Source: Paucibacter sp. B2R-40 (lineage in GTDB: Bacteria > Pseudomonadota > Gammaproteobacteria > Burkholderiales > Burkholderiaceae_C). From it: a stretch of 64,000 nucleotides of DNA. Under the pieces are notes generated by a model. That model worked only from the letters and a program-made list of their open reading frames with translations. It made no database searches and was not told the origin of the DNA. The position numbers and the translations under genes are program-made. The DNA is taken from assembly GCF_025717555.1 (NCBI RefSeq), contig NZ_JAJIRP010000001.1:62001-126000 (forward strand), written 5' to 3'. Below, piece by piece: positions 1 through 64,000 of this stretch (positions are counted from its first letter, which is position 1; each line of letters opens with the position of its first letter).

Positions 1-1155
1 ATCCCGCTGGTGCAGTTCGGCGGCGTCAGCAACGTCAAGGACGGCAATCTGCAATTGGCCGAAACCTATAGCGTCAGCGTGGTGCGCGGCGACCGCCGCA
101 GCGGCACAGCGCAGGCGGTCACCAACGCAAGCGGCGGCAGCGCCACTTTTGACAAGCCGGTTGACAATATCGGCAAGAAAACGATCGCCGACTATGCGGC
201 CTACGCGGCCAAGCACATCTACACGGTCAATATTCCCGGCTGCAATATGCCGGCCAAGCTCTTCGTCGGTCAGCGCAAGGACGCGTTTGCGGTCAATCTG
301 GGCACCATCTTTGACTTGGTCAACGCACCGGTTGGCGTCATCACCGACCCCAGCCTGATCGGCGCAGCACCCAACACCATCGACGACAAAAACGTCACCA
401 CCCTGGGCCTGGAAGTACACAAGAGCTGCCTGACCAATGGCGACGACGTGATCGGCGGCTGGACCACCGCCAGCATGCGCCAAGCCCGTTTGCTCAACGG
501 CAAACCCGGTTCGGGCCATCAGGCCAGCGAAAAGGCCGGCGGCGCCTGGGTGCAAGTCTCGCGTCTGGGCATGCCCTTGGTCAATGAGGTCGTCATCGGC
601 CTGAAGGACAAGGACAAGTTCAACGCGTCCAAGCCGAGCGGCGACGCTCAGTTTGCAGATTATGTGACCAACCCGACCCTGCCGGCTTTGCTGGAAATCG
701 CACTGACCCTGCCCAACACGGCACCGACCAACTTCCCGCGCACCGATCTGGTCACGACCTTCCTGACCGGCATCAAGGGCGTCAACCAGCCCAAGAATGT
801 GGTCGGCTCCGAGATGCTGCGCCTCAACACCGCCATCCCGCCGGTCGCGTTTGCGCAGCAAAACCGTCTCGGCATCGTCGGCAACATCCTCGCCGGTGGC
901 AATGACAACGCCGGCTACCCGAACGGCCGTCGCCCCAAGGACGATGTGGTCGACATCTCGCTGGTGGCCGTGATGGGCGGCCTGTGCATGGCCAATGGCG
1001 ATACCGACAAGCTCGGCTTCGGCGCCGCCTGCAAGCCTTCCGCTGTGCCGCTGGGCGCCACGTCCTTCAAGCTGCATGACGCCGTCGATCAGGCTGCAGT
1101 GCCCTTGCTGAGCGGCTTCCCCTACCTCAACACGCCAGTTCCAGGCACCAAGTAA
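1..1155 (+). CDS. DUF4331 family protein, C-terminal part (5' end outside window)
   Basis: The reading frame is open from the first base, so the true start lies upstream and only about 384 residues are visible. The visible part resembles the C-terminal portion of DUF4331 proteins, which are exported proteins of unknown function. Recognisable elements are the stretch LGLEVHKSCLT followed by GGWTTASMRQARLL, and a late segment VDISLVAVMGGLC. It is followed after 18 bp by a small lipoprotein gene, then a TPR gene and a HupE-like gene, all on the same strand with short gaps. That arrangement suggests one operon for an envelope-associated function. Family assignment is by recalled pattern; no enzymatic role can be claimed. 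Confidence 0.75.
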   Translation: MPLVQFGGVSNVKDGNLQLAETYSVSVVRGDRRSGTAQAVTNASGGSATFDKPVDNIGKKTIADYAAYAAKHIYTVNIPGCNMPAKLFVGQRKDAFAVNLGTIFDLVNAPVGVITDPSLIGAAPNTIDDKNVTTLGLEVHKSCLTNGDDVIGGWTTASMRQARLLNGKPGSGHQASEKAGGAWVQVSRLGMPLVNEVVIGLKDKDKFNASKPSGDAQFADYVTNPTLPALLEIALTLPNTAPTNFPRTDLVTTFLTGIKGVNQPKNVVGSEMLRLNTAIPPVAFAQQNRLGIVGNILAGGNDNAGYPNGRRPKDDVVDISLVAVMGGLCMANGDTDKLGFGAACKPSAVPLGATSFKLHDAVDQAAVPLLSGFPYLNTPVPGTK

Positions 1156-1173
1156 ACAGCGAGGCCAGACATC

Positions 1174-1440
1174 ATGAACAAGCAACTCTTGCTGTGCAGC
1201 GTACTGCTGGCTGTCCTGGGCCTGACGGCCTGCGGCAGCGATGGCGGCGACGAAGCCCCGCCGCCGGTGATTCAGCCGCCGGTCGAAGTGACGGAAGTCC
1301 CAAGCTCGGCCGGGGCCTCGGCCGACGCCTATCGCAGCTACGCCGCCGGCCTGACAGCGACCGAAACCGCCGAGCCCCTGGGCTTGGACAAGGTCGCCGA
1401 GGCGCCAGTCTCAGACACCACCGAGCCGGCTGACATCTAA
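1174..1440 (+). CDS. small lipoprotein of the DUF4331 cluster
   Basis: An 88-residue protein starting MNKQLLLCSVLLAVLGLTAC, a clear lipoprotein signal peptide whose lipobox (LTAC) places the lipidated cysteine at residue 20. The mature part is acidic and proline-rich (DEAPPPVIQPPVEV) and has no domain I recognise. It lies 18 bp after the DUF4331 stop and 63 bp before the preferred start of the TPR gene. It probably sits in the outer membrane or at the periplasmic face and partners the neighbouring exported proteins; that is inferred from position only. Confidence 0.75.
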   Translation: MNKQLLLCSVLLAVLGLTACGSDGGDEAPPPVIQPPVEVTEVPSSAGASADAYRSYAAGLTATETAEPLGLDKVAEAPVSDTTEPADI

Positions 1441-1503
1441 GCCAAGCACCAGCCGGGGCCGCCTTTGTGCATCAGCGCATCGGTGGCCCATCAAGGACAT
1501 CCC

Positions 1504-2688
1504 GTGAAATCTGCTTTTATGGCCGGCCTGTTGGCGGCGCTGCTGGTGCAATCCGCCGGCGCTGCGCCCTACACCCCGACCGATGATCAAACCATCGTGC
1601 AAGCGCTGCCGAATCGGCTCGATGCCACGGCCCGCGCCCAGCGCAAGGCATTGGCCAGCCGCCCGCAGCAGCTGAGCTTGGCGCTGGCCACCGCGCAAGC
1701 GGCCATTGGTCGCGCCCGCAGCCACGGCGACCCACGCGAGCTGGGTTTGGCCGAAGCCGCGCTGGCCCCTTGGTGGGGGCTGGAGCAAGCGCCGCCGCAA
1801 GTGCGTTTGCTGCGCGCCAGCGTGCGGCAAAGCCAGCATGATTTCGCCACTTCTTTGCAAGACCTCGACAGATTGGTCGCCCAGCCCAGCCGCCTGCCGC
1901 TGCAAGTGCAGGCGCAAGCCGGCTTGATCCGCGCCTCGGTCTTGCAAGTGACCGGCCAGTTGGCCTTGGCGCGGCAGGCTTGCGAGAGCTTGACCGACGC
2001 CCGCTTCGCCAGCCTCGGGCCTGCCTTGGCGCTGCCGGCGCGGGCCTGCCTGGCCGAGCTGCGCAGTCTGTCGGGTGAGCCCAGAGAAGCGGCAGCCGAG
2101 CTGGCCGCCCTGGCCAAGCAGTCGCCAGATGATGCCTGGTTGTCCTTGCTCAGGGCCGAATTGGCTCAGCGCATGGGAGACAGCGTCGGCGCCGGCTCAC
2201 GCTACCGCGAAGCCCTGGCGGCCAGTTCAGGCGGTGACATCTATACCCGTGGCGCTTATGCCGACTACCTGCTCGAGCAAGGCCGCCCGGCCGACGCGCT
2301 GCGCTTGGTCGAGGGCGACGACGCCGAATCCGACGCGCTGCTCTTGCGCCGCGCGATTGCCCTGAAGCAGCTGGACAGTCCTTTGCTGAAGCCGGTCGCC
2401 GCCGCTTTGACGGCCCGCTTCGAAGCCGCCCGCCTGCGCGGCGAAAACTACCATGCACGCGAACAGGCGCGGCTGGCCCTCGACGTGCTGGGGCAAACCC
2501 AGCCGGCCTTGCAGCTTGCGTTGAGCAACTGGGCACAGCAGAAAGAACCCGCCGACGCCTTGCTGCTGCAGCGCGCAGCGCTGGCCGCCGCTCAGCCGGG
2601 TGCGGTCGAGCCCGAAATCAAACGCCTCGTCCAAGCGGGCTGGGTCGATGTGCGCCTGACCCACGCCACTCGGAGTGCCAAGCCATGA
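1504..2688 (+). CDS. exported tetratricopeptide-repeat-like protein
   Basis: An alanine- and leucine-rich helical protein (394 residues from GTG at 1504) with repeated amphipathic helix pairs typical of TPR folds. An upstream GTG at 1465 is in frame, but the GTG at 1504 gives MKSAFMAGLLAALLVQSAGA, a normal Sec signal peptide, and is preferred. Its stop overlaps the start of the next gene by 4 bp (ATGA), so the two are translationally coupled. TPR proteins are scaffolds; here the partners are presumably the DUF4331 protein and the HupE-like membrane protein. No catalytic motif is visible. Confidence 0.7.
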   Translation: MKSAFMAGLLAALLVQSAGAAPYTPTDDQTIVQALPNRLDATARAQRKALASRPQQLSLALATAQAAIGRARSHGDPRELGLAEAALAPWWGLEQAPPQVRLLRASVRQSQHDFATSLQDLDRLVAQPSRLPLQVQAQAGLIRASVLQVTGQLALARQACESLTDARFASLGPALALPARACLAELRSLSGEPREAAAELAALAKQSPDDAWLSLLRAELAQRMGDSVGAGSRYREALAASSGGDIYTRGAYADYLLEQGRPADALRLVEGDDAESDALLLRRAIALKQLDSPLLKPVAAALTARFEAARLRGENYHAREQARLALDVLGQTQPALQLALSNWAQQKEPADALLLQRAALAAAQPGAVEPEIKRLVQAGWVDVRLTHATRSAKP

Positions 2689-3827
2689 TGCGTTTCATCT
2701 CCCTGGCCTTTGCCATTTCATTGGCCTTGACCCTGGCCGGCCCGGCGCAGGCCCATAAATCAAGTGACGCCTACTTAACGCTCTATGTAGACGGCAACAC
2801 GATCACGCAGCGCCTGGACATCGCCTTGCAGGACCTGGACCGCGACCTCGACCTTGATGCCAACGACGACAAGCAGCTGAGCTGGGGCGAACTGCGCACG
2901 CGCTGGCCGGAGCTGGAGCGGCTGGTCGCCGATAGCGTCAAACTCAGCGCCGATGGTCAGGTTTGCACCGTGATGGGCAAACTGCCAGCTCAGCTCGACC
3001 ATCACAGCGACGGCGCCTACGCGGTCTTGCAGCAGACGCTGCAATGCGCGGCACCGGTGCAAAGCTTGGCGCTGGACTATCGGCTGTTCGCCGGCAGTGA
3101 CGCCAAGCATCGCGGCATTGCCCGCGTCTTGTCGGCCTCGGATGAACAAAGTGCGGTGCTGGTGCCTGCCGTTGGCCCCAAGAATTTTCAGCTCAACACC
3201 AGCCTGCAAGAAAAGCTGCGCAGCCTGGGCGGCTTCATCGTCGAAGGCATGCACCATATCTCCGTCGGGCTGGATCACATCTTGTTCCTCGTCAGCCTGC
3301 TGATGGTGGCCGTGTGGCGCCGCGAAGGTACTGGCTGGGTTGCCCGCTCAAGCTCGAGGTCCGCCTGGCGCGAAGCCTTCAAGCTGGTCACCGCCTTTAC
3401 CTTGGCGCATTCCTTGACGCTGGGCTTGGCTGCGGCGGGGGTGTTGGCGCCACCCTCGCGCTGGGTCGAATCGCTGATTGCGGCCAGCGTGCTGGTCGCC
3501 GCCATCGACAATATGCGTCCCTTTGTGCGCGGCCCGCGCTGGCTGATGGTGGCCCTGTTCGGTCTGGTGCATGGCTTTGGCTTCGCCGGACCGTTGCAAG
3601 CCCTGGGCCTGCAGCGTGGCAATCTGGCGCTGCCGCTGCTGGGTTTCAATCTGGGCGTCGAATTCGCGCAAATGCTGCTGGTCGCACTGATCTTGCCGCT
3701 GGCCATCGCGTTGCGCGACAAGCCGCTCTATGGCCGGCTGTTGGTACGCCCGGGCTCGGCCCTGATAGGCGGCTTGGCCTTGCTGTGGCTGCTAGAGCGC
3801 AGCCTGGACTTCAGTCTTTTTGCCTAG
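2685..3827 (+). CDS. HupE/UreJ-like membrane protein with exported N-terminal domain
   Basis: A 380-residue protein with an N-terminal signal peptide (cleavage near AQAHKSSDAYLTL), a soluble periplasmic domain of about 150 residues, then about six to seven hydrophobic segments. The membrane part contains EGMHHISVGLDHILFL, then AFTLAHSLTL and LFGLVHGFGFA, the histidine-rich pattern of HupE/UreJ_2 proteins. In related families these histidines suggest metal handling (nickel or cobalt), but for this large two-part type the substrate is unknown. It begins inside the stop of the TPR gene and its last 36 bp overlap the convergent nuclease gene. Confidence 0.75.
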   Translation: MMRFISLAFAISLALTLAGPAQAHKSSDAYLTLYVDGNTITQRLDIALQDLDRDLDLDANDDKQLSWGELRTRWPELERLVADSVKLSADGQVCTVMGKLPAQLDHHSDGAYAVLQQTLQCAAPVQSLALDYRLFAGSDAKHRGIARVLSASDEQSAVLVPAVGPKNFQLNTSLQEKLRSLGGFIVEGMHHISVGLDHILFLVSLLMVAVWRREGTGWVARSSSRSAWREAFKLVTAFTLAHSLTLGLAAAGVLAPPSRWVESLIAASVLVAAIDNMRPFVRGPRWLMVALFGLVHGFGFAGPLQALGLQRGNLALPLLGFNLGVEFAQMLLVALILPLAIALRDKPLYGRLLVRPGSALIGGLALLWLLERSLDFSLFA

Positions 3828-4613
3828 GCTCTCGTTCAAGACCTCGGCCAAGCGCTGGGCCGCAGCGCTCAGCTGCGCGAGCAACTGATCATCATGTGCA
3901 TCGGCATAGGCTTGATCGACCTTGTGCCCATCGGGGTAAAAGCCCGGCGCGCTGGCGATGCGGCAGGACTCGCTGGCCCATTGCGCGGCGCCGCTTGCTG
4001 AACTGGGCGTGGCGACTGGCAAGCCGGCGCTGATCTGCGCCTGCAGCGCGGCCGCAGCGCCAGGGTGATTCAGGATCAGGCCCGAGTCCCACAAGGCGTG
4101 CAGATTGGAGCCCCGGCCAAAGCCTTGCAGCTGATAGCTATTGCCACCACGGTCATCGCCAAAGCCGGCATGCAGCGGTTGATGCACATCGGCCACCAGA
4201 TGGACAACGTATTTCAGCGCTTTCAGTCTGGCCTCATCGTCGGCCGCGGAACGCAGCAGATTTGTCTGGCGTTGAATGGCGGCCACCACACAGGCGCCAG
4301 CTTCGCAGTCGCGTTGCGGCTCATAGTGGCAATCGGCATCGCGTGGGAAATTGACGTAATGCCAGGGCCCGGTCTGCGGCGAGCGGTGCTCGTCCGCCCA
4401 GGTCGACACCGAGGCCAGCGTGCTGCCCGGCTCAAGCGCCAGCAGCCGCACCACTTCGGCGCGTGCGTGGGAATTCAGATTCTGCTCGGCGACGCTGGCG
4501 ATCAGGCGGTGGCCGTCGGCGCCCCAGGCTTGGACCGGATTTGTTTGGGTGAGCAGGGCGGGGAGAACAATCAGGGCAGCGAGTTGCGTGCGCAGGCGGG
4601 GCAAACTGGGCAA
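3792..4613 (-). CDS. S1/P1 family nuclease
   Basis: A 273-residue exported nuclease of the zinc-dependent S1/P1 (phospholipase C-like) family, which degrades single-stranded nucleic acids and removes 3'-phosphates. After signal cleavage at VQA the mature protein would start WGADGH, the N-terminal Trp and His that coordinate zinc in the family. Other expected ligands are visible: WADEHR, HLVADVHQPLHAG and LHALWDSGLI. The only in-frame starts are TTG codons near 4613, with no good ribosome-binding site, so the exact start is uncertain. The 3' end overlaps the convergent HupE-like gene by 36 bp; the 5' end is divergent from the LacI regulator. Confidence 0.85.
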   Translation of the reverse strand: MPSLPRLRTQLAALIVLPALLTQTNPVQAWGADGHRLIASVAEQNLNSHARAEVVRLLALEPGSTLASVSTWADEHRSPQTGPWHYVNFPRDADCHYEPQRDCEAGACVVAAIQRQTNLLRSAADDEARLKALKYVVHLVADVHQPLHAGFGDDRGGNSYQLQGFGRGSNLHALWDSGLILNHPGAAAALQAQISAGLPVATPSSASGAAQWASESCRIASAPGFYPDGHKVDQAYADAHDDQLLAQLSAAAQRLAEVLNESLGKKTEVQAAL

Positions 4614-4784
4614 GGGAGGCGCTTAGAAAAAATACGGTCGAAATATTGCCCGGCAGGACAGGGGTCGCCATTCTGCCAAAGTCCACGCCGCGCCCAAATT
4701 GCGTCCAAACAGCAAAGGCCTGCCTTTGCCCGGCCATGCACTGGCTAAACCCTTAAACTGCGGGGCCACCACCGACCGCAGGCC

Positions 4785-5846
4785 ATGAAGAGTAGCGAGA
4801 AGAAAACCAGCAAGACCACGCGCAGCGCAGCGGTCGCCCATGACCCCAAGGTCACGCTGGGCATGGTGGCTGCCGCCTGCGGCGTTTCACCCAGCACGGT
4901 ATCGCGGATTCTGAACGGCACGGCCGTGGTCAGCGCCGAGAAGCGGGCCGCAGTGGACCAAGCTATTGCCGAGCTGGGCTTTGTGCCCAACCCGATGGCG
5001 CGCGGCCTGGCCGGCGGTCGCACGCTGAGTGTGGGCGTTATCACCCAAGCGATCGATAGCCCGTTCTACGGCATCGCGCTGCGCGGCATCGAAGAAGAGC
5101 TGAACAAGATTGGCTACAGCCCGCTGTTTGTCAGCGGCCATTGGAATGCCAAGGAAGAGGCGCGCTGCATCGAGGTGCTGCGCTCACGCCGTGTCGACGG
5201 CATCATCATCCTGACCGGCCGGCTCAGCGATGAGTCGCTGAAGACCCTGGCCAAGGCCTTGCCGGTGGTCGTCACCGGCCGCAGCCTGGTCGCGCCCGGC
5301 TTGTTCTCGCTGGACTTCAATAACTTCGAGGGCGCACGGCTCGCGACAGCGCATCTGCTGCAACTGGGCCATCGCGAGATTGCCTTCATCGCCGGCCCGG
5401 CTAACCACCCCGATGCCTTGGAACGCCTGCGTGGCTACCGCACCGCGCTGGACGAGGCCGGCATCGCCTTCCAGCCCGGCCTGGTGCTGCCGGGTATGTA
5501 TAGCGAAGAAAGCGGTCTGCAAGCGGTTGAGCAATTGATTGCCGGCCGCCATCCCTTCTCGGCCATCTTTGCCGCCAATGATCAAATGGCCTTTGGCGCA
5601 GCCTTGGCCCTGCATCGCCATGGAATGCATGTGCCGGACCAGATTTCTCTGGTCGGCTTTGATGATGTGGCCGGCGCCGCCCACTCGGTGCCGCCGCTGA
5701 GCACCATCCATCACCCGGCTTATGAACTCGGCAGTTTGGCGGCCAAGGCGCTGCTTCAGCTCTTGGCGGGTGAGGCCCCGCAGGCCAGCCTGCCGGAGCC
5801 TCGCTTGACGGTACGCGGCTCTACCCGAGCCTTGCTCAGACCCTGA
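4785..5846 (+). CDS. LacI-family transcriptional regulator of the beta-glucan locus
   Basis: A 353-residue regulator with a basic N-terminal extension of about 22 residues, a LacI helix-turn-helix (VSPSTVSRILNG at about residues 34-45), hinge (PNPMARGLAGG) and a periplasmic-binding-protein-like effector domain starting at TLSVGVI. LacI-type proteins usually repress sugar operons and release DNA when a sugar binds. The gene is immediately upstream of a sugar ABC transporter operon whose promoter overlaps a perfect LacI-type palindrome, and the same palindrome precedes the converging operon at 17.2 kb, so it is very likely the shared repressor. No copy of the palindrome is visible in front of this gene itself. 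The effector is inferred to be an oligosaccharide from beta-1,3-glucan. Confidence 0.9.
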   Translation: MKSSEKKTSKTTRSAAVAHDPKVTLGMVAAACGVSPSTVSRILNGTAVVSAEKRAAVDQAIAELGFVPNPMARGLAGGRTLSVGVITQAIDSPFYGIALRGIEEELNKIGYSPLFVSGHWNAKEEARCIEVLRSRRVDGIIILTGRLSDESLKTLAKALPVVVTGRSLVAPGLFSLDFNNFEGARLATAHLLQLGHREIAFIAGPANHPDALERLRGYRTALDEAGIAFQPGLVLPGMYSEESGLQAVEQLIAGRHPFSAIFAANDQMAFGAALALHRHGMHVPDQISLVGFDDVAGAAHSVPPLSTIHHPAYELGSLAAKALLQLLAGEAPQASLPEPRLTVRGSTRALLRP

Positions 5847-5899
5847 ACCGCGGACCGCCCTCACACACCCCGCTGATCGGCCCCCGCATTTACCCTTTG

Positions 5900-5928
5900 T
5901 TGACAGGCAAAGCGGGCGGCACTACATT
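5900..5928 (+). promoter_or_regulatory. sigma-70 promoter of the sugar ABC transporter operon
   Basis: TTGACA at 5900-5905 is a consensus -35 box and TACATT at 5923-5928 a four-of-six -10 box, with the ideal 17-bp spacer. The LacI-type operator begins 2 bp downstream, so a bound repressor would cover the transcription start. Confidence 0.75.
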
Positions 5929-5929
5929 A

Positions 5930-5943
5930 TGAAAGCGCTTTCA
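5930..5943. promoter_or_regulatory. LacI-type operator TGAAAGCGCTTTCA
   Basis: A perfect 14-bp palindrome with the central CG typical of LacI/GalR/CcpA operators. It overlaps the expected start point of the promoter at 5900-5928 and lies 74 bp upstream of the binding-protein gene. An identical copy is found at 17197-17210 in front of the converging operon. Confidence 0.85.
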
Positions 5944-6016
5944 TAAAGCGTTCAAGACCCCAAATAACAGACCGAATCGCCCATGATGGCCGATTCAAGG
6001 TGGAGACAAGCAGGCC

Positions 6017-7327
6017 ATGAATACGAACGAGCGTGCCGGTTGGCGCGCCTGGCTAGATGACAAGCTTTTGCAGTCAAAGTTGACAGCGTTGTCAATGCTG
6101 CTGGGCTTGCTCGGCCTCACGCTGCCGCTTAGCGCTGCGGCACAGCAAGTGCTGGTGGTGGCCGCCTATCCGGCCGTAGACGAAATCGTCAGAGCGGCGC
6201 TGCCGGCCTGGCAAAGCCTGCATCCCAATGTCGAGGTCAAGGTGGTCAGCCGCCAGTTTGCCGACCACCACACCGCCATGACCACTGCTTTGTCGACGGC
6301 GGTCTATTTGCCCGATGTGATGGCGCTAGAGGTCGGCTATCTGGGGCGCTTTTCGCCCGGTTACGGCCTGGAGGATTTGACGCGCCCGCCCTACGACATC
6401 GCCAGGTTCAAGCCCCGCTTCGTGCCCTATGCCTACCAGCAGGCGAGCAACCGGCGCGGCGAGGTGGTGGCGGTGCCGACCGATATCGGCCCTGGCACCT
6501 TGCTCTACCGCAAAGATGTGCTGGCCAAGGCCGGCGTCAGCGAGGCTGAGCTCACGCAAAGCTGGGACAGCTATGTCGCCGCCGGCATCAAGATCAAGGC
6601 CAGCAGCGGCGGCTTCCTCTTGGCCCATGCCCGCGATATCAAGAACATCCTGATCCGCACCGGCATACAGCCCGGCGAAGGGCTCTACTTTGACAATCAG
6701 TCGCGTGTGTTGGTCGCATCACCGCGTTTTGTGCGGGCTTTCGAGTTGGCCCGCGAAGTGCGCCAGCACAAGCTGGACGCAAGAGTATTGGCTTGGTCGG
6801 CCGACTGGACCGAGGGCTTCAAGCGCGGCAGCATTGCCACCCAATTGACCGGCGCCTGGCTGGCCGGCCACTTGAATACATGGTTGGCCCCCAACACCGC
6901 CGGCCTGTGGCGTGCCGCGCAACTGCCCGAGGGCGCATTTGCGGCCTACGGCGGCACTTTCTTTGCATTGCCGCGCAAGGCCGACCCGGCCAACAAGGCC
7001 TTGGCTTGGGACCTGATTCAGTTCCTGACCCTGAACCGGGAGATACAGCTGCGCGCCTTCAAAGCGCAAGACGCCTTCCCGGCCTTGCTGGAAGCGCATG
7101 ACGACCCCTTCTTCGAGCAGCCGATTGCTTTCCTGGGCGGTCAGACCGCGCGGATAGGCTGGCGCGACGCTGCTCGCCGTATCAAAGCGGTGGATGTGCA
7201 CAAGCAAGACGCTTTTGCCGAGGAGGTCATAGACACCGAACTCGACAAGGTGCTGGAGCGCGGCAAAGACATCCGCACCGCGCTGGCCGATGCCGAACGC
7301 CTGCTGAAGCAGCGCGCTACACGTTGA
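6017..7327 (+). CDS. sugar ABC transporter substrate-binding protein (first copy)
   Basis: A 436-residue family 1 extracellular solute-binding protein that captures a sugar in the periplasm for the permeases encoded just downstream. The N-terminus has a long, charged n-region and then a hydrophobic core (MLLGLLGLTLPLSAAAQQ), consistent with a Sec signal; GGAGA at about 6002 supports the ATG at 6017. Family features include VPTDIGPGTLLYRKDVLAKAG, WSADWTEGFKRG and GGTFFALPRKADPANKALA. It is closely similar along its length to the minus-strand protein at 15819-17171, for example both have ADHHTAM and VPTDIGPGTLLYR. First gene of an operon that also encodes both permeases, a GH1 glucosidase and the ATPase. 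Confidence 0.92.
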   Translation: MNTNERAGWRAWLDDKLLQSKLTALSMLLGLLGLTLPLSAAAQQVLVVAAYPAVDEIVRAALPAWQSLHPNVEVKVVSRQFADHHTAMTTALSTAVYLPDVMALEVGYLGRFSPGYGLEDLTRPPYDIARFKPRFVPYAYQQASNRRGEVVAVPTDIGPGTLLYRKDVLAKAGVSEAELTQSWDSYVAAGIKIKASSGGFLLAHARDIKNILIRTGIQPGEGLYFDNQSRVLVASPRFVRAFELAREVRQHKLDARVLAWSADWTEGFKRGSIATQLTGAWLAGHLNTWLAPNTAGLWRAAQLPEGAFAAYGGTFFALPRKADPANKALAWDLIQFLTLNREIQLRAFKAQDAFPALLEAHDDPFFEQPIAFLGGQTARIGWRDAARRIKAVDVHKQDAFAEEVIDTELDKVLERGKDIRTALADAERLLKQRATR

Positions 7328-7346
7328 AAGCGCTAGGAACATAACG

Positions 7347-8276
7347 ATGAAGCTACCTGCCTTCCTGCGCCTGCCGCCACGCTGGGCGCCCTATGTGTTC
7401 TTGGCACCTTTCGTGCTGCTGTTCCTGATCTTCGGCATGTTCCCGCTGAGCTTCTCGCTCTATCTGGCGTTTCAGACCTGGGAGCCGACCAGCGGCCTGA
7501 CGGCGATGAGCTTCGTCGGCCTCGACAACTTCGCCTTCGCGCTGCAAGACGAATGGTTCTGGAAGTCGCTGAAGAACACCACCTGGCTGGCCTTGGCATC
7601 GGGCGTGCCCCAGCATCTGGTGGCGATCCCGCTGGCCTGCTTCATCCATGCCTCGTTCAAGCGCCTTCGCAACGGCGTGGTCGGCGCCTACTTCATGCCT
7701 TACATCACCTCGACGGTGGCGATCGCGATTCTGTTCAGCTCGCTGTTCTCGACCGACTACGGCCTGATCAATGGCGTGATCGCGGCCTTGCGCGAGCTGC
7801 CCGGCATCGGCTGGCTAATGCCGGCTGCGGCCATCGACTGGCTCAACAACCCGGATGCGCTCAAACCCGCGATTGCGATGATCGTGTTCTGGCGCTATGT
7901 CGGCTTCAATGTGGTGCTCTATCTGGCCGCGCTGCAGACCATCCCCGCCGACATCATGGAGGCCGCACGCATGGACGGTGCTGGCCGGCTGCAGCAGTTC
8001 TGGCACATCACCCTGCCCAGCCTGAAGCCGATGATCTTCTTCGGCGTCACGCTGAGCGTGATCGGCGGCCTGCAGCTGTTCGAGGAGCCCTTCATCCTCA
8101 CCAATGGCCGTGGCGGCACCGATCAGGCCGGCATGACGACGGCCATCTACCTCTACCGCATGGCTTTTGACTTCAATGATTTTGGTGCCGCCAGCGCGAT
8201 GTCCTGGTTGCTCTTTCTGCTGGTGGGCCTGCTGACCTGGCTGACCAACCGCGCGTTTCGCCAGCGCGGCGCTTGA
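7347..8276 (+). CDS. sugar ABC transporter permease, MalF-type
   Basis: A 309-residue inner-membrane protein with about six transmembrane segments, beginning YVFLAPFVLLFLIFGMFPL. The cytoplasmic EAA loop that docks with the ATPase is visible as EAARMDGAGRLQQFWHITLP. It follows the binding protein by 19 bp and overlaps the second permease's region by a few bases. The 10-bp string TGAAAGCGCT at 7325-7334, spanning the upstream stop, is half of the operon's operator; I read it as chance or a weak auxiliary site. Confidence 0.92.
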   Translation: MKLPAFLRLPPRWAPYVFLAPFVLLFLIFGMFPLSFSLYLAFQTWEPTSGLTAMSFVGLDNFAFALQDEWFWKSLKNTTWLALASGVPQHLVAIPLACFIHASFKRLRNGVVGAYFMPYITSTVAIAILFSSLFSTDYGLINGVIAALRELPGIGWLMPAAAIDWLNNPDALKPAIAMIVFWRYVGFNVVLYLAALQTIPADIMEAARMDGAGRLQQFWHITLPSLKPMIFFGVTLSVIGGLQLFEEPFILTNGRGGTDQAGMTTAIYLYRMAFDFNDFGAASAMSWLLFLLVGLLTWLTNRAFRQRGA

Positions 8277-8290
8277 AGAAGGCCTTTGAT

Positions 8291-9124
<834 letters not shown>

Positions 9125-9167
9125 CCATACGCGCTTGAAACCCTCTTTTCTCCTGCCTCCTCTGCCC

Positions 9168-10496
9168 ATGAGCAACAAGAACTCGTCTGTCTTCCCGCCC
9201 GACTTTGTCTGGGGCGTGGCCACCAGCGCTTTCCAGATCGAAGGCGCAAGCGCCGCCGACGGCAAAGGCCTATCAATCTGGGACAGCTTTTGTGCAAAAC
9301 CCGGCGCGATCGCCGATGCCAGCAACGGCGACATCGCCTGCCAGCATTACCAACGCTGGGCCGAAGATCTGGACATGATTGCCGCCTTGGGCGTCAATGC
9401 CTACCGCTTCTCGGTCTCCTGGCCGCGCGTGCAGCCCGCCGGCAGCGGCGCCTGGAACGACAAAGGTCTGGACTTCTACGAGCGCATCGTCGACGGCCTG
9501 CTGGCGCGCGGCCTGCAGCCTCATCTGACGCTCAATCACTGGGACTTGCCGGATGCGCTGCAAGCCACCGGCGGCTGGGCGAACCGCGACACCACGCAGC
9601 GCTTTGTCGACTACGCGCTCGGCATCAACGCCCGCCTGGGCGACCGCCTGGCGTCGATCGCCACGCATAACGAGCCTTGGGTGGTCGCAACGCTGGGCCA
9701 TGAAGCCGGTATCTTCGCCCCCGGCATCAAGAGCCGCAAGACCGCCGCGCAGGTCTCGCACCACCTGCTGCTCAGTCACGGCCTGGCGCTGCGGGCGCTG
9801 CGCGAGCAAGGCGTTAGCGCCAAGCTGGGCATCGTCTTGAATCTGGCGCCCATGCACCCGGCTACCGACACGGCCGCCGACCGCGCGCAAGCCAGCTTGG
9901 AAGACGGCCGCCTGCTGCGCTGGTATCTGGACCCACTTTTCAAGGGCGCTTATCCGAGCGATGTGTTGGCCGACCTGGGCGACGATGCACCCAAGATCGA
10001 AGCCGGCGACATGCAGTTGATTGCCGCACCGATGGACTTCCTTGGCGTCAACTATTACTCGCACTCGGTCGTCAGCGCCGACAAGAGTTACAAGGCCGGC
10101 AGCACCGGTTTACCTGTCACCGACATGGGCTGGGAGGTCTACCCCGAGGGGCTGACCGAGCTGCTCCTGCGCCTCAAGCGCGACTACCCAGTGCCGCCGC
10201 TGTTCGTGACCGAAAACGGCGGCGCCTTCAAGGACCAAATGGTCAACGGTCAAGTGCATGACCAGGATCGCCTCGACTATTTGGCGCGTCACATCGAAGC
10301 GGTGGCGGAGGCGATGCGCCAGGGTGTCGATATGGGCGGCTATATGGTCTGGAGCCTGATGGACAACTTCGAATGGGCCTCGGGCTACGAGAAGCGCTTC
10401 GGCATCGTCCATGTCGACTACCAAACCCAGCAGCGCACACTCAAAGACAGCGCGCTCTGGTACCGCGACTTCTTGCAAGCGAAAAAACAGTTCTGA
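9168..10496 (+). CDS. glycoside hydrolase family 1 beta-glucosidase
   Basis: A 442-residue cytoplasmic GH1 enzyme that hydrolyses beta-glucosides with retention. The N-terminus has FVWGVATSAFQIEG, the acid/base glutamate is in THNEPW (Glu169) and the nucleophile in VTENGG (Glu349), so both catalytic residues are present. ATG at 9168 (MSNKNSS) is preferred to an in-frame TTG at 9135 because GH1 proteins usually begin shortly before FPPDF. No signal peptide is seen, so it probably acts on disaccharides or short beta-glucans delivered by the transporter encoded around it. Length is normal for the family. Confidence 0.93.
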   Translation: MSNKNSSVFPPDFVWGVATSAFQIEGASAADGKGLSIWDSFCAKPGAIADASNGDIACQHYQRWAEDLDMIAALGVNAYRFSVSWPRVQPAGSGAWNDKGLDFYERIVDGLLARGLQPHLTLNHWDLPDALQATGGWANRDTTQRFVDYALGINARLGDRLASIATHNEPWVVATLGHEAGIFAPGIKSRKTAAQVSHHLLLSHGLALRALREQGVSAKLGIVLNLAPMHPATDTAADRAQASLEDGRLLRWYLDPLFKGAYPSDVLADLGDDAPKIEAGDMQLIAAPMDFLGVNYYSHSVVSADKSYKAGSTGLPVTDMGWEVYPEGLTELLLRLKRDYPVPPLFVTENGGAFKDQMVNGQVHDQDRLDYLARHIEAVAEAMRQGVDMGGYMVWSLMDNFEWASGYEKRFGIVHVDYQTQQRTLKDSALWYRDFLQAKKQF

Positions 10497-10506
10497 GGAC
10501 GAGAAA

Positions 10507-11568
10507 ATGGGACAGGTTTCACTGCGCGGCATCCGCAAAAGCTACGACAAGATCGAAATCATCAAAGGCATCGATCTGGAGGTGCGCGACGGCGAGTTCA
10601 TGGTCTTTGTCGGGCCGTCGGGCTGCGGCAAGTCGACCACCTTGCGCATGATTGCCGGGCTGGAAGAGATCAGCGCCGGCGAGCTGCAGATCGCCGGCGT
10701 GCGCGCCAATGAGGTGCGCCCGGCCGACCGTGGTGCCGCCATGGTGTTTCAGAGTTATGCGCTGTACCCGCATATGACGGTGGCCGAGAATATGGGCTTC
10801 GCGCTGAAGATGGCGGGCGAGTCCAAGGCCCAGCGCGCGGCCCAAGTGGCACGCACCGCCGAGGTCTTGCGTATCACCGATCTGCTCGGCCGCTACCCCA
10901 AGGAGCTGTCCGGCGGCCAGCGCCAGCGGGTCGCGATCGGGCGCGCGATCGTGCGCAAGCCCAAGGTCTTTTTGTTCGATGAGCCCTTGTCCAATCTGGA
11001 CGCGGCGCTGCGCGTCAATATGCGTATCGAACTGTCCCGGCTGCACAAGGAACTCGGCACGACGATGATTTACGTCACCCATGATCAGGTCGAGGCAATG
11101 ACCATGGGTGACCGCATCGCGGTCTTCAACCAGGGGCGCATCGAGCAGCTCGGCGCGCCGCTGGAGCTTTACGAGCGCCCGGCGAATGAGTTCGTCGCCG
11201 CCTTTATCGGCGCGCCACGGATCAATTTCATTGACCAGCCGATGGCAAGGGCGGCCAGCACGGCGCACCAAGGCCTATGGGCAAGATTGCTGGCAAACAG
11301 CAATGACCTGGCTGCCAAACGCGTGGGCATGCGGGCAGAGCATGTACGCCTGGTCGCCGCCGAGCAAGGCATCCCGGCCCAGGTCGAGTTGGCCGAACAT
11401 CTGGGCGACAGCTCGATTCTGTATCTGCGCATCGAGGGCCTGCCGGATCTGCTCAGCGCCAAGGTCGGCGCGGGCCACAGCGGCATTCAGGCTGGCCAAC
11501 GGGTTGGTCTGGATGTGGACGCAGCGGCGGCGCTGCGCTTTGGCGCGGATGCTTGTTTGTTGGGTTGA
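10507..11568 (+). CDS. sugar ABC transporter ATP-binding protein, MalK/UgpC type
   Basis: A 353-residue ATPase that powers the transporter. Walker A is GPSGCGKSTT, the Q-loop FQSYALYPHMT, the signature LSGGQRQRVAIGRA, Walker B VFLFDEPLSNLD, and the switch histidine YVTHDQ. A C-terminal regulatory (TOBE/OB-like) region of about 110 residues follows. An in-frame ATG at 10411 lies inside the GH1 gene; the ATG at 10507 after GAGGACGAGAAA is the natural start, 10 bp after the glucosidase stop. As the last gene of the operon its position supports a complete, self-contained importer. Confidence 0.93.
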   Translation: MGQVSLRGIRKSYDKIEIIKGIDLEVRDGEFMVFVGPSGCGKSTTLRMIAGLEEISAGELQIAGVRANEVRPADRGAAMVFQSYALYPHMTVAENMGFALKMAGESKAQRAAQVARTAEVLRITDLLGRYPKELSGGQRQRVAIGRAIVRKPKVFLFDEPLSNLDAALRVNMRIELSRLHKELGTTMIYVTHDQVEAMTMGDRIAVFNQGRIEQLGAPLELYERPANEFVAAFIGAPRINFIDQPMARAASTAHQGLWARLLANSNDLAAKRVGMRAEHVRLVAAEQGIPAQVELAEHLGDSSILYLRIEGLPDLLSAKVGAGHSGIQAGQRVGLDVDAAAALRFGADACLLG

Positions 11569-11831
11569 CCGGGCACAGCACGGCAAAGAGCAGCTCTGAT
11601 CATCGACTCATTTTCGCCAACACCGAAGCGCATTCATCCCCTCCATCCTGGCTCACTATTCTTGCTCGCAGGAGTCATCTGAAAGTGGATGCCAACTGGA
11701 TTTTGGCCAGGATGGAGGGGATGAAGGGGTCAAAGAACGAGTGGCCGATCCAGGGCCGTCTTTTCAACTTTGAGGCCTGCTGTTCAGAACTGTCATGCGC
11801 GCTGAGCATTGCTGGGCCAGCAGCAGACCGT
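11569..11831. repeat. convergent intergenic region with a perfect 20-bp inverted repeat
   Basis: The gap between the two converging operons holds two 20-bp arms that are exact reverse complements: 11633-11652 and 11706-11725, separated by 53 bp. There is no U-tract at either side, so it is not a textbook terminator, although a long hairpin in either transcript could still stop or stabilise the converging messages. It could also be the scar or end pair of a miniature element. I see no gene here. Confidence 0.6.
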
Positions 11832-12662
11832 TCACTTTGAAGTTGAAGCTGCCCTCAAGCCCTTCACATACTTCATGATGTTCAAGAACGTATCGGTCCA
11901 ATACAGCTCCCGGTGTGCGGCCAAGTAACTGAGCAGTTCGGCATGCGCCTGCATCGACACGCTGAGGTGGTCGCCGCCGATGCCGTGAAAAGTGAAGTTG
12001 ATCATCGTTCCTGCCTCGGCCGCCTGTTCGACCAAGGCGATCAGCTGCGCACCGCTGGCATCCACGGGCACGAAGACCTCGACCGCATAGGGGTCGAGCT
12101 TGGCCATATCGGGCACGAGGCCACCCACCTTGGCCTTGATCGCGACAAAGTCGCCCTTGATCAAATCCAGGTAGTTCTGCCCACCGGCCAAGAGATCGGT
12201 GCAGGGCGCGGTGAAGCTGCGCTGGGTTTGGCCGTCAATTGCCCGCAGCAAGGTGTTGCCGACGCGAATTTGCGCCGCGATCTGGCTGGCGCTGATCTTG
12301 TCCAGATCGTTGTCGGCACTGACCCAAGCGCGGTCGGGGCCGGCGCGCGAGCATTGGTGAAACAGCGTGTGATTGCCGAGTTCATGGCCGGCGGCCGCCG
12401 CAGCGCGCCACTCGTTCATGCGGCGGCTGACGACGTCGCTGCTCAGCGTCAAGTAAAAGCTGCCGCGCAGGCCGGCCCGATTCAAGGCCGGAATGGCGTT
12501 ATCGAGCTGGCTGTTCAGCGCGTCGTCATAGGCCAGGCTGACCGCTGCGCGCTCGCCCTTGGGCCATTGAAAGGGCTGGCCTTCCGCACCACGGGCAGAG
12601 GCCGTTAGATTCAGCAAAGCGGTGGCCAGGAACAAGGCCTGGGCGGTCTTCATCTTCCACAT
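11832..12662 (-). CDS. exported polysaccharide deacetylase (NodB-like, CE4)
   Basis: A 276-residue protein with a signal peptide (about MWKMKTAQALFLATALLNL, cleavage near ARG-AEG). The NodB-like metal-binding elements are AVSLAYDDALNSQ (the DD motif) and GHELGNHTLFH (His-x3-His). Enzymes of this fold remove acetyl groups from sugars. The ATG at 12662 is chosen because the more upstream in-frame start is TTG and the ATG has a GGAA element in front of it. It is the last gene of the minus-strand glucan operon, 33 bp after the SUMF1-fusion gene, so it may prepare an acetylated polysaccharide for breakdown. The substrate is unknown. Confidence 0.8.
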   Translation of the reverse strand: MWKMKTAQALFLATALLNLTASARGAEGQPFQWPKGERAAVSLAYDDALNSQLDNAIPALNRAGLRGSFYLTLSSDVVSRRMNEWRAAAAAGHELGNHTLFHQCSRAGPDRAWVSADNDLDKISASQIAAQIRVGNTLLRAIDGQTQRSFTAPCTDLLAGGQNYLDLIKGDFVAIKAKVGGLVPDMAKLDPYAVEVFVPVDASGAQLIALVEQAAEAGTMINFTFHGIGGDHLSVSMQAHAELLSYLAAHRELYWTDTFLNIMKYVKGLRAASTSK

Positions 12663-12695
12663 CGAACAGTTCCAGCCTTTCAAAAAATAACGGCT

Positions 12696-14924
12696 TCAAC
12701 CCCCATCCATCACACAGCGAAAACCGATGGTGCCGGCCCGGTCTTTGGACGGCGCCATCAGCAGGTATTTGCCATGTTCGTTCAGCTTCAAGGCCGACGG
12801 GAAGTACCAGTGCGAGCCTTGGGGCCGATAGTAGCTGCCGCCGCGCAGCACGGCTGCGCGGGTGTGCTCGTCGGCGAATTCATCGGTCCATTGCCAGACC
12901 AAGCCCACCAGGTCCTCGACCCCAAACGGGCCGGCGCCCAAGGGGTGCGTGCCGACCGGGGCGGGCGGCGGCATGTCCCGCTCGGTGGCGGGCGTGGGTG
13001 CAGCGGCGGCCAGCCATTGATTGCCCCAGGGGTAGAGGCGCCCGTCGCTGCCTTGCGCCGCGTATTGCCACTCCCACTCATGCGGCAGACGCTTGCCGGC
13101 CCATTGGCAATAGGCGCGCGCGTCTTCGATCGACACCCAGGTGACGGGGCGCTGGGCATCGCCCGGCTTTGGACTGGGCCCGCCCCATGCTTTCAGGAAG
13201 TTATGTGCATCGGCGGGCTGGTAGCCGGCGGCGTCGATGAAGGCCTTGAACTGGGTGTTGGTGACCGGGTGGCGATCGATGAAGAAGCGCTTGATCGCCA
13301 TGCGGTGCAGATGGGCGCGCCGGGGCAAAGCCTCCCAGGGGTATTGCACATCCATGCCGGGGCGGTTCTCGCCTTCGATCTCGACACCGGTGACGCGAAA
13401 GTCAAACTCGCCGGCGGGGATCATCACCATGCCGCTAGGTGCCTGGCTGGCAGGCCTTGTAGCGGCAATTGGCAGCATCGCCTGCGGCAGCGGCTTCCAT
13501 TCGGCGGAGTAGGCGCTCAAGGGCTGGCTGGCCCGAGCCTGCTGCGCTGTTAAGAATGCCGCAAGATCGGCCGGCAATGCGCCGCCGTCCAGACCGAGCA
13601 CCGCACCGTAACCGAGCGGCTCCATCGCTAAGCTCAACACAGCCTCGGAACCGCTGACCTTGGCCGCTAGCTCCACACCGCGCCACAGATCGAAATAGCG
13701 CCGTCCCGGCTGATGGGCCAGCTTGATGATGGCCTCATCGAGCGCAAAGGCATTGCGGTTGACCAGTGTCCACAGCGTGCGGCCTTGTCCTGCAATGCTG
13801 CCTGAGAAGCTGCTCGCGTAGACGCCGTAATGCTGCGTCGGCAGATGCGGCACCCAATCCGGGCTGTTCAGCAGCTCGGGCACGGCGCGGTAGATGTTCG
13901 CGATGCGGCGCAGTGCCTCGGCATCGCGCGGCGTGAATTGGTTCCACCAACCCCAGATGTTCTCCCAGCTCTGGATGCCAGCGCCGTTGAACAAGGCCGC
14001 TTGCATGATGTTGTGGCGGTCGGTGGCCCAGCGGTCGCTGACATGGATCAGATGGCGCGGCTCCAACCATTTCCATTTGCTGACCATAGGCACAAACGGC
14101 GTCTCCCAATAACCCCAGCTCTGCTGATTGAAGGCCAGCATCGCCTCGTCCTTGAAGGACAGCTCGGGCTGCAGCAGCAAAGCCCGGCCACTCGCGTCGG
14201 CCGCCTTGCGGTAGGCCAGCGGCAGGCCGTCCATGGTGTCGCCATTGATGCCGTCGGCGCCGATCTCGGCCAGCAGCGCGGCGATGGCTTCGGGCATGGG
14301 CCGACCCTCGTCGCGCGAGCCGTTGTCCCAGGGCAGGACGGGAAGCAACACGCGTACACCTCGGCTTTGAAAATCCTTGACCAGCTGACGCAGCGCCGGC
14401 AGACCGCCGGGCAGGTCGCGCAACATATCCCATTGGTTGCGGTCGTCGATGCCGATATTCGGATAGACCGGCCACAGCAACACGCTGTCGATGCCGCCAT
14501 AGCGCTGATTCAGGTCGGCGAGGTAGCGCTCGGGTGTGTAGCGCCGCGCTTGTGGGTCGTAGAGATAGCGGTCCTCCATCATCGCTTGCGGCTGCACGAA
14601 ATTGCGCTGCGTCCAGAGCAGCTCGGGGCGGCGGTATTGCGCATCCTCGTAGCCGATCGCCTTGAGCTGCTGCTGCCGCCAGACGCGCATCGCCTGCAGC
14701 CAGGGCTCAAACTCACCGGCACTGTCACGCTGCCAGTTGTTCATGCGCGCCTGCCAGTCGGGCTCGCCGCGGTCTTCTTGCGCCGGGCCGGCGATCTGGC
14801 TGCCGCGTGGCTTGATCTCGACCGGCGCTGCTTGGGCGTGCAGGTTCATGGTTAGCAGTCCGCTCAGGAGCAAGAAGCCCGCTACGATGCGTCGCTTACT
14901 GGGCTTGCTGATAGACGCGCACAT
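12696..14924 (-). CDS. fusion of a glycosidase-like TIM-barrel domain and a C-terminal SUMF1/FGE domain
   Basis: About 742 residues from ATG at 14924, with a signal peptide (RRIVAGFLLLSGLLTMNLHAQA). Residues roughly 40-460 look like a TIM-barrel hydrolase: DSVLLWPVYPNIGI, SRGVRVLLPVLPWDN, DGINGDTMDGLPLAYR and FKDEAMLAF. The C-terminal part is a SUMF1/formylglycine-generating-enzyme-type domain: MIPAGEF, PVTNTQFKAFIDAAGYQPAD, PVTWVSIEDARAYCQWAGKR, LPHEWEWQYAAQG, LVGLVWQWTDEF, LRGGSYY and TIGFRCV. Many such domains are non-enzymatic and bind sugars or act as C-type-lectin-like folds, so sulfatase activation should not be assumed. The 5' end overlaps the GH16 gene by 29 bp. Its place between GH16 and a deacetylase argues for a polysaccharide role. 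Confidence 0.75.
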   Translation of the reverse strand: MCASISKPSKRRIVAGFLLLSGLLTMNLHAQAAPVEIKPRGSQIAGPAQEDRGEPDWQARMNNWQRDSAGEFEPWLQAMRVWRQQQLKAIGYEDAQYRRPELLWTQRNFVQPQAMMEDRYLYDPQARRYTPERYLADLNQRYGGIDSVLLWPVYPNIGIDDRNQWDMLRDLPGGLPALRQLVKDFQSRGVRVLLPVLPWDNGSRDEGRPMPEAIAALLAEIGADGINGDTMDGLPLAYRKAADASGRALLLQPELSFKDEAMLAFNQQSWGYWETPFVPMVSKWKWLEPRHLIHVSDRWATDRHNIMQAALFNGAGIQSWENIWGWWNQFTPRDAEALRRIANIYRAVPELLNSPDWVPHLPTQHYGVYASSFSGSIAGQGRTLWTLVNRNAFALDEAIIKLAHQPGRRYFDLWRGVELAAKVSGSEAVLSLAMEPLGYGAVLGLDGGALPADLAAFLTAQQARASQPLSAYSAEWKPLPQAMLPIAATRPASQAPSGMVMIPAGEFDFRVTGVEIEGENRPGMDVQYPWEALPRRAHLHRMAIKRFFIDRHPVTNTQFKAFIDAAGYQPADAHNFLKAWGGPSPKPGDAQRPVTWVSIEDARAYCQWAGKRLPHEWEWQYAAQGSDGRLYPWGNQWLAAAAPTPATERDMPPPAPVGTHPLGAGPFGVEDLVGLVWQWTDEFADEHTRAAVLRGGSYYRPQGSHWYFPSALKLNEHGKYLLMAPSKDRAGTIGFRCVMDGG

Positions 14925-15822
14925 GCTCGACTTCCATGCGTATGGGCAATGCGGCGTCATCGACAGCACCGCCGAGATCGCCGCCGATGGCAATATTCAG
15001 AATCAAGAACTGCGGCGCGTCGAAAGGCCAGGCAGCCTTGCCGGTCTTGGCGTTGGGGTAGACGGCATGGGGCTTGCCGTCGATGCCAAAGCGCACGCCC
15101 TCCGCCGTCCAATGCATCTGGTAGTTATGGAAGGCGCTGCAGGCGCCAGCGACCTGGGTCTCGCCGCCCTTGCCATGGGCGCCGCTGCCGGCCGTGGTGT
15201 GGACGGTGCTGAAGACCTTGGTGGGCTCGTTGCCGATCTGCTCCATGATGTCCAGCTCGCCGCCGGCTGGCCATTCGCCCTGGCTGGCCAACATCCAGAT
15301 CGCCGGCCAACTGCCCTTGCCGCAAGGCAGCTTGGCGCGGATCTCGAAGAAGCCGTAGGTCCACTCGGCTTTGCCGGCGGTGATCAGGCGGGCCGAGCTG
15401 TAGCGTTGGCCGCCCCAGTCGGCTTGCTTGTCCATGGCCTCCAAGCGCGCGGTGATGATGAGCTTGCCGTCTTGCACGGCCGAGTTCTCCGCCCGCGCAT
15501 GGCTGTAGTACTGCAGCTCCTTGTTGTGCCAGCCCTGCTTGTTCATGCCGGTGTCATAGGCCCATTTGGCCGGGTCCGGCAGGCCGGCTCGGTCGAATTC
15601 ATCGGACCAGACCAACTTGTAGCTGGCCGGGACGCTGAGCGTTTGCATTTGCGTTTGCGCTGGTGGTGCCGGTGTCTGAGCAGGCGCGGGCGCCACATCA
15701 GCCCCGCCCGAACCGCAGGCGGCCAGGGCCAGGCCGGCGATCAAGGGTGTCCAGCAGCGGCGTTGGGCAATGAATTGGGTGAAGGGAGTCGGCATGGTGA
15801 GCTGAGTTGAGTTGGAGTTCAT
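14896..15822 (-). CDS. glycoside hydrolase family 16 lipoprotein (beta-glucanase)
   Basis: A 308-residue GH16 enzyme, the family that contains laminarinases, lichenases and related endo-glucanases. The catalytic ExDxxE motif is GELDIMEQIG, with Glu189 as likely nucleophile and Glu194 as acid/base. A lipobox LALAAC ending at Cys36 anchors it in the membrane, followed by a Pro/Ala/Gln linker to about residue 60. ATG at 15822 overlaps the upstream stop by 4 bp; an ATG at 15795 would give a shorter signal peptide. Together with the GH1 enzyme and importer it forms a surface-to-cytoplasm pathway: GH16 cuts the polymer, the transporter imports fragments, GH1 finishes them. Confidence 0.9.
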   Translation of the reverse strand: MNSNSTQLTMPTPFTQFIAQRRCWTPLIAGLALAACGSGGADVAPAPAQTPAPPAQTQMQTLSVPASYKLVWSDEFDRAGLPDPAKWAYDTGMNKQGWHNKELQYYSHARAENSAVQDGKLIITARLEAMDKQADWGGQRYSSARLITAGKAEWTYGFFEIRAKLPCGKGSWPAIWMLASQGEWPAGGELDIMEQIGNEPTKVFSTVHTTAGSGAHGKGGETQVAGACSAFHNYQMHWTAEGVRFGIDGKPHAVYPNAKTGKAAWPFDAPQFLILNIAIGGDLGGAVDDAALPIRMEVEHVRVYQQAQ

Positions 15823-17171
15823 CGGTGGGCGCGCCGCTCAAGCAGGGCGTGGGCGTCGGCGAGCGCGCTGCGAATCGACTTGCCACGGTTCAAGACATTG
15901 TCGAGTTCGGTGCCAATCACTTCATCGGCAAAAGGGTCTTGCTTGTGCACCGGCGCGGCGCTGATGCGTCGCGCCGCCCGCCGCCACAACTGCCTTGCGG
16001 GCTGGCCGCCCAGAAATGCCACCGGCGCGTCAAAAAACGGGTCTTCATGCGTGGCCAGCAGGGCCGGGAAGGCATCATGCGTTTTGAAGGCGGTCAACTG
16101 GCGCTCGCGGTCCAGCGTCATCAGCTGGATGAACTGCCAGGCCAGCAGCTTGCGGGCCGGTTCGGCCTTGCGCGGCATCGCATAAAAGGCGCCGCCATAG
16201 CCCGCGTTGGCGCCCTCGGGCAGCTCGGACGCACGCCACAAGCCTGCTGTTTGCGGCGCGATCCAGTTGCTCAGCTGGCCGACCAACCAGGCACCCGACA
16301 GCTCGGTGGCCAGCGTGCCGCGTTTGAAGCCCTCGGCCCATTCATTCGACCAGGCGGTGACGCGCGCATCCAGCCCCTGCCTGCGGACCTGGAGCGCCAC
16401 TTCAAAAGCGCGCACAAATCGCGCCGAGGTGACCAGCACGCGGGAGTCTTGGTCGAAATAGAGGCCCTCGCCGGGCTGAATGCCGGTGCGGATCAAGATG
16501 TCTTTGATTTCCTGCACATGGGCGATTAAATAGGCGCCGGTCAGCTTTTTGATGCGGGCGCCGGCGGCGACATAGCCGTCCCAGGAACGCGTTAGCTCAG
16601 CGGCGTCGACGCCGGCGCGAGCCAGAATGTCTTGGCGATAGAGCAGGGTGCCGGGGCCGATATCGGTCGGCACCGCGACGACGGCGCCGTTGCGGGCCAG
16701 CGCTTGATCAAAGGCATAAGGCACCAACAGCTGGCGATAGCGGCCCAAGTCATAGGGCGCTTGTGCCAGGTTCTCCAGCCCGCCGCCCTGAGCAAAGCGG
16801 CCGAGCTTGCTGGACTCCAGCGCCAGCACGTCGGGCAGCAGCACGGCGGTAGACAGCGCCGTGATCATGGCGGTGTGGTGGTCAGCGTATTGGCGCGTGA
16901 CGACCTTGATGTGCACCTGCGGGTGCAGGCGCTGCCAGGCAGGAATGGCCGCACGGGCGATTTCGTCGACGAGTGGGAAGGCAGCGACCGTCAGCGTGAT
17001 GCTTGCGCCGGCCCCCGCCTCCGCAGTCGCACTCGCACTCGCACTCGCAGTCGCAGTCGCACCTGCCCGGTCGGCAGCACCCAAAGCCAGCAAGGCTCCG
17101 GCCGCGCCACCTGCGAGCAGCGCACGACGCGTCGGCCCCGGCGGTTGCAGCGAGGCGGTTCTTGCTGGCAT
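15819..17171 (-). CDS. sugar ABC transporter substrate-binding protein (second copy, Tat-like signal)
   Basis: A 450-residue paralogue of the binding protein at 6017-7327, with the same landmarks (ADHHTAM, VPTDIGPGTLLYR, ILIRTGIQPGEGLYFD). The N-terminus has TRRALLAGGAAGALLALGAA, a twin-arginine followed by a hydrophobic stretch, suggesting Tat export, whereas the first copy looks like a Sec substrate. Between signal and mature domain is an Ala/Thr/Ser linker coded by a hexanucleotide repeat. No permease or ATPase is encoded in this operon, so it presumably feeds the same transporter with a different ligand. GGAGA precedes the start; the LacI-type operator lies 26 bp upstream. Confidence 0.88.
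   Translation of the reverse strand: MPARTASLQPPGPTRRALLAGGAAGALLALGAADRAGATATASASASATAEAGAGASITLTVAAFPLVDEIARAAIPAWQRLHPQVHIKVVTRQYADHHTAMITALSTAVLLPDVLALESSKLGRFAQGGGLENLAQAPYDLGRYRQLLVPYAFDQALARNGAVVAVPTDIGPGTLLYRQDILARAGVDAAELTRSWDGYVAAGARIKKLTGAYLIAHVQEIKDILIRTGIQPGEGLYFDQDSRVLVTSARFVRAFEVALQVRRQGLDARVTAWSNEWAEGFKRGTLATELSGAWLVGQLSNWIAPQTAGLWRASELPEGANAGYGGAFYAMPRKAEPARKLLAWQFIQLMTLDRERQLTAFKTHDAFPALLATHEDPFFDAPVAFLGGQPARQLWRRAARRISAAPVHKQDPFADEVIGTELDNVLNRGKSIRSALADAHALLERRAHR
17023..17062. repeat. hexanucleotide microsatellite in the second binding-protein gene
   Basis: Six consecutive copies of GCAGTC or GCACTC in register (17023-17058), then a partial copy. It encodes an Ala/Ser/Thr linker just after the signal peptide. 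Copy-number change by slippage would alter linker length in steps of two residues without breaking the frame. Confidence 0.8.
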
Positions 17172-17196
17172 CAGATTTGTCTCCGTCTATCTTTTT

Positions 17197-17217
17197 TGAA
17201 AGCGCTTTCATAATATA
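17197..17217 (-). promoter_or_regulatory. LacI-type operator and -10 box for the GH16/SUMF1 operon
   Basis: TGAAAGCGCTTTCA at 17197-17210 is identical to the operator at 5930-5943. On the minus strand a TATATT -10 element (17212-17217) sits in the same register relative to the palindrome as TACATT does in the other promoter. No strong -35 box is evident. The start codon of the second binding protein follows 26 bp after the operator. Confidence 0.8.
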
Positions 17218-17383
17218 TGCCAAGCGCTGCGTTCTGGCATTTCTGGCTAACCCTAAGCCGGCCTGAGCAAGTCTGCATGTGCCGAGGCGGGCGGGCCGAC
17301 CTGCGCGGCATGATCTCCATTTCGCCCCGGAAGCTGCGGCCTCCTAGAATGCGCTCACCAAAGATCAAGAACGGAGACACCCG

Positions 17384-18055
17384 ATGCGCATCCTGATTGC
17401 GGAAGATGATCAAGTGCTGGCCGATGCGCTGCTGCGTTCGCTGCGCGCCTCCGGCTATGCGGTCGATCAAGTCAGCAATGGCAGCGAGGCCGACGCCGCC
17501 CTGGCCTCGCATGAGTTCGATCTGGTGATTCTCGATCTGGGTCTGCCCAAGCTGCATGGCCTGGAGGTCTTGCGCAAGCTGCGTGCGCGCGGCTCCTCGA
17601 TGCCGGTGTTGATTTTAACGGCGGCCGACAGCGTCGAGCAGCGCGTCAAAGGCCTGGACTTTGGGGCCGACGACTTCATGGCCAAGCCCTTCTCGCTGCA
17701 GGAGCTCGAAGCACGTGTGCGGGCCTTGACCCGGCGCGGCCTTGGCACGGCGTCCAGCGTCATCAAGCATGGCCCCTTGAGCTTTGATGCAACCGGGCGG
17801 GTGGCCTATATCAATGACCAGATGATCGAGCTGTCGGCGCGCGAGCTGAGCCTGCTAGAAGTGCTGCTGCAGCGCGCCGGCCGGCTGGTCAGCAAGGACC
17901 AGTTGGTGGAACGCCTGTGTGAATGGGGTGAAGAAGTCAGCAATAACGCCATCGAAGTCTATATCCACCGCCTGCGCAAGAAGATCGAGCAGGGGCCGAT
18001 CCGCATCGCCACCGTGCGCGGCCTTGGCTATTGCCTAGAGAAAATCGCCCCCTGA
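17384..18055 (+). CDS. OmpR/PhoB-type response regulator (QseB/TctD-like)
   Basis: A 223-residue regulator with a receiver domain (acidic pair Asp8-Asp9, phospho-acceptor Asp51 in VILDLGLP, Lys101 in MAKPF) and a C-terminal winged helix ending NNAIEVYIHRLRKKIEQG, IATVRGLGYCLE. An RBS GGAGA precedes the ATG. It is followed by its sensor kinase after a 99-bp gap that contains a small hairpin. The signal sensed is not evident; similar pairs respond to metals, tricarboxylates or cell-envelope cues. Confidence 0.92.
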   Translation: MRILIAEDDQVLADALLRSLRASGYAVDQVSNGSEADAALASHEFDLVILDLGLPKLHGLEVLRKLRARGSSMPVLILTAADSVEQRVKGLDFGADDFMAKPFSLQELEARVRALTRRGLGTASSVIKHGPLSFDATGRVAYINDQMIELSARELSLLEVLLQRAGRLVSKDQLVERLCEWGEEVSNNAIEVYIHRLRKKIEQGPIRIATVRGLGYCLEKIAP

Positions 18056-18090
18056 TGACATGGGGCACCCCGATGGCCGCTTACAGCCAT

Positions 18091-18109
18091 CGACCCTCCG
18101 AGAGGGTCG
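18091..18109 (+). other. short hairpin between response regulator and kinase
   Basis: Arms CGACCCTC (18091-18098) and GAGGGTCG (18102-18109) pair perfectly around a 3-nt loop. No U-run follows, so it is more likely an mRNA-processing or attenuation element setting different levels of the two proteins than a full terminator. Confidence 0.5.
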
Positions 18110-18154
18110 GGCCTTGCTTGGGGCGGCCCGGCGCTGTGATCCGGACAAGGCCGA

Positions 18155-19675
18155 ATGAGCGCTGATCCGGCAGAAAAGGGTCAGCGCTCGCTGTTTGGCG
18201 AGATCCTCGACTGGATGCTGGCGCCGCTGCTGCTGATCTGGCCGATCAGCGTGGCGCTGACCTGGCTGGTCGCGCAAGGCATCGCCAGCAAGCCCTATGA
18301 CCGCGAGCTCGGCGAGATGGCGCGCACGCTGGGCCTGCAAGTTGCCGCCGCCGAGCCCAATCTGCGCGGCGGGCGCTCCAAGTACGCGCTGGCGCCCGAA
18401 GCGGCGGCGCTCCTGCGCGCCGATGAAACCGACACCGTGTTCTACCAGGTGCTGGGCCTGAGCGGTGAGCTGCTGAACGGCGACGCGTCTCTGCCGGTGC
18501 CGCCCGAGGAAGATCAGATCGTGCCCTGGGAGCTGCATTTTCGCGACGACGAGATCGGCAATGAGCGGGTTCGCGTCGCCTACATCTGGGTCGCGCCAGA
18601 AGGCACGGCCGGCTCAAGCAAGACCATGTTGGTGCAGGTGGCCGAGACATTAGGAAAACGCTCGCGCCTGACCAACGAAATCATCAAGGGCGTGATCCTG
18701 CCGCAGTTTGTGATCCTGCCACTGGCGGTCTTGCTGGTCTGGCTGGCGCTGGCGCGCGGCATTGCGCCGCTGAATGAATTGCAGCGCCGCATTCGCTCAC
18801 GCGACAGCTCCGACCTGAGTCCGATCGACGAGCTGCGCATCCCCGATGAAGTGGCACCACTGGTGCGCGCGATCAATGATTTGCTGGCGCGGCTGGATCA
18901 ATCCATCAGCAGCCAAAAGCATTTTCTGGCCGACGCCGCCCACCAACTGAAAACGCCGCTCGCCGGCCTGCGCGCGCAAGCCGAGTTCGCTCAAGCGCAG
19001 ATTGACGAAGGGCATAGCGAGCCGGCCGAGCTGAAGCGCTCACTGCAGCAAATCTCGCTGAGCAGCCAGCGCGCCGCGCATATGGTCAACCAGTTGCTGG
19101 CGATGGCGCGGGCCGAGGACAAAGAACATGCGGCGAGGCGCAGCGAGGTCAATCTGGCCGAGCTGGCGATCGAGACGGTGCGCGACTTTGTGCCGCGCGC
19201 GCTCGATAAACGCATTGACCTGGGCTATGAAGGCCCGGCCGAGGAGCAAAGCGGGCTGCGCGTATTGGGGCATCCGCTGTTGATTCGCGAGCTGATCCGC
19301 AACCTGGTCGACAACGCGCTGCTCTACACGCCGACCGCCGGCACCGTCACCGTGCGCGTGGTCGAAGACCCGTTCGGCCAGGTCAGCGTCTTGCAGGTGG
19401 AAGACACCGGGCCGGGCATTCCCGAGTCGGAACGCGACAAGGTCTTTCAGCCTTTTTACCGAGCGCTGGGAACCAATGTCGACGGCTCGGGGCTGGGGCT
19501 GGCGATCGTGCGCGAGATCGCCGGGCAACATGATGCGGAAGTCAGCCTCGATGACACACGCCAGCGCCGGCCGGGGCAAAACGATGCCATGGGCCAAGGC
19601 CCGGGCGCACGCTTCACGGTGCGCTTCGCTGCGCACCCAGCCGGACCAGCCAGGGCGCCGCAGGCTCAGGACTGA
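18155..19675 (+). CDS. two-component sensor histidine kinase
   Basis: A 506-residue membrane kinase: a first transmembrane segment at about residues 20-45, a periplasmic sensor region of the 2CSK_N kind, a second transmembrane segment at about 185-205, HAMP-like linker, then the H-box HFLADAAHQLKTPLAGL, N-box IRNLVDNALLYTP, and G-boxes DTGPGIPE and GSGLGLAIVREIA. It would autophosphorylate on the H-box histidine and pass the phosphate to the preceding regulator. Its 3' end overlaps the convergent rodA by 10 bp. Confidence 0.92.
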   Translation: MSADPAEKGQRSLFGEILDWMLAPLLLIWPISVALTWLVAQGIASKPYDRELGEMARTLGLQVAAAEPNLRGGRSKYALAPEAAALLRADETDTVFYQVLGLSGELLNGDASLPVPPEEDQIVPWELHFRDDEIGNERVRVAYIWVAPEGTAGSSKTMLVQVAETLGKRSRLTNEIIKGVILPQFVILPLAVLLVWLALARGIAPLNELQRRIRSRDSSDLSPIDELRIPDEVAPLVRAINDLLARLDQSISSQKHFLADAAHQLKTPLAGLRAQAEFAQAQIDEGHSEPAELKRSLQQISLSSQRAAHMVNQLLAMARAEDKEHAARRSEVNLAELAIETVRDFVPRALDKRIDLGYEGPAEEQSGLRVLGHPLLIRELIRNLVDNALLYTPTAGTVTVRVVEDPFGQVSVLQVEDTGPGIPESERDKVFQPFYRALGTNVDGSGLGLAIVREIAGQHDAEVSLDDTRQRRPGQNDAMGQGPGARFTVRFAAHPAGPARAPQAQD

Positions 19676-20820
19676 TTGAAACGCCGGCTCTTGGCGATCG
19701 CCATCAACAGCCCCAGACTGATGCCCAGCATGACCATCGCCGTGCCGCCATAACTGATGAAAGGCAGGGGCACGCCGACCACCGGCAAGATGCCGCTGAC
19801 CATGCCCATATTGACGAACACATAGGTAAAGAAGCTCATCGTCACGGCGCCCCCCATCAGGCGCGAGAACATCGTCGGCGCACTCGACGCGATCATCAGG
19901 CCGCGCAGAATCAAGCCCGAAAACCCGACCAACAGCGCCATCGCGCCGACCAGCCCGAACTCTTCACCAAAAGCGGCAAAGATGAAATCGGTGGTGCGCT
20001 CGGGGATGAACTCCAGGTGGGTTTGCGTGCCCTGCATAAAACCCTTGCCGGTGATGCCGCCGGAGCCAATCGCGATGCCGCCCTGGATGATGTGAAAGCC
20101 CTTGCCCAAAGGGTCCTTGGTCGGGTCCAGCAGCGTGCAGACGCGGTTCTTTTGATACTCGCGCAGCACTGGCCAGGTCACGTCGGGCTGGCAAATCGCC
20201 TCTTCGCTCATGATGAGCGCCGTGACCGCCGCCGCACCCAGCACAAAGGCCGGCAAGATCAAACGCCAGGACAGGCCGGCAAAAAAGATCACGTAGAGGC
20301 CCGCTGCCGCGATCAAGATGGCGGTGCCCAGGTCGGGCTGCTTGGCCACCAGACCCACCGGCAGCAGCAGCAACACAAAGGCGGCGATGAAGTCGGGCAG
20401 GCGCAAAGCGCCCTCGCGTTTTTGGAACCACCAGGCCAGCATCAAGGGCGTGGCGATCTTCAGCAATTCAGACGGCTGAATCACGACGCCAATATTGAGC
20501 CAGCGCGTGGCCCCCTTCTTGGTGATGCCGAACAGCGCCGTGGCCAGCAAGAGCGCCAAGCCGACCGTGTAAAGCGGGATCGCCAGCGCCATCACGCGCT
20601 GCGGCGGGATCTGCGCGACCAGAAAGATCACCGCGATCGACAACAGCATATTGCGGCCATGGTCGACGAAGCGGGTGCCATGATCAAAGCCGGCCGAATA
20701 CATCGACACCATGCCTATGCCCATCAGCCAGGCGATGGCCAGCAAGAGCGGGATGTCAAAGCCGGCGAACATCGGCTTGAGGTGCTGCCAAAGACTGGGC
20801 TTTTTGAACACATCGGTCAT
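19666..20820 (-). CDS. rodA: RodA, SEDS peptidoglycan glycosyltransferase of the elongasome
   Basis: A 384-residue SEDS-family membrane protein with about ten transmembrane helices that polymerises lipid II during cell elongation, working with PBP2. Typical stretches are GATRWLNIGVVIQPSELLKIATPLMLAW, the periplasmic loop with QGGIAIGSGGITGKG and PERTTDFIFAAFGEEFGL, and the C-terminal LPFISYGGTAMVMLGISLGLLM. Its ATG overlaps the PBP2 stop by 4 bp. Last gene of the mreB-rodA cluster; length is normal. Confidence 0.95.
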   Translation of the reverse strand: MTDVFKKPSLWQHLKPMFAGFDIPLLLAIAWLMGIGMVSMYSAGFDHGTRFVDHGRNMLLSIAVIFLVAQIPPQRVMALAIPLYTVGLALLLATALFGITKKGATRWLNIGVVIQPSELLKIATPLMLAWWFQKREGALRLPDFIAAFVLLLLPVGLVAKQPDLGTAILIAAAGLYVIFFAGLSWRLILPAFVLGAAAVTALIMSEEAICQPDVTWPVLREYQKNRVCTLLDPTKDPLGKGFHIIQGGIAIGSGGITGKGFMQGTQTHLEFIPERTTDFIFAAFGEEFGLVGAMALLVGFSGLILRGLMIASSAPTMFSRLMGGAVTMSFFTYVFVNMGMVSGILPVVGVPLPFISYGGTAMVMLGISLGLLMAIAKSRRFNQS

Positions 20821-22973
20821 CGCGAAGCTCCGGATGCTGGGGCCAAGGCGCTGGCAGGCGGCGCACTGGCCGGTCGAACTGCGGGTTTGCTCACTGTGGA
20901 AGCTGCCGGCGCGGCCCGAGCCGCAGCGGCAGCCGAACTTGCCACAGTAGGAGCAGGAGCGGAAGCAGAGGCAGGAGCAGAAGCAGAAGGCGCAGCCGAG
21001 GCCGCCGCTGCCGCCGCATCGGCGGCGCTGCCCGGCAAAGGCATATCGGCCGCGACCCGCGGCTTGCCGACCGGCGCGGTGGTCTTGCCTTGCTGAGTCA
21101 GCACGATGTCTTCCTCGCTCGGGTATTGGCCCATCAACACATAGTCGAACAGGCGCCGGGCAATCGGCGCGGCCGAGGTCGAACCGAAGCCGGCGTTCTC
21201 GACGATCACCGCCAACGCAATCGTCGGTGCTTCGATCGGCGCGAAGGCGACATAGAGCGAATGGTCGCGCTTGCGCTCATCGGCCTTGATGTCCTTGTAC
21301 TTCTCCCCAGCTCGCAGTCCCACCGCCTGCGCCGTGCCGGTCTTGCCGCCGCTCTTGTAGCCGGCACCGGCAAACACCGCGCGCGAGGTGCCTTCTACCG
21401 TCACACCATGCATGGCGTTAAGAATCACGTCGACCTGCTCGGGCTTGAGCGGCAGCGGCGGCAGCGCGTCGCTGGCCACGCGGCGCTGCTCATGCTTGAC
21501 GACGTCCTGGATTTCGCGCACCAAGCGCGGCTTGTAGCGCAAACCGGCCGAGGACAGGGTCGAGGTGGCCGTCGCCAATTGCAGCATGGTGAAGTTGTTG
21601 TATCCCTGACCGATCCCCAAAGAAATAGTTTCACCGGCATACCATTTTTGCTGCTCGGGCTTCTTGAAGCGCTTGCGCTTCCAGGCGGTGGACGGCAGGT
21701 CGCCGGTCAGCTCGCCGATCAGATCGATCTCGGTCTTGCGCCCGAAGCCGAAGGGCTCCAGCTGATCATGGATCAGATCGACCCCCATCTCATTGGCCAG
21801 GCTGTAGAAGTAGACATTGCTGGAACTGACGATGGCCAAGCGCATGTCTTTAGGGCCGGGCCGGTCGACCTCGGGGCTGCCGAAGGTGCGCCCGCCGAAG
21901 CTGTACGTTAGGTTATCCTGGATGACCAGGCTGGGCGAGCGCTTGCCCGAGTTCAGGGCCGCCATCGCCATAAAGGGCTTGAAGGTCGAGCCCGGCGGGT
22001 AGGTGCCGCGCATCGCCCGGTTCAACATCGGCTTGTCGATGTTCTCGTTCAGCTCGCGCCAGTTGTCGGCGTCGATACCGTCGACAAACAAGTTGGGGTC
22101 AAAGGTCGGCTTGGACACAAAGGCCAGCACCTCGCCATTGCGCGGGTCAATCGCGACCAGCGCCCCACGGCGATCTTTGTAAAGCTCCTCCACCAAGGCC
22201 TGCAGGCGGATGTCGATCGACAGCACCAGCGTGTTGCCCGGCGTCGGCGGCTTGTGGGCGAGCCGGCGCACGGCGCGCCCGCCGGCGCTGGTTTCCAGCT
22301 GCTCGAAGCCGGTGATGCCGTGCAGCTCGCGCTCATACGCCTGCTCCAGGCCCAGCTTGCCGATGTATTCGGTGCCACGGTAATTGGCGAAGTCTTCTTC
22401 CTCCCACTCGTCCATGGCCTTCTTCTCGGCCTGGTTGATGCGGCCGATATAGCCGATCAAATGCGCGCCGACCTCGCCCAGCGGGTAGCTGCGGAACAGC
22501 CTCGCCTTGATCTCGACGCCGGGAAAGCGGAAGCGCTGCGCGGTGAATTTGGCCACCTCGGTGTCGGTCAGCTTGGTGCGAATCGGCAGCGACTCGAAAT
22601 TCTTGCTCTCGCTCATCAGGCGTTTGAGGCGTTTGCGGTCGCGCGGCTGGATCTCTATCACCTGCGCCAAGGCATCGATGGTGGCCTCCAGGTCGTCCAC
22701 CTTGGAGGGCGTAATTTCCAGCGTATAGGCCGAGTAGTTGCTCGCCAACACCACGCCATTGCGGTCCTTGATCAGGCCTCGGTTGGGCACGATGGGCACG
22801 ATGGTGGTGCGGTTGGACTCGGCGCGGCCGAGCAGATTGTCGTGTTGCGTGACCTGCAAAAACACCAAGCGTGCGGTCAACAGCCCAAAGCACAAAAGCA
22901 CGAACAAGCCGGCCGCGACCAAGCGCAGCCTAAAGCCGCCCAGCTCTTGCTGGATGTTTTTCATCACCGTCAT
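20817..22973 (-). CDS. mrdA: penicillin-binding protein 2 (MrdA)
   Basis: A 718-residue peptidoglycan transpeptidase of the elongasome. An N-terminal transmembrane anchor (LVAAGLFVLLCFGLLTARLVFL) is followed by the pedestal domain and the penicillin-binding domain with active-site motifs GSTFKP (SxxK), SSSNVY (SxN) and SGGKTGTAQ (KTG). The open frame extends 74 codons further upstream into mreD, but ATG at 22973 or 22964 gives the usual start. The last 75-80 residues are an unusual Ala/Ser/Pro-rich periplasmic tail, absent from most characterised PBP2. The start is 31 bp after the mreD stop. Confidence 0.95.
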   Translation of the reverse strand: MTVMKNIQQELGGFRLRLVAAGLFVLLCFGLLTARLVFLQVTQHDNLLGRAESNRTTIVPIVPNRGLIKDRNGVVLASNYSAYTLEITPSKVDDLEATIDALAQVIEIQPRDRKRLKRLMSESKNFESLPIRTKLTDTEVAKFTAQRFRFPGVEIKARLFRSYPLGEVGAHLIGYIGRINQAEKKAMDEWEEEDFANYRGTEYIGKLGLEQAYERELHGITGFEQLETSAGGRAVRRLAHKPPTPGNTLVLSIDIRLQALVEELYKDRRGALVAIDPRNGEVLAFVSKPTFDPNLFVDGIDADNWRELNENIDKPMLNRAMRGTYPPGSTFKPFMAMAALNSGKRSPSLVIQDNLTYSFGGRTFGSPEVDRPGPKDMRLAIVSSSNVYFYSLANEMGVDLIHDQLEPFGFGRKTEIDLIGELTGDLPSTAWKRKRFKKPEQQKWYAGETISLGIGQGYNNFTMLQLATATSTLSSAGLRYKPRLVREIQDVVKHEQRRVASDALPPLPLKPEQVDVILNAMHGVTVEGTSRAVFAGAGYKSGGKTGTAQAVGLRAGEKYKDIKADERKRDHSLYVAFAPIEAPTIALAVIVENAGFGSTSAAPIARRLFDYVLMGQYPSEEDIVLTQQGKTTAPVGKPRVAADMPLPGSAADAAAAAASAAPSASAPASASAPAPTVASSAAAAARAAPAASTVSKPAVRPASAPPASALAPASGASR

Positions 22974-23004
22974 GTCGGACGCCAGTAGCCGCTCACAGGG
23001 CCAC

Positions 23005-23526
23005 TCACAAAGGCCGATTGGCGTCGCGATCCGGCGCTCGCCGTTGCGGCGCCAGCAGCAACACGGTGGCCAGCGGCCATAGCGCCGCCTCGAACAAGGG
23101 CGCCAAGGCCAGTGGCCAACCCGGCCACATGCCGCCCACCGCCATGCGCACCAGCAGCGATACCGCATGGGCCGCCGCGAACAAGGGCAAGACATGGAAG
23201 GCCTGCGTCACCAGGCCAAAGCCCGGCAAGCGCCTGTGCAGGCTGACCGCACCGAAGCTCAGCAAGCTATAGCTGAGCGCATGCTGACCGAGCAAAGCGC
23301 CATGGTGAACATCGACCAGCAAACCAAAAGCAAAGGCCCAGCTGACGCCGATGCGGCGCGGCTGGTGCACGCCCCAAAACACCAACACCACGGCCAACAG
23401 GTCCGGCATCGCCGGCGAGCGGCCGATCGGCACCATATCGACCATCAGCGCCAGAATCAAACTCAGGCCGATGAAGAGCGGATTGGCCGGCATCAAGAGC
23501 TGGCCGGAGCCACGCGGCATGATCAT
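23005..23526 (-). CDS. mreD: MreD, rod-shape-determining membrane protein
   Basis: A 173-residue, very hydrophobic protein with about five transmembrane segments, matching MreD in size and operon position. Recognisable parts are SLILALMVDMVPIG, PDLLAVVLVFWGVHQP and FAFGLLVDVHHGALLGQHALSY. It links the cytoskeletal MreB to periplasmic MreC. The start overlaps the mreC stop by 4 bp. Confidence 0.92.
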   Translation of the reverse strand: MIMPRGSGQLLMPANPLFIGLSLILALMVDMVPIGRSPAMPDLLAVVLVFWGVHQPRRIGVSWAFAFGLLVDVHHGALLGQHALSYSLLSFGAVSLHRRLPGFGLVTQAFHVLPLFAAAHAVSLLVRMAVGGMWPGWPLALAPLFEAALWPLATVLLLAPQRRAPDRDANRPL

Positions 23527-24488
23527 TTCTGCCCTCCTTTTGCCGCCACAGCTGCGGCCTTGCGGGCAGTCTTGCCGGCCGCTGCCGACGCGGCTTCAGC
23601 CGCCGCAGCCGCCGCAGCTTCGGCCTGCGCCGCCTCATGCTGGGCCAGCGGCTGCAAGACCAGCACATGGCGGGCGCTGTCGGCTTGCGCGATCGGCAGC
23701 AAACCAACGCTGGCGAAACTGGTATCCCCGCGCCGCTCGACCAGGCTCACCCGCGCCACCGGCAGGCCAGGCGGATAAACCCCGTCGAGACCCGACGTTA
23801 CCAAGATGTCGCCCTCCTTGACATCCGCATTGGCGGCCAGAAAGCGCAACTCCATACCGCTGCCGTCGCTGCGCCCGAAGGCTGCGTTACGTTGCTGGGT
23901 ACGCGAGTTCAATACTGGAATGGCCGCGTCTTTGTCATTCAGCAAAGTCACTTCGGCGCTGAGGCCGTAAACCCTGGTGACCTGACCGAGCACGCCCTTG
24001 TCATTGATGACGGGTGAGCCCGGCTGCACGCCGTGACGGCTGCCTCGGTCAATGACCACGCGGCGCGAGTAGGGATCGGTCGCCTCATACAGCACCTCCG
24101 CCGACACCGAGCTGACCTGGACGGCGGGACGCAACTCCAGCAGGGCGCGCAGGCGCTGATTCTCGGACTGCAGCTGCTCGGCGCGGCTCAGCCGTTCGGC
24201 CTGTTGCACCAGTTGGCGGCGCGCCAGGTTCTCGGCCTCGCGTGCGCTCTCGGTGCCGCGCAGATAGTCTTGCAGGTTTTCCCAAGCGTCCACCGGCGCC
24301 AGCAACAGGGTCTGCAAAGGATGCAAGGCCAGTGCCAAGCTCGCCCGCGCCGGCGCCGCCAACTTGAAACGCGCATCGGCCACCATCAAAAACAGCGCCA
24401 GCGCCGCGCACAGCAACAGCTTCGTCAGCGCCGAAGCGCCTTGACGAAAGAACGGTGGGGTGTCGCGATCAAAAGGGCCGAGGGACAT
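23523..24488 (-). CDS. mreC: MreC, rod-shape-determining protein
   Basis: A 321-residue bitopic protein: short cytoplasmic tail, one transmembrane segment (LLLCAALALFLMVADARF), coiled coil, then the beta-domain with VVIDRGSRHGVQPGSPVINDKGVLGQV and EGDILVTSGLDGVYPPGLPVARV. It scaffolds the elongation complex in the periplasm. The last 40 residues are an Ala-rich tail (EAAAAAAAEAASAAAGK) with a basic end, longer than in E. coli MreC. A hairpin-rich 213-bp gap separates it from mreB. Confidence 0.94.
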   Translation of the reverse strand: MSLGPFDRDTPPFFRQGASALTKLLLCAALALFLMVADARFKLAAPARASLALALHPLQTLLLAPVDAWENLQDYLRGTESAREAENLARRQLVQQAERLSRAEQLQSENQRLRALLELRPAVQVSSVSAEVLYEATDPYSRRVVIDRGSRHGVQPGSPVINDKGVLGQVTRVYGLSAEVTLLNDKDAAIPVLNSRTQQRNAAFGRSDGSGMELRFLAANADVKEGDILVTSGLDGVYPPGLPVARVSLVERRGDTSFASVGLLPIAQADSARHVLVLQPLAQHEAAQAEAAAAAAAEAASAAAGKTARKAAAVAAKGGQK

Positions 24489-24550
24489 GGCTCAAAAGAT
24501 GAATCTAACGGGCCGTAGCGAACGGAGGTGGCTAGGCTGAGGCCGGACAG

Positions 24551-24643
24551 AAACAGTCCTGAGGACTGTTTGTGCCTGCCGAGGGCCAAGGTCTCTGACC
24601 TTGGCGGCCGGAGCACAGCAACCGGAACGTACTTTGGGTACGT
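24551..24643 (-). other. three consecutive hairpins between mreB and mreC
   Basis: The 213-bp mreB-mreC gap (24489-24701) contains three perfect stems: 9-bp arms at 24551-24559/24563-24571 (loop 3), 9-bp arms at 24585-24593/24597-24605 (loop 3), and 6-bp arms at 24627-24632/24638-24643. None is followed by a U-run on the minus strand. Such a row of stems could tune mreC expression below mreB or mark an inserted multi-hairpin repeat. There is no convincing gene in the gap. Confidence 0.65.
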
Positions 24644-24701
24644 GAGGATTGCGAGCACCGCCCAACGACGCCTAGTGCCCGCGCAGTAGGCCTCATCCTA
24701 T

Positions 24702-26068
<1,367 letters not shown>

Positions 26069-26367
26069 ATGGCCCTGACCCCACAAGACGTAAGCCGCAT
26101 TGCCAATTTGGCCCGACTGGAACTGCAAGAGGCCGAGAGCGCCGCCCTGCTGGGCCAGCTCAATGGCTTCTTTTCCATCGTCGAGCAGATGAGCGCGGTG
26201 GACACCAGCGGCGTCGAGCCGCTCTACACGCCGCTGTCTGCGGTGCAAGAGGTGAGCCTGCGCCTGCGCGAAGACTTGGTCACGGAGACCAATCAACGTG
26301 AACTGAACCAACGCAGCGCGCCCGCGGTCGAGGACGGCCTGTTTCTGGTGCCCAAGGTGATCGAATA

Positions 26368-26368
<1 letters not shown>
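26069..26368 (+). CDS. gatC: GatC, Asp-tRNA(Asn)/Glu-tRNA(Gln) amidotransferase subunit C
   Basis: A 99-residue subunit that wraps around GatA and holds the GatCAB complex together. It starts [19 protein letters not shown] and ends with the usual LFLVPKVIE. The stop overlaps gatA's ATG by one base (TAATG), giving coupled translation. Confidence 0.95.
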
Positions 26369-27867
<1,499 letters not shown>

Positions 27868-27869
27868 AT

Positions 27870-29330
27870 ATGAGCAGCAGTAGCAACAGCAAACTTATTC
27901 GCGGCTATGAAGTGGTGATCGGCCTGGAAAACCATGTCCAGCTGTCGACCCAGTCGAAAATTTTCAGCGGCTCCTCGACCGCGTTTGGCGCCGCACCGAA
28001 CACGCAGGCCTCGCCGGTCGATCTGGCGCTGCCGGGCACGCTGCCGGTCTTGAACCGTGGCGCGGTCGAGCGGGCGATCCGCTTCGGCCTGGCCGTCGGC
28101 GCCAAGGTCGCGCCGCTGTCGATCTTTGCACGCAAGAACTATTTCTACCCCGATCTGCCCAAGGGTTATCAGATCAGCCAGTACGAGATCCCGGTCGTGC
28201 AGGGCGGGAAGCTGGAGTTCTTTGTCGGTGACGTCAAGCACGTGGTCAACCTGACCCGTGCTCACCTCGAAGAAGACGCCGGCAAGAGCCTGCATGAGGA
28301 CTATCACGGCCTGACCGGGATCGATTTGAACCGCGCCGGCACGCCGCTGCTGGAGATCGTCTCCGAGCCCGAAATGCGCAGCGGGGCCGAGGCCTGCGAG
28401 TACGCCAAGACCCTGCATGCGCTGGTGATGTGGTTGGGTATGTGCGACGGCAATATGCAAGAAGGCTCGTTCCGCAGCGACGTCAATGTGTCGGTGCGCC
28501 GCCCTGGTGAGCCTTACGGTACCCGTCGCGAAATCAAAAACCTGAACAGCTTCCGCTACATGTTGCAAGCGGTCGAATACGAGGTGAATTGGCAGATCGA
28601 CGAGTTGGAAGACGGCCGCGCGATCCAGCAGGCGACGATTCTGTTCAACCCCGACACGGGCGAAACGCGGGCTATGCGCAGCAAGGAAGATGCGGCCGAT
28701 TACCGCTATTTCCCCGACCCGGATCTGCCGCCGCTCATGATCGCTAACGAGTGGATCGAGCGGGTACGCAGCGAGATGCCTGAGCTGCCCGAGCCGATGG
28801 CCAAGCGCTTCCAGAACGAGTTCGGTCTGCCTGCCTACGACGCGGCGATGATGACGCAGAGCAAGGACTTTGGCGCCTTCTTCGAGACAGCGGCGAAGGC
28901 CTGCGGTCAGCCGAAACTGGTCGCCAACTGGCTGATGGGCGAGTTCGCGCGCCGACTCAATAACGAAGACCGGCCGCTGTCCAGCAGCCCGGTTGATGCG
29001 GCGACGCTGGCCGCGCTGATCTCGCGCATCAGCGACGGCACGATCTCGAACAATGGCGCACGTCAGCTGTTCGAGGCCTTGTGGACCGGGCCTGAGCAGA
29101 GTGTCGACACGCTGATCGAGTCCATGGGCTTGAAGCAGATGAGCGATAACACCGAATTGGAGCGCATCCTGGACGAAGTCCTGGCCGCCAATCCGAAGTC
29201 GGTCGAGGAGTTCCGCGCCGGCAAGGAAAAGGCCTTCAATGCGCTCGTCGGTCAGGCGATGAAGGCCACCAAGGGCAAGGCGAATCCGACGGCGGTCAAT
29301 GAGCTCTTGAAGAAGAAGCTCGAGAGCTGA
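27870..29330 (+). CDS. gatB: GatB, amidotransferase subunit B
   Basis: A 486-residue kinase/transamidase subunit that activates the mischarged tRNA's carboxyl group. Landmarks are [53 protein letters not shown] and the C-terminal YqeY-like domain ([27 protein letters not shown]). An in-frame start inside gatA (27837) is rejected in favour of ATG at 27870, 2 bp after the gatA stop. Converges with the DUF4124-like gene with almost no gap. Confidence 0.96.
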
Positions 29331-29331
29331 A

Positions 29332-30015
29332 TCAGCGGGGCGCGGACGCTGCAGCATCCGCCGCGCCCTTACCCAGACTGCCCGGCGCAGCACCGGCCCA
29401 AAGCCGCTTCAAGAGCAGCAGTTCTTGGTCAAAGCGGCTGCCGATACGCACCAGCTCGGCTTTCTGGTTTTCGATCAACTGCTTTTGCGCGTCGACAGCC
29501 GCGTCGTTCGCGTCCATCTGCCGCTTGAGTTTGGCCGGCAAAGGCTTGCCCTTGTAAAACTCGGCCTCGTCCAACAAAGGCTTGCGCTCAAGGGCCAGAT
29601 CCTTGATACGGTGCTCCGAGATCAGCCGCGCCTTGTTGGCATCGTCGAGCGAACTCGCGCGGGCACGCTGATGCGCGGCTTCATCCGGGTAGCGCATCAT
29701 CAGGTTGCGATCGCGCCGCACTGCATCCAGCTGCGCCACGCGTTCGGCGGCCAACTTGCGTTCACGCGCCTCATGCGCAGCGCGCTGCTCGGGGGACATC
29801 GCCGCAGGCAGTACCGAGCGCAACGAACCATCGGCATTCAACACCCGTTGCTCCACCGCATTGCAATCGCTGATGGGCCGGTCCGAAGTCAGGCGTCGCC
29901 CATCGACCGTGGTGCAGGTGTAGATGGCCGCCTTTGGGGCCGGCACGGCCTGTGCCCAGGACAAAGCAGGCGCTAGGGCCGCGACCAGGGCGACCATGAC
30001 GGTGAGTTTGCCCAT
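29332..30015 (-). CDS. exported DUF4124-like protein
   Basis: A 227-residue protein with a signal peptide (cleavage at SWAQA) followed by YTCTTVDGRRLTSDRPISDC, the short beta-rich N-terminal pattern of DUF4124 proteins, in which the two cysteines probably form a disulfide. The rest is highly charged and helical, likely coiled coil (residues about 75-210). Function of the family is unknown. It overlaps the pyrE stop by one base and so is probably co-transcribed with it. Confidence 0.75.
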   Translation of the reverse strand: MGKLTVMVALVAALAPALSWAQAVPAPKAAIYTCTTVDGRRLTSDRPISDCNAVEQRVLNADGSLRSVLPAAMSPEQRAAHEARERKLAAERVAQLDAVRRDRNLMMRYPDEAAHQRARASSLDDANKARLISEHRIKDLALERKPLLDEAEFYKGKPLPAKLKRQMDANDAAVDAQKQLIENQKAELVRIGSRFDQELLLLKRLWAGAAPGSLGKGAADAAASAPR

Positions 30016-30692
30016 CAGACCCCGTAACGATCCCGGTAAGCCTGCACCGCACCCGCATGCGCGGTGGCGCGCTCGTCGCTGGTGGTCTTCAAGAATTCCA
30101 ACAGATCATGCAGGCCGGCGATAGCGATCACCGGCAAATGCAGTTGCTCGGTCACATATTGCACCGCCGACTTGGGGCTGTCGACACCGTTCTCGACCGC
30201 CTTTTCCTGCCGGTCGAGCGCGATCGTGACGCCGCAAGGCGTGGCGCCGGCAGCAGTGATCATCGCGATCGATTCGCGCACCGAGGTGCCGGCGGAGATC
30301 ACGTCGTCAATGATCAAGACCCGGCCATGCACCGGCGCGCCGACCAGGGTGCCGCCTTCGCCATGATCCTTGGCTTCCTTGCGGTTGTAGGCGAATGGCT
30401 TGTTGTGGCCCAAGCGCGCCAGTTCGATGGACAGCGCCGCCGCCAGCGTGATGCCTTTGTACGCCGGGCCGAAGATCATGTCGAATTGCAAACCCGAGGC
30501 GATCAGGCGCTGCGCATAAAACTGCGCCAGGCGGCCCAGCTTGGCGCCATCGTCAAACAGGCCAGCGTTGAAGAAATAGGGGCTCAAGCGCCCCGCCTTG
30601 GTCTTGAATTCGCCGAAGCGAAGCACACCGGCTTCAACCGCGAACGCGACGAATTCCTGGGCAAGTGGAGCGGGCGTATTGACAGTGGGCAT
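30015..30692 (-). CDS. pyrE: orotate phosphoribosyltransferase
   Basis: A 225-residue enzyme converting orotate and PRPP to OMP in pyrimidine synthesis. The PRPP-binding loop is VLIIDDVISAGTS, and FKTKAGRLSPYFFNAGLFDDG and FGPAYKGITLA are typical. ATG at 30692 (MPTVNTPAPLAQEF) is preferred to a longer in-frame start at 30734 that would run into the upstream terminator. Confidence 0.95.
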   Translation of the reverse strand: MPTVNTPAPLAQEFVAFAVEAGVLRFGEFKTKAGRLSPYFFNAGLFDDGAKLGRLAQFYAQRLIASGLQFDMIFGPAYKGITLAAALSIELARLGHNKPFAYNRKEAKDHGEGGTLVGAPVHGRVLIIDDVISAGTSVRESIAMITAAGATPCGVTIALDRQEKAVENGVDSPKSAVQYVTEQLHLPVIAIAGLHDLLEFLKTTSDERATAHAGAVQAYRDRYGV

Positions 30693-30732
30693 GGGCTTGT
30701 ATGGCAGGTTCTTTCGCAACATTGTAGGGGCC

Positions 30733-30767
30733 AAAAAAAGCCCGATCCTGGCTGACGGATCGGGCTT
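30733..30767 (-). terminator. rho-independent terminator of the TonB receptor gene
   Basis: An 11-bp perfect stem (30738-30748 with 30757-30767, sequence AAGCCCGATCC) and 8-nt loop; on the minus strand it is followed by seven Us (the A-run at 30733-30739). It lies 44 bp after the receptor stop and just before pyrE. Confidence 0.9.
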
Positions 30768-30810
30768 GTGGTGCGCGGCCAGATGCAGCGCTCAGGGGCC
30801 TAAAGGCCGC

Positions 30811-33111
30811 TCAGAAGCTGGCCTTGAACTGCAGCCCGTAGCTGCGTGGCTCGTTGATAATGCCGGTCAGGTTGTTGAAGTCGATGGCGGCAACGACTTG
30901 CTGCTCGTTGGTCATATTGCGCACATAGGCCGAGACTTCGTACTTGGAGTTGTTCCAGCCATAGCCGACGCGCAAGCCGCCTTCCAGCGAAGACTTGGCA
31001 CGGTACTCGGTCGCCTTGTACAGGAACATGTTGTACTCGTCCTTGTAGGCCCAGTCGGTCAAGACATAGACGTCGCCACCCGCCAGCTCGGTGCTGTAGC
31101 GCAGCGTCCAGTTGGCAATCCACTTCGGCGCACGCGGCAGCGGGTTGCCGCCGATCAGTACCGTGCCGGCCACGGGACCGGCCTTGTTCAGCACATTACA
31201 GCCTGTATTAGGTTCCAAACCTTGGAAGTTCGCGTTGCCGCAAGGCGCCACGAAGAGTGCATCATCCTTGATCTTGGTATCGGTGTAGCTCAGGCCCAGC
31301 GTGGTGCGCCAGTCACGCGCCAAAATCGCCTGTGCATCAAGCTCGAAACCTTGGCCGGTCGCCTTATTGGCATTGACCAAGCGGTTCTGGTTGACGCTGC
31401 CGCTGCCGGCGGTCAGCTGCAGGTCATCGACCTTGTAGCTGAACACGGTGCCGCTGATGCGGGCCGTCTTGTCAAGCAGATCGGTCTTGAAGCCGGCCTC
31501 AAAGGACAAGGCTTTTTCGGAGTTGGCGACCGAGATCGAGTCACCAAACAAAACCCGGCCCTGGATACTCGGCGCGCGGTAGCCGGTGGCCACACGGGTG
31601 AACAGCGAGGTGTCCTTGTTCAGCGTGTAGTTGGCGCTCAGGTCCCAGCTCCAGTTGGTCGAGCGCGGGTTGGCCGTGAACGGGCCGGCATTCTTGCCAC
31701 CAAACGGCGTTTGCGTGCGGGCGGCGTCAAAGTCTTTCTTGTCGTCGGTGTAACGAAGGCCGCCGCGAATCTTCAGGTCGCTGGTGACGGCGTAGTTAAG
31801 GCTACCGAAGGCGGCCCAAGAGGTCGCATCTTGGTGTTGATAGGCATAGCCATTTTGCGGGTCGCCGGCCGAGAAGGAGTCGAAGTTGAAGCTGTCAACA
31901 GTCATCTTCTCTTTGAAGAAATACAGCCCGCCGATCCATTGCAGCGCGTCGGCGGTGTTGGACTGCAGGCGGAACTCCTGGGTGGTCTGCTTCAGCTGGG
32001 GCAAGCCGTCGGCAGTCTGCGCGTCGAAGGGGATCACCGAAGGCTGGCCGGGGAAGCGCGGGCCATCAGGGATGCCGCCAAAGCGGCTGCCGAAACCACC
32101 GTCCACATCGCCACGGCTGTAAAACTTGGCAGTATCGTAGGCGGTGATTGAGTGCAGCGTCATGCCGTTCAACTCCCAGCGCAGACGGGCACTGACGCCG
32201 CTGGACCTGAGGGTTTGCTCGTTATAGCCGTCGGTCGGGTAATTCGAGGCATCAAATCCGTCGACGATGTCATTGGTGCCGCGCTTGATGATGTTGGCGC
32301 GGAATGTCGTGGCGCTGCCTTCGTAGTCGCGGCCGCGCACATTGAACAGCGCATAAAAGCCGCCATTCTTGTAAGCGGCCTGAACGCGAGCGGCCTTGTC
32401 GGAGTAGCCCTCCAGGTCCGAGGTCGCACCGGGCAAGGGGTTGTGCACGCGGTCGCTGGCGCGCTGGAACAGCACGGCGGCCCGCACGGCCCAATCTTCA
32501 CCCAGAGGTGCATTGACCGCACCTTCGAGATTGAAGGCGTTGTTATTGCCAAAGCCGGTATTGACATAGCCCTCAAAACGCTTGCTCGGCTTGACCGAGT
32601 CAAACTTCATCACACCGGCCGGCGAGTTGCGGCCGAACAGCGTGCCTTGCGGGCCGCGCAGCACTTCAACCTGTTCCACGTCAAAGACCGGGAAGCCCTT
32701 CAACATCGGGCTTTCCTGCACCACTTCGTCGTAGACCAGGCCAACCGGCTGCGAAGCGTTCAAGTCGAAGTCGGTATTGCCCAGGCCGCGAATATAGAAA
32801 CGCGGGAAGGTGCGGCCGAAATCCGATTCGATGTTCAGGCTCGGCACGCGGCCCGAGAGTGCGCGAATGTCTTGGCCGCTGGCGTTGTAGGCGTCGAGTT
32901 CTTCGCCCTTGATGGCCGAGATTGACATCGGCACATCGCGGATGTTCTCGGCCCGGCGGCTGCCGGTCACGATCACGGTGTTCAGCGTCGTGGTGTCCTT
33001 CTTGGCTTCGGCCACAGGGGCTTCAGCGCTCTGCGCCATTGCGCCATGCATGGGGAAGGCCGCCGCGAGGGCGAGGGCGATCAAATTGGGTTTGATGTGG
33101 AGGGTTTTCAT
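30811..33111 (-). CDS. TonB-dependent outer-membrane receptor
   Basis: A 766-residue receptor with signal peptide (cleavage at AMAQS), a TonB-box-like region (TLNTVIVTGSRR), plug domain (VPMSISAIKGEELDAYN, VEVLRGPQGTLFGRNSPAG) and a 22-strand barrel ending YGLQFKASF, with the expected terminal aromatic. ATG at 33111 with AGGA in front is chosen over an in-frame start at 33168. Proteins of this subgroup import large substrates such as oligosaccharides, flavonoid-like compounds or siderophores. A LacI-type palindrome 129 bp upstream favours a carbohydrate; that is inference. Confidence 0.92.
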   Translation of the reverse strand: MKTLHIKPNLIALALAAAFPMHGAMAQSAEAPVAEAKKDTTTLNTVIVTGSRRAENIRDVPMSISAIKGEELDAYNASGQDIRALSGRVPSLNIESDFGRTFPRFYIRGLGNTDFDLNASQPVGLVYDEVVQESPMLKGFPVFDVEQVEVLRGPQGTLFGRNSPAGVMKFDSVKPSKRFEGYVNTGFGNNNAFNLEGAVNAPLGEDWAVRAAVLFQRASDRVHNPLPGATSDLEGYSDKAARVQAAYKNGGFYALFNVRGRDYEGSATTFRANIIKRGTNDIVDGFDASNYPTDGYNEQTLRSSGVSARLRWELNGMTLHSITAYDTAKFYSRGDVDGGFGSRFGGIPDGPRFPGQPSVIPFDAQTADGLPQLKQTTQEFRLQSNTADALQWIGGLYFFKEKMTVDSFNFDSFSAGDPQNGYAYQHQDATSWAAFGSLNYAVTSDLKIRGGLRYTDDKKDFDAARTQTPFGGKNAGPFTANPRSTNWSWDLSANYTLNKDTSLFTRVATGYRAPSIQGRVLFGDSISVANSEKALSFEAGFKTDLLDKTARISGTVFSYKVDDLQLTAGSGSVNQNRLVNANKATGQGFELDAQAILARDWRTTLGLSYTDTKIKDDALFVAPCGNANFQGLEPNTGCNVLNKAGPVAGTVLIGGNPLPRAPKWIANWTLRYSTELAGGDVYVLTDWAYKDEYNMFLYKATEYRAKSSLEGGLRVGYGWNNSKYEVSAYVRNMTNEQQVVAAIDFNNLTGIINEPRSYGLQFKASF

Positions 33112-33402
33112 AGGTGTCCTGCGGGTGAGTTGATTCAAAGGGCGAGCTTTTCGGGCCTCTGCGGCCAAAACATGAGCGGACGCTCCAACAAAGATCCGAG
33201 CTGCGTTCGCTGTATTACTTGTTCAGGCAACTGTCTTCGGCAAACGTTTGCTCCTTGAGCATCCGTGAATCTAGCAAGTCATTCCGATGAAAGTCACCTC
33301 GAAAGGGTTTGCCCTAGGGTTTTGTGGCCAAAACACAGCAGACCAATCTAGACCAGTCGCCTGCGATACTGCCCCAACCTCCACCCAAACGCTTTTTTCA
33401 CC
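33112..33402. promoter_or_regulatory. divergent region with a LacI-type palindrome GCAAACGTTTGC
   Basis: The 291-bp gap between the receptor and exonuclease III contains the perfect 12-bp palindrome GCAAACGTTTGC at 33240-33251, with the central CG typical of LacI-family operators. It differs from the TGAAAGCGCTTTCA sites, so another LacI-type regulator, not encoded in this window, is implied. The rest shows no gene. Confidence 0.65.
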
Positions 33403-34197
33403 ATGCGCTTCATCACAGCCAATTTGAACGGTATCCGTTCCGCAGCGAACAAGGGCTTCTTCGACTGGTTGCCCGATCAGAAGGCCGACGCGCTGGGCGT
33501 GCAAGAGGTCAAGGCGCAGGACGAGCATGTGGCCGGCAGTTTTTGCAGCTCGGGCGACTTGAAAGGCCACTTTCATTACGCGCAGAAGAAGGGCTATTCC
33601 GGCGTGGGCCTCTACACCCGCGAATTGCCCAGCGAGGTCATCACCGGCATCGGCGTTGAGGAATTCGACTTCGAAGGTCGCTACATCGAGAAGCGCTTCG
33701 ACAAGCCCGGCCGCAAGCTCAGCCTGATCAGCTGCTACTTCCCCAGCGGCAGCAGCGGCCCCGAACGCCAGGAAGCCAAGTACCGGTTCTTGGCCGCGAT
33801 GGCGCCGCACTTGCAGGCCTTGAGGGCCGAGCGCGAGTTCATCCTGGTAGCCGATGTCAACATCGCACACCGAGAAGCCGACCTGAAGAACTGGCGGAGC
33901 AACCAGAAGAACAGCGGCTTTCTGCCCGAGGAACGCGCCTGGATGACCCGTCTCACCGACCCGTCCGACGGCGGCCTGGTCGACGTCTACCGCACGCTGC
34001 AACCCGACACCACCGACGCTTGCTACACCTGGTGGAGCAACCGCGGCCAAGCCTATGCCAACAATGTCGGTTGGCGGCTGGATTACCACCTGGCCACCCC
34101 CGGCCTGGCCGCCTTGGCTAAGCGCGAGGCAATCTACAAGGCGCGGAAGTTCAGCGACCATGCGCCGCTGACGATTGACTACGATTTCAAGCTCTGA
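33403..34197 (+). CDS. xth: exodeoxyribonuclease III / AP endonuclease
   Basis: A 264-residue ExoIII-family enzyme of base-excision repair. Metal and catalytic residues are seen in order: ITANLNGIRSA (Asn), LGVQEVKAQ (Glu), SCYFPSGSSG (Tyr), VADVNIAH (Asp and Asn), VGWRLDYHLA (Asp) and FSDHAPLTIDY (Asp-His pair). Complete and of normal length. Confidence 0.94.
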   Translation: MRFITANLNGIRSAANKGFFDWLPDQKADALGVQEVKAQDEHVAGSFCSSGDLKGHFHYAQKKGYSGVGLYTRELPSEVITGIGVEEFDFEGRYIEKRFDKPGRKLSLISCYFPSGSSGPERQEAKYRFLAAMAPHLQALRAEREFILVADVNIAHREADLKNWRSNQKNSGFLPEERAWMTRLTDPSDGGLVDVYRTLQPDTTDACYTWWSNRGQAYANNVGWRLDYHLATPGLAALAKREAIYKARKFSDHAPLTIDYDFKL

Positions 34198-34274
34198 GTT
34201 TCAAGCGCTGAGTCCCGCCTGCTCATGGCCTGCGGCAACACCCTCGTCGAGACGCTGAAGATGGCCGCCAGCAG

Positions 34275-34641
34275 ATGCTGAGCATGAGCCTAGATTCAGC
34301 GCTCGACTGGGCCATCGTCACCGTCTTCGCCACCGTCTATCTGGGCATGTTGCTGGGTGGCCGCGCGCGGCGTGCATCTGAGCGAGCCGGGCGTGTTGCT
34401 GGTGGCCGGCGTGGCGCTCTCGAATCTGGTCTCGAATGTGCCGGCGGTGATGTTGCTGCTGCCGGATTTGGACCGTGGCCTTGATGCCGGCAAACTGCTG
34501 CTGGTTGGTTCAATGCCCAATCTGATCGTCGCCGACCTGGCCCGCCAGGGCGGGCTGGTGATCAGCGCCCGCCAACACCTGCACATCGGCCTGCCGGTGA
34601 TGACCGGGACTCTGCTGTTGCTGTGGATCTGGCTGAGCTGA
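34275..34641 (+). pseudogene. decayed SLC13/ArsB-like anion transporter with internal deletion
   Basis: Two pieces of a transporter survive in different frames. The first (34275-34356) encodes DWAIVTVFATVYLGMLLGG, typical of the N-terminal helix of SLC13/arsenite-permease-like proteins. The second (34357-34641) encodes a C-terminal end, VLLVAGVALSNLVSNVPAV then GSMPNLIVADLARQ, GLPVMTGTLLLLWIWLS. Intact members have roughly 400 residues, so about 250-300 residues are missing and the junction is frameshifted. The locus looks like a deletion remnant. Confidence 0.75.
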
Positions 34642-34702
34642 GCCGAACTGCGCTGCACTCTAGCCCGGCACGGCCGGCTATGACTGCGATTGGCAAAAGT
34701 GA

Positions 34703-36970
<2,268 letters not shown>

Positions 36971-36971
36971 T

Positions 36972-38063
36972 TCAGGACCCGCGGAGCAGGTCAGCGGCCA
37001 CCTGCTCCGCCGCTTCCAGCGCGCCTTCCAAGAACCCGCCCGACTGCGGCGCGAACTCGGTACCGGCCAGCCAGAGGCGCCCGCGCCATTCGGCCGGCAC
37101 ATTCGGCGAGTCGTAAACCGGATGTTGGCCGAGCGGCCTGTGGTCCAGCGCATCAGCCGTGAACGGCTCTTGCGCCCAGTCCTGCACGGCCGACCACAAG
37201 GGCTTTTCGGCCTGCGGGCCGAACAGACGGGCGAGTTGGGCCAGGGCTTGCAGGCGCAGGTCTGCCTCGCCGATGCCTTGCCGGTAGGACGGCGGCACAC
37301 CCAGAAAGCCGAATAGCGCGGCAAGCTGGCCAGCACTGTCAGAGGCGTCATGGATCTCCACCATAGGCCCGCGATGGCTGCCGGCCGCGCCCGAAAGACC
37401 AGCTGCGCGCCAGAAGGCCTGTTCATAGACCGCGACAAACTTGGCCTGGCCGGCCATCCAGGTCGGCGTACGGCGCCAGCCCTGCGCTGTGGTCAGCGGC
37501 CAAGCGGGCTCGGCCGACAGCTCGGCCAGCAGACGCGGCGGCAAGCTGCTGATGACGCGCGCGGCGCGCTGCACCCAGCGGCGCTCGCCTTGCATCAGAT
37601 GCAGATCGACGCCGCCTTCGGGCCGCAGCCGCAAGGCCTCGACCTGCGTCCCCGGCAGCCATTGCACCCGCGTCAACAGGCCTTGAATGCCGTCCACCAG
37701 TGCAGCCATGCCGCCGGCAATGCGCATCGAGCGCGGCTGCTGCTCCCAGCTGTGGCCCAGGCGCCGCACGGCCCCGTCCGGCCCTTCGAGCAGGCTGGCA
37801 CCTTCTGTGTGCTGCGGGTAACTTGTTAGCCCCAAGCGCTGCACCCAGGCACTCATCAGCGGGTTGATCTCGGGCCAGTACCAGGACGGGCCCAGGTCCA
37901 GCCGGTGTTCGGCGCCGTCAGACGTCGGCACACTGAGCACTCGCCCGCCCGCGCGCTGGCGCGCCTCGACCAGCATCACCGCCTGCCCCGCTTCTTGCAG
38001 TCGCCACGCAGCGTGCAGACCGCTCAGGCCGGCGCCGATGACGGCGGTCAGTTGCTCGTCCAT
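36972..38063 (-). CDS. FAD-dependent flavin amine oxidase-like oxidoreductase
   Basis: A 363-residue flavoprotein with the N-terminal dinucleotide-binding motif AVIGAGLSGLHAAWRL, then GGRVLSVP, and the C-terminal FAD-binding motif LWLAGTEFAPQSGGFLEGALEAAE of the monoamine-oxidase superfamily. The substrate is unknown. ATG at 38063 is preferred (AAAGGG upstream) to an in-frame start at 38096. An 11-bp inverted repeat at 36981-36991/37000-37010 inside its last codons may act on katG and this gene, which converge. A TetR-type site lies 56 bp upstream. Confidence 0.85.
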   Translation of the reverse strand: MDEQLTAVIGAGLSGLHAAWRLQEAGQAVMLVEARQRAGGRVLSVPTSDGAEHRLDLGPSWYWPEINPLMSAWVQRLGLTSYPQHTEGASLLEGPDGAVRRLGHSWEQQPRSMRIAGGMAALVDGIQGLLTRVQWLPGTQVEALRLRPEGGVDLHLMQGERRWVQRAARVISSLPPRLLAELSAEPAWPLTTAQGWRRTPTWMAGQAKFVAVYEQAFWRAAGLSGAAGSHRGPMVEIHDASDSAGQLAALFGFLGVPPSYRQGIGEADLRLQALAQLARLFGPQAEKPLWSAVQDWAQEPFTADALDHRPLGQHPVYDSPNVPAEWRGRLWLAGTEFAPQSGGFLEGALEAAEQVAADLLRGS

Positions 38064-38118
38064 TGCTTTTCCCTTTGCCTTTGCCTCTACTTGCACCAGC
38101 GCCAGCGCCGCGCATCAG

Positions 38119-38132
38119 ACCAACTACTAGGT
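38119..38132. promoter_or_regulatory. putative TetR operator upstream of the amine oxidase
   Basis: Reads ACCTA-GTAG-TTGGT on the minus strand. Same ACCTA-N4-TTGGT pattern as at 38764-38777 and 40334-40347. It sits between the TetR gene's stop and the amine-oxidase start. Confidence 0.7.
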
Positions 38133-38161
38133 CAGGCTTTCCATCAAAAAAGAGGCGAGGC

Positions 38162-38746
38162 TCAGGTCGCCAACGTCGCCAGCAACATGTCCATCAACTG
38201 CCTTGGACCCCGGCCCGACTGCAGGCCGCGCCCGACCAGCATCGCGCCCTCAAGCGTGGCCAAGATGGTCTCGGCCCAATCCGGCGCAGAAACACCCGGC
38301 TTGAAACTGCCCGCCTCTTGCCCCTGCGCGAACACGCTCGCCAGCCAGGCGACATTGATCTCAAAAAACCGCCGCACCTCGGCATTGATCTCGGCCGGCA
38401 AGGAATCGGACTCGGCACCCAACATGCCGCACACGCACAGGCGGCGGTTTTCGGCATAGGTGGTCTCGAACAACTGGGCATAGGCACGCAGGCGCTCCGG
38501 TGCCCTCGCCTGCGTGCCTTCGATATGCAGCAAAGCCTGGCGAAAGCGATGGGTGTAACGCTGCGCCACCACCACGCCCAACTCGATCTTGGTCGGGAAA
38601 TGGTGATGAATGCTGGGCTTGCGAATGCCGACCATTTGGGCCACGTCTTCATAGGAGAAGCCGTTGTAGCCGACGCGCTGTATCAGCGCCTCGCCGGCAT
38701 CCACAATGCGCTCGGCCGAGGCTGTCAGTTCGGAGAAATGTTTCAT
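38162..38746 (-). CDS. TetR/AcrR-family transcriptional regulator
   Basis: A 194-residue regulator with N-terminal helix-turn-helix (YNGFSYEDVAQMVGIRKPSIHHHFPTK) and a C-terminal ligand domain with CVCGMLGAES and WAETILATLEGAMLVGRG. Such proteins repress neighbouring genes until a small molecule binds. ATG at 38746 is used, since the longer frame has no TetR homology. A dyad 18 bp upstream suggests autoregulation, and matching dyads lie before the amine oxidase and the SDR gene. Confidence 0.92.
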   Translation of the reverse strand: MKHFSELTASAERIVDAGEALIQRVGYNGFSYEDVAQMVGIRKPSIHHHFPTKIELGVVVAQRYTHRFRQALLHIEGTQARAPERLRAYAQLFETTYAENRRLCVCGMLGAESDSLPAEINAEVRRFFEINVAWLASVFAQGQEAGSFKPGVSAPDWAETILATLEGAMLVGRGLQSGRGPRQLMDMLLATLAT

Positions 38747-38763
38747 GGGATCTGGCGTCCTTG

Positions 38764-38777
38764 ACCAAGCAATAGGT
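38764..38777. promoter_or_regulatory. putative TetR operator, autoregulatory
   Basis: Reads ACCTA-TTGC-TTGGT on the minus strand, 18 bp upstream of the TetR ATG. The half-sites match the other two copies exactly while the central four bases differ, as expected of a protein-binding dyad. Confidence 0.7.
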
Positions 38778-38801
38778 AGCCCAATTCTAAGGAACTGAGC
38801 G

Positions 38802-39497
38802 TCAAGGCCTAGCGCCCGAAGTCGGTGGCAGATGACCGGTCTTGAGCCAGAAGCTGCAGCCCTGCGCACTGGCTAAGGGCTGGCGTTGATCGCCATCGGG
38901 CAGGCGCAACCAGCTGCCGGGCCCGTGGCGATGCGACTCATCCTGGAGCTCTCCGCTGATGACAAAGATCTCTTCGCCGCCCCGGCGCCCTTGATGGCCG
39001 TGGCGAGGGGAGCTGGCCCCTGGCGCCCACTTCACCAGACTGGTCTGCTCTGAACCGAAGCCACCAAGCCGAATGAGTTCGATGCCGGCCGCTGGGCCCG
39101 GCGACCAGGCCGCGCTGCGGGTATCGATCACCCGGCGTTGCTGGTCCTCGGCCTGCAACTGCCTGAGCTTGACGAAGATGATGCAGCCGCTGTCGGTAAA
39201 GGGCGCATGAGACGAGCCCCAAGGGTTGCGCACATAGCTGCCTGCCGGGTAGCGGCCATATTCATCTGCGAACTCACCCTCCAGGACGAAGAACTCCTCG
39301 CCCATATCGTGTGTATGCCGATCAAACTTGGAGCCCGGCGCATAGCGCACGATGGAGGTCGCAATGGCCACCTCGTCGCCATCGCGGTGCAGCAGTTTGC
39401 GCATCACCCCGGCTGCCGGCGAGGGCAGCCAAGGCAGCGTTTGCGTGTCGATCACGACGGCTTGTGTCAGGTCGCTGTGCAGTTTCAGATGATTCAT
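38802..39497 (-). CDS. double-cupin ChrR-like protein
   Basis: A 231-residue protein with two cupin folds. The first has FDRHTHDMGEEFFVLEGEFADEYGRYPAGSYVRNP, the second ASSPRHGHQGRRGGEEIFVISGELQDE. The His/Glu patterns are metal-binding. It resembles the ChrR C-terminal cupin (anti-sigma family) without the sigma-binding N-terminal zinc domain, so it is likely an enzyme or sensor of small molecules. Its role is unknown. It lies between the TetR and SDR genes on the same strand. Confidence 0.8.
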   Translation of the reverse strand: MNHLKLHSDLTQAVVIDTQTLPWLPSPAAGVMRKLLHRDGDEVAIATSIVRYAPGSKFDRHTHDMGEEFFVLEGEFADEYGRYPAGSYVRNPWGSSHAPFTDSGCIIFVKLRQLQAEDQQRRVIDTRSAAWSPGPAAGIELIRLGGFGSEQTSLVKWAPGASSPRHGHQGRRGGEEIFVISGELQDESHRHGPGSWLRLPDGDQRQPLASAQGCSFWLKTGHLPPTSGARP

Positions 39498-39534
39498 GCG
39501 GCCAGTATCCTTCTAAGCCAGTGCCAGGGCAGTT

Positions 39535-40314
39535 TCAGGCCACATTGCGCCCGGCCATCACGCCGCCGTCCACATCCCAGACCGCCCCGGTCACCCAGCC
39601 GGCCTTGTCTGACAGCAAAAAGCCGACCGCCTCAGCCACATCGCGCGGCGTACCGACGCGGCCGATCGGATGGAAGCTGTTGAAGCCCTGCAGCGCCGCA
39701 TGCACCTCGGCCTTGGGAATGAAGCCCTCATAGATTGGCGTCTGCACCACCGCCGGCGACACCGCGTTGACACGGATGCCATGCGGGGCCAGCTCCATCG
39801 CCAAATGCTGGGTCAGCGAATGCAGGCCGGCCTTGGCCATCGAATAGGCGCTCGACGGCGTGGCCTGGATCGCCTGCTTGCCCCACATCGAACCGATATT
39901 GACGATGGCGCCCTTGCGGCCGGACGCCACCATGTTCTGCACGACTTTTTGCGTCAGAAAGAAGAAGGCGCGGTTCAGGTTCATGTACTGGTCGTAGTCG
40001 GCGTGGCTATGTTCCAGGAAGGGCTTGGGGAAGAACACGCCGGCGGCATTGACGAGCAGATCGATGTCCGGGTGCTCGGTACCGAGTGTTTGAAGCAGGC
40101 GATCCACACCCGCGTCGGTGCTCAGGTCGGCGTTCAGCGTCGTCACTTCGCCCAGCTCGGCAAGGGTACGGCGCGCTGCTTCGAGCTTCTCCGCCCGGTG
40201 GCCAAGCAGGACTACCCGGCCGCCCTGTTCCAGCACCAGTCGCGCGGTTTCCAGGCCGATGCCGCTGCTGCCGCCGACGACCAAGAGTTTTCTTCCAGTA
40301 AATGTTGCAGGCAT
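39535..40314 (-). CDS. short-chain dehydrogenase/reductase
   Basis: A 259-residue classical SDR with cofactor motif [19 protein letters not shown] motif ([11 protein letters not shown]), catalytic Ser in VNIGSMWGK and Tyr/Lys in [11 protein letters not shown]. It would oxidise or reduce an alcohol/ketone using NAD(P)H. ATG at 40314 follows GGAGAAAATC. A TetR-type dyad overlaps the promoter region 20 bp upstream. Confidence 0.92.
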
Positions 40315-40333
40315 GATTTTCTCCAAATTATTT

Positions 40334-40347
40334 ACCTACTACTTGGT
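40334..40347. promoter_or_regulatory. putative TetR operator upstream of the SDR gene
   Basis: ACCTA-CTAC-TTGGT, 20 bp upstream of the SDR ATG. A compact relative without the four-base spacer (ACCAATAGGT) is at 40459-40468 in the same intergenic stretch (40315-40555), which otherwise holds no convincing gene. Confidence 0.7.
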
Positions 40348-40555
40348 AGGAATTTGCTTCAAAAAAACAGCAAGCAAAACCTTTGAAAATTGCTCGCTGG
40401 CTATTTGTCCTTAGCTTGATGGCACTCGCTTTGCTGGCAGCTGCCAAAATACAACCCAACCAATAGGTCATTATTTTATGGAAAATTTCGCAGCGCGCAA
40501 GCCCTGACGACAAAAATCCAGGCGCGCGCAGGCAAACCCGGCCCAGCTCACTGCC

Positions 40556-41446
40556 CTAGCGGCCAAACTTTCTCGAACCGGCCACGCAAAGAATCACCGC
40601 CACCGTGACGCCCAGCATCAGCGGGCTGACCTGCTCACGCAGCAGCGTGGCTGCCAGCGCCAGCCCAAAGAAGGGTTGCAACAGCTGCAACTGGCCGACG
40701 GCGGCAATGCCGCCTTGCGCCAGGCCGCGATACCAGAACACAAAGCCGATCAGCATGCTGAAGACCGAGACGTAGGCCAGGCTCAACCAGGCGGGGGTGG
40801 TGATGCCGGTGAAATCGGGCGGTGCTTTGAACCAGCTCAACAGCGCCATCAGCGGCAGCGCCAGCACCAGGGCCCAAGAAATCACCTGCCAGCCACCCAG
40901 TGTGCGGGACAACTTCGCGCCTTCTGCGTAGCCTAGTCCGCAGACAAGTATGGCCAGCAACATCAACAGGTCTCCCGCCGGAGACGCCGTCAGCCCTTGC
41001 GACAGCGCGAAGCCCACCACCAGCAAGCTGCCCAAGACCGAGAAAACCCAGAAAGCCGGGCGCGGACGCTCACCCCCGCGCCACACCCCAAAGCTGGCGG
41101 TAGCGAGCGGCAACAGGCCCAGGAAGACGATCGAATGCGCGGAAGTCACATATTGCAGCGCCAAGGCCGTCAGCAGCGGAAAGCCCAGCACAACGCCGGC
41201 CGCCACGATGGCCAAAGGCAGCAGCTGATGCCTGGCCGGTCGCTTCTCCTTGAAGAGCAGCAGCAGGCACAGCGCCAACAAGCCGGCGATGCTGGCTCGG
41301 GCTGCCGTCAGGAAGAAGGGCGAAAACTCCCGCACCGCCAGCCGGGTCGCCGGCAAGGAGGCGCTGAAGATCAGCACGCCGATAAAGCCGTTGAGCCAGC
41401 CGCTGCTGATGGATGTTTTTGCTGTGGGGGTTTGCGGCAGCGTCAA
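40556..41446 (-). CDS. EamA/DMT-family transporter
   Basis: A 296-residue inner-membrane protein with ten predicted helices in two EamA repeats, for example GVLIFSASLPATRLAVREFSP and the second repeat from WQVISWALVLALPLMALL. Family members export amino acids or metabolites. The best start is TTG at 41446 with GGAGAAG seven bases upstream. It is divergent from a MocR-type regulator, a pairing often seen where the regulator controls the exporter. Confidence 0.9.
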   Translation of the reverse strand: MTLPQTPTAKTSISSGWLNGFIGVLIFSASLPATRLAVREFSPFFLTAARASIAGLLALCLLLLFKEKRPARHQLLPLAIVAAGVVLGFPLLTALALQYVTSAHSIVFLGLLPLATASFGVWRGGERPRPAFWVFSVLGSLLVVGFALSQGLTASPAGDLLMLLAILVCGLGYAEGAKLSRTLGGWQVISWALVLALPLMALLSWFKAPPDFTGITTPAWLSLAYVSVFSMLIGFVFWYRGLAQGGIAAVGQLQLLQPFFGLALAATLLREQVSPLMLGVTVAVILCVAGSRKFGR

Positions 41447-41522
41447 TTGACTTCTCCATTCAGTGCCAGCGCTCGGGTCTGCCCGCGCGCTTGTATGTCG
41501 CCAGTCTAGGCATCACAATCAG

Positions 41523-41540
41523 GACAATCAAATAATTGTC
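41523..41540. promoter_or_regulatory. dyad between EamA and MocR genes
   Basis: GACAAT (41523-41528) and ATTGTC (41535-41540) form a 6-6-6 inverted repeat 17 bp upstream of the MocR start. A candidate operator for the divergent pair; MocR proteins often bind more complex direct-repeat sites, so this is tentative. Confidence 0.45.
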
Positions 41541-41556
41541 ATAGATACATTGCCCT

Positions 41557-42915
41557 ATGGTGCAAGCCCGCTACAAGCAGGTGGTCGATCGCTTCGCCGC
41601 CGATATTCGCGCCGGCCGCATGCCGCCCGGCACGCGTTTACCCACGCATCGGCGGCTCGCCGCCAGCGAAGGGCTGGCCCTGATGACCGCAAGCCGCGTG
41701 TATGCGGAGTTAGGGGCAATGGGCCTGGTCAGCGGGGAAACCGGCCGCGGCACTTTTGTGCGCGAAACCGCGCTGCCGCGCGGCCATGGTCTGATCGATC
41801 CACAGGCCTATCAGCACGCGGCGGCCACCGACATGGTGGACTTGAGCTTCAACTACCCGTCGCTACCCGGTCAGGCCGAATTGCTACGTGCCTCCTTGCG
41901 CGAGATCGCCTCGGGCGGGGATCTTGAAGCCTTGTTGCGCTACCAGCCGCACGGCGGGCGCCCGCATGAGCGCGCAGAGGTGGCGCGGCATCTTGCCGCC
42001 AGCGGCCTGTGCGTGGAGGGCGAACAAGTGCTGCTGGTCGATGGGGCGCAGCATGGCTTGGCGATCACCGTGATGGCCTTGCTGCAAGCCGGCGATGTGG
42101 TCGCCGTTGATGCCTTGAGTTATCCCGGCTTCAAGCTGCTGGCCGACGCTCATCGCCTGGAGCTGGTGGCGCTGCCGGCGGCGGGTCAAGGTCCGGATCC
42201 GGATGCGCTGGACGCGCTGTGCAAGCGCCGCAAGGTCAAGGCGATCTACACCATGCCGACGCTGCACAACCCCTTGGGCTGGGTGATGAGCAGCAGCCGC
42301 CGGCAGGACTTGGTGGTGGTGGCGCGCCGGCACGGCCTGCTCATCATCGAAGATGCAGCCTATGCCTTCTTGATCGAAGACGCACCCGCGCCGTTGGCGG
42401 CTTTAGCACCGGAAATAACGGTCTACGTGTCCGGCTTCTCCAAGAGCGTGGCCACTGGGCTGCGGGTCGGGTATGTTGTCGCACCGCCCGCGTCCGTGGC
42501 CAAGCTCGAACGCGCGATCCGGGCCACGACCTGGAACACACCGGGCCTGATGACCGCCATCGCCTGCGGCTGGCTGGCCGACGGCACGGTCGCTCGTCTG
42601 GAGGCCGCCAAGCGCCAGGATGCGCGCGCGCGCCAGCAGCTCGCCGCCCGGCTCTTGGGCAAGCTCAAGCGCGTCTGCCACCCCGCCTCCTACTTCCTGT
42701 GGCTGCCGCTGGGGGAAGAGGTGCGTGCCGAGCAAGTGGCGATGGCCTTGCTGCGCGAAGGCATCTCGGTCTCCACCGCCGAGCCTTATGCCACCTCGGC
42801 GCAGGTCCCTCATGCGATCCGCTTGGCCTTGGGCTCGGTGGAGCTGCCCAGGCTGCGCAGCGCGTTGGCCAGGGTGGCTGAGGTGATTGGGGAGATTGAT
42901 CCGTATGGGGCGTAG
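41557..42915 (+). CDS. MocR-type GntR/aminotransferase-fold transcriptional regulator
   Basis: A 452-residue regulator: GntR winged helix at the N-terminus (GTRLPTHRRLAASEGLALMTASRVYAEL, then GETGRGTFVRE) joined to a class I aminotransferase-like domain with PLP lysine in VSGFSKSVATGLRVGYV. Such proteins sense PLP-amino acid adducts and control B6 or amino-acid genes. It is divergent from the EamA transporter, its likely target. Confidence 0.92.
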   Translation: MVQARYKQVVDRFAADIRAGRMPPGTRLPTHRRLAASEGLALMTASRVYAELGAMGLVSGETGRGTFVRETALPRGHGLIDPQAYQHAAATDMVDLSFNYPSLPGQAELLRASLREIASGGDLEALLRYQPHGGRPHERAEVARHLAASGLCVEGEQVLLVDGAQHGLAITVMALLQAGDVVAVDALSYPGFKLLADAHRLELVALPAAGQGPDPDALDALCKRRKVKAIYTMPTLHNPLGWVMSSSRRQDLVVVARRHGLLIIEDAAYAFLIEDAPAPLAALAPEITVYVSGFSKSVATGLRVGYVVAPPASVAKLERAIRATTWNTPGLMTAIACGWLADGTVARLEAAKRQDARARQQLAARLLGKLKRVCHPASYFLWLPLGEEVRAEQVAMALLREGISVSTAEPYATSAQVPHAIRLALGSVELPRLRSALARVAEVIGEIDPYGA

Positions 42916-42998
42916 GGGAATAGCGGCGCGAATCCAGATCGGCGCGCGTATTTTCGAGCGGAATGTGACTGCTCCGCTCATGCTGATCAGTCAGTCGC

Positions 42999-44027
42999 CT
43001 AGCTCTTCACTGATTGATTGCAGTACGGGTGCGTGAGTTGAATATTGCGAATCGAACCCGTACCGCCTTCGCGCGCCCGAACTATGTGGTCATAAGAGAT
43101 GGACTTTTCTGGATCCAAGTAGCCGCTGCAAATAGGGCACTTCATCGCGCCGAGGAGTGCGGTTTGAATGAATGCAGCGCTTTTGACGTCCTGAGAAAAG
43201 CTCAGCTGTGCTGTGTCGCTTGTGCCGGTCAAGATCTTTCCCTCAAGACCCGCAAACTGCACCAATTCTATTTCTCCTACTGCCTGAGCCGCTCCCAATG
43301 CTTCGATGAGTTTGCCAAGCATCATCATGTATCGAGCCACCCGGCCTGCACTTGAGGTTCGCTGAAGAATGGTGGCGACTACATCTTTGTGGTCAATCAA
43401 AACGCGCTCTAAATCGGCGCGAACCGAAGTGAAACGATTGAAGAAATTCTTGTCGTTGTTGGCGAGCTTCTGTCCGACAAGCGCCACCGTGCCCATGAAT
43501 AGCGCGCTGGAATGCCGACCTGTTGGTCCATAGAAATACACAGCAGGGTGCAGCCCAAGGCTGCCGCCATCATTGCCGGTGATCCGACCGATTAAGTCCA
43601 AAGCTTTAGCAAGCGTCTTAAGCGTCAGTTGCCCATCCGGGTCGTCGGGCAAGCTCTCCACCCTTCTGGGCTCTCCTAGCTGATCACGGACGGCAATCAG
43701 CATAAGGTCAATAAGCGTCTCTAGCGCAGTGCGGATTCCCTTCGGCCCACCCAGGGGCAGATCAAGCGTCTTAATTGGACGCTGAATCTCAGGATCAAAC
43801 AGCGATGAATGAAGGCTTTTGGCCCGGGACTCAATTTGCTGAACGACTTCGGGGCTGAACCGCGACCAGTACCGATGCCCTCGTCCAGAACGGATGATTG
43901 CTCGAGACGCAATGGACGAGGGTTTGGCTCTGTTCTTAAGCAAAAGCTCTTCAATCTCATCTAAGGGGGTCCCCTTAGTATTGATCTTGAAAAAGGAACT
44001 TTCAGCTTTGTCCGCATCGCCTTTCAC
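42999..44027 (-). pseudogene. 5'-truncated DUF262-like protein with C-terminal HNH nuclease motif
   Basis: A 342-residue frame opening at GTG 44027. The start cuts into a DUF262-like motif (FFKINTKGTPLDEIEELLL, RASRAI-type region), and in-frame codons upstream of the GTG continue it as IPIQWVKGDADKAE, so the N-terminal domain that should carry the DGQQR motif is missing. The C-terminus has a typical HNH zinc-finger-like nuclease: CPICSGYLDPEKSISYDHI then THPYCNQS. Intact relatives (GmrSD/type IV restriction-like) cut modified DNA. It lies at the edge of accessory DNA, 1.2 kb from an integrase. It could be an inactive remnant or a shortened functional nuclease. Confidence 0.65.
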
Positions 44028-44125
44028 CCATTGGATGGGTATGTGAATGTTTGAAATCTTGTGCTGCCCAACGTTTGAGCTAACCGGACCGTTGCAGCAT
44101 GCCGCAATGGGGCCGGTTGAGTAGG

Positions 44126-44599
44126 TTAGGCCCCAATGTGCAGAGAAGTTGGTAAATTCTCGCGCGTCCCAAGCAACAAAACCTTCAGTGCGATTCTTAC
44201 TGCTCGCTTCGCTTCCTCTTCTAATTCCGGCTGTTGATAACTCATTGCCGTCGGATCTGCTGGTGAATGCTGCGAAGGGTGCACGATGTACTTCCTTCTA
44301 TTTGTCAACCAAATCCAGTCATCTCTAAGTTCAAATTTCTCTAGAAACTTCGCTTCTCGCTTTTCATCCTGGCCATTGACGTAAACTTCGACCGCCGCAC
44401 AGGCGAAAACAATGGTTGCGTACCACGCCCCGGCGCAAAATACTGTCTCCAGTTCCAGTTCTAGTACGCGAGAATGATTCGTCGATACTCCAGTTCCTTC
44501 GCCAAGAGCTTCGCCCATTGCCCACGAGAAATAGTCGGTGCGAGAGCTCCAGAGTTCCCGACTCGGATAGGGGTCTTTGAGAATTTTTGATACTGTCAT
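44126..44599 (-). CDS. hypothetical protein upstream of the HNH gene
   Basis: A 157-residue protein I do not recognise. It begins MTVSKILKDPYPSRELW and has an alpha-helical middle (CAGAWYATIVFACAAVEVYVNG) followed by a charged part with LTNRRKYIVHPSQ. No signal peptide. It precedes the truncated HNH gene by 99 bp on the same strand. Base composition is lower in GC than the chromosome to the left, fitting acquired DNA. Confidence 0.55.
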   Translation of the reverse strand: MTVSKILKDPYPSRELWSSRTDYFSWAMGEALGEGTGVSTNHSRVLELELETVFCAGAWYATIVFACAAVEVYVNGQDEKREAKFLEKFELRDDWIWLTNRRKYIVHPSQHSPADPTAMSYQQPELEEEAKRAVRIALKVLLLGTRENLPTSLHIGA

Positions 44600-44840
44600 G
44601 ATCTTTGACTTTGGGAGCTACTTGGATTTCTGGAGACAGCAGTGCCGCTGAACTTGGCGCGCAGTCACCTTTACTTATCTGGATAGAATTGGCTAGGAGC
44701 CGCGCGCATTTTGGCAGTATGTGGTATGTGCCGTTTGTAACATACAATATCAAATAACGAGCGAAAACCTCATCCAGATTCTGAACTGCTTTATTGCCGG
44801 ATTGCTCAGGAACAAACCATGGCGGTACAGCCTTGGGCAT

Positions 44841-45252
44841 TGGAGTCGCATACGAGTGATCAGTCTATCGGCCCAATGGGGGGGGCGGGCGAAATGCGCC
44901 GAAGCTGGCAGGTGCTCCGCGAATTCGGCGAATCAGTAAAAGAGCTCTATTGATTCGATGCGCTTCGATTGAAGGGACTCGGGGACAGATAGCCGACGCT
45001 GGGCAATCACTGCTTACTGGTGAGGAGCAGCGTTTAAGAAGCTAGAGTGGACGACTGCAACGGGCACACGGCCTCACCAAGGTCCACGCCGCAAAGTAGC
45101 TGAGGTTGGCAGAGTGGCAGCACACGTTGTCGGCCAACAAGAAAACAAAGGCAAAAGCTGCTTTCATGCCGGCCGATCTCGACGCGTGGCGCGGACAACG
45201 ACGTAATCCAAGCAGGCTGTCACCCTGCTCGGAAAACCGCCGTATTTCGTCG
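44841..45252. other. non-coding stretch before the integrase stop
   Basis: About 410 bp with no supportable gene. Short open frames on either strand (for example 45106-45290) lack start signals and known motifs. It may be recombination debris at the edge of the integrase module. Confidence 0.5.
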
Positions 45253-46317
45253 TTATGCCGTCTGCCGCTGGGTCGGTCGAACGATAACCGATGCAGCGTT
45301 TGCCGCCTCCTGAAGCACCTTGGAGGACAAGTGTGCATAACGCATGGTCACCTTCGGGTCGGAGTGACCGAGGATCTGCTGAACCTCGTACAAACTGCGG
45401 CCAGCTGTCACCAGCAAGGACGCGTACGAATGTCTCAAGTCATGCAGTCGCACGCTCGGCACTTTGGCTTCTTTCCGCAGCCGGTACCAAGCTCTAGTGA
45501 TGGTCGTGTACGGCTCATCTTTGCCGCCCTTTTGCTTGGCCGGCGATGGGAACAAATACGCCGACTTGCCCTTGGTGTCCAGTTGCTCCAACACCCATAG
45601 CGCCGAATCGTTCAACGGAATGGACCGAGGCTTCTTGGATTTCGACGAGATGGCATCGACTTTCCAAGTACCGCCATCAATATTGATGTTTTTCCAGGTG
45701 GCGGTCAGGGCTTCATTTAGGCGGGCGCCCGTGCTGAGAAGGAACATCACGATGCAACACACCATGCGATTGTCATCGTGGCGCAGCACATCAACCAATC
45801 GGTCCAACTGGTCTTGGTCCAGATAGTTTTCGACCTGGTTGTCGACCATGTATAGCTCGATGCCCCTAAGCGGATTCTTTTCGAGCAGTTCCCATTGAGC
45901 GGCCAAATTCAGCACCCTGCGCATAAGCTTGACGTGATGGTCGGCCGAGGCCGGCGACAAGCCCTCTTTCAGCAGGCCATTCTGAAAAGCTTGAACGTCA
46001 CGGCGGTTGATGGCCGACAACGTCAGATCGCCGAACTTCGGTTTGATGCGGATGCGATACAGCTGGTCATCGCGCTTAACTGACCTTTTGTGGACGGTCG
46101 CGTGCGGAAAGTAGAGGTCAGTCATGAACTTGTCCAGCGTCATCTCCTCCGCTGCGGCCACCACGACCGCCTCCACGACCTTGGGTGCAAGCATGTGCTC
46201 GGCCTTGAGTTGCTTCGCTTGCTTCTTTGCTTGGCTCAGGCTCAAGTCTTTAATCGTGCCCAGATTCTTGTAGATATTGGTGTGCCACTTTAATGTCCGA
46301 CGCATGGTCCAAAGCAA
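45253..46317 (-). CDS. tyrosine recombinase/integrase
   Basis: About 354 residues. The core-binding SAM-like domain is at residues 58-150 and the catalytic domain at 165-345 with all expected residues: Arg199 (STGARLNEAL), a Lys in SSKSKKPRS, His292/Arg295 (LHDLRHSYASLLVTAG), His318 (ILGHSDPKVT) and Tyr327 (MRYAHLS). The N-terminal arm-binding part is short (TLKWHTNIYKNLGTIKDLSLSQAKKQA), so some N-terminal sequence may be lost; an overlapping frame (46250-46555) does not obviously supply it. No matching attachment site is seen beside it; the tRNA-Phe site at 49.6 kb is 3.3 kb away and points the other way. Confidence 0.88.
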   Translation of the reverse strand: MLWTMRRTLKWHTNIYKNLGTIKDLSLSQAKKQAKQLKAEHMLAPKVVEAVVVAAAEEMTLDKFMTDLYFPHATVHKRSVKRDDQLYRIRIKPKFGDLTLSAINRRDVQAFQNGLLKEGLSPASADHHVKLMRRVLNLAAQWELLEKNPLRGIELYMVDNQVENYLDQDQLDRLVDVLRHDDNRMVCCIVMFLLSTGARLNEALTATWKNINIDGGTWKVDAISSKSKKPRSIPLNDSALWVLEQLDTKGKSAYLFPSPAKQKGGKDEPYTTITRAWYRLRKEAKVPSVRLHDLRHSYASLLVTAGRSLYEVQQILGHSDPKVTMRYAHLSSKVLQEAANAASVIVRPTQRQTA

Positions 46318-46539
46318 AGCGCGCCAACTGCGAGGCCAGTCGATTGAAGTCAGATGTGTCAGCGTGGCGGAAACGCTTCACTTTTTCATGGGTCATTTTG
46401 CGCCGCATGCCAAAGACGATGCCTCTGCTCATCGTCGAATCAGGCAAGTGCTTTTCAAGTGCAATATGAGACTCGTCTTTCCGGAACAAAGTTGAACCGC
46501 CTCGTTGGCATAGGAATCCTTTCGGTTTGGTTGGAAGGC

Positions 46540-46579
46540 AAAAAAAAAAGGGCACCCGAGGTCGAAACCTTGGGCGCCC
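46540..46579 (-). terminator. rho-independent terminator after the PEP-CTERM gene
   Basis: A 12-bp stem with one mismatch and one G-U pair (46550-46561 with 46568-46579, loop 6), followed on the minus strand by a run of Us (A-run at 46540-46549). It lies 150 bp beyond the PEP-CTERM stop. Confidence 0.85.
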
Positions 46580-46728
46580 TACAGGGATATTGATTTGGAA
46601 GGATCAGTTCAGCACTTGTGCCGCGTACATTCGCCAAGAGTCGGCAATGCCACACGGCGTGGTCAGTTGATGCCCTTTACAACATCGATATTCAGAAGTC
46701 GACTTTTACAGAGAACTGCGTGTGTCAG

Positions 46729-47394
46729 TCAAACTGTCAGAGAGGCAGATTTACGTCGCCTGATCGCAAAGCCTAAAAGTCCTAGGCCACCGAACATGAG
46801 TGCCAAGGACGAAGGCTCAGGAATCGGGGCCGCGTGAACCAATAAGCTACCAAAAGCCATGTTCCTTTCGGATACCGACATCAACTCTGGAGAATTGCTA
46901 GCTGCATCAAGTCCAAATGAGTCAAGAAACCAGCCGCCAGGTGCTAGGCCAACGTTTGAATAGAAAACTCCGTACATACCCCTGCAACTTTGCGTCAAGT
47001 CCGTAGAGCATTCATCCTCTTTTCCATAGAAAAAACTGTGCAATTCATTGTGGCCGGCAAACAAGTTTCCGCTGCCAAGATTCTGAAAAAACCAATCTGC
47101 ACCGTCGCCATTTAATGTAGAACCCCCTTGAACACCGCCCCAAAGTGATTGAAGCAGCCGACCGGTTTCGTCTCGACTGGCATAACGCCATCCGTTTGCG
47201 AATAAACCACTTTGGCCGGCCTCAATTTCGGACCGAGAGTACCCTCGGGTCATGTCCAAGGACATCCACTCCAGACCTTGAAGGTCAACCAATTTCCCCA
47301 TCGACGTGTAGCTATCCCCAGAAATCACGCCAGCGTTAGAAACAGTCGAAGCCAATGAAATAGCCAAAACCGCCGCAAAACCTTTTATATTCAT
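46729..47394 (-). CDS. PEP-CTERM sorting domain protein
   Basis: A 221-residue exported protein: Sec signal (MNIKGFAAVLAISLASTVSNA), an uncharacterised globular domain with a WMSLDMTRGYSRSEIEAG segment and two cysteines (DECSTDLTQSC), then the C-terminal sorting signal PEPSSLALMFGGLGLLGFAIRRRK. Such proteins are processed by an exosortase, which is not encoded in this window. ATG at 47394 with AGGGA upstream is preferred to a longer frame beginning at 47442. Confidence 0.9.
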   Translation of the reverse strand: MNIKGFAAVLAISLASTVSNAGVISGDSYTSMGKLVDLQGLEWMSLDMTRGYSRSEIEAGQSGLFANGWRYASRDETGRLLQSLWGGVQGGSTLNGDGADWFFQNLGSGNLFAGHNELHSFFYGKEDECSTDLTQSCRGMYGVFYSNVGLAPGGWFLDSFGLDAASNSPELMSVSERNMAFGSLLVHAAPIPEPSSLALMFGGLGLLGFAIRRRKSASLTV

Positions 47395-47831
47395 AAATAG
47401 TCCCTTGAAGTAGTAATTAATATTCGCAACGGCCGTCATCACTCAACGAGCCCTTGGGTGTCAAGATAGTAGACACAAACGTCGCACACACGGTGAGTTA
47501 GTTTTCTTCGCCCCCCTCAATGCAAGGGTGGGTTTATATGTAGAAACATGCGATCGCATAAGCTGGCGCTCGTCTGCGTCCTTGGTCGCTCTTGACAATC
47601 TTGGTGAACTTGGAATTCATTGGCCTCCCTGCGGATTTGGTGTTGGACAACTTGGTGGGTTTTGGTTGAATATTTCCTCCTTTCGGAGAGTCGAAGAACG
47701 GCAATGGCGGGAGCCAAGCCGGACGAAGAGATAGGAAATGGAAGGGGTAGGCTCACTGCCACACGAAGGTGGCCGACAAGACGGACGGAAAAATATGCAG
47801 GTCAAGCCACGCGTTCGATATGCGGATGGCT
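47395..47831. other. non-coding stretch with first copy of a 19-bp repeat
   Basis: No supportable gene in about 440 bp. The 19-bp sequence TCACTGCCACACGAAGGTG at 47753-47771 recurs exactly at 48203-48221; the two copies flank the zinc-ribbon gene. Confidence 0.6.
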
Positions 47832-48170
47832 TTAGAACAATGCGCGGAACAGGCCGCCAAATAGCGCGCCAATGACGGAGAAGGTGAATAGAAGAATCAA
47901 AATTGCAGGGATTGATGCCAATGCCCACTTGATCATGAAAAAAACCATAGACCAAAATGGAATACTCGCGTCAACGATAGAAACCATTTGCACTTGGAGC
48001 GTGCCCTTGGCGTTCGACTTATTTTTCTCGCGAGCTAATTCCGCTCGGTTCTCCGCCGATTCACTATTTATTGACTTGTCGGGCGGTATTCCTTCCTTCG
48101 AATAGCCGCAACTCCAACATGCATCAAATTCGTCTTCGATAGATTTAGAGCAGTGCTTACATTTCCACAT
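47832..48170 (-). CDS. small zinc-ribbon membrane protein
   Basis: A 112-residue protein starting MWKCKHCSKSIEDEFDACW and then SCG, four cysteines in a CxxC...CxxC zinc ribbon. A charged linker (SESAENRAELAREKNK) leads to a C-terminal hydrophobic region with one or two membrane segments (SMVFFMIKWALASIPAILIL, LFTFSVIGALFGGLFRALF). AAGGA precedes the ATG at 48170. Function unknown. The gene is bracketed by 19-bp direct repeats, suggesting it arrived as a unit. Confidence 0.65.
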   Translation of the reverse strand: MWKCKHCSKSIEDEFDACWSCGYSKEGIPPDKSINSESAENRAELAREKNKSNAKGTLQVQMVSIVDASIPFWSMVFFMIKWALASIPAILILLFTFSVIGALFGGLFRALF

Positions 48171-48202
48171 TAATTCGTCCTTATTGATGAGAATATTTGG
48201 TG

Positions 48203-48221
48203 TCACTGCCACACGAAGGTG
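48203..48221. repeat. second copy of the 19-bp direct repeat
   Basis: Exact copy of 47753-47771 in the same orientation, 450 bp apart, lying just upstream of the zinc-ribbon gene. Confidence 0.8.
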
Positions 48222-48361
48222 CCGGTCTTGGCTTCGGTTGTGTGAAGGAGCGAGAGAAGTGGAGCGGCCCATGCGGCGGCTCTGCTTGAATTGGTTTTCA
48301 TGACTTTGATTCCCATAGAGACAGAGGCGGCGAATGCGGTGCGCCGGCCCTCCGTCGGTGA

Positions 48362-48508
48362 TTACGGATAGGTGCGCGTCTTGGCGGGGGCTTGGGTGGG
48401 GCTGGCCTTGATAGCGGCCACGACGGCCAAACCAACAAGCAAGCCCAGCACAAGAGCGGTGTTGCCCTTGCCCGCAAATCCAGTCAGCATCGAAACAGGT
48501 GCTTGCAT
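48362..48508 (-). CDS. tiny single-pass membrane protein
   Basis: A 48-residue protein MQAPVSMLTGFAGKGNTALV then LGLLVGLAVVAAIKA, with a short polar tail. It has one hydrophobic segment and resembles in size and layout small phage membrane or coat proteins of filamentous phages, but that is only an impression. AGGAG lies 8 bp upstream of the ATG at 48508 and the stop of the preceding tiny gene is 5 bp before the ATG, which argues for real coupled genes. Confidence 0.5.
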   Translation of the reverse strand: MQAPVSMLTGFAGKGNTALVLGLLVGLAVVAAIKASPTQAPAKTRTYP

Positions 48509-48513
48509 GGTGC

Positions 48514-48693
48514 TCACTCCTGTTCGGTGGTTGCTGCGGAGGGCGAGGCCGAGACATGGGCAAGCCCTTTGGCCTGTACCCATTGGGCGAGGTGGTCGCC
48601 TACGGTTTGGGCTTCGTCGCGGGTCGCCGCAATGATGTTGCGACCTTGCAGGCAACGGAAGCGAAGATGGTTTGCCGGCCGAACAAGCCGCAA
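48514..48693 (-). CDS. tiny hypothetical protein, possible phage relic
   Basis: A 59-residue frame from a TTG at 48693 encoding RFRCLQGRNIIAATRDEAQT then VGDHLAQWVQAKGLAHVSA. The sequence looks protein-like and ends just before the next small gene with overlapping signals. The start is weak, so it may be the 3' end of a gene truncated at about 48.7-48.8 kb. No family recognised. Confidence 0.4.
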   Translation of the reverse strand: MRLVRPANHLRFRCLQGRNIIAATRDEAQTVGDHLAQWVQAKGLAHVSASPSAATTEQE

Positions 48694-48765
48694 CCTTCAT
48701 CCAAAACGTTCAAGACTATGCCCTGGCCGACAGTCCGAACGAGCCAGGTGCAGCCGAGCGGCGTT

Positions 48766-49491
48766 TTACCGCCGTGTACATCGACCCGGCCAAAGGTAAC
48801 CGAGGACAACGACCCCTGTATAGCTGTTTAGTTCGTCGGGTTGCGTGAATCGCCACCTGTGGGCCAGTTCTGCGAGCTGATCAACATCAATCGAATCGAG
48901 TAAGTCAGGTGCCCCCGACATGTTCTTCGTCAGAAGTGGCACCCATCTCTCTTGAATTTGACTCAACGCAGCATCAAGCCCTATTGACGTCAATGGAGCT
49001 TTGACTCCCGCATTGACTAACACAGGCTGGATTGCGGCGTAAGCTTTGTCCCAAGCGGCTTTCCTCTCATCCAAGAGTGCATCTTGGTCAACAAGGGAGG
49101 GAGACAGGGCCTTCGCAAACTTGAGTACCTCAACGGTTGCAGATTCGAAATGGTTAGCTTCGAGTTGAACCAGAACTTCACTTGGAAATAGTTGGGCGTT
49201 GGCTTTAAGAAACGCCAGCAACTCATCAACGTAGTTGCCTACATGGGGAAGCCTCCGCCCCCTGATGGACTTCCGGAACTGTTTGATCGCAAGCTCCCAA
49301 GGAACCAAATCGATCGAAGCGCCTCCAAATATCGCGACTGCAACGCCGCCCCCATCACAAAGCTCGAAAATTTTGTTCGCTGTCTTTGCGTATCGCGCTC
49401 GCTTATCGGAGTCACCATTAGAGGTTGTCACTGCGCTATCAGCGGCAACTACAACGCCACGCTTGTTGAAGATCAAGACTTCACTAGTCAC
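48766..49491 (-). CDS. Ntn-hydrolase/proteasome-like hypothetical protein, 3' end probably truncated
   Basis: About 241 residues from GTG at 49491 (GGAGG seven bases upstream). The N-terminus TSEVLIFNKRGVVVAADSAVTT resembles the first strands of proteasome-type Ntn hydrolases and of phage/bacterial hypotheticals with that fold, followed by NKIFELCDGGGVAVAIFGGA. Similar proteins continue with another beta-rich section after the SYTGVVVLGY segment, whereas this one stops at WPGRCTRR. I infer that recombination with the phage-like DNA to its left removed the natural end. Function unknown. Confidence 0.6.
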   Translation of the reverse strand: MTSEVLIFNKRGVVVAADSAVTTSNGDSDKRARYAKTANKIFELCDGGGVAVAIFGGASIDLVPWELAIKQFRKSIRGRRLPHVGNYVDELLAFLKANAQLFPSEVLVQLEANHFESATVEVLKFAKALSPSLVDQDALLDERKAAWDKAYAAIQPVLVNAGVKAPLTSIGLDAALSQIQERWVPLLTKNMSGAPDLLDSIDVDQLAELAHRWRFTQPDELNSYTGVVVLGYLWPGRCTRR

Positions 49492-49552
49492 AGCCAAACC
49501 TCCAGTGCCCTTGCACCAACAATTTTGTAGATCCGCGCGCTGATTGTAGAAA

Positions 49553-49580
49553 AGCCCCGGTCAGTTTCCTGCTCGGGGCT
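49553..49580 (-). terminator. terminator of the former tRNA-Phe locus
   Basis: AGCCCCG (49553-49559) pairs with CGGGGCT (49574-49580); on the minus strand the stem is followed by UUUUC. It lies 34 bp beyond the CCA end of the tRNA-Phe fragment, the normal place for a tRNA terminator, supporting that DNA to the left is native flank. Confidence 0.7.
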
Positions 49581-49613
49581 CTCGCCTAAGTGCTTGTCAG
49601 CCTTAGTAAATTC

Positions 49614-49658
49614 TGGTGGCCTGGGGCGGAATCGAACCACCGACACGCGGATTTTCAA
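49614..49658 (-). other. attachment site: 3' half of tRNA-Phe(GAA)
   Basis: Read on the minus strand, 45 bases match the tRNA-Phe sequence from the anticodon loop (UUGAAAAUCC) through the variable and T arms (GGUGGUUCGAUUCCGCC) to CCAGGCCACCA. Upstream of base 49658 the match stops abruptly, so the 5' half is absent. This is the usual duplicated core left at the far end of an element integrated into a tRNA gene. By that logic the element lies to the right and the intact tRNA is beyond the window. Confidence 0.85.
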
Positions 49659-49730
49659 ACAAAGTTCGCGAATCGACTGAACAGCTCCACACACAAAACC
49701 TATTATGAATCAATAGCTTACAAACTGTCA

Positions 49731-49780
49731 ATGCGCAGTCAAACGCAGTTAAACGCATCAAAACGCAGCCCACCGCAGAG
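49731..49780. repeat. five 10-bp iterons next to the attachment site
   Basis: Five decamers in exact register, consensus AAACGCAGTC, with the central CGCA kept in every copy. They lie 73 bp inside the element end. Ten-bp periodicity puts all copies on one face of the helix, as in integrase arm-type sites. A further direct repeat TGACAGGAAT occurs at 49786-49795 and 49798-49807. The rest of 49659-50200 has no supportable gene. Confidence 0.7.
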
Positions 49781-50200
49781 GTGACTGACAGGAATCGTGA
49801 CAGGAATTCACCTCGTCCCTCTGCCAGTGGCTCAGTCCGGCCGCACCAAGGGCACCACGTCCGACTAGGTCACGCAAAGCCTTCAGCTTTGGCCGATGAA
49901 TGTTTCCACAGTTCGCTGATCGGCCTCTGGTCCTCATCGGCCCACTTCGTAGTCAATTGTAGAAGACTGTAGAGCGACGTAAGTGCTTACTAATATCATC
50001 TGAATTGACCTCGAAACCCTGATGGTGGCGAGCTGCACGCAGCTAAAGTTGGACGCTCTATATGCCCCAAGGAAGCATTGCGGCCGCAGGCGACACCGCC
50101 TTGAGGCTCTGCAATAGTGATTCCAAGCCACGAAAGCGTTCTCATGGCCTTCGATCTTGGCCGTAGCCCGCTGTGGCCATGCACTTTGAGACAAAGTCAC

Positions 50201-50256
50201 GTCTTCTATACAAGACAATATTGCGAATTCACATTAATATGTCTTGTATGAAAGAC
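50201..50256. promoter_or_regulatory. twin operators of the hipBA operon
   Basis: Two 16-bp dyads GTCTT-N6-AAGAC, at 50201-50216 and 50241-50256, exactly 40 bp apart. The same segment also contains a perfect 10-bp inverted repeat ATACAAGACA/TGTCTTGTAT (50208-50217, 50240-50249). The first dyad overlaps a possible -10 box TATACA, the second overlaps the hipB start codons. This is the expected layout for autoregulation by HipB dimers. Confidence 0.7.
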
Positions 50257-50532
50257 ATTATTCGCCTGCCTAGTGACTTGGGCCGAGCCGTCATGCAGGA
50301 GCGCAAGGCCAGCAAGATGAAGGCAACTGACATCGCACTGCGTGCCGGCCGAGCGCGTGACGTGCTCTATCGCTTGGAGCAGGGCGAGGATGTCACCGTC
50401 AGTTCGCTGATGGCCATCCTAGGTGCCATGGGTCTGACCATCCGGATTGAGCGTGCGGGCATGCCGTCCTTGGAGGACGTCCAACGACGCTTTGGTTCAG
50501 CCGACGAGGACGACGATGCAGCCGCTTCCTGA
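50239..50532 (+). CDS. HipB-like antitoxin, XRE-type HTH
   Basis: A 97-residue DNA-binding protein with a Cro/XRE helix-turn-helix (KASKMKATDIALRAGRARDV then LYRLEQGEDVTVSSLMAIL). The frame extends to 50173, but ATG at 50239 or 50248 is the likely start although neither has a good RBS and both lie within the second operator, so a leaderless or very short leader message is possible. The 3' end overlaps hipA by 17 bp. It should bind and neutralise the HipA kinase and repress the operon. Confidence 0.8.
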   Translation: MSCMKDIIRLPSDLGRAVMQERKASKMKATDIALRAGRARDVLYRLEQGEDVTVSSLMAILGAMGLTIRIERAGMPSLEDVQRRFGSADEDDDAAAS

Positions 50533-51745
50533 AAAAATTAAGCAGCTGGAGGTCGAGATCGGCGGCGCCTTACGCGGCCAGCTGCTCAAACACTCGGTCT
50601 ACGAGTTTCGCTACACAGACAGCGTTATGGTCGATCAGCCTGCCGTTGGACTGTTGATGCCTCCCAGCACGCCTACCTACCGCGATGGTGACCTGTTTGC
50701 GGTCATGGATCAGCATCTGCCCGAGGGGGATCTGTTCATGCGCCTGCGCGCCCTGTTTCCCAAGCAGCCGCTGACGCCGATGCACCTGCTAGCACTGGTG
50801 GGTTCCAACGGTATTGGCCGACTTGGCTACCAGTTGCCCGATAGGCCGGCAGCGGCACGGGGAACAGTGATGGACCGCAAGGCCTTGCTGGGAACGACGT
50901 ACACGCCTGAGGTGTTTGATGAACTCGTGCGAGCCTACCTCAGCACGGGTGCTGGCATTGCCGGCATGCAACCCAAGATCATGGTGCCGGATCGGCCGAC
51001 GATCCCGATCCCCACGCTCATCGTCAAGACGGCTTCAGATGCCTACCCTGGATTGGCGGCTAACGAATTCATGTGCCTCACCGCCGCCTCGAAGGCCGGC
51101 ATCCTGACGCCAGGGTTCGATCTGTCGCATGACGGGCAGATGCTGGTGCTGGATCGGTTCGACATCGAGCCCGATGGCACCCGCCTGGGCTTTGAGGATG
51201 TAGCGGCCTTGATGGGCCTGCGCGTGCGCGATGTTCTGTCTGATCGAAAGTACCGCGGCAGCTACGAGACGGTCGCGGAACTGCTGCAATACCTGCAATT
51301 GCCCAGCGAGAACCTTCGTCGCTTCTTCGGGCAGGTCGCCTTCACGGTGATGGTGCGCAACGGCGATGGCCACCTGAAGAACTTCGGCTTGCTTTACCGC
51401 GCACCAGGGGATGCATGGCTGGCACCCATGTTCGACGTGGTCACCACCTCGATCTATCGCTATCAGCAATATGTGGGCGGACCAGATCTGGAGGACCGCA
51501 CGTTAGCCCTGAAGCTCTTTGCGGGACGAGGGCAAACCAAAGCTTATCCGACAACGCAGGAGTTGCTGAGGTTCGGCCGTGAAATCTGCGGCATCAACCG
51601 GCCTGCACAAGTGCTTCAACAAATTGCGGACGCAATGGTGCAAACGCTGCGAGAAGCCGAGGCGGACGAGCGCATACCGAACGCCTTGGTGGCCGAGATG
51701 CGAGTGGTTTGGGAGGACGGCATGATGCATGACCGCAAGGTCTAA
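50516..51745 (+). CDS. HipA-like serine/threonine kinase toxin
   Basis: About 409 residues from ATG at 50516. The N-terminal subdomain spans residues 1-110. The kinase core shows a lysine strand (TLIVKTASDAYPGLAANEFM), the hinge MLVLDRFD, the catalytic loop NGDGHLKNFGLLY (Asp284) and the metal-binding MFDVVTTS, all characteristic of HipA. HipA kinases phosphorylate aminoacyl-tRNA synthetases or other targets and cause growth arrest. All key residues are present, so it appears functional. Confidence 0.87.
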   Translation: MQPLPEKIKQLEVEIGGALRGQLLKHSVYEFRYTDSVMVDQPAVGLLMPPSTPTYRDGDLFAVMDQHLPEGDLFMRLRALFPKQPLTPMHLLALVGSNGIGRLGYQLPDRPAAARGTVMDRKALLGTTYTPEVFDELVRAYLSTGAGIAGMQPKIMVPDRPTIPIPTLIVKTASDAYPGLAANEFMCLTAASKAGILTPGFDLSHDGQMLVLDRFDIEPDGTRLGFEDVAALMGLRVRDVLSDRKYRGSYETVAELLQYLQLPSENLRRFFGQVAFTVMVRNGDGHLKNFGLLYRAPGDAWLAPMFDVVTTSIYRYQQYVGGPDLEDRTLALKLFAGRGQTKAYPTTQELLRFGREICGINRPAQVLQQIADAMVQTLREAEADERIPNALVAEMRVVWEDGMMHDRKV

Positions 51746-51789
51746 GTTGGGTACCGCAAAGTATGGCCACTTACGCTAAGCTGGGTACC
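51743..51789. repeat. pair of 13-bp direct repeats after hipA
   Basis: TAAGTTGGGTACC (51743-51755) and TAAGCTGGGTACC (51777-51789) differ at one position and are 34 bp apart. They start at the hipA stop and precede a small gene; GGTACCGTAAGC at about 52176 is a further partial relative. Possibly the edge of a lost insertion or a regulatory pair. Confidence 0.55.
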
Positions 51790-51822
51790 TGAATGTGCTG
51801 AACACCCCAACAAGGTATCCAT

Positions 51823-52122
51823 ATGACTGCATTCAACGATCAACATGTTGACACCGACCGGAACCCTGCCGAGGGCAACCAGCTGTCGAGCGAGTCGGAG
51901 AAATGCCCCGTTGAGTTGCCGTTCCTTGATAGGCTGTTGGCAATGTCGCGGTTAGTTTCTGCGTTTCACTTCGGCCGTGCAGCCAACGCTGTGCCGATGG
52001 TTTCCGCGGAAGCTAACTTCGCTCGCTTGACTGACTCGTCAATGGATACGCTGTCGGCACAGCTTGAACAGGACGTTCCTTTGCGAACTGACTTCGGTCC
52101 AATTTGGGGTCGGCGAGAGTAA
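51823..52122 (+). CDS. small hypothetical protein
   Basis: A 99-residue acidic protein (MTAFNDQHVDTDRNPAEGNQ...) with AAGG about ten bases upstream of the ATG. No motif recognised; the second half (FLDRLLAMSRLVSAFHFGRA) could form two helices. The next 138 bp to the TPR stop hold nothing I can identify. Uncertain gene. Confidence 0.4.
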   Translation: MTAFNDQHVDTDRNPAEGNQLSSESEKCPVELPFLDRLLAMSRLVSAFHFGRAANAVPMVSAEANFARLTDSSMDTLSAQLEQDVPLRTDFGPIWGRRE

Positions 52123-52260
52123 ATCCCTCAAAAGCCGCAAGCACCTCCGCCGGCAGTGGGGGCGTCGAAGTCATGAGGTACCGTAAGCTCACCTGCCAGT
52201 AGACAGTCGATATCTGGAATCTGCGGCGGTGGTTAACCTGGGCAAGAACTGCTTGGGAGA

Positions 52261-53832
52261 CTACGGGTCTAACATCAACAACGTATTGGTGATCGCATCC
52301 CAACGCCAGGCACGCTTTGCAACTCGCGCGGACGCGGTTGTTTGGAGCTCTTTGCGCTTTTTGGCGTCGACCAGACCTTGAACCACATAGATAGCGCCGA
52401 CACTGGGCAACCGGGAAACTATCTCAGCCGACTCGTGGACAATGGTATTGGCCTGAGGGTCCCCAACATTAGTAGCAATTCGCGCGAAGAACGCGCGCGC
52501 GAGTCCCTCTGAATAAGGCTCGCCCCGCATCCGTGCAGACTTAATCGCACGCTGATAGAGCTGCCTTCCCAGCTCAAAATCGCCAGACGCATAGGCCAAC
52601 GCACCACCGTTGGCTAGATAGTGCGTCGCATGCATCTTCAAATCAGGATGCCTACCCAAGCGAAGGAAGTCCTCCATGGCGTCATCCAAGTCGCCGGCCT
52701 GGATCTGCGCGAATAGCAAATTTAGTGCCGGGCCGATGTCATCACCGTCAAGGTCATGTGCGGCTTTCGCGGCCACCAATGATTCGGCATATCGGCCCTT
52801 GAGGCATAGCAAATAGCACTGGGCGTCCATAGGGCGCGAGGCGAACGGTTCGTCCTTTGCCCAAAGCACAGCATGATCGATAGCAGAGTCGATTTCTTGA
52901 CGACGATAAGCGTTATGCGAATTCGCCTCATATGACATAGGCGTTTGCAAAGCCTGGTGGTCGACTACCAACTTAAGCCGTGCCGCAGCCCATTCGGCTT
53001 GAGCCAGGCTGTTGTCATTCGGGTGGCTCAATGCATGCTTGAAGAGGGTTTTGGCCTTCTTGTCCGATCCTGAGAGGAGTTCAACTGTGCCAACTGCACT
53101 CGCGAGTTCGGTCACTTCGGCGCCGACATGCTTGGCCTCACTCAATCGCTTAATTGCCGGCTTGGCAAGATTCGAGGTTTTGCCAAGCACGGTGGCAACC
53201 GCGATCTCCGAAGCCTGCACCCAGGGATCCGAACCGACCAGCGGTGATCGGCGCAGCAGGTCGTGGGCGATTTCGTGCTCCCCGACGTGCAGGTAGTATC
53301 GAGCTGCCGCGCGAAGCACAAACCTGGAGCTCGGCGCCAGAGCAACTGCCGCCCGAACGTACCGGAGTGCCGCCTTATCCTGACGCATAGCTGCAAGTTC
53401 ACGGGCCGTATCCATCAGCAAGACTGGATTGCGATAGTCGATGGCTAACAGCTTGCGCGCATGCTTCACAAAGTCTTTGGATACCGACTCGACCCTGTCA
53501 GATGAGCCTCCCTGCAGCACCTGTTGGGCCGAGCGGACAAGCTGCGTAGAGCCGATTTGAGCCCTACTAGCCAGGATCACTTCTGCGGCCTGCCTAGCGG
53601 CGATTTCATTGCCTGCAGCCGACGCCAAGAACATCAACTCGGCGGCCACAGGGACCGAACGGACAAGTTCGAGCTCGCGGAGCTTATGCGAGACCTCCAA
53701 CTCGTCCTTCTTCTTGGAGCCTTCAGACTGCCTGGTCGGGAGCAACGTGGATTTGGCTTCGGCCGAGGTTGCTGTGACCCATGACGGCCGCCACCGCGGC
53801 ACGACTCGACGTGGCCTCTGGTCATCAAGCAT
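52261..53832 (-). CDS. TPR-rich helical protein paired with a protein kinase
   Basis: A 523-residue protein, cytoplasmic by lack of signal peptide. After a disordered basic N-terminus (about 50 residues), the rest is a solenoid of alpha-helical pairs, e.g. AALRYVRAAVALAPSSRFVL, HVGEHEIAHDLLRRSPLV, GRYAESLVAAKAAHDLDGDD and GDFELGRQLYQRAIKSA, typical of TPRs. No enzymatic motif. Its start overlaps the kinase stop by 8 bp, so the two are translationally coupled and probably form a complex or kinase-substrate pair. Confidence 0.7.
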   Translation of the reverse strand: MLDDQRPRRVVPRWRPSWVTATSAEAKSTLLPTRQSEGSKKKDELEVSHKLRELELVRSVPVAAELMFLASAAGNEIAARQAAEVILASRAQIGSTQLVRSAQQVLQGGSSDRVESVSKDFVKHARKLLAIDYRNPVLLMDTARELAAMRQDKAALRYVRAAVALAPSSRFVLRAAARYYLHVGEHEIAHDLLRRSPLVGSDPWVQASEIAVATVLGKTSNLAKPAIKRLSEAKHVGAEVTELASAVGTVELLSGSDKKAKTLFKHALSHPNDNSLAQAEWAAARLKLVVDHQALQTPMSYEANSHNAYRRQEIDSAIDHAVLWAKDEPFASRPMDAQCYLLCLKGRYAESLVAAKAAHDLDGDDIGPALNLLFAQIQAGDLDDAMEDFLRLGRHPDLKMHATHYLANGGALAYASGDFELGRQLYQRAIKSARMRGEPYSEGLARAFFARIATNVGDPQANTIVHESAEIVSRLPSVGAIYVVQGLVDAKKRKELQTTASARVAKRAWRWDAITNTLLMLDP

Positions 53833-54841
53833 GTTGTAGAACTGGCCTGATGCCAGCCTTCTTGCGCAGGATATCGAACTTGGCTACATATCGCTCCAGC
53901 CAGAGCGGACCGGCCGATGATTTGTCAGTGCCCGCGCGGCCACGAACGGTTGGATCTGGATGGCAAAGGTCTAGCACAATGTCGATCAACTCGGCCCGGA
54001 ACCGCTCAGGAAAATCGTTCGATAGCTCTGCCAAAGCATCAACCATTGCGGCCTTTATGTGGTCGATCACCTGTTCATAAGAGTCGCCCCAGACATTTGG
54101 TTTGTGAGCATCCGCAAGTTTGCCGATCACGAAGTCAGGGAAGCAGATGTTGGTAAAGTTAAAAACTACGAGACACCCTAGGTGGAATACATCGACACTT
54201 AGCCTACGTTCTAGCCAATCAGGGCGTAAATAGCCATACCGCTGTTCAAAAGGGGCGTAGTTAAGTGCTCCCGCAATTGCTTCTCCATCGTGTGGCGCGA
54301 CCTTGCCCCGCAGCGAAGACCGACCGAGGTCGCCGAGCTTAAGGCGGTCGTCGAATCGAAGTACGTTGGAAGGCTTCAAGTCCTGGTGTGCAATCTTCTC
54401 TTTATGCAGTTGCAGGAGCGCCAAGGTAGTCTGGTGCAGGATCTGAAACCGCCACTGATCGGTAACGTTCTTGCTGACGTCGACGCTATCGCGAATGTCT
54501 CCATCTGCTAGCTCGAAAATCAGAAAGGGAACATTCCTTAGCAATGGCGCCGCATTCGGATCACGCTCGACGTTATCGGACTCAAATACTTGCGCGATGC
54601 GGACGAGACGCTTGTCGCGGCAGAGCTTTGCAAGCTCGGCCTCGTAGTTGAATGCGCCAAGCAGCCAACCGATCTGCGAGATATCGAACTTCAGAATGTC
54701 AAGCGCCTTCAGAAACGCCTTGCGTCCGTCTTTCTCGACGTAATAACAGTCGCTAAAGTAACCGCCAGTGTGATCAGCTGCAAAGCTGACTTGGTCGCCG
54801 ATCAACCACCCTGCTGGCGTGGTCTTGCCCTTTAAGTCCAT
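53825..54841 (-). CDS. Hanks-type serine/threonine protein kinase
   Basis: A 338-residue soluble kinase. A glycine-containing loop (AADHTGGYFSDCYYV) precedes Lys45 (KAFLKALD); the catalytic loop is AHQDLKPSNVL (Asp154, Lys156, Asn159) and the DFG equivalent is LGDLGRS (Asp171); APE-equivalent NYAPFEQRYG. All catalytic residues are there, so it should be active, unlike many bacterial pseudokinases. There is no transmembrane segment or PASTA domain. GGGAGAAAACGAAG precedes the ATG. The kinase/TPR pair in a mobile element next to a toxin-antitoxin suggests a defence or regulatory role. Confidence 0.82.
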   Translation of the reverse strand: MDLKGKTTPAGWLIGDQVSFAADHTGGYFSDCYYVEKDGRKAFLKALDILKFDISQIGWLLGAFNYEAELAKLCRDKRLVRIAQVFESDNVERDPNAAPLLRNVPFLIFELADGDIRDSVDVSKNVTDQWRFQILHQTTLALLQLHKEKIAHQDLKPSNVLRFDDRLKLGDLGRSSLRGKVAPHDGEAIAGALNYAPFEQRYGYLRPDWLERRLSVDVFHLGCLVVFNFTNICFPDFVIGKLADAHKPNVWGDSYEQVIDHIKAAMVDALAELSNDFPERFRAELIDIVLDLCHPDPTVRGRAGTDKSSAGPLWLERYVAKFDILRKKAGIRPVLQHA

Positions 54842-55261
54842 CTTCGTTTTCTCCCTGGGAGTCGTTGACTAACAGTAAGCGTCTATCTCCCATCGCACGG
54901 CAGTGACTGGGAAACCAAGTTTGGCGGGCGGCAAATAAGCCTTGTTGAACGAAGCCGCAAACACCCGCGTGAAAAGCCAGGAGTTCTGACAACGGGACTG
55001 GTTCAAACTTGCAAAAACATGACGCTGATTATGTACGGCATCCGTGCCATTGTTTGAGGACATGCCCGTATAGCGTCTTTTGGCGCTCGACACGCGCCGA
55101 TACTGTCCTGCTGCTCAGGACGGCGCTATTGCCGCTTACCCGCTCGCCCTTAGTAGGGCACTGTCCGACGAAGCCTGCTGGTGCTCACGTAGTGAATTCC
55201 AACAGATAAAAGTGCGTTGTCGAACAGCCCTCAGGTGAATCAATTCAAGCGGCCGCCAGTT
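54842..55261. other. intergenic stretch upstream of the kinase
   Basis: 420 bp with no supportable gene; it must hold the promoter of the kinase/TPR operon, but I cannot assign one. No strong repeats seen. Confidence 0.5.
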
Positions 55262-55687
55262 TCAGCGCAGCAAGATCAACTGCGGCATCGCGTCAGCGCC
55301 GCTCCAGATGATGGCGTTCTGCGCCCACCTTGTGCCCAGGGACTTGGCCGCCTCCAAGGTCACGCCGAAGATCAGAAAGCTTGCCTCGCCGGACCACTCA
55401 TCTGACGGAGGTTCACCGACACCCTCAATGCTGACGAGGCTGCGCTTGCGAAGCTCTGCGGATAGCTCGGAATTGCGTTGATTGTTAACGCCAATCTCTT
55501 GGCCTAGGCCGAGCGGATTCCATGCGGTGATGTAGGCGCTGCAATTCACGCCGTGACGCCTGTGTGCGGCGGCCAGAGCCGGACTGGCCTCATCCACCTT
55601 TAACGTGAACGGTTCGTTGCCATGCACCTTGTATTCGGTTTTCCGGTAGGCCTGCACTAGGCCGCTGTCAATTACTGATTCGAGCAA
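55262..55687 (-). CDS. DUF3293 domain protein
   Basis: A 141-residue protein matching the DUF3293 pattern: YRKTEYKV, then SAYITAWNPLGLGQ with following Asn-Asn-Gln-Arg-Asn, then DEWSGEASFLIFGVTLEAAK. The family is of unknown function and common near mobile elements. TTG at 55687 is well supported by GGAGGG eight bases upstream. It is preceded by a truncated small coding remnant on the same strand. Confidence 0.75.
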   Translation of the reverse strand: MLESVIDSGLVQAYRKTEYKVHGNEPFTLKVDEASPALAAAHRRHGVNCSAYITAWNPLGLGQEIGVNNQRNSELSAELRKRSLVSIEGVGEPPSDEWSGEASFLIFGVTLEAAKSLGTRWAQNAIIWSGADAMPQLILLR

Positions 55688-55711
55688 AACAAAGCCCTCC
55701 GAGAAAGAAAT

Positions 55712-55933
55712 TTAAGAGGGCCGACGCAGCTCCCGTATCTTTGCCCCCAATGAGGCCACATCCGCTTGCGCGATCCACCTTGCCCGGGAGGGCAGGTTGG
55801 CGTGGGCGTCGGCCCATCTCCAGATGCGGGTTGGACTGTATCCGAGCTTTCTGAATGAATTGGGCTGCAGATTTTTAGGGGGTGGGTCGCTTCTCCTGGA
55901 GCGGACAGCTTTGCCCTGTGCAGCCTTTCCAAG
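55712..55933 (-). pseudogene. start-less remnant with HTH-like end
   Basis: An open frame of 73 codons without ATG, GTG or TTG start, encoding SFRKLGYSPTRIWRWADAHA then NLPSRARWIAQADVASLGAKI. The segment looks like a helix-turn-helix followed by a helix and reads as real protein. It ends 24 bp before the DUF3293 start and is cut at its 5' side by the repeat array beginning near 55964. Probably the 3' end of a small regulator whose front was replaced by repeats. Confidence 0.5.
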
Positions 55934-55963
55934 TCATTCAGCCCAATCAGCCGGCACCGCTAG

Positions 55964-57022
55964 TTGCGGTGTTTGAGGAGTCAAAACACGATGGATGCAG
56001 CCTACAGGCGAGTCAAGTGAGATCCGAAACTTGAGCTGCAGCCGGCGAATCGTGTCTTGACTCACAAAAGTGCCGAGGTAGTGACTTGCGCCGAAACGTC
56101 CCCATTCCTTCGGTGACCGTACCTGTTTCTGCGCTAAATGCGCGTTCAATGGCCAAAAGCCAACACAGGTGCCGAACACGTTCGTCAAAACACGATTGAT
56201 GCAACGTACAGGCGAGTCAGGTGAGATCCGGCACATGAGCTGCAGCCGGCGAATCGTGTCTTGACTCCGAAACGTGGCGCCATTCTGATGAGTCAAAACA
56301 CGAATTCCGCCGGGTTCAGGCGAGGTAGTGACTTGCGCCGAAACGTCCCCATTCCTTCGGTGACCGTACCTGTTTCTGCGCTAAATGCGCGTTCAATGGC
56401 CAAGAGCCAACAAAGGTGCCGAACACGTGCGTCAAAACACGATTGATGCAACGTACGGGCGAGTCAGGTGAGATCCGGCACATGAGCTGCAGCCGGCGAA
56501 TCGTGTCTTGACTCACAAAAGTGCCGAGGTAGTGACTTGCGCCGAAACGTCCCCATTCCTTCGGTGACCGTACCTGTTTCTGCGCTAGATACGCGTTCAA
56601 TGGCCAAGAGCCAACAAAGGTGCCGAACACGTGCGTCAAAACACGATTGATGCAACGTACGGGCGAGTCAGGTGAGATCCGGCACATGAGCTGCAGCCGG
56701 CGAATCGTGTCTTGACTCACAAAAGTGCCGAGGTAGTGACTTGCGCCGAAACGTCCCCATTCCTTCGGTGACCGTACCTGTTTCTGCGCTAAATGCGCGT
56801 TCAATGGCCAAGAGCCAACAAAGGTGCCGAACACGTGCGTCAAAACACGATTGATGCAACGTACGGGCGAGTCAGGTGAGATCCGGCACATGAACTGCTG
56901 CCGGCGAATCGTGTCTTGACTCCGAAACGTGGCGCCATTCTGAGTCAGAACACGAATGCCGTCGGGTTCAGGCGAGGTAATGACTTGCGCCGAAACGCCC
57001 CCATTCCTTCGGTGACCGTACC
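55964..57022. repeat. 204-bp satellite array with internal inverted arms
   Basis: Box GTCAAAACACGAT begins units at 55980, 56184, 56431, 56635 and 56839; the steps are 204, 247, 204 and 204 bp. The longer step contains an extra short unit (GTCAAAACACGAATTC at 56292), and a last short one occurs at 56944. Inside each full unit, GAGTCAAAACACGATT-like and AATCGTGTCTTGACTC arms face each other about 50-55 bp apart. Because 204 is divisible by three, long open frames run through it; I regard them as artefacts. Copies are nearly identical, so the array is young or homogenised. Confidence 0.9.
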
Positions 57023-57250
57023 AACATGGTTCAGTGCTCAAGAAGGGCAGTCGGAACGACTGCAATGCGGCAGAATTTTTTGACCATGGATGGCAGACCG
57101 AGTATTCAAACGGCCACGGCACGTTCATGCCCATTGCGGCCGGCTGCAAGGTGCCCATAGCAGTCGTGCAGCCTGATTTTCTTGTGCCCTTTGCGTTGTC
57201 GGCAAGCAGTACTTAGCCAGCGTCCACTTTCAGGGCGGCGATACGCATTC

Positions 57251-57751
57251 AATAAAAACGCATCGAATCGATAGGGCACACAGGCGCGCCTGAGCACGGT
57301 CTGAGCGGCAGCGCGATGCCGAACTCGCTGAGCAAGCCACGAATCCGGTTGAGCGAGGCTGTGCGTTGATCGACGAAGCCTTGCCTAGCGCAGTGCACCT
57401 TTAGCTGCGATTGCTTCAAAGCGTATGTGCGGGAGTTAGATGGCTTTGGATCGCGTCCGCTTCGGCTGCGCTGTTCTTGCCGCGCTTGCCCGCCGTGCGC
57501 TAGCTAGTGCGGATGAACTTCGGCGCAGTCAGCCACACGGTGTGACCCACGGCCTGGCACTGCCGTGCTCAGTGGTGGGCAACGGAGCAGGCGTCCAGGC
57601 TGATCCTGCAAGGAGGCGTCATGGCGATCAACTGTTGCAGGTTGTCGCGCTTTACGGCCGGCCAAACCAACTCAGCCTTGCCTGCCTCATTCACCCCATG
57701 TAGTGCAAACGCGCCCTTGTCGAGATCAATGCCGACGGTCAGAATCGTCAT
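57251..57751 (-). pseudogene. IS110-family transposase relic
   Basis: Starts MTILTVGIDLDKGAFALHGV, the DEDD-type N-terminus of IS110 transposases, and continues PPCRISLDACSVAHH. The expected next Trp codon is TGA, after which homology resumes in frame (ARQCQAVGHTVWLTAPKFIR). Further stops and frameshifts follow before a last recognisable LNRIRGLLSEFGIALPL section. The C-terminal Ser-containing domain is absent. Non-functional. Confidence 0.8.
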
Positions 57752-58033
57752 GGAATTCCCCCTCCTAATATGTTGATGAGATACCGGAAATCTCATTGCG
57801 GCATCCAAGCGCCGGGCTTTCGCAATGCTGACAGCTTGGTACGGGGACGTGCCTTTCATGCGTTGGGCATTGCAGACCAAGTCAAGCGTGGCGTTAAAGT
57901 TGTTCCTACTCTCAAACCAAGCCCCGCTCGGTTCGATTTGCCAATAACCAGTAAATCGTTTACTTTACATCGCGTGATTTTGCAGCCGAGCCATGTCGCT
58001 GAACCACAAATTCCACAACCAACATCAAAACCC

Positions 58034-59257
58034 ATGAAAATGAAATCATTCTTCATGTTTCTAATTGCGCTCGGCATTGGTGGGTCTGGCTATTGCGCTC
58101 GCGAAGGACAGCTACTCATAAATCGCGCAATGCAAGTGGAACCCAATACGCAATTACGAATTCCGGAAGAAATTGAGTCGGCACTCCAGATCGCCATTCT
58201 CTTTGGCCATGTAGAAGCGATTAATTTATTTCCATTCGGCAAAGGTCAATCCAGTTATATACGGCAGTTGAAAATCAAAAGAGTAACAATTAATTTGCGC
58301 CAAGAAAGTCCTGACGGAGCGATATCCCCGAATATAAATAAGAGTTTTGCTATTGATTTTTTTGAAAGTGGCTTGGTGCGCGCTGTTTCGCACTTTCAAA
58401 ATAACAATAAAGTGCAAATCACCGAATACGAATACATTAGCGAAAGACCGAAGTCCATCAAAACCACCGTATTCTCCAGTACTTGGGGGGTAAGTGGAAT
58501 ATCTGCTGAAGTCGCAATTGAGAATAACATAAATAGCACGATAACCAGATTTTCGCCAGCCGGAAATACGGTGCATTCTCTGAGTTCTTTTGACAAGAGA
58601 TGGCGTGCGATCAACATTTCACCAGGTTTTGCATTTATGGGAGAGCATAGATTTGCGTACTCGCCAGAAGGTGAGCTACAGAAGATCACCGAGATCGGAA
58701 GACTTGCCAGCTCGGATGGTCCTATAACTACAGCCACGCTTGCTATAAGTTACGATGGGATATTTCCAAAGTCCTCATCCAGAGAAAGCATTAGCGGCGA
58801 CAATCCCTGGTACTACAAATACAACCCTGCTCCTTTTACATTCCAAAGCACCGAAGGCAGGTTATCTCAGGTGCGACAAATGAAGAATTTCGAAACAGGA
58901 CAAGTTTATCAAAATCGGGAAATAAGCTACAGTTGGAGTGACAACAGAATCGACTCCTTGGAAACGGTAATCGACTCAAGCCGCGAGTCCTGGGTTGTCA
59001 ATTTTAATGACGATTTCGATGTGAGCGCGATACGAAGCAAAGCAAGAGGCTTCTCAATAACGGAATCAAAAGGGCGAATCACCGAATTATTCTTTGGAGA
59101 CCTATATCGAAATTATAAATCGGATTGGGGTCCGGTTGGGGTTATTATATTCAAATATAATACGAAAGACGATATTCCGTACAGATTAAGCATTACTGAA
59201 TCAACCGGCAAATACTCTGCAACGATTGACGCGCAGCAGACAGTTTATTTTGATTAA
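58034..59257 (+). CDS. AT-rich orphan exported protein
   Basis: A 407-residue protein from ATG 58034; codons upstream of that to 57770 are open but not protein-like. MKMKSFFMFLIALGIGGSGY is a signal peptide. The mature part is beta-rich with Tyr/Ser/Asn-rich segments such as HRFAYSPEGELQKITEIGRL and REISYSWSDNRIDSLETVID, loosely like YD/RHS-type strands, but no family is recognised. Base composition is clearly more AT-rich than anything in the first 42 kb, indicating a separate origin. It sits between two copies of the GTCAAAACACG repeat family. Confidence 0.6.
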   Translation: MKMKSFFMFLIALGIGGSGYCAREGQLLINRAMQVEPNTQLRIPEEIESALQIAILFGHVEAINLFPFGKGQSSYIRQLKIKRVTINLRQESPDGAISPNINKSFAIDFFESGLVRAVSHFQNNNKVQITEYEYISERPKSIKTTVFSSTWGVSGISAEVAIENNINSTITRFSPAGNTVHSLSSFDKRWRAINISPGFAFMGEHRFAYSPEGELQKITEIGRLASSDGPITTATLAISYDGIFPKSSSRESISGDNPWYYKYNPAPFTFQSTEGRLSQVRQMKNFETGQVYQNREISYSWSDNRIDSLETVIDSSRESWVVNFNDDFDVSAIRSKARGFSITESKGRITELFFGDLYRNYKSDWGPVGVIIFKYNTKDDIPYRLSITESTGKYSATIDAQQTVYFD

Positions 59258-59648
59258 AAGTGCATCTAAAGTTGGATGGGCAATTAAATAGTAGGTGATA
59301 ACAACGCCTCGAAAATTTCTCCTTTGGAAAAATTGCGTGTCTTCAGGCCGTGACAACGCGGCGACTAACCCGTCAAGTGGGTCTCCCTCAACTGGCCGCG
59401 CTACGCTGTTTGTATATTTTCAGCTCTGCGCGGCCAGCTGACTGCGCCCCTTGGCTTCAACGTTGAATGACGGGAATCAGGTCGGCCAACGGGCGCAGGC
59501 AATGACAGCTTTGGGATGATCAATTGCGAAATGACTGTCGCACGCGAATGTCCATGATGGGCACCTTGCAGTCGGACGCCAATGACCGGATCGTGGCCAA
59601 AGCCTAACTTCCGGATCGACAGCTCATGACGGCAGTGCAGCGTTTAAC
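59258..59648. other. non-coding stretch
   Basis: About 390 bp without a supportable gene between the orphan protein and the second repeat cluster. Confidence 0.5.
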
Positions 59649-59820
59649 TGCGGTGTTTGAGGAGTCAAAACACGATTGATGCAAGCAGCAGACGAGTCAA
59701 GAGCGCGATACAACATGAGATACGACTGCCGATTCGTGTCATGACTCACAAAAGTGCCGAACACCTGCGTCAAAACACGAATGCTGCAGGCTTCAGGCGA
59801 GGTAATGACTTGAACCGATG
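59649..59820. repeat. diverged second cluster of the GTCAAAACACG repeat family
   Basis: TGCGGTGTTTGAGGAGTC at 59650 onwards repeats the left edge of the array at 55965, followed by a full-type box (59664) with its inverted partner near 59725-59743 and a short-type box (59769) followed by AGGCGAGGTAATGACTTG. It is more diverged than the copies of the main array. Confidence 0.8.
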
Positions 59821-59981
59821 CGCACATACTTGGCCTTCCAAGTGCCCCATGCCTGAATGGCAGTGTCGTACGCTTTAGTTTCTACAATCGACTACAAACG
59901 CCGACAAAAGGCTAAAGAGCTCGCTGTCGATTGAGCATGCGCAAATGCAAAGACGCCGGCTTTTGAAGCTAGGAGGATGAC

Positions 59982-60773
59982 TTTCAACTGTTGAAAGTTT
60001 GACGCTCCATGGCGGATCTGGTTGTTTCGGGAGGGTTTCAACCGTTGAAAGTGCTTTGCGTGACTAAGCCTAATGGTGCTGGCGGAGTCGGTTTCAACCG
60101 TTGAAACCTCGCCAACTGCGCAAGACCCGGACGCTCCGGTATGGGGTTTCAACCGTTGAAAGTTCCTTGTGAGACGAAGGCTGACGGTCCAGCCAGAGTC
60201 GGTTTCAACCGTTGAAACCTCGCCAACTGCGCAAGACCCGGACGCTCCGGCATGGGGTTTCAACCGTTGAAAGTGCCTTGTGAGACGAAAGCTGACGGTG
60301 CAGCCCGAGTCGGTTTCAACCGTTGAAACCTCGACCACTGCGCAAGACCTGGACGCTCCGGTGTGGGGGGTTCAACCGTTGAAAGTGCCTTGTGTGACGA
60401 AGGCTGACGGTGCAGCCCGAGTCGGTTTCAACCGTTGAAACCTCGCCAACTGCGCAAGACCCGGACGCTCCGGTATGGGGTTTCAACCGTTGAAAGTGCC
60501 TTGTGAGACGAAGGTTGCTGGTCAAGCCCGAGTCGGTTTCAACCGTTGAAACTTCGGCAGCTGCGCAAGACCCGGACGCTCCGGTATGGGGTTTCAACCG
60601 TTGAAAGTTCCTTGTGAGACGAAGGCTGACGGTCCAGCCAGAGTCGGTTTCAACCGTTGAAACCTCGCCAACTGCGCAAGACCCGGACGCTCCGGTATGG
60701 GGTTTCAACCGTTGAAAGTGCTTTGTGAGACGAAGGCTGACGGTCCAGCCAGAGTCGGTTTCAACCGTTGAAA
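59982..60773. repeat. array of fifteen 15-bp palindromes TTTCAACCGTTGAAA
   Basis: Sites start at 59982, 60036, 60092, 60147, 60203, 60258, 60314, 60370, 60426, 60481, 60537, 60592, 60648, 60703 and 60759. Steps are 54 then 55-56 bp throughout. Two kinds of 40-bp spacer alternate, so the true unit is 111 bp with two sites. Even-numbered sites are flanked to give 9-bp arms (GGTTTCAAC-C-GTTGAAACC). One spacer contains the dyad CCGGACGCTCCGG, the other GGCTG...CAGCC. Only the first site (central T) and the eighth (first base G) deviate; end units are more diverged than the middle. Spacers repeat, so it is not a CRISPR. Confidence 0.95.
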
Positions 60774-60796
60774 GTGCTTTGATTGACGAAGTCTCT

Positions 60797-61174
60797 TCAA
60801 TCGCTATCAAGCGGCCTCCGTTCTTGTACGGGCAAATCCTCGCTTAAGCGATTGAATAGCTTCGACATGATCCAGTTTAGTTCCGCGGCAGTTACATCCC
60901 AGGATTTCTCAATGACGGCGTTCTTTACCTTCGGTAGAAGGGCATCGATCAGCAATTCAGGACTTTCACTCAGCTTCCGCTTGCAGTAGACAAAGAGTTG
61001 ATCAACTAGATCCCGGCAATTGTCGAATCTTTCGGCAATTTCTTCTTCTGTTCTCCCTGAAACATATTTTCCATCTATCAGTCGAACCAGAATTTTGGGC
61101 TGGACGCCGCTAACGGATCCAACAGGTGGCTCTCTTGGAAAATCGTCGGGGATTGCGATGGATTTGGGTTGCAT
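60797..61174 (-). CDS. small conserved-looking protein abutting the palindrome array
   Basis: A 125-residue protein (MQPKSIAIPDDFPREPPVGS...) with GSVSGVQPKILVRLIDGKYV, a charged helical middle EEEIAERFDNCRDLVDQLFV, and a C-terminal WDVTAAELNWIMSKLFNRL. I recall similar small proteins (SGVQPKLLVR...G.T.EEL..R.D.C.DL) as uncharacterised accessory-genome proteins; the SGVQPK string also recalls a HipA segment. No established function. Its stop codon lies 24 bp from the last palindrome, so transcription runs directly into the array. Confidence 0.65.
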   Translation of the reverse strand: MQPKSIAIPDDFPREPPVGSVSGVQPKILVRLIDGKYVSGRTEEEIAERFDNCRDLVDQLFVYCKRKLSESPELLIDALLPKVKNAVIEKSWDVTAAELNWIMSKLFNRLSEDLPVQERRPLDSD

Positions 61175-61695
61175 GGCTTCGATTCGTCAAGGTTGCTTTG
61201 ATGCAGAGTTCTCTTCTATCTTGCAGTAGTGGAATTTCTTCCAATTTCTAAGGGCGAGATAAAACTAAAAAATATCCGCTGATTTCTGATGATTTGTTTG
61301 CTCACGCAGACATGGTTGCACAAAAGTTTGCACCTGTCATCAGTTATGTGCGGGAATTTTATCAGTCAGGCGAATTGACTTTGGCGGCTGCCTTGACGTG
61401 TTTTTCTGTATTGGCTTCGCGCATGCCGAAATACTTTTAAACGACTATTCTTACAGTGGCTGTTAGTGCCTTTCGGACAGGGGAGAGTGCGAAAACGAAT
61501 TTGCAATCTGGGTGCTGTAAGCTTCCCATGAAAATCAAGGCATTACAGCATTGCCAGTAAACGACTTTATTTCAGGCTGACACGTACATTAATTCACGAT
61601 GGGTAGACACATTCGAAGCCAACGCCGAAATGGCGCATAAAAAGCGGATTGGCTGGATCTAGACGAACCTCCCCAACTTGAAAGAGGTTCTACGT
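61175..61695. other. intergenic region between divergent genes
   Basis: About 520 bp, AT-richer than average, without a supportable gene. It holds an 8-bp inverted repeat TGCTGTAA/TTACAGCA (61513-61520, 61543-61550) with a 22-bp loop. Likely promoter and control region for the two divergent genes. Confidence 0.5.
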
Positions 61696-61935
61696 ATGAA
61701 TGACTACACACCTAACGACCACACCTGCCCGGCCGAAGCCTATTTAAACAAGGAAGCGACTTGTGAGCGGCTGAACGTCTCCGCCCGCTGTCTGGAAAGC
61801 ATGATCGCCAAGAAGCGGTTTCCGCCAGGAGTCAGACTAGGGAAAGAAAAATTCTGGTCACACGCCGCCATTAATGAGTTCCTGGTCAGGGAGTTCAACC
61901 GCCAAGCAGCGTTCTGGCGCAGCCGCCCAACCTGA
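61696..61935 (+). CDS. AlpA/excisionase-like helix-turn-helix protein
   Basis: A 79-residue protein with a MerR/AlpA-type winged helix: YLNKEATCERLNVSARCLES, MIAKKRFPPGVRLG, KFWSHAAINEFL. Such proteins direct excision or activate integrase genes of genomic islands. AAAGAGG lies eight bases before the ATG at 61696. It fits as the directionality or control factor of this element. Confidence 0.75.
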   Translation: MNDYTPNDHTCPAEAYLNKEATCERLNVSARCLESMIAKKRFPPGVRLGKEKFWSHAAINEFLVREFNRQAAFWRSRPT

Positions 61936-61947
61936 CCAAAGTTGATC

Positions 61948-62511
61948 TCACTCTATCCAGGGGCACATTGCAAACGGAACGGCCGAGCTGTACACCTGAG
62001 ATGCTATTGAGAGGTATTGGTAAAGAAATTCAAAAACTTGATTGAATGCTCCAGGTACGGCTGCGCGAACCACCGTTGCTCCTCCGAAGGTGCCAGCGGT
62101 TTCGGATAAATTTTGTTTCGTAAACCAGCGTAGCCCGTAAGCGCTGGATGAGATCCGCCTCGATATGAAACGCATGAGACCGAGTAAGCGCCGGTCGAGG
62201 CGACGTGCGCACCATGACGCTCCTGTATTCGTAAGCGATGGGTGCGCGAAGCCAGTCATACATTCGGATGCAGAGGCTCCGTGTCGCCCCAATGTACAAG
62301 GACCCATTCGCGCCTAGCAATACATATACGCCGCCATTTTCATCGACGGACAAATGTTTTTTAAGTTGAACGCTTCGTCACGCCTTAGCGTTAGTGCCCA
62401 GGCCTCCGCTCCAGCAAACTTAAAGAAATCATGGTTTCCAACTCCCGCTAATTTGCAAGTTCGTGAGTCGTTCTTGCCATCGCAGCAGGAATTTTCAAAG
62501 TTATCTATCAA
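61948..62511 (-). pseudogene. GIY-YIG nuclease-like gene with two frame changes
   Basis: Three protein-like pieces lie end to end. The first (TTG 62511 with AAGGA upstream, to about 62357) ends AWALTLRRDEAFNL. The second, shifted by -1, continues HLSVDENGGVYVLLGANGSL then YIGATRSLCIRMYDWL, the GIY-YIG nuclease signature, to about 62115. The third is back in the first frame: NLSETAGTFGGATVVRAAVP then GAFNQVFEFLYQYLS. The first junction is at AAAAAAC read as TTA-AAA-AAC, the second near an AAAA run. Net shift is zero, so a pair of compensating indels or assembly errors is likely; the first site is also a textbook -1 slippery heptamer. Confidence 0.6.
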
Positions 62512-62817
62512 CTCATCCTTTTAGTTGTTAGTTCAAAGAAGAGTGGTTAATTGAAAGTTGTACTCACATCCAATTCGAAGAGAGTTCGTGAGAAGCGCTA
62601 TCAACCCAATTGAACGCGAATAAAGGAATTCGTGCAAAAGGAACACAGCATTAAGGAGACTCCTAAAACCGCCTACGGCACACAAATTCCTACGCCAAGC
62701 AAATTCTTGTAGCTATACGAAGTGGCGCTTCAACTCATGGCAAGCAAAAGCGGACCAAGTCTGCATGCTTCTGAATAACGGCAATTGTTTCGAATTTCAT
62801 CAACCAAGTACGGATGA
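62512..62817. other. AT-rich intergenic stretch
   Basis: About 300 bp without a gene, separating divergent genes. Its right end has GAATTTCAT/ATGAAATTC inverted arms (62792-62800, 62818-62826) and a tandem octamer GAAATTCC (62820-62827, 62828-62835). Confidence 0.5.
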
Positions 62818-64000
62818 ATGAAATTCCGAAATTCCGACTTCTCCCTGGGAGTGCCAGTGACCTGCCGTTATCTCATTGATAACGCAGCCGTTAATTCAAC
62901 CGTGCACTACCAGAACATGCTCAACATCACCGAAAGACTTGAACCCGAAGCAATATCAGCTTCCGAAAAACGCCAGAACGCGCTGATTTCAATGACGTAT
63001 CGACAGCTCCATGAGCTCGGTCGCCAGCACCTCGAAGCCGCCGGACTCGGTGGTCAGCAGGTAAAAAACATGGGGTCCGCGCTCAATGTTTGGATTGAAA
63101 TCCACGGGTACACCATCGAGCGGCAAATCGGCGAGGAGTTTTTTGAAGGGTTCGACGCGGCATTCATGCGCTACTGTGACGTCCTAACCGAAGGGCGCGC
63201 CCTGCGTACTCAAAAGGATCGCCAGGAACAAATGTTGCGCTGGCACCGCCTATTCCAAACGATCAAGGCACACGACACGCTGCCGGACTCGTTTGCCGAA
63301 GCACTGTCCGAGCGAATTAAATTTATGTCGCTGACTCTGACCGAAGTTGCGCGAAAGGCTGGGCTTCCGCTGCACCATGTTCGAGATTGGGCGAAGGGCG
63401 TTTGCCAGCCTAGTCCGGGCGCCATCAAGTACGTTCCAAAACTGGAGGCGCTACTAGGACTACAAGATGGAACTCTTATGTCCCGTTTGCCCCTCGCTCG
63501 CCGCAGCCGGTACCAGCGCGGGAAAGCAAAGGAGCCCCGCGAAACGAGCTACACAAAAATCCGGCGCCAACAAATCAAATCGCTTGGCGCGTACGCCGCA
63601 CCTTTCGACGGCCTGCTGCTTGGGCAGTGGAAAGACCTGCTGGCCTTCAAATCGGATCCCTTGCGCGACCATGCGCGGGCTCGCAACACCTGGCGCCTGA
63701 AGTCGATAGACGATGTGGCGCTCCGGGTGCAGCCCTGGATGATCCATGCAGGTCGGATATGTGCAACAGCCGGCGTGCATTGGGCCTTCATCTCCAGCTA
63801 TTTGGGTTGGCTCTCACTGCCCAGGCCGCAAGGCGCAGGCCGAATCGAGCCTAGCGGGCACAGCCTCGCGTGGCTTGCCAACGCAGAACTCGTTATTGCA
63901 TATTCGAAGTGGGCCATGGCCAGGTCGAACGACAAATACCATAACGGCATAAACGCGTTCCTTCAAATCGCTGAGAGCCACCTTCGTCCGATGACAGGTT
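62818..64000 (+). CDS. large HTH-plus-integrase-like protein (3' end outside window)
   Basis: An open frame of 394 codons running off the right edge. ATG 62818 is the longest start; ATG 62917 (MLNITERLEPEAIS) is the more protein-like one, in which case the palindrome at 62866-62884 would be an operator. Residues from about 62917 on are helical (ALISMTYRQLHELGRQHLEA). An XRE-like HTH follows: LTLTEVARKAGLPLHHVRDW, AKGVCQPSPGAIKYVPKLEA, LLGLQDGTLMSRLP. This 'one HTH then GLxxGTLxxRLP' layout is what I recall from very large tyrosine-recombinase-like proteins of genomic islands. The catalytic domain would be beyond the window. Confidence 0.65.
   Translation, partial: MKFRNSDFSLGVPVTCRYLIDNAAVNSTVHYQNMLNITERLEPEAISASEKRQNALISMTYRQLHELGRQHLEAAGLGGQQVKNMGSALNVWIEIHGYTIERQIGEEFFEGFDAAFMRYCDVLTEGRALRTQKDRQEQMLRWHRLFQTIKAHDTLPDSFAEALSERIKFMSLTLTEVARKAGLPLHHVRDWAKGVCQPSPGAIKYVPKLEALLGLQDGTLMSRLPLARRSRYQRGKAKEPRETSYTKIRRQQIKSLGAYAAPFDGLLLGQWKDLLAFKSDPLRDHARARNTWRLKSIDDVALRVQPWMIHAGRICATAGVHWAFISSYLGWLSLPRPQGAGRIEPSGHSLAWLANAELVIAYSKWAMARSNDKYHNGINAFLQIAESHLRPMTG
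62866..62884. promoter_or_regulatory. palindrome CGTTATC-N5-GATAACG
   Basis: Perfect 7-bp arms around TCATT, 33 bp before the ATG at 62917. A candidate operator if translation starts at 62917. Confidence 0.5.

Follow-up and report, generated by a model that had tools for sequence, protein, structure and literature searches.

The window, a 64,000-nucleotide stretch of the Paucibacter sp. B2R-40 genome, carries a regular array of fifteen palindromes that is very probably a parS-type array, composed of predicted ParB binding sites. On balance, the evidence slightly favors a plasmid-type centromere without parAB, located on a tRNA-Phe island and most likely acting in trans. The first-pass annotation of this DNA had listed a centromere-like partition site among several roles for the array, and this is the option that the evidence favors: arrays of the same 15-mer lie beside parA and parB elsewhere. 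Another of the listed roles, a decoy for a DNA-binding protein, is a possible consequence of the centromere reading.

The array and its island

The fifteen near-identical 15-bp palindromes, TTTCAACCGTTGAAA, span 790 bp (59982-60773) with a mean step of 55.5 bp, the individual steps being 54, 56, 55, 56, 55, 56, 56, 56, 55, 56, 55, 56, 55, and 56 bp. With up to 3 mismatches on both strands, the 15-mer has 30 matches in the 64-kb window versus 0.84 expected by chance. Within the 5.6-Mb genome, TTTCAACNGTTGAAA is present at the array and nowhere else. Thirteen of the 15 sites are identical, sites 1 and 8 being the exceptions (Table 1), and 14 are perfect palindromes. TRF reports a unit of 111 bp in 6.7 copies, within which two types of spacer, A and B, alternate. 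Each type has its own small dyad, GGCTG..CAGCC in A and CCGGA..TCCGG in B, and its own preceding flank: GG-15mer-GT before spacer A, and GG-15mer-CC before spacer B (CT once, after site 11). The array diverges more at its left end: spacer 1 (39 bp) is clearly assignable to neither type, and the other A spacers share only 68-78% identity with spacer 2; farther in, spacer 4 is identical to 12, and spacer 3 to 9 and 13. Thus, the even spacing, the thirteen identical sites, the 111-bp unit with two alternating spacers, the dyads, and the greater uniformity of the middle copies, all of which had been read from the sequence at first pass, are borne out. The array had also been called noncoding. On the minus strand it is in fact crossed by two ORFs, 148 and 164 aa long, and open frames persist mechanically because 111 is a multiple of 3; a coding array was rejected on the strength of one 112-bp unit, which shifts the frame.

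That the array lies in a mobile element, as originally proposed, is confirmed by 49-bp perfect att repeats and an integrase. The left repeat is listed in Table 1, the second copy is found at C1:138175-138223, and the island measures 26,614 bp (26.6 kb). The tRNA-Phe gene itself lies at C1:138179-138254, adjoined by the phage-type integrase gene. The GC content of the island is 55.6% versus 63.7% for positions 1-42900 of the window. Besides the genes in Table 1, the cargo includes a type I restriction-modification set. A small ORF 5' of the HipA-type gene, within the tabulated span, is presumably the antitoxin partner HipB, judging by eye, and a further piece of the island is, again by eye, what we take to be part of an IS110-type transposase gene. 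This piece and the resolvase tail, which is all of the R. koreensis resolvase gene with homology in the window island, are signs of decay. A 712-aa ORF (62818-64956) matches no family in Pfam, PADLOC, or PHROGs; it runs past the end of the window and contains an Xre-like stretch by eye.

Table 1. Features of the array and of the island portion within the window
Feature	Position	Strand	Remarks
Left attachment repeat	49610..49658	+	49-bp perfect copy of tRNA-Phe 3' end
HipA-type kinase gene	50447-51745 within 50173..51745	+	HipA domains
Serine-resolvase gene, tail fragment	52008..52121	+	71% identity over 120 nt to R. koreensis resolvase gene
Candidate defence pair PDC-M71B (TPR protein) and PDC-M71A (kinase)	52261..54841	-	
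DUF3293 gene	55262..55687	-	relative in R. koreensis locus, 48% over 140 aa
Site 1, outlying variant TTTCAACTGTTGAAA	59982..59996	none	centre is T, symmetry intact
6.5 units of 111 bp	60036..60758	none	site, spacer A (41 bp), site, spacer B (40 bp, once 41)
Site 8, GTTCAACCGTTGAAA	60370..60384	none	sole inner site with an altered base: outermost (first) base is G
125-aa ORF adjoining array	60797..61174	-	no family found in profile searches

Two further observations concern the surroundings. The DUF3293 gene is preceded, at a distance of about 40 nt, by a SAM-I/IV riboswitch match (55727-55832, minus strand) of 60 bits, where the gathering score is 41.1; this match was not found in the R. koreensis locus. 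Just outside the island, a low-GC stretch (42981-49610) has its own phage-type integrase (45253-46317) and is perhaps an older neighboring insertion; a search for additional long copies of the att repeat found none.

The same site beside partition genes

A scan of one genome per species, covering 84,980 species, for two copies of TTCAACNGTTGAA 30-60 bp apart yielded 11 stretches; its reach is close pairs, with wider-spaced or single sites falling outside. At least two exact copies of TTTCAACNGTTGAAA are present in four of these stretches, from two Salinimonas species, R. koreensis, and Caenimonas sedimenti. In C. sedimenti, five sites follow a presumed rep gene, parA, and parB, the first of them 55 bp after parB; three hold TTTCAACSGTTGAAA and two have 1-2 changed outer bases. 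Salinimonas profundi has 12 array sites and 3 singles (at most 1 mismatch), a run of N within the array, and parAB 3.4 kb away, while the 8 kb examined in S. chungwhensis hold 5 array sites, 3 singles, and also the beginning of a parA (96% identity over 47 aa). The remaining seven stretches lack the exact 15-mer and were set aside. One of the seven, from a Sulfobacillus MAG (4542-5301 of its stretch), holds GTTCAACSGTTGAAC three times, with a weak ParA match (E 1e-4) 0.9 kb past the last copy, and is perhaps another par locus with a near-identical site.

Plasmids carry the site as well. On the circular plasmid pKD01 of Alteromonas macleodii, a ParA gene and a gene annotated as "hypothetical" are followed by seven exact 15-mers with steps of 87, 87, 87, 87, 87, and 43 bp. 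The "hypothetical" protein matches the ParB profiles TIGR00180 (1e-7, under the cut-off) and phrog_1146, ParB-like (2e-15), and is 34% identical over 178 aa to the Salinimonas ParB; the latter was itself named on a weak match (5e-6, under the cut-off) to a SopB-type model, and Pfam gives no match. On MRG65-300, a circular plasmid of A. mediterranea, a 97% relative of the pKD01 ParB precedes six sites, one of them A-centred, with steps of 44, 43, 44, 43, and 44 bp and two alternating spacers. This putative centromere is built like the window array, on a shorter unit. The two Alteromonas loci differ from the window in having parAB, a plasmid setting, other spacers, and AT-rich flanks in place of GG and GT/CC; we infer the parS role of their arrays from position. 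Altogether, the site of the array is the repeated site beside par genes in five other records with clustered 15-mers: both parA and parB are nearby in four of them (Caenimonas, S. profundi, and the two Alteromonas plasmids), and the start of parA in the fifth, S. chungwhensis.

Other searches returned isolated or altered sites. A Pseudoalteromonas plasmid encodes a distant relative (28%) of the pKD01 ParB and has two sites with 2 changed bases; an array of the 15-mer was not found on it. The whole array gave no blastn match in PLSDB. Short queries gave weak matches to 13 (B-type) and 8 (A-type) records, one of the A-type matches leading to Alteromonas pKD01, and the full 19-21-bp form with GG and GT/CC flanks was not found in PLSDB plasmids at a threshold above the level of a bare 15-bp match. 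Single exact sites are present on Enterobacter pCP102 and Sphingomonas pNXO2, with no gene annotated as par within 4 kb. Two scans of viral contigs gave 3 and 10 stretches; none of the 3 contains the exact 15-mer and each of the 10 contains it once. In all three stretches whose ORFs were read, the exact site overlaps a long ORF, and tblastn of five Caenimonas and Salinimonas par/rep proteins against the ten stretches gave no match at E 1e-3.

Among relatives of the window genome, which is included in these counts, the site is found in 2 of 18 genus genomes and a close pair of sites in 2 of 299 family genomes. With the GG flank, it occurs in 1 of 399 order genomes, namely the window genome (R. 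koreensis lies outside this sample), and the array is known from this one genome. In R. koreensis the GG-15mer-GT sites form a single inverted pair, located 180-260 bp upstream of a serine resolvase gene; the contig starts 315 bp before the first site and leaves the far side unseen. A 21-bp string, GGTTTCAACCGTTGAAAGTGC, is exactly common to R. koreensis and the window. The R. koreensis locus also has the defence-type genes HmaB and HmaC, the DUF3293 relative, and the resolvase gene; so the sites are carried by two related loci.

A broader view of such sites comes from the family of the Caenimonas ParB (P0001), which has a SopB-type HTH and a ParB N-domain, and which finds matches at 1e-40 or better in 44 of 299 family genomes. 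The 39 parB loci compared (30 from family genomes, 6 from PLSDB plasmids, 2 from Roseateles relatives, and that of Caenimonas itself) were picked by similarity to this protein and are thus not independent; L074 and L085 are apparently one plasmid. Palindromes centred on a single base, with arms of at least 8, are present at 37 of the 39 loci (3-9 in shuffles), and those with an AC-S-GT centre at 32 (0-1 in shuffles). Even palindromes are found at 12 loci with no central base (4-7 in shuffles) and at 8 with two (3-10 in shuffles). The window 15-mer, as a predicted ParB site, fits this odd-palindrome AC-S-GT class. The survey thereby gives a likely parS class for the Burkholderiales plasmid ParB family, for which no printed parS was found in the accessible portion of the literature searched.

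Within this family, the bases of the half-site covary with residues of the presumed recognition helix. Half-sites were assigned by eye in 34 of the 39 loci, five of them (L091, L096, L102, L103, and L111) from a single palindrome; L110, L112, L076, and L045, which offered no suitable palindrome, and the duplicate L074 were dropped. The 34 loci give 26 distinct helix/half-site pairs. At base -3, A occurs with L, Q, A, M, or W, G with D (2 of 2), and T or C with N (7 of 7). At base -4, G occurs with K or R (20 of 20), C or T with M, T, or S (5 of 5), and A with K (1 of 1). At base -5, T occurs with S (11 of 13), G with G (10 of 11), and A with G or R. The mutual information of the -3 and -4 pairs was reached by none of 2000 shuffles, which ignore shared ancestry. 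This covariation is what direct reading of the palindromes by ParB would give. The Caenimonas ParB, whose site is that of the window, has A at the -3 contact and M at the -4 contact, in keeping with the pattern; the Alteromonas and Salinimonas ParBs, being of another type, stand outside the set. Such covariation could become a predictor of parS and incompatibility groups in the Burkholderiales plasmid ParB family, and would allow prediction of which plasmids an array like that of the window affects.

KorB of RK2, a ParB-family protein, also has an operator in several copies: OB is an odd palindrome with an S centre, and the operators are scattered. The array differs in sequence and in its arrangement as one array. 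PMC10954446 counts 12 palindromic 13-bp operators in RK2 and PMC11790492 gives a 16-bp OB sequence. The Bsr parS of Burkholderiales secondary replicons resemble the array site in being palindromic and in coming from the same bacterial order; however, they are described in PMC5450999 as 16-bp even palindromes with a central CG, whereas the array site is a 15-bp odd palindrome with one central base. It also differs from the chromosomal parS TGTTTCACGTGAAACA given in the same paper; a palindrome containing TTCACGTGAA is found near the chromosomal parB. The 15-mer was not found in the literature searched, which leaves most subscription journals outside, and none of the titles and abstract openings listed for Alteromonas parS, Variovorax/megaplasmid parS, and orphan parS describes it. 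The initial statement that this is not a known parS therefore holds for that literature, while the site does stand beside par genes in public records. According to PMC6015842, putative parS of related Polaromonas plasmids are collected in its Supplementary Table S6, which may list part of the odd-palindrome class.

Partition genes in the window genome and proposed action in trans

In cis to the array, no parA or parB was found in the window and the next 40 kb. Across this 104 kb, tblastn with three Caenimonas and two Salinimonas partition/replication proteins gave a best E of 0.73, and queries with Methylibium rep, parA, and parB and Ideonella rep around the array gave nothing at E 0.1. In the window genome and R. 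koreensis as a whole, the Caenimonas ParB has no match at E 0.001, and a search with the pKD01 ParB (P0004), made without a positive control, found no close ParB. PF02195 detects one chromosomal-type ParB in each of the two genomes and, in the window genome, one more on contig C23; the latter was taken as an ICE type, and no repeated palindromes were found within the 14 kb around it. The Salinimonas ParB has no PF02195 match, which means that the search could overlook a divergent ParB of this type. With the ParA query P0003, the longer ParA-like matches are 30-34% identical, the best of them close to the chromosomal parB, and all others are short. Integrases found beside plasmid parB have one weak match in the window (E 4e-4), to the integrase at 45253-46317, outside the island. 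ParB types that accompany such sites thus exist in other records, and none was found in the window genome; allowing for a Pfam search that is blind to the Salinimonas type, the cognate parAB is very probably absent. So the array would work like, or derive from, a centromere, and is not predicted to be a complete par locus.

Two known systems provide the closest parallels. The centromere of plasmid F, sopC, consists of twelve 43-bp repeats with ten 16-bp motifs (PMC6238139), and like the array it is a regular tandem of a short inverted repeat, which in sopC is bound by ParB. The 43-44-bp steps of Alteromonas MRG65-300 match the 43-bp repeat given there. The window array differs in having 15 sites, a 55.5-bp step, two alternating spacers, another site, and no adjoining parAB found. 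The second parallel, a tested precedent, is SGI1. Two parS-like sites on this element are bound by the ParB of IncC plasmids and make SGI1 more stable and the plasmid less so (PMC10954446); the authors argue that replication adds 14-16 sites, comparable to the plasmid's own number. The traits shared with SGI1 are an integrative island with an integrase and att repeats, and parS-like palindromes without parAB of its own (with the queries used). In contrast to the two sites of SGI1, whose dose rises by replication, the window has 15 sites in one array on one copy; the site sequence differs too, and no helper plasmid is seen in the window genome.

By analogy, a plasmid ParB that reads TTTCAACSGTTGAAA would load on the fifteen sites of the island. 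The array would then compete with the plasmid's own centromere, leading to incompatibility and plasmid loss, and the excised island might become cargo of the plasmid's ParA. We infer the binding of ParB, the action in trans, and the effect on plasmids from such comparisons. An active hijack or expulsion of plasmids seems about as probable as a relic, or slightly more so. In its fullest form, with a defence-type island whose high-dose centromere decoy titrates or captures incoming ParB, expels plasmids, may ride ParA when excised, and makes no protein for the purpose, the proposal is tentative, with chances slightly short of even. A centromere array without its operon is the parsimonious reading. 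If correct, the SGI1 case of two sites in one element family would extend to another bacterial group, in the form of a ready-made 15-site array, and the expulsion of plasmids by a bare DNA array would be testable with a 0.8-kb fragment.

Alternatives to the proposed working centromere

The main rival is that the array is a leftover from a plasmid that merged with the island and has since been stripped of parAB and rep, so that the sites are idle today. This is rather unlikely, although such a fusion would leave the same sequence, and the uniformity of the 15 sites may date from time on a plasmid. It would also suit the gene fragments in the island (the presumed IS110-type piece and the resolvase tail) and the situation in R. 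koreensis, where the sites, beside a resolvase, are likewise without par genes found. However, the searches of the 104 kb described above found no par or rep remnants, and the att repeats are perfect. Moreover, 14 of the 15 sites are perfect palindromes although the A spacers differ among themselves by up to 32%.

A second possibility, an improbable one that takes in the recombination substrate listed at first pass, is that the array provides operators or recombination sites for some protein belonging to the island family, for instance the serine resolvase of R. koreensis or an unnamed regulator, and that the match to parS is convergent. The inverted GG-15mer-GT pair upstream of the R. koreensis resolvase gene, the 21-bp string shared exactly with the window, and the resolvase tail within the window island all point in this direction. 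A resolvase res site, however, comprises two or three subsites, quite unlike fifteen regular direct copies. The GG-flanked site is also very rare in the order, and convergence sits poorly with the par genes found in each of the five other records of clustered sites.

The idea of a neutral satellite, in which a tandem duplication arose at random and no protein binds, has very little to commend it beyond the identical spacers, which make duplication or homogenisation certain. Deviations from consensus affect 1 of 210 cells in sites 2-15 versus 34 of 533 in 13 A and B spacers (Fisher p 1.6e-4), and variable columns number 1 of 30 in the sites versus 24 of 82 in the spacers (p 0.002), in tests that treat copies as independent regardless of duplication history. 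Because spacer 1 has clear homology to neither type, it and site 1 were excluded here; including site 1 gives 2 deviating cells of 225 for the sites. The first-pass annotation had judged the palindromes more constant than a neutral satellite requires and had proposed comparing sites with spacers; in agreement, sites are constant while spacers vary, both inside the array and between records. Furthermore, the resemblance between A and B spacers does not exceed that of shuffled sequence (p 0.35; in the same comparison, spacer 1 gives p 0.04 with B and p 0.42 with A). The presence of one site in unrelated surroundings within a single array argues for recognition of the site by a presumptive binding protein, and arrays of the same 15-mer beside parAB in other bacteria again speak against a neutral origin. 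Finally, a structured RNA template, another of the roles first suggested, or a CRISPR-like array can practically be dismissed: palindromes and spacers do alternate, but the two spacers repeat, as had been pointed out against CRISPR, the 111-nt unit has no folding advantage over its shuffles (z -0.47 and -0.89), and the array has no Rfam match at gathering scores.

The island contains a second repeat system, at 55980-56955 and 59664-59780, made of tandem units of about 204 bp (TRF 56321-56922). These units have a long dyad on GTCAAAACACGA / TCGTGTCTTGAC, with 14 matches at up to 1 mismatch versus 0.27 expected. The sequence GAGTCAAAACACGA of this system is present in 1 of 18 genus genomes, namely the window genome, and the 12-mer is also located just 3' of the R. 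koreensis resolvase gene, at about position 1320 of that locus.
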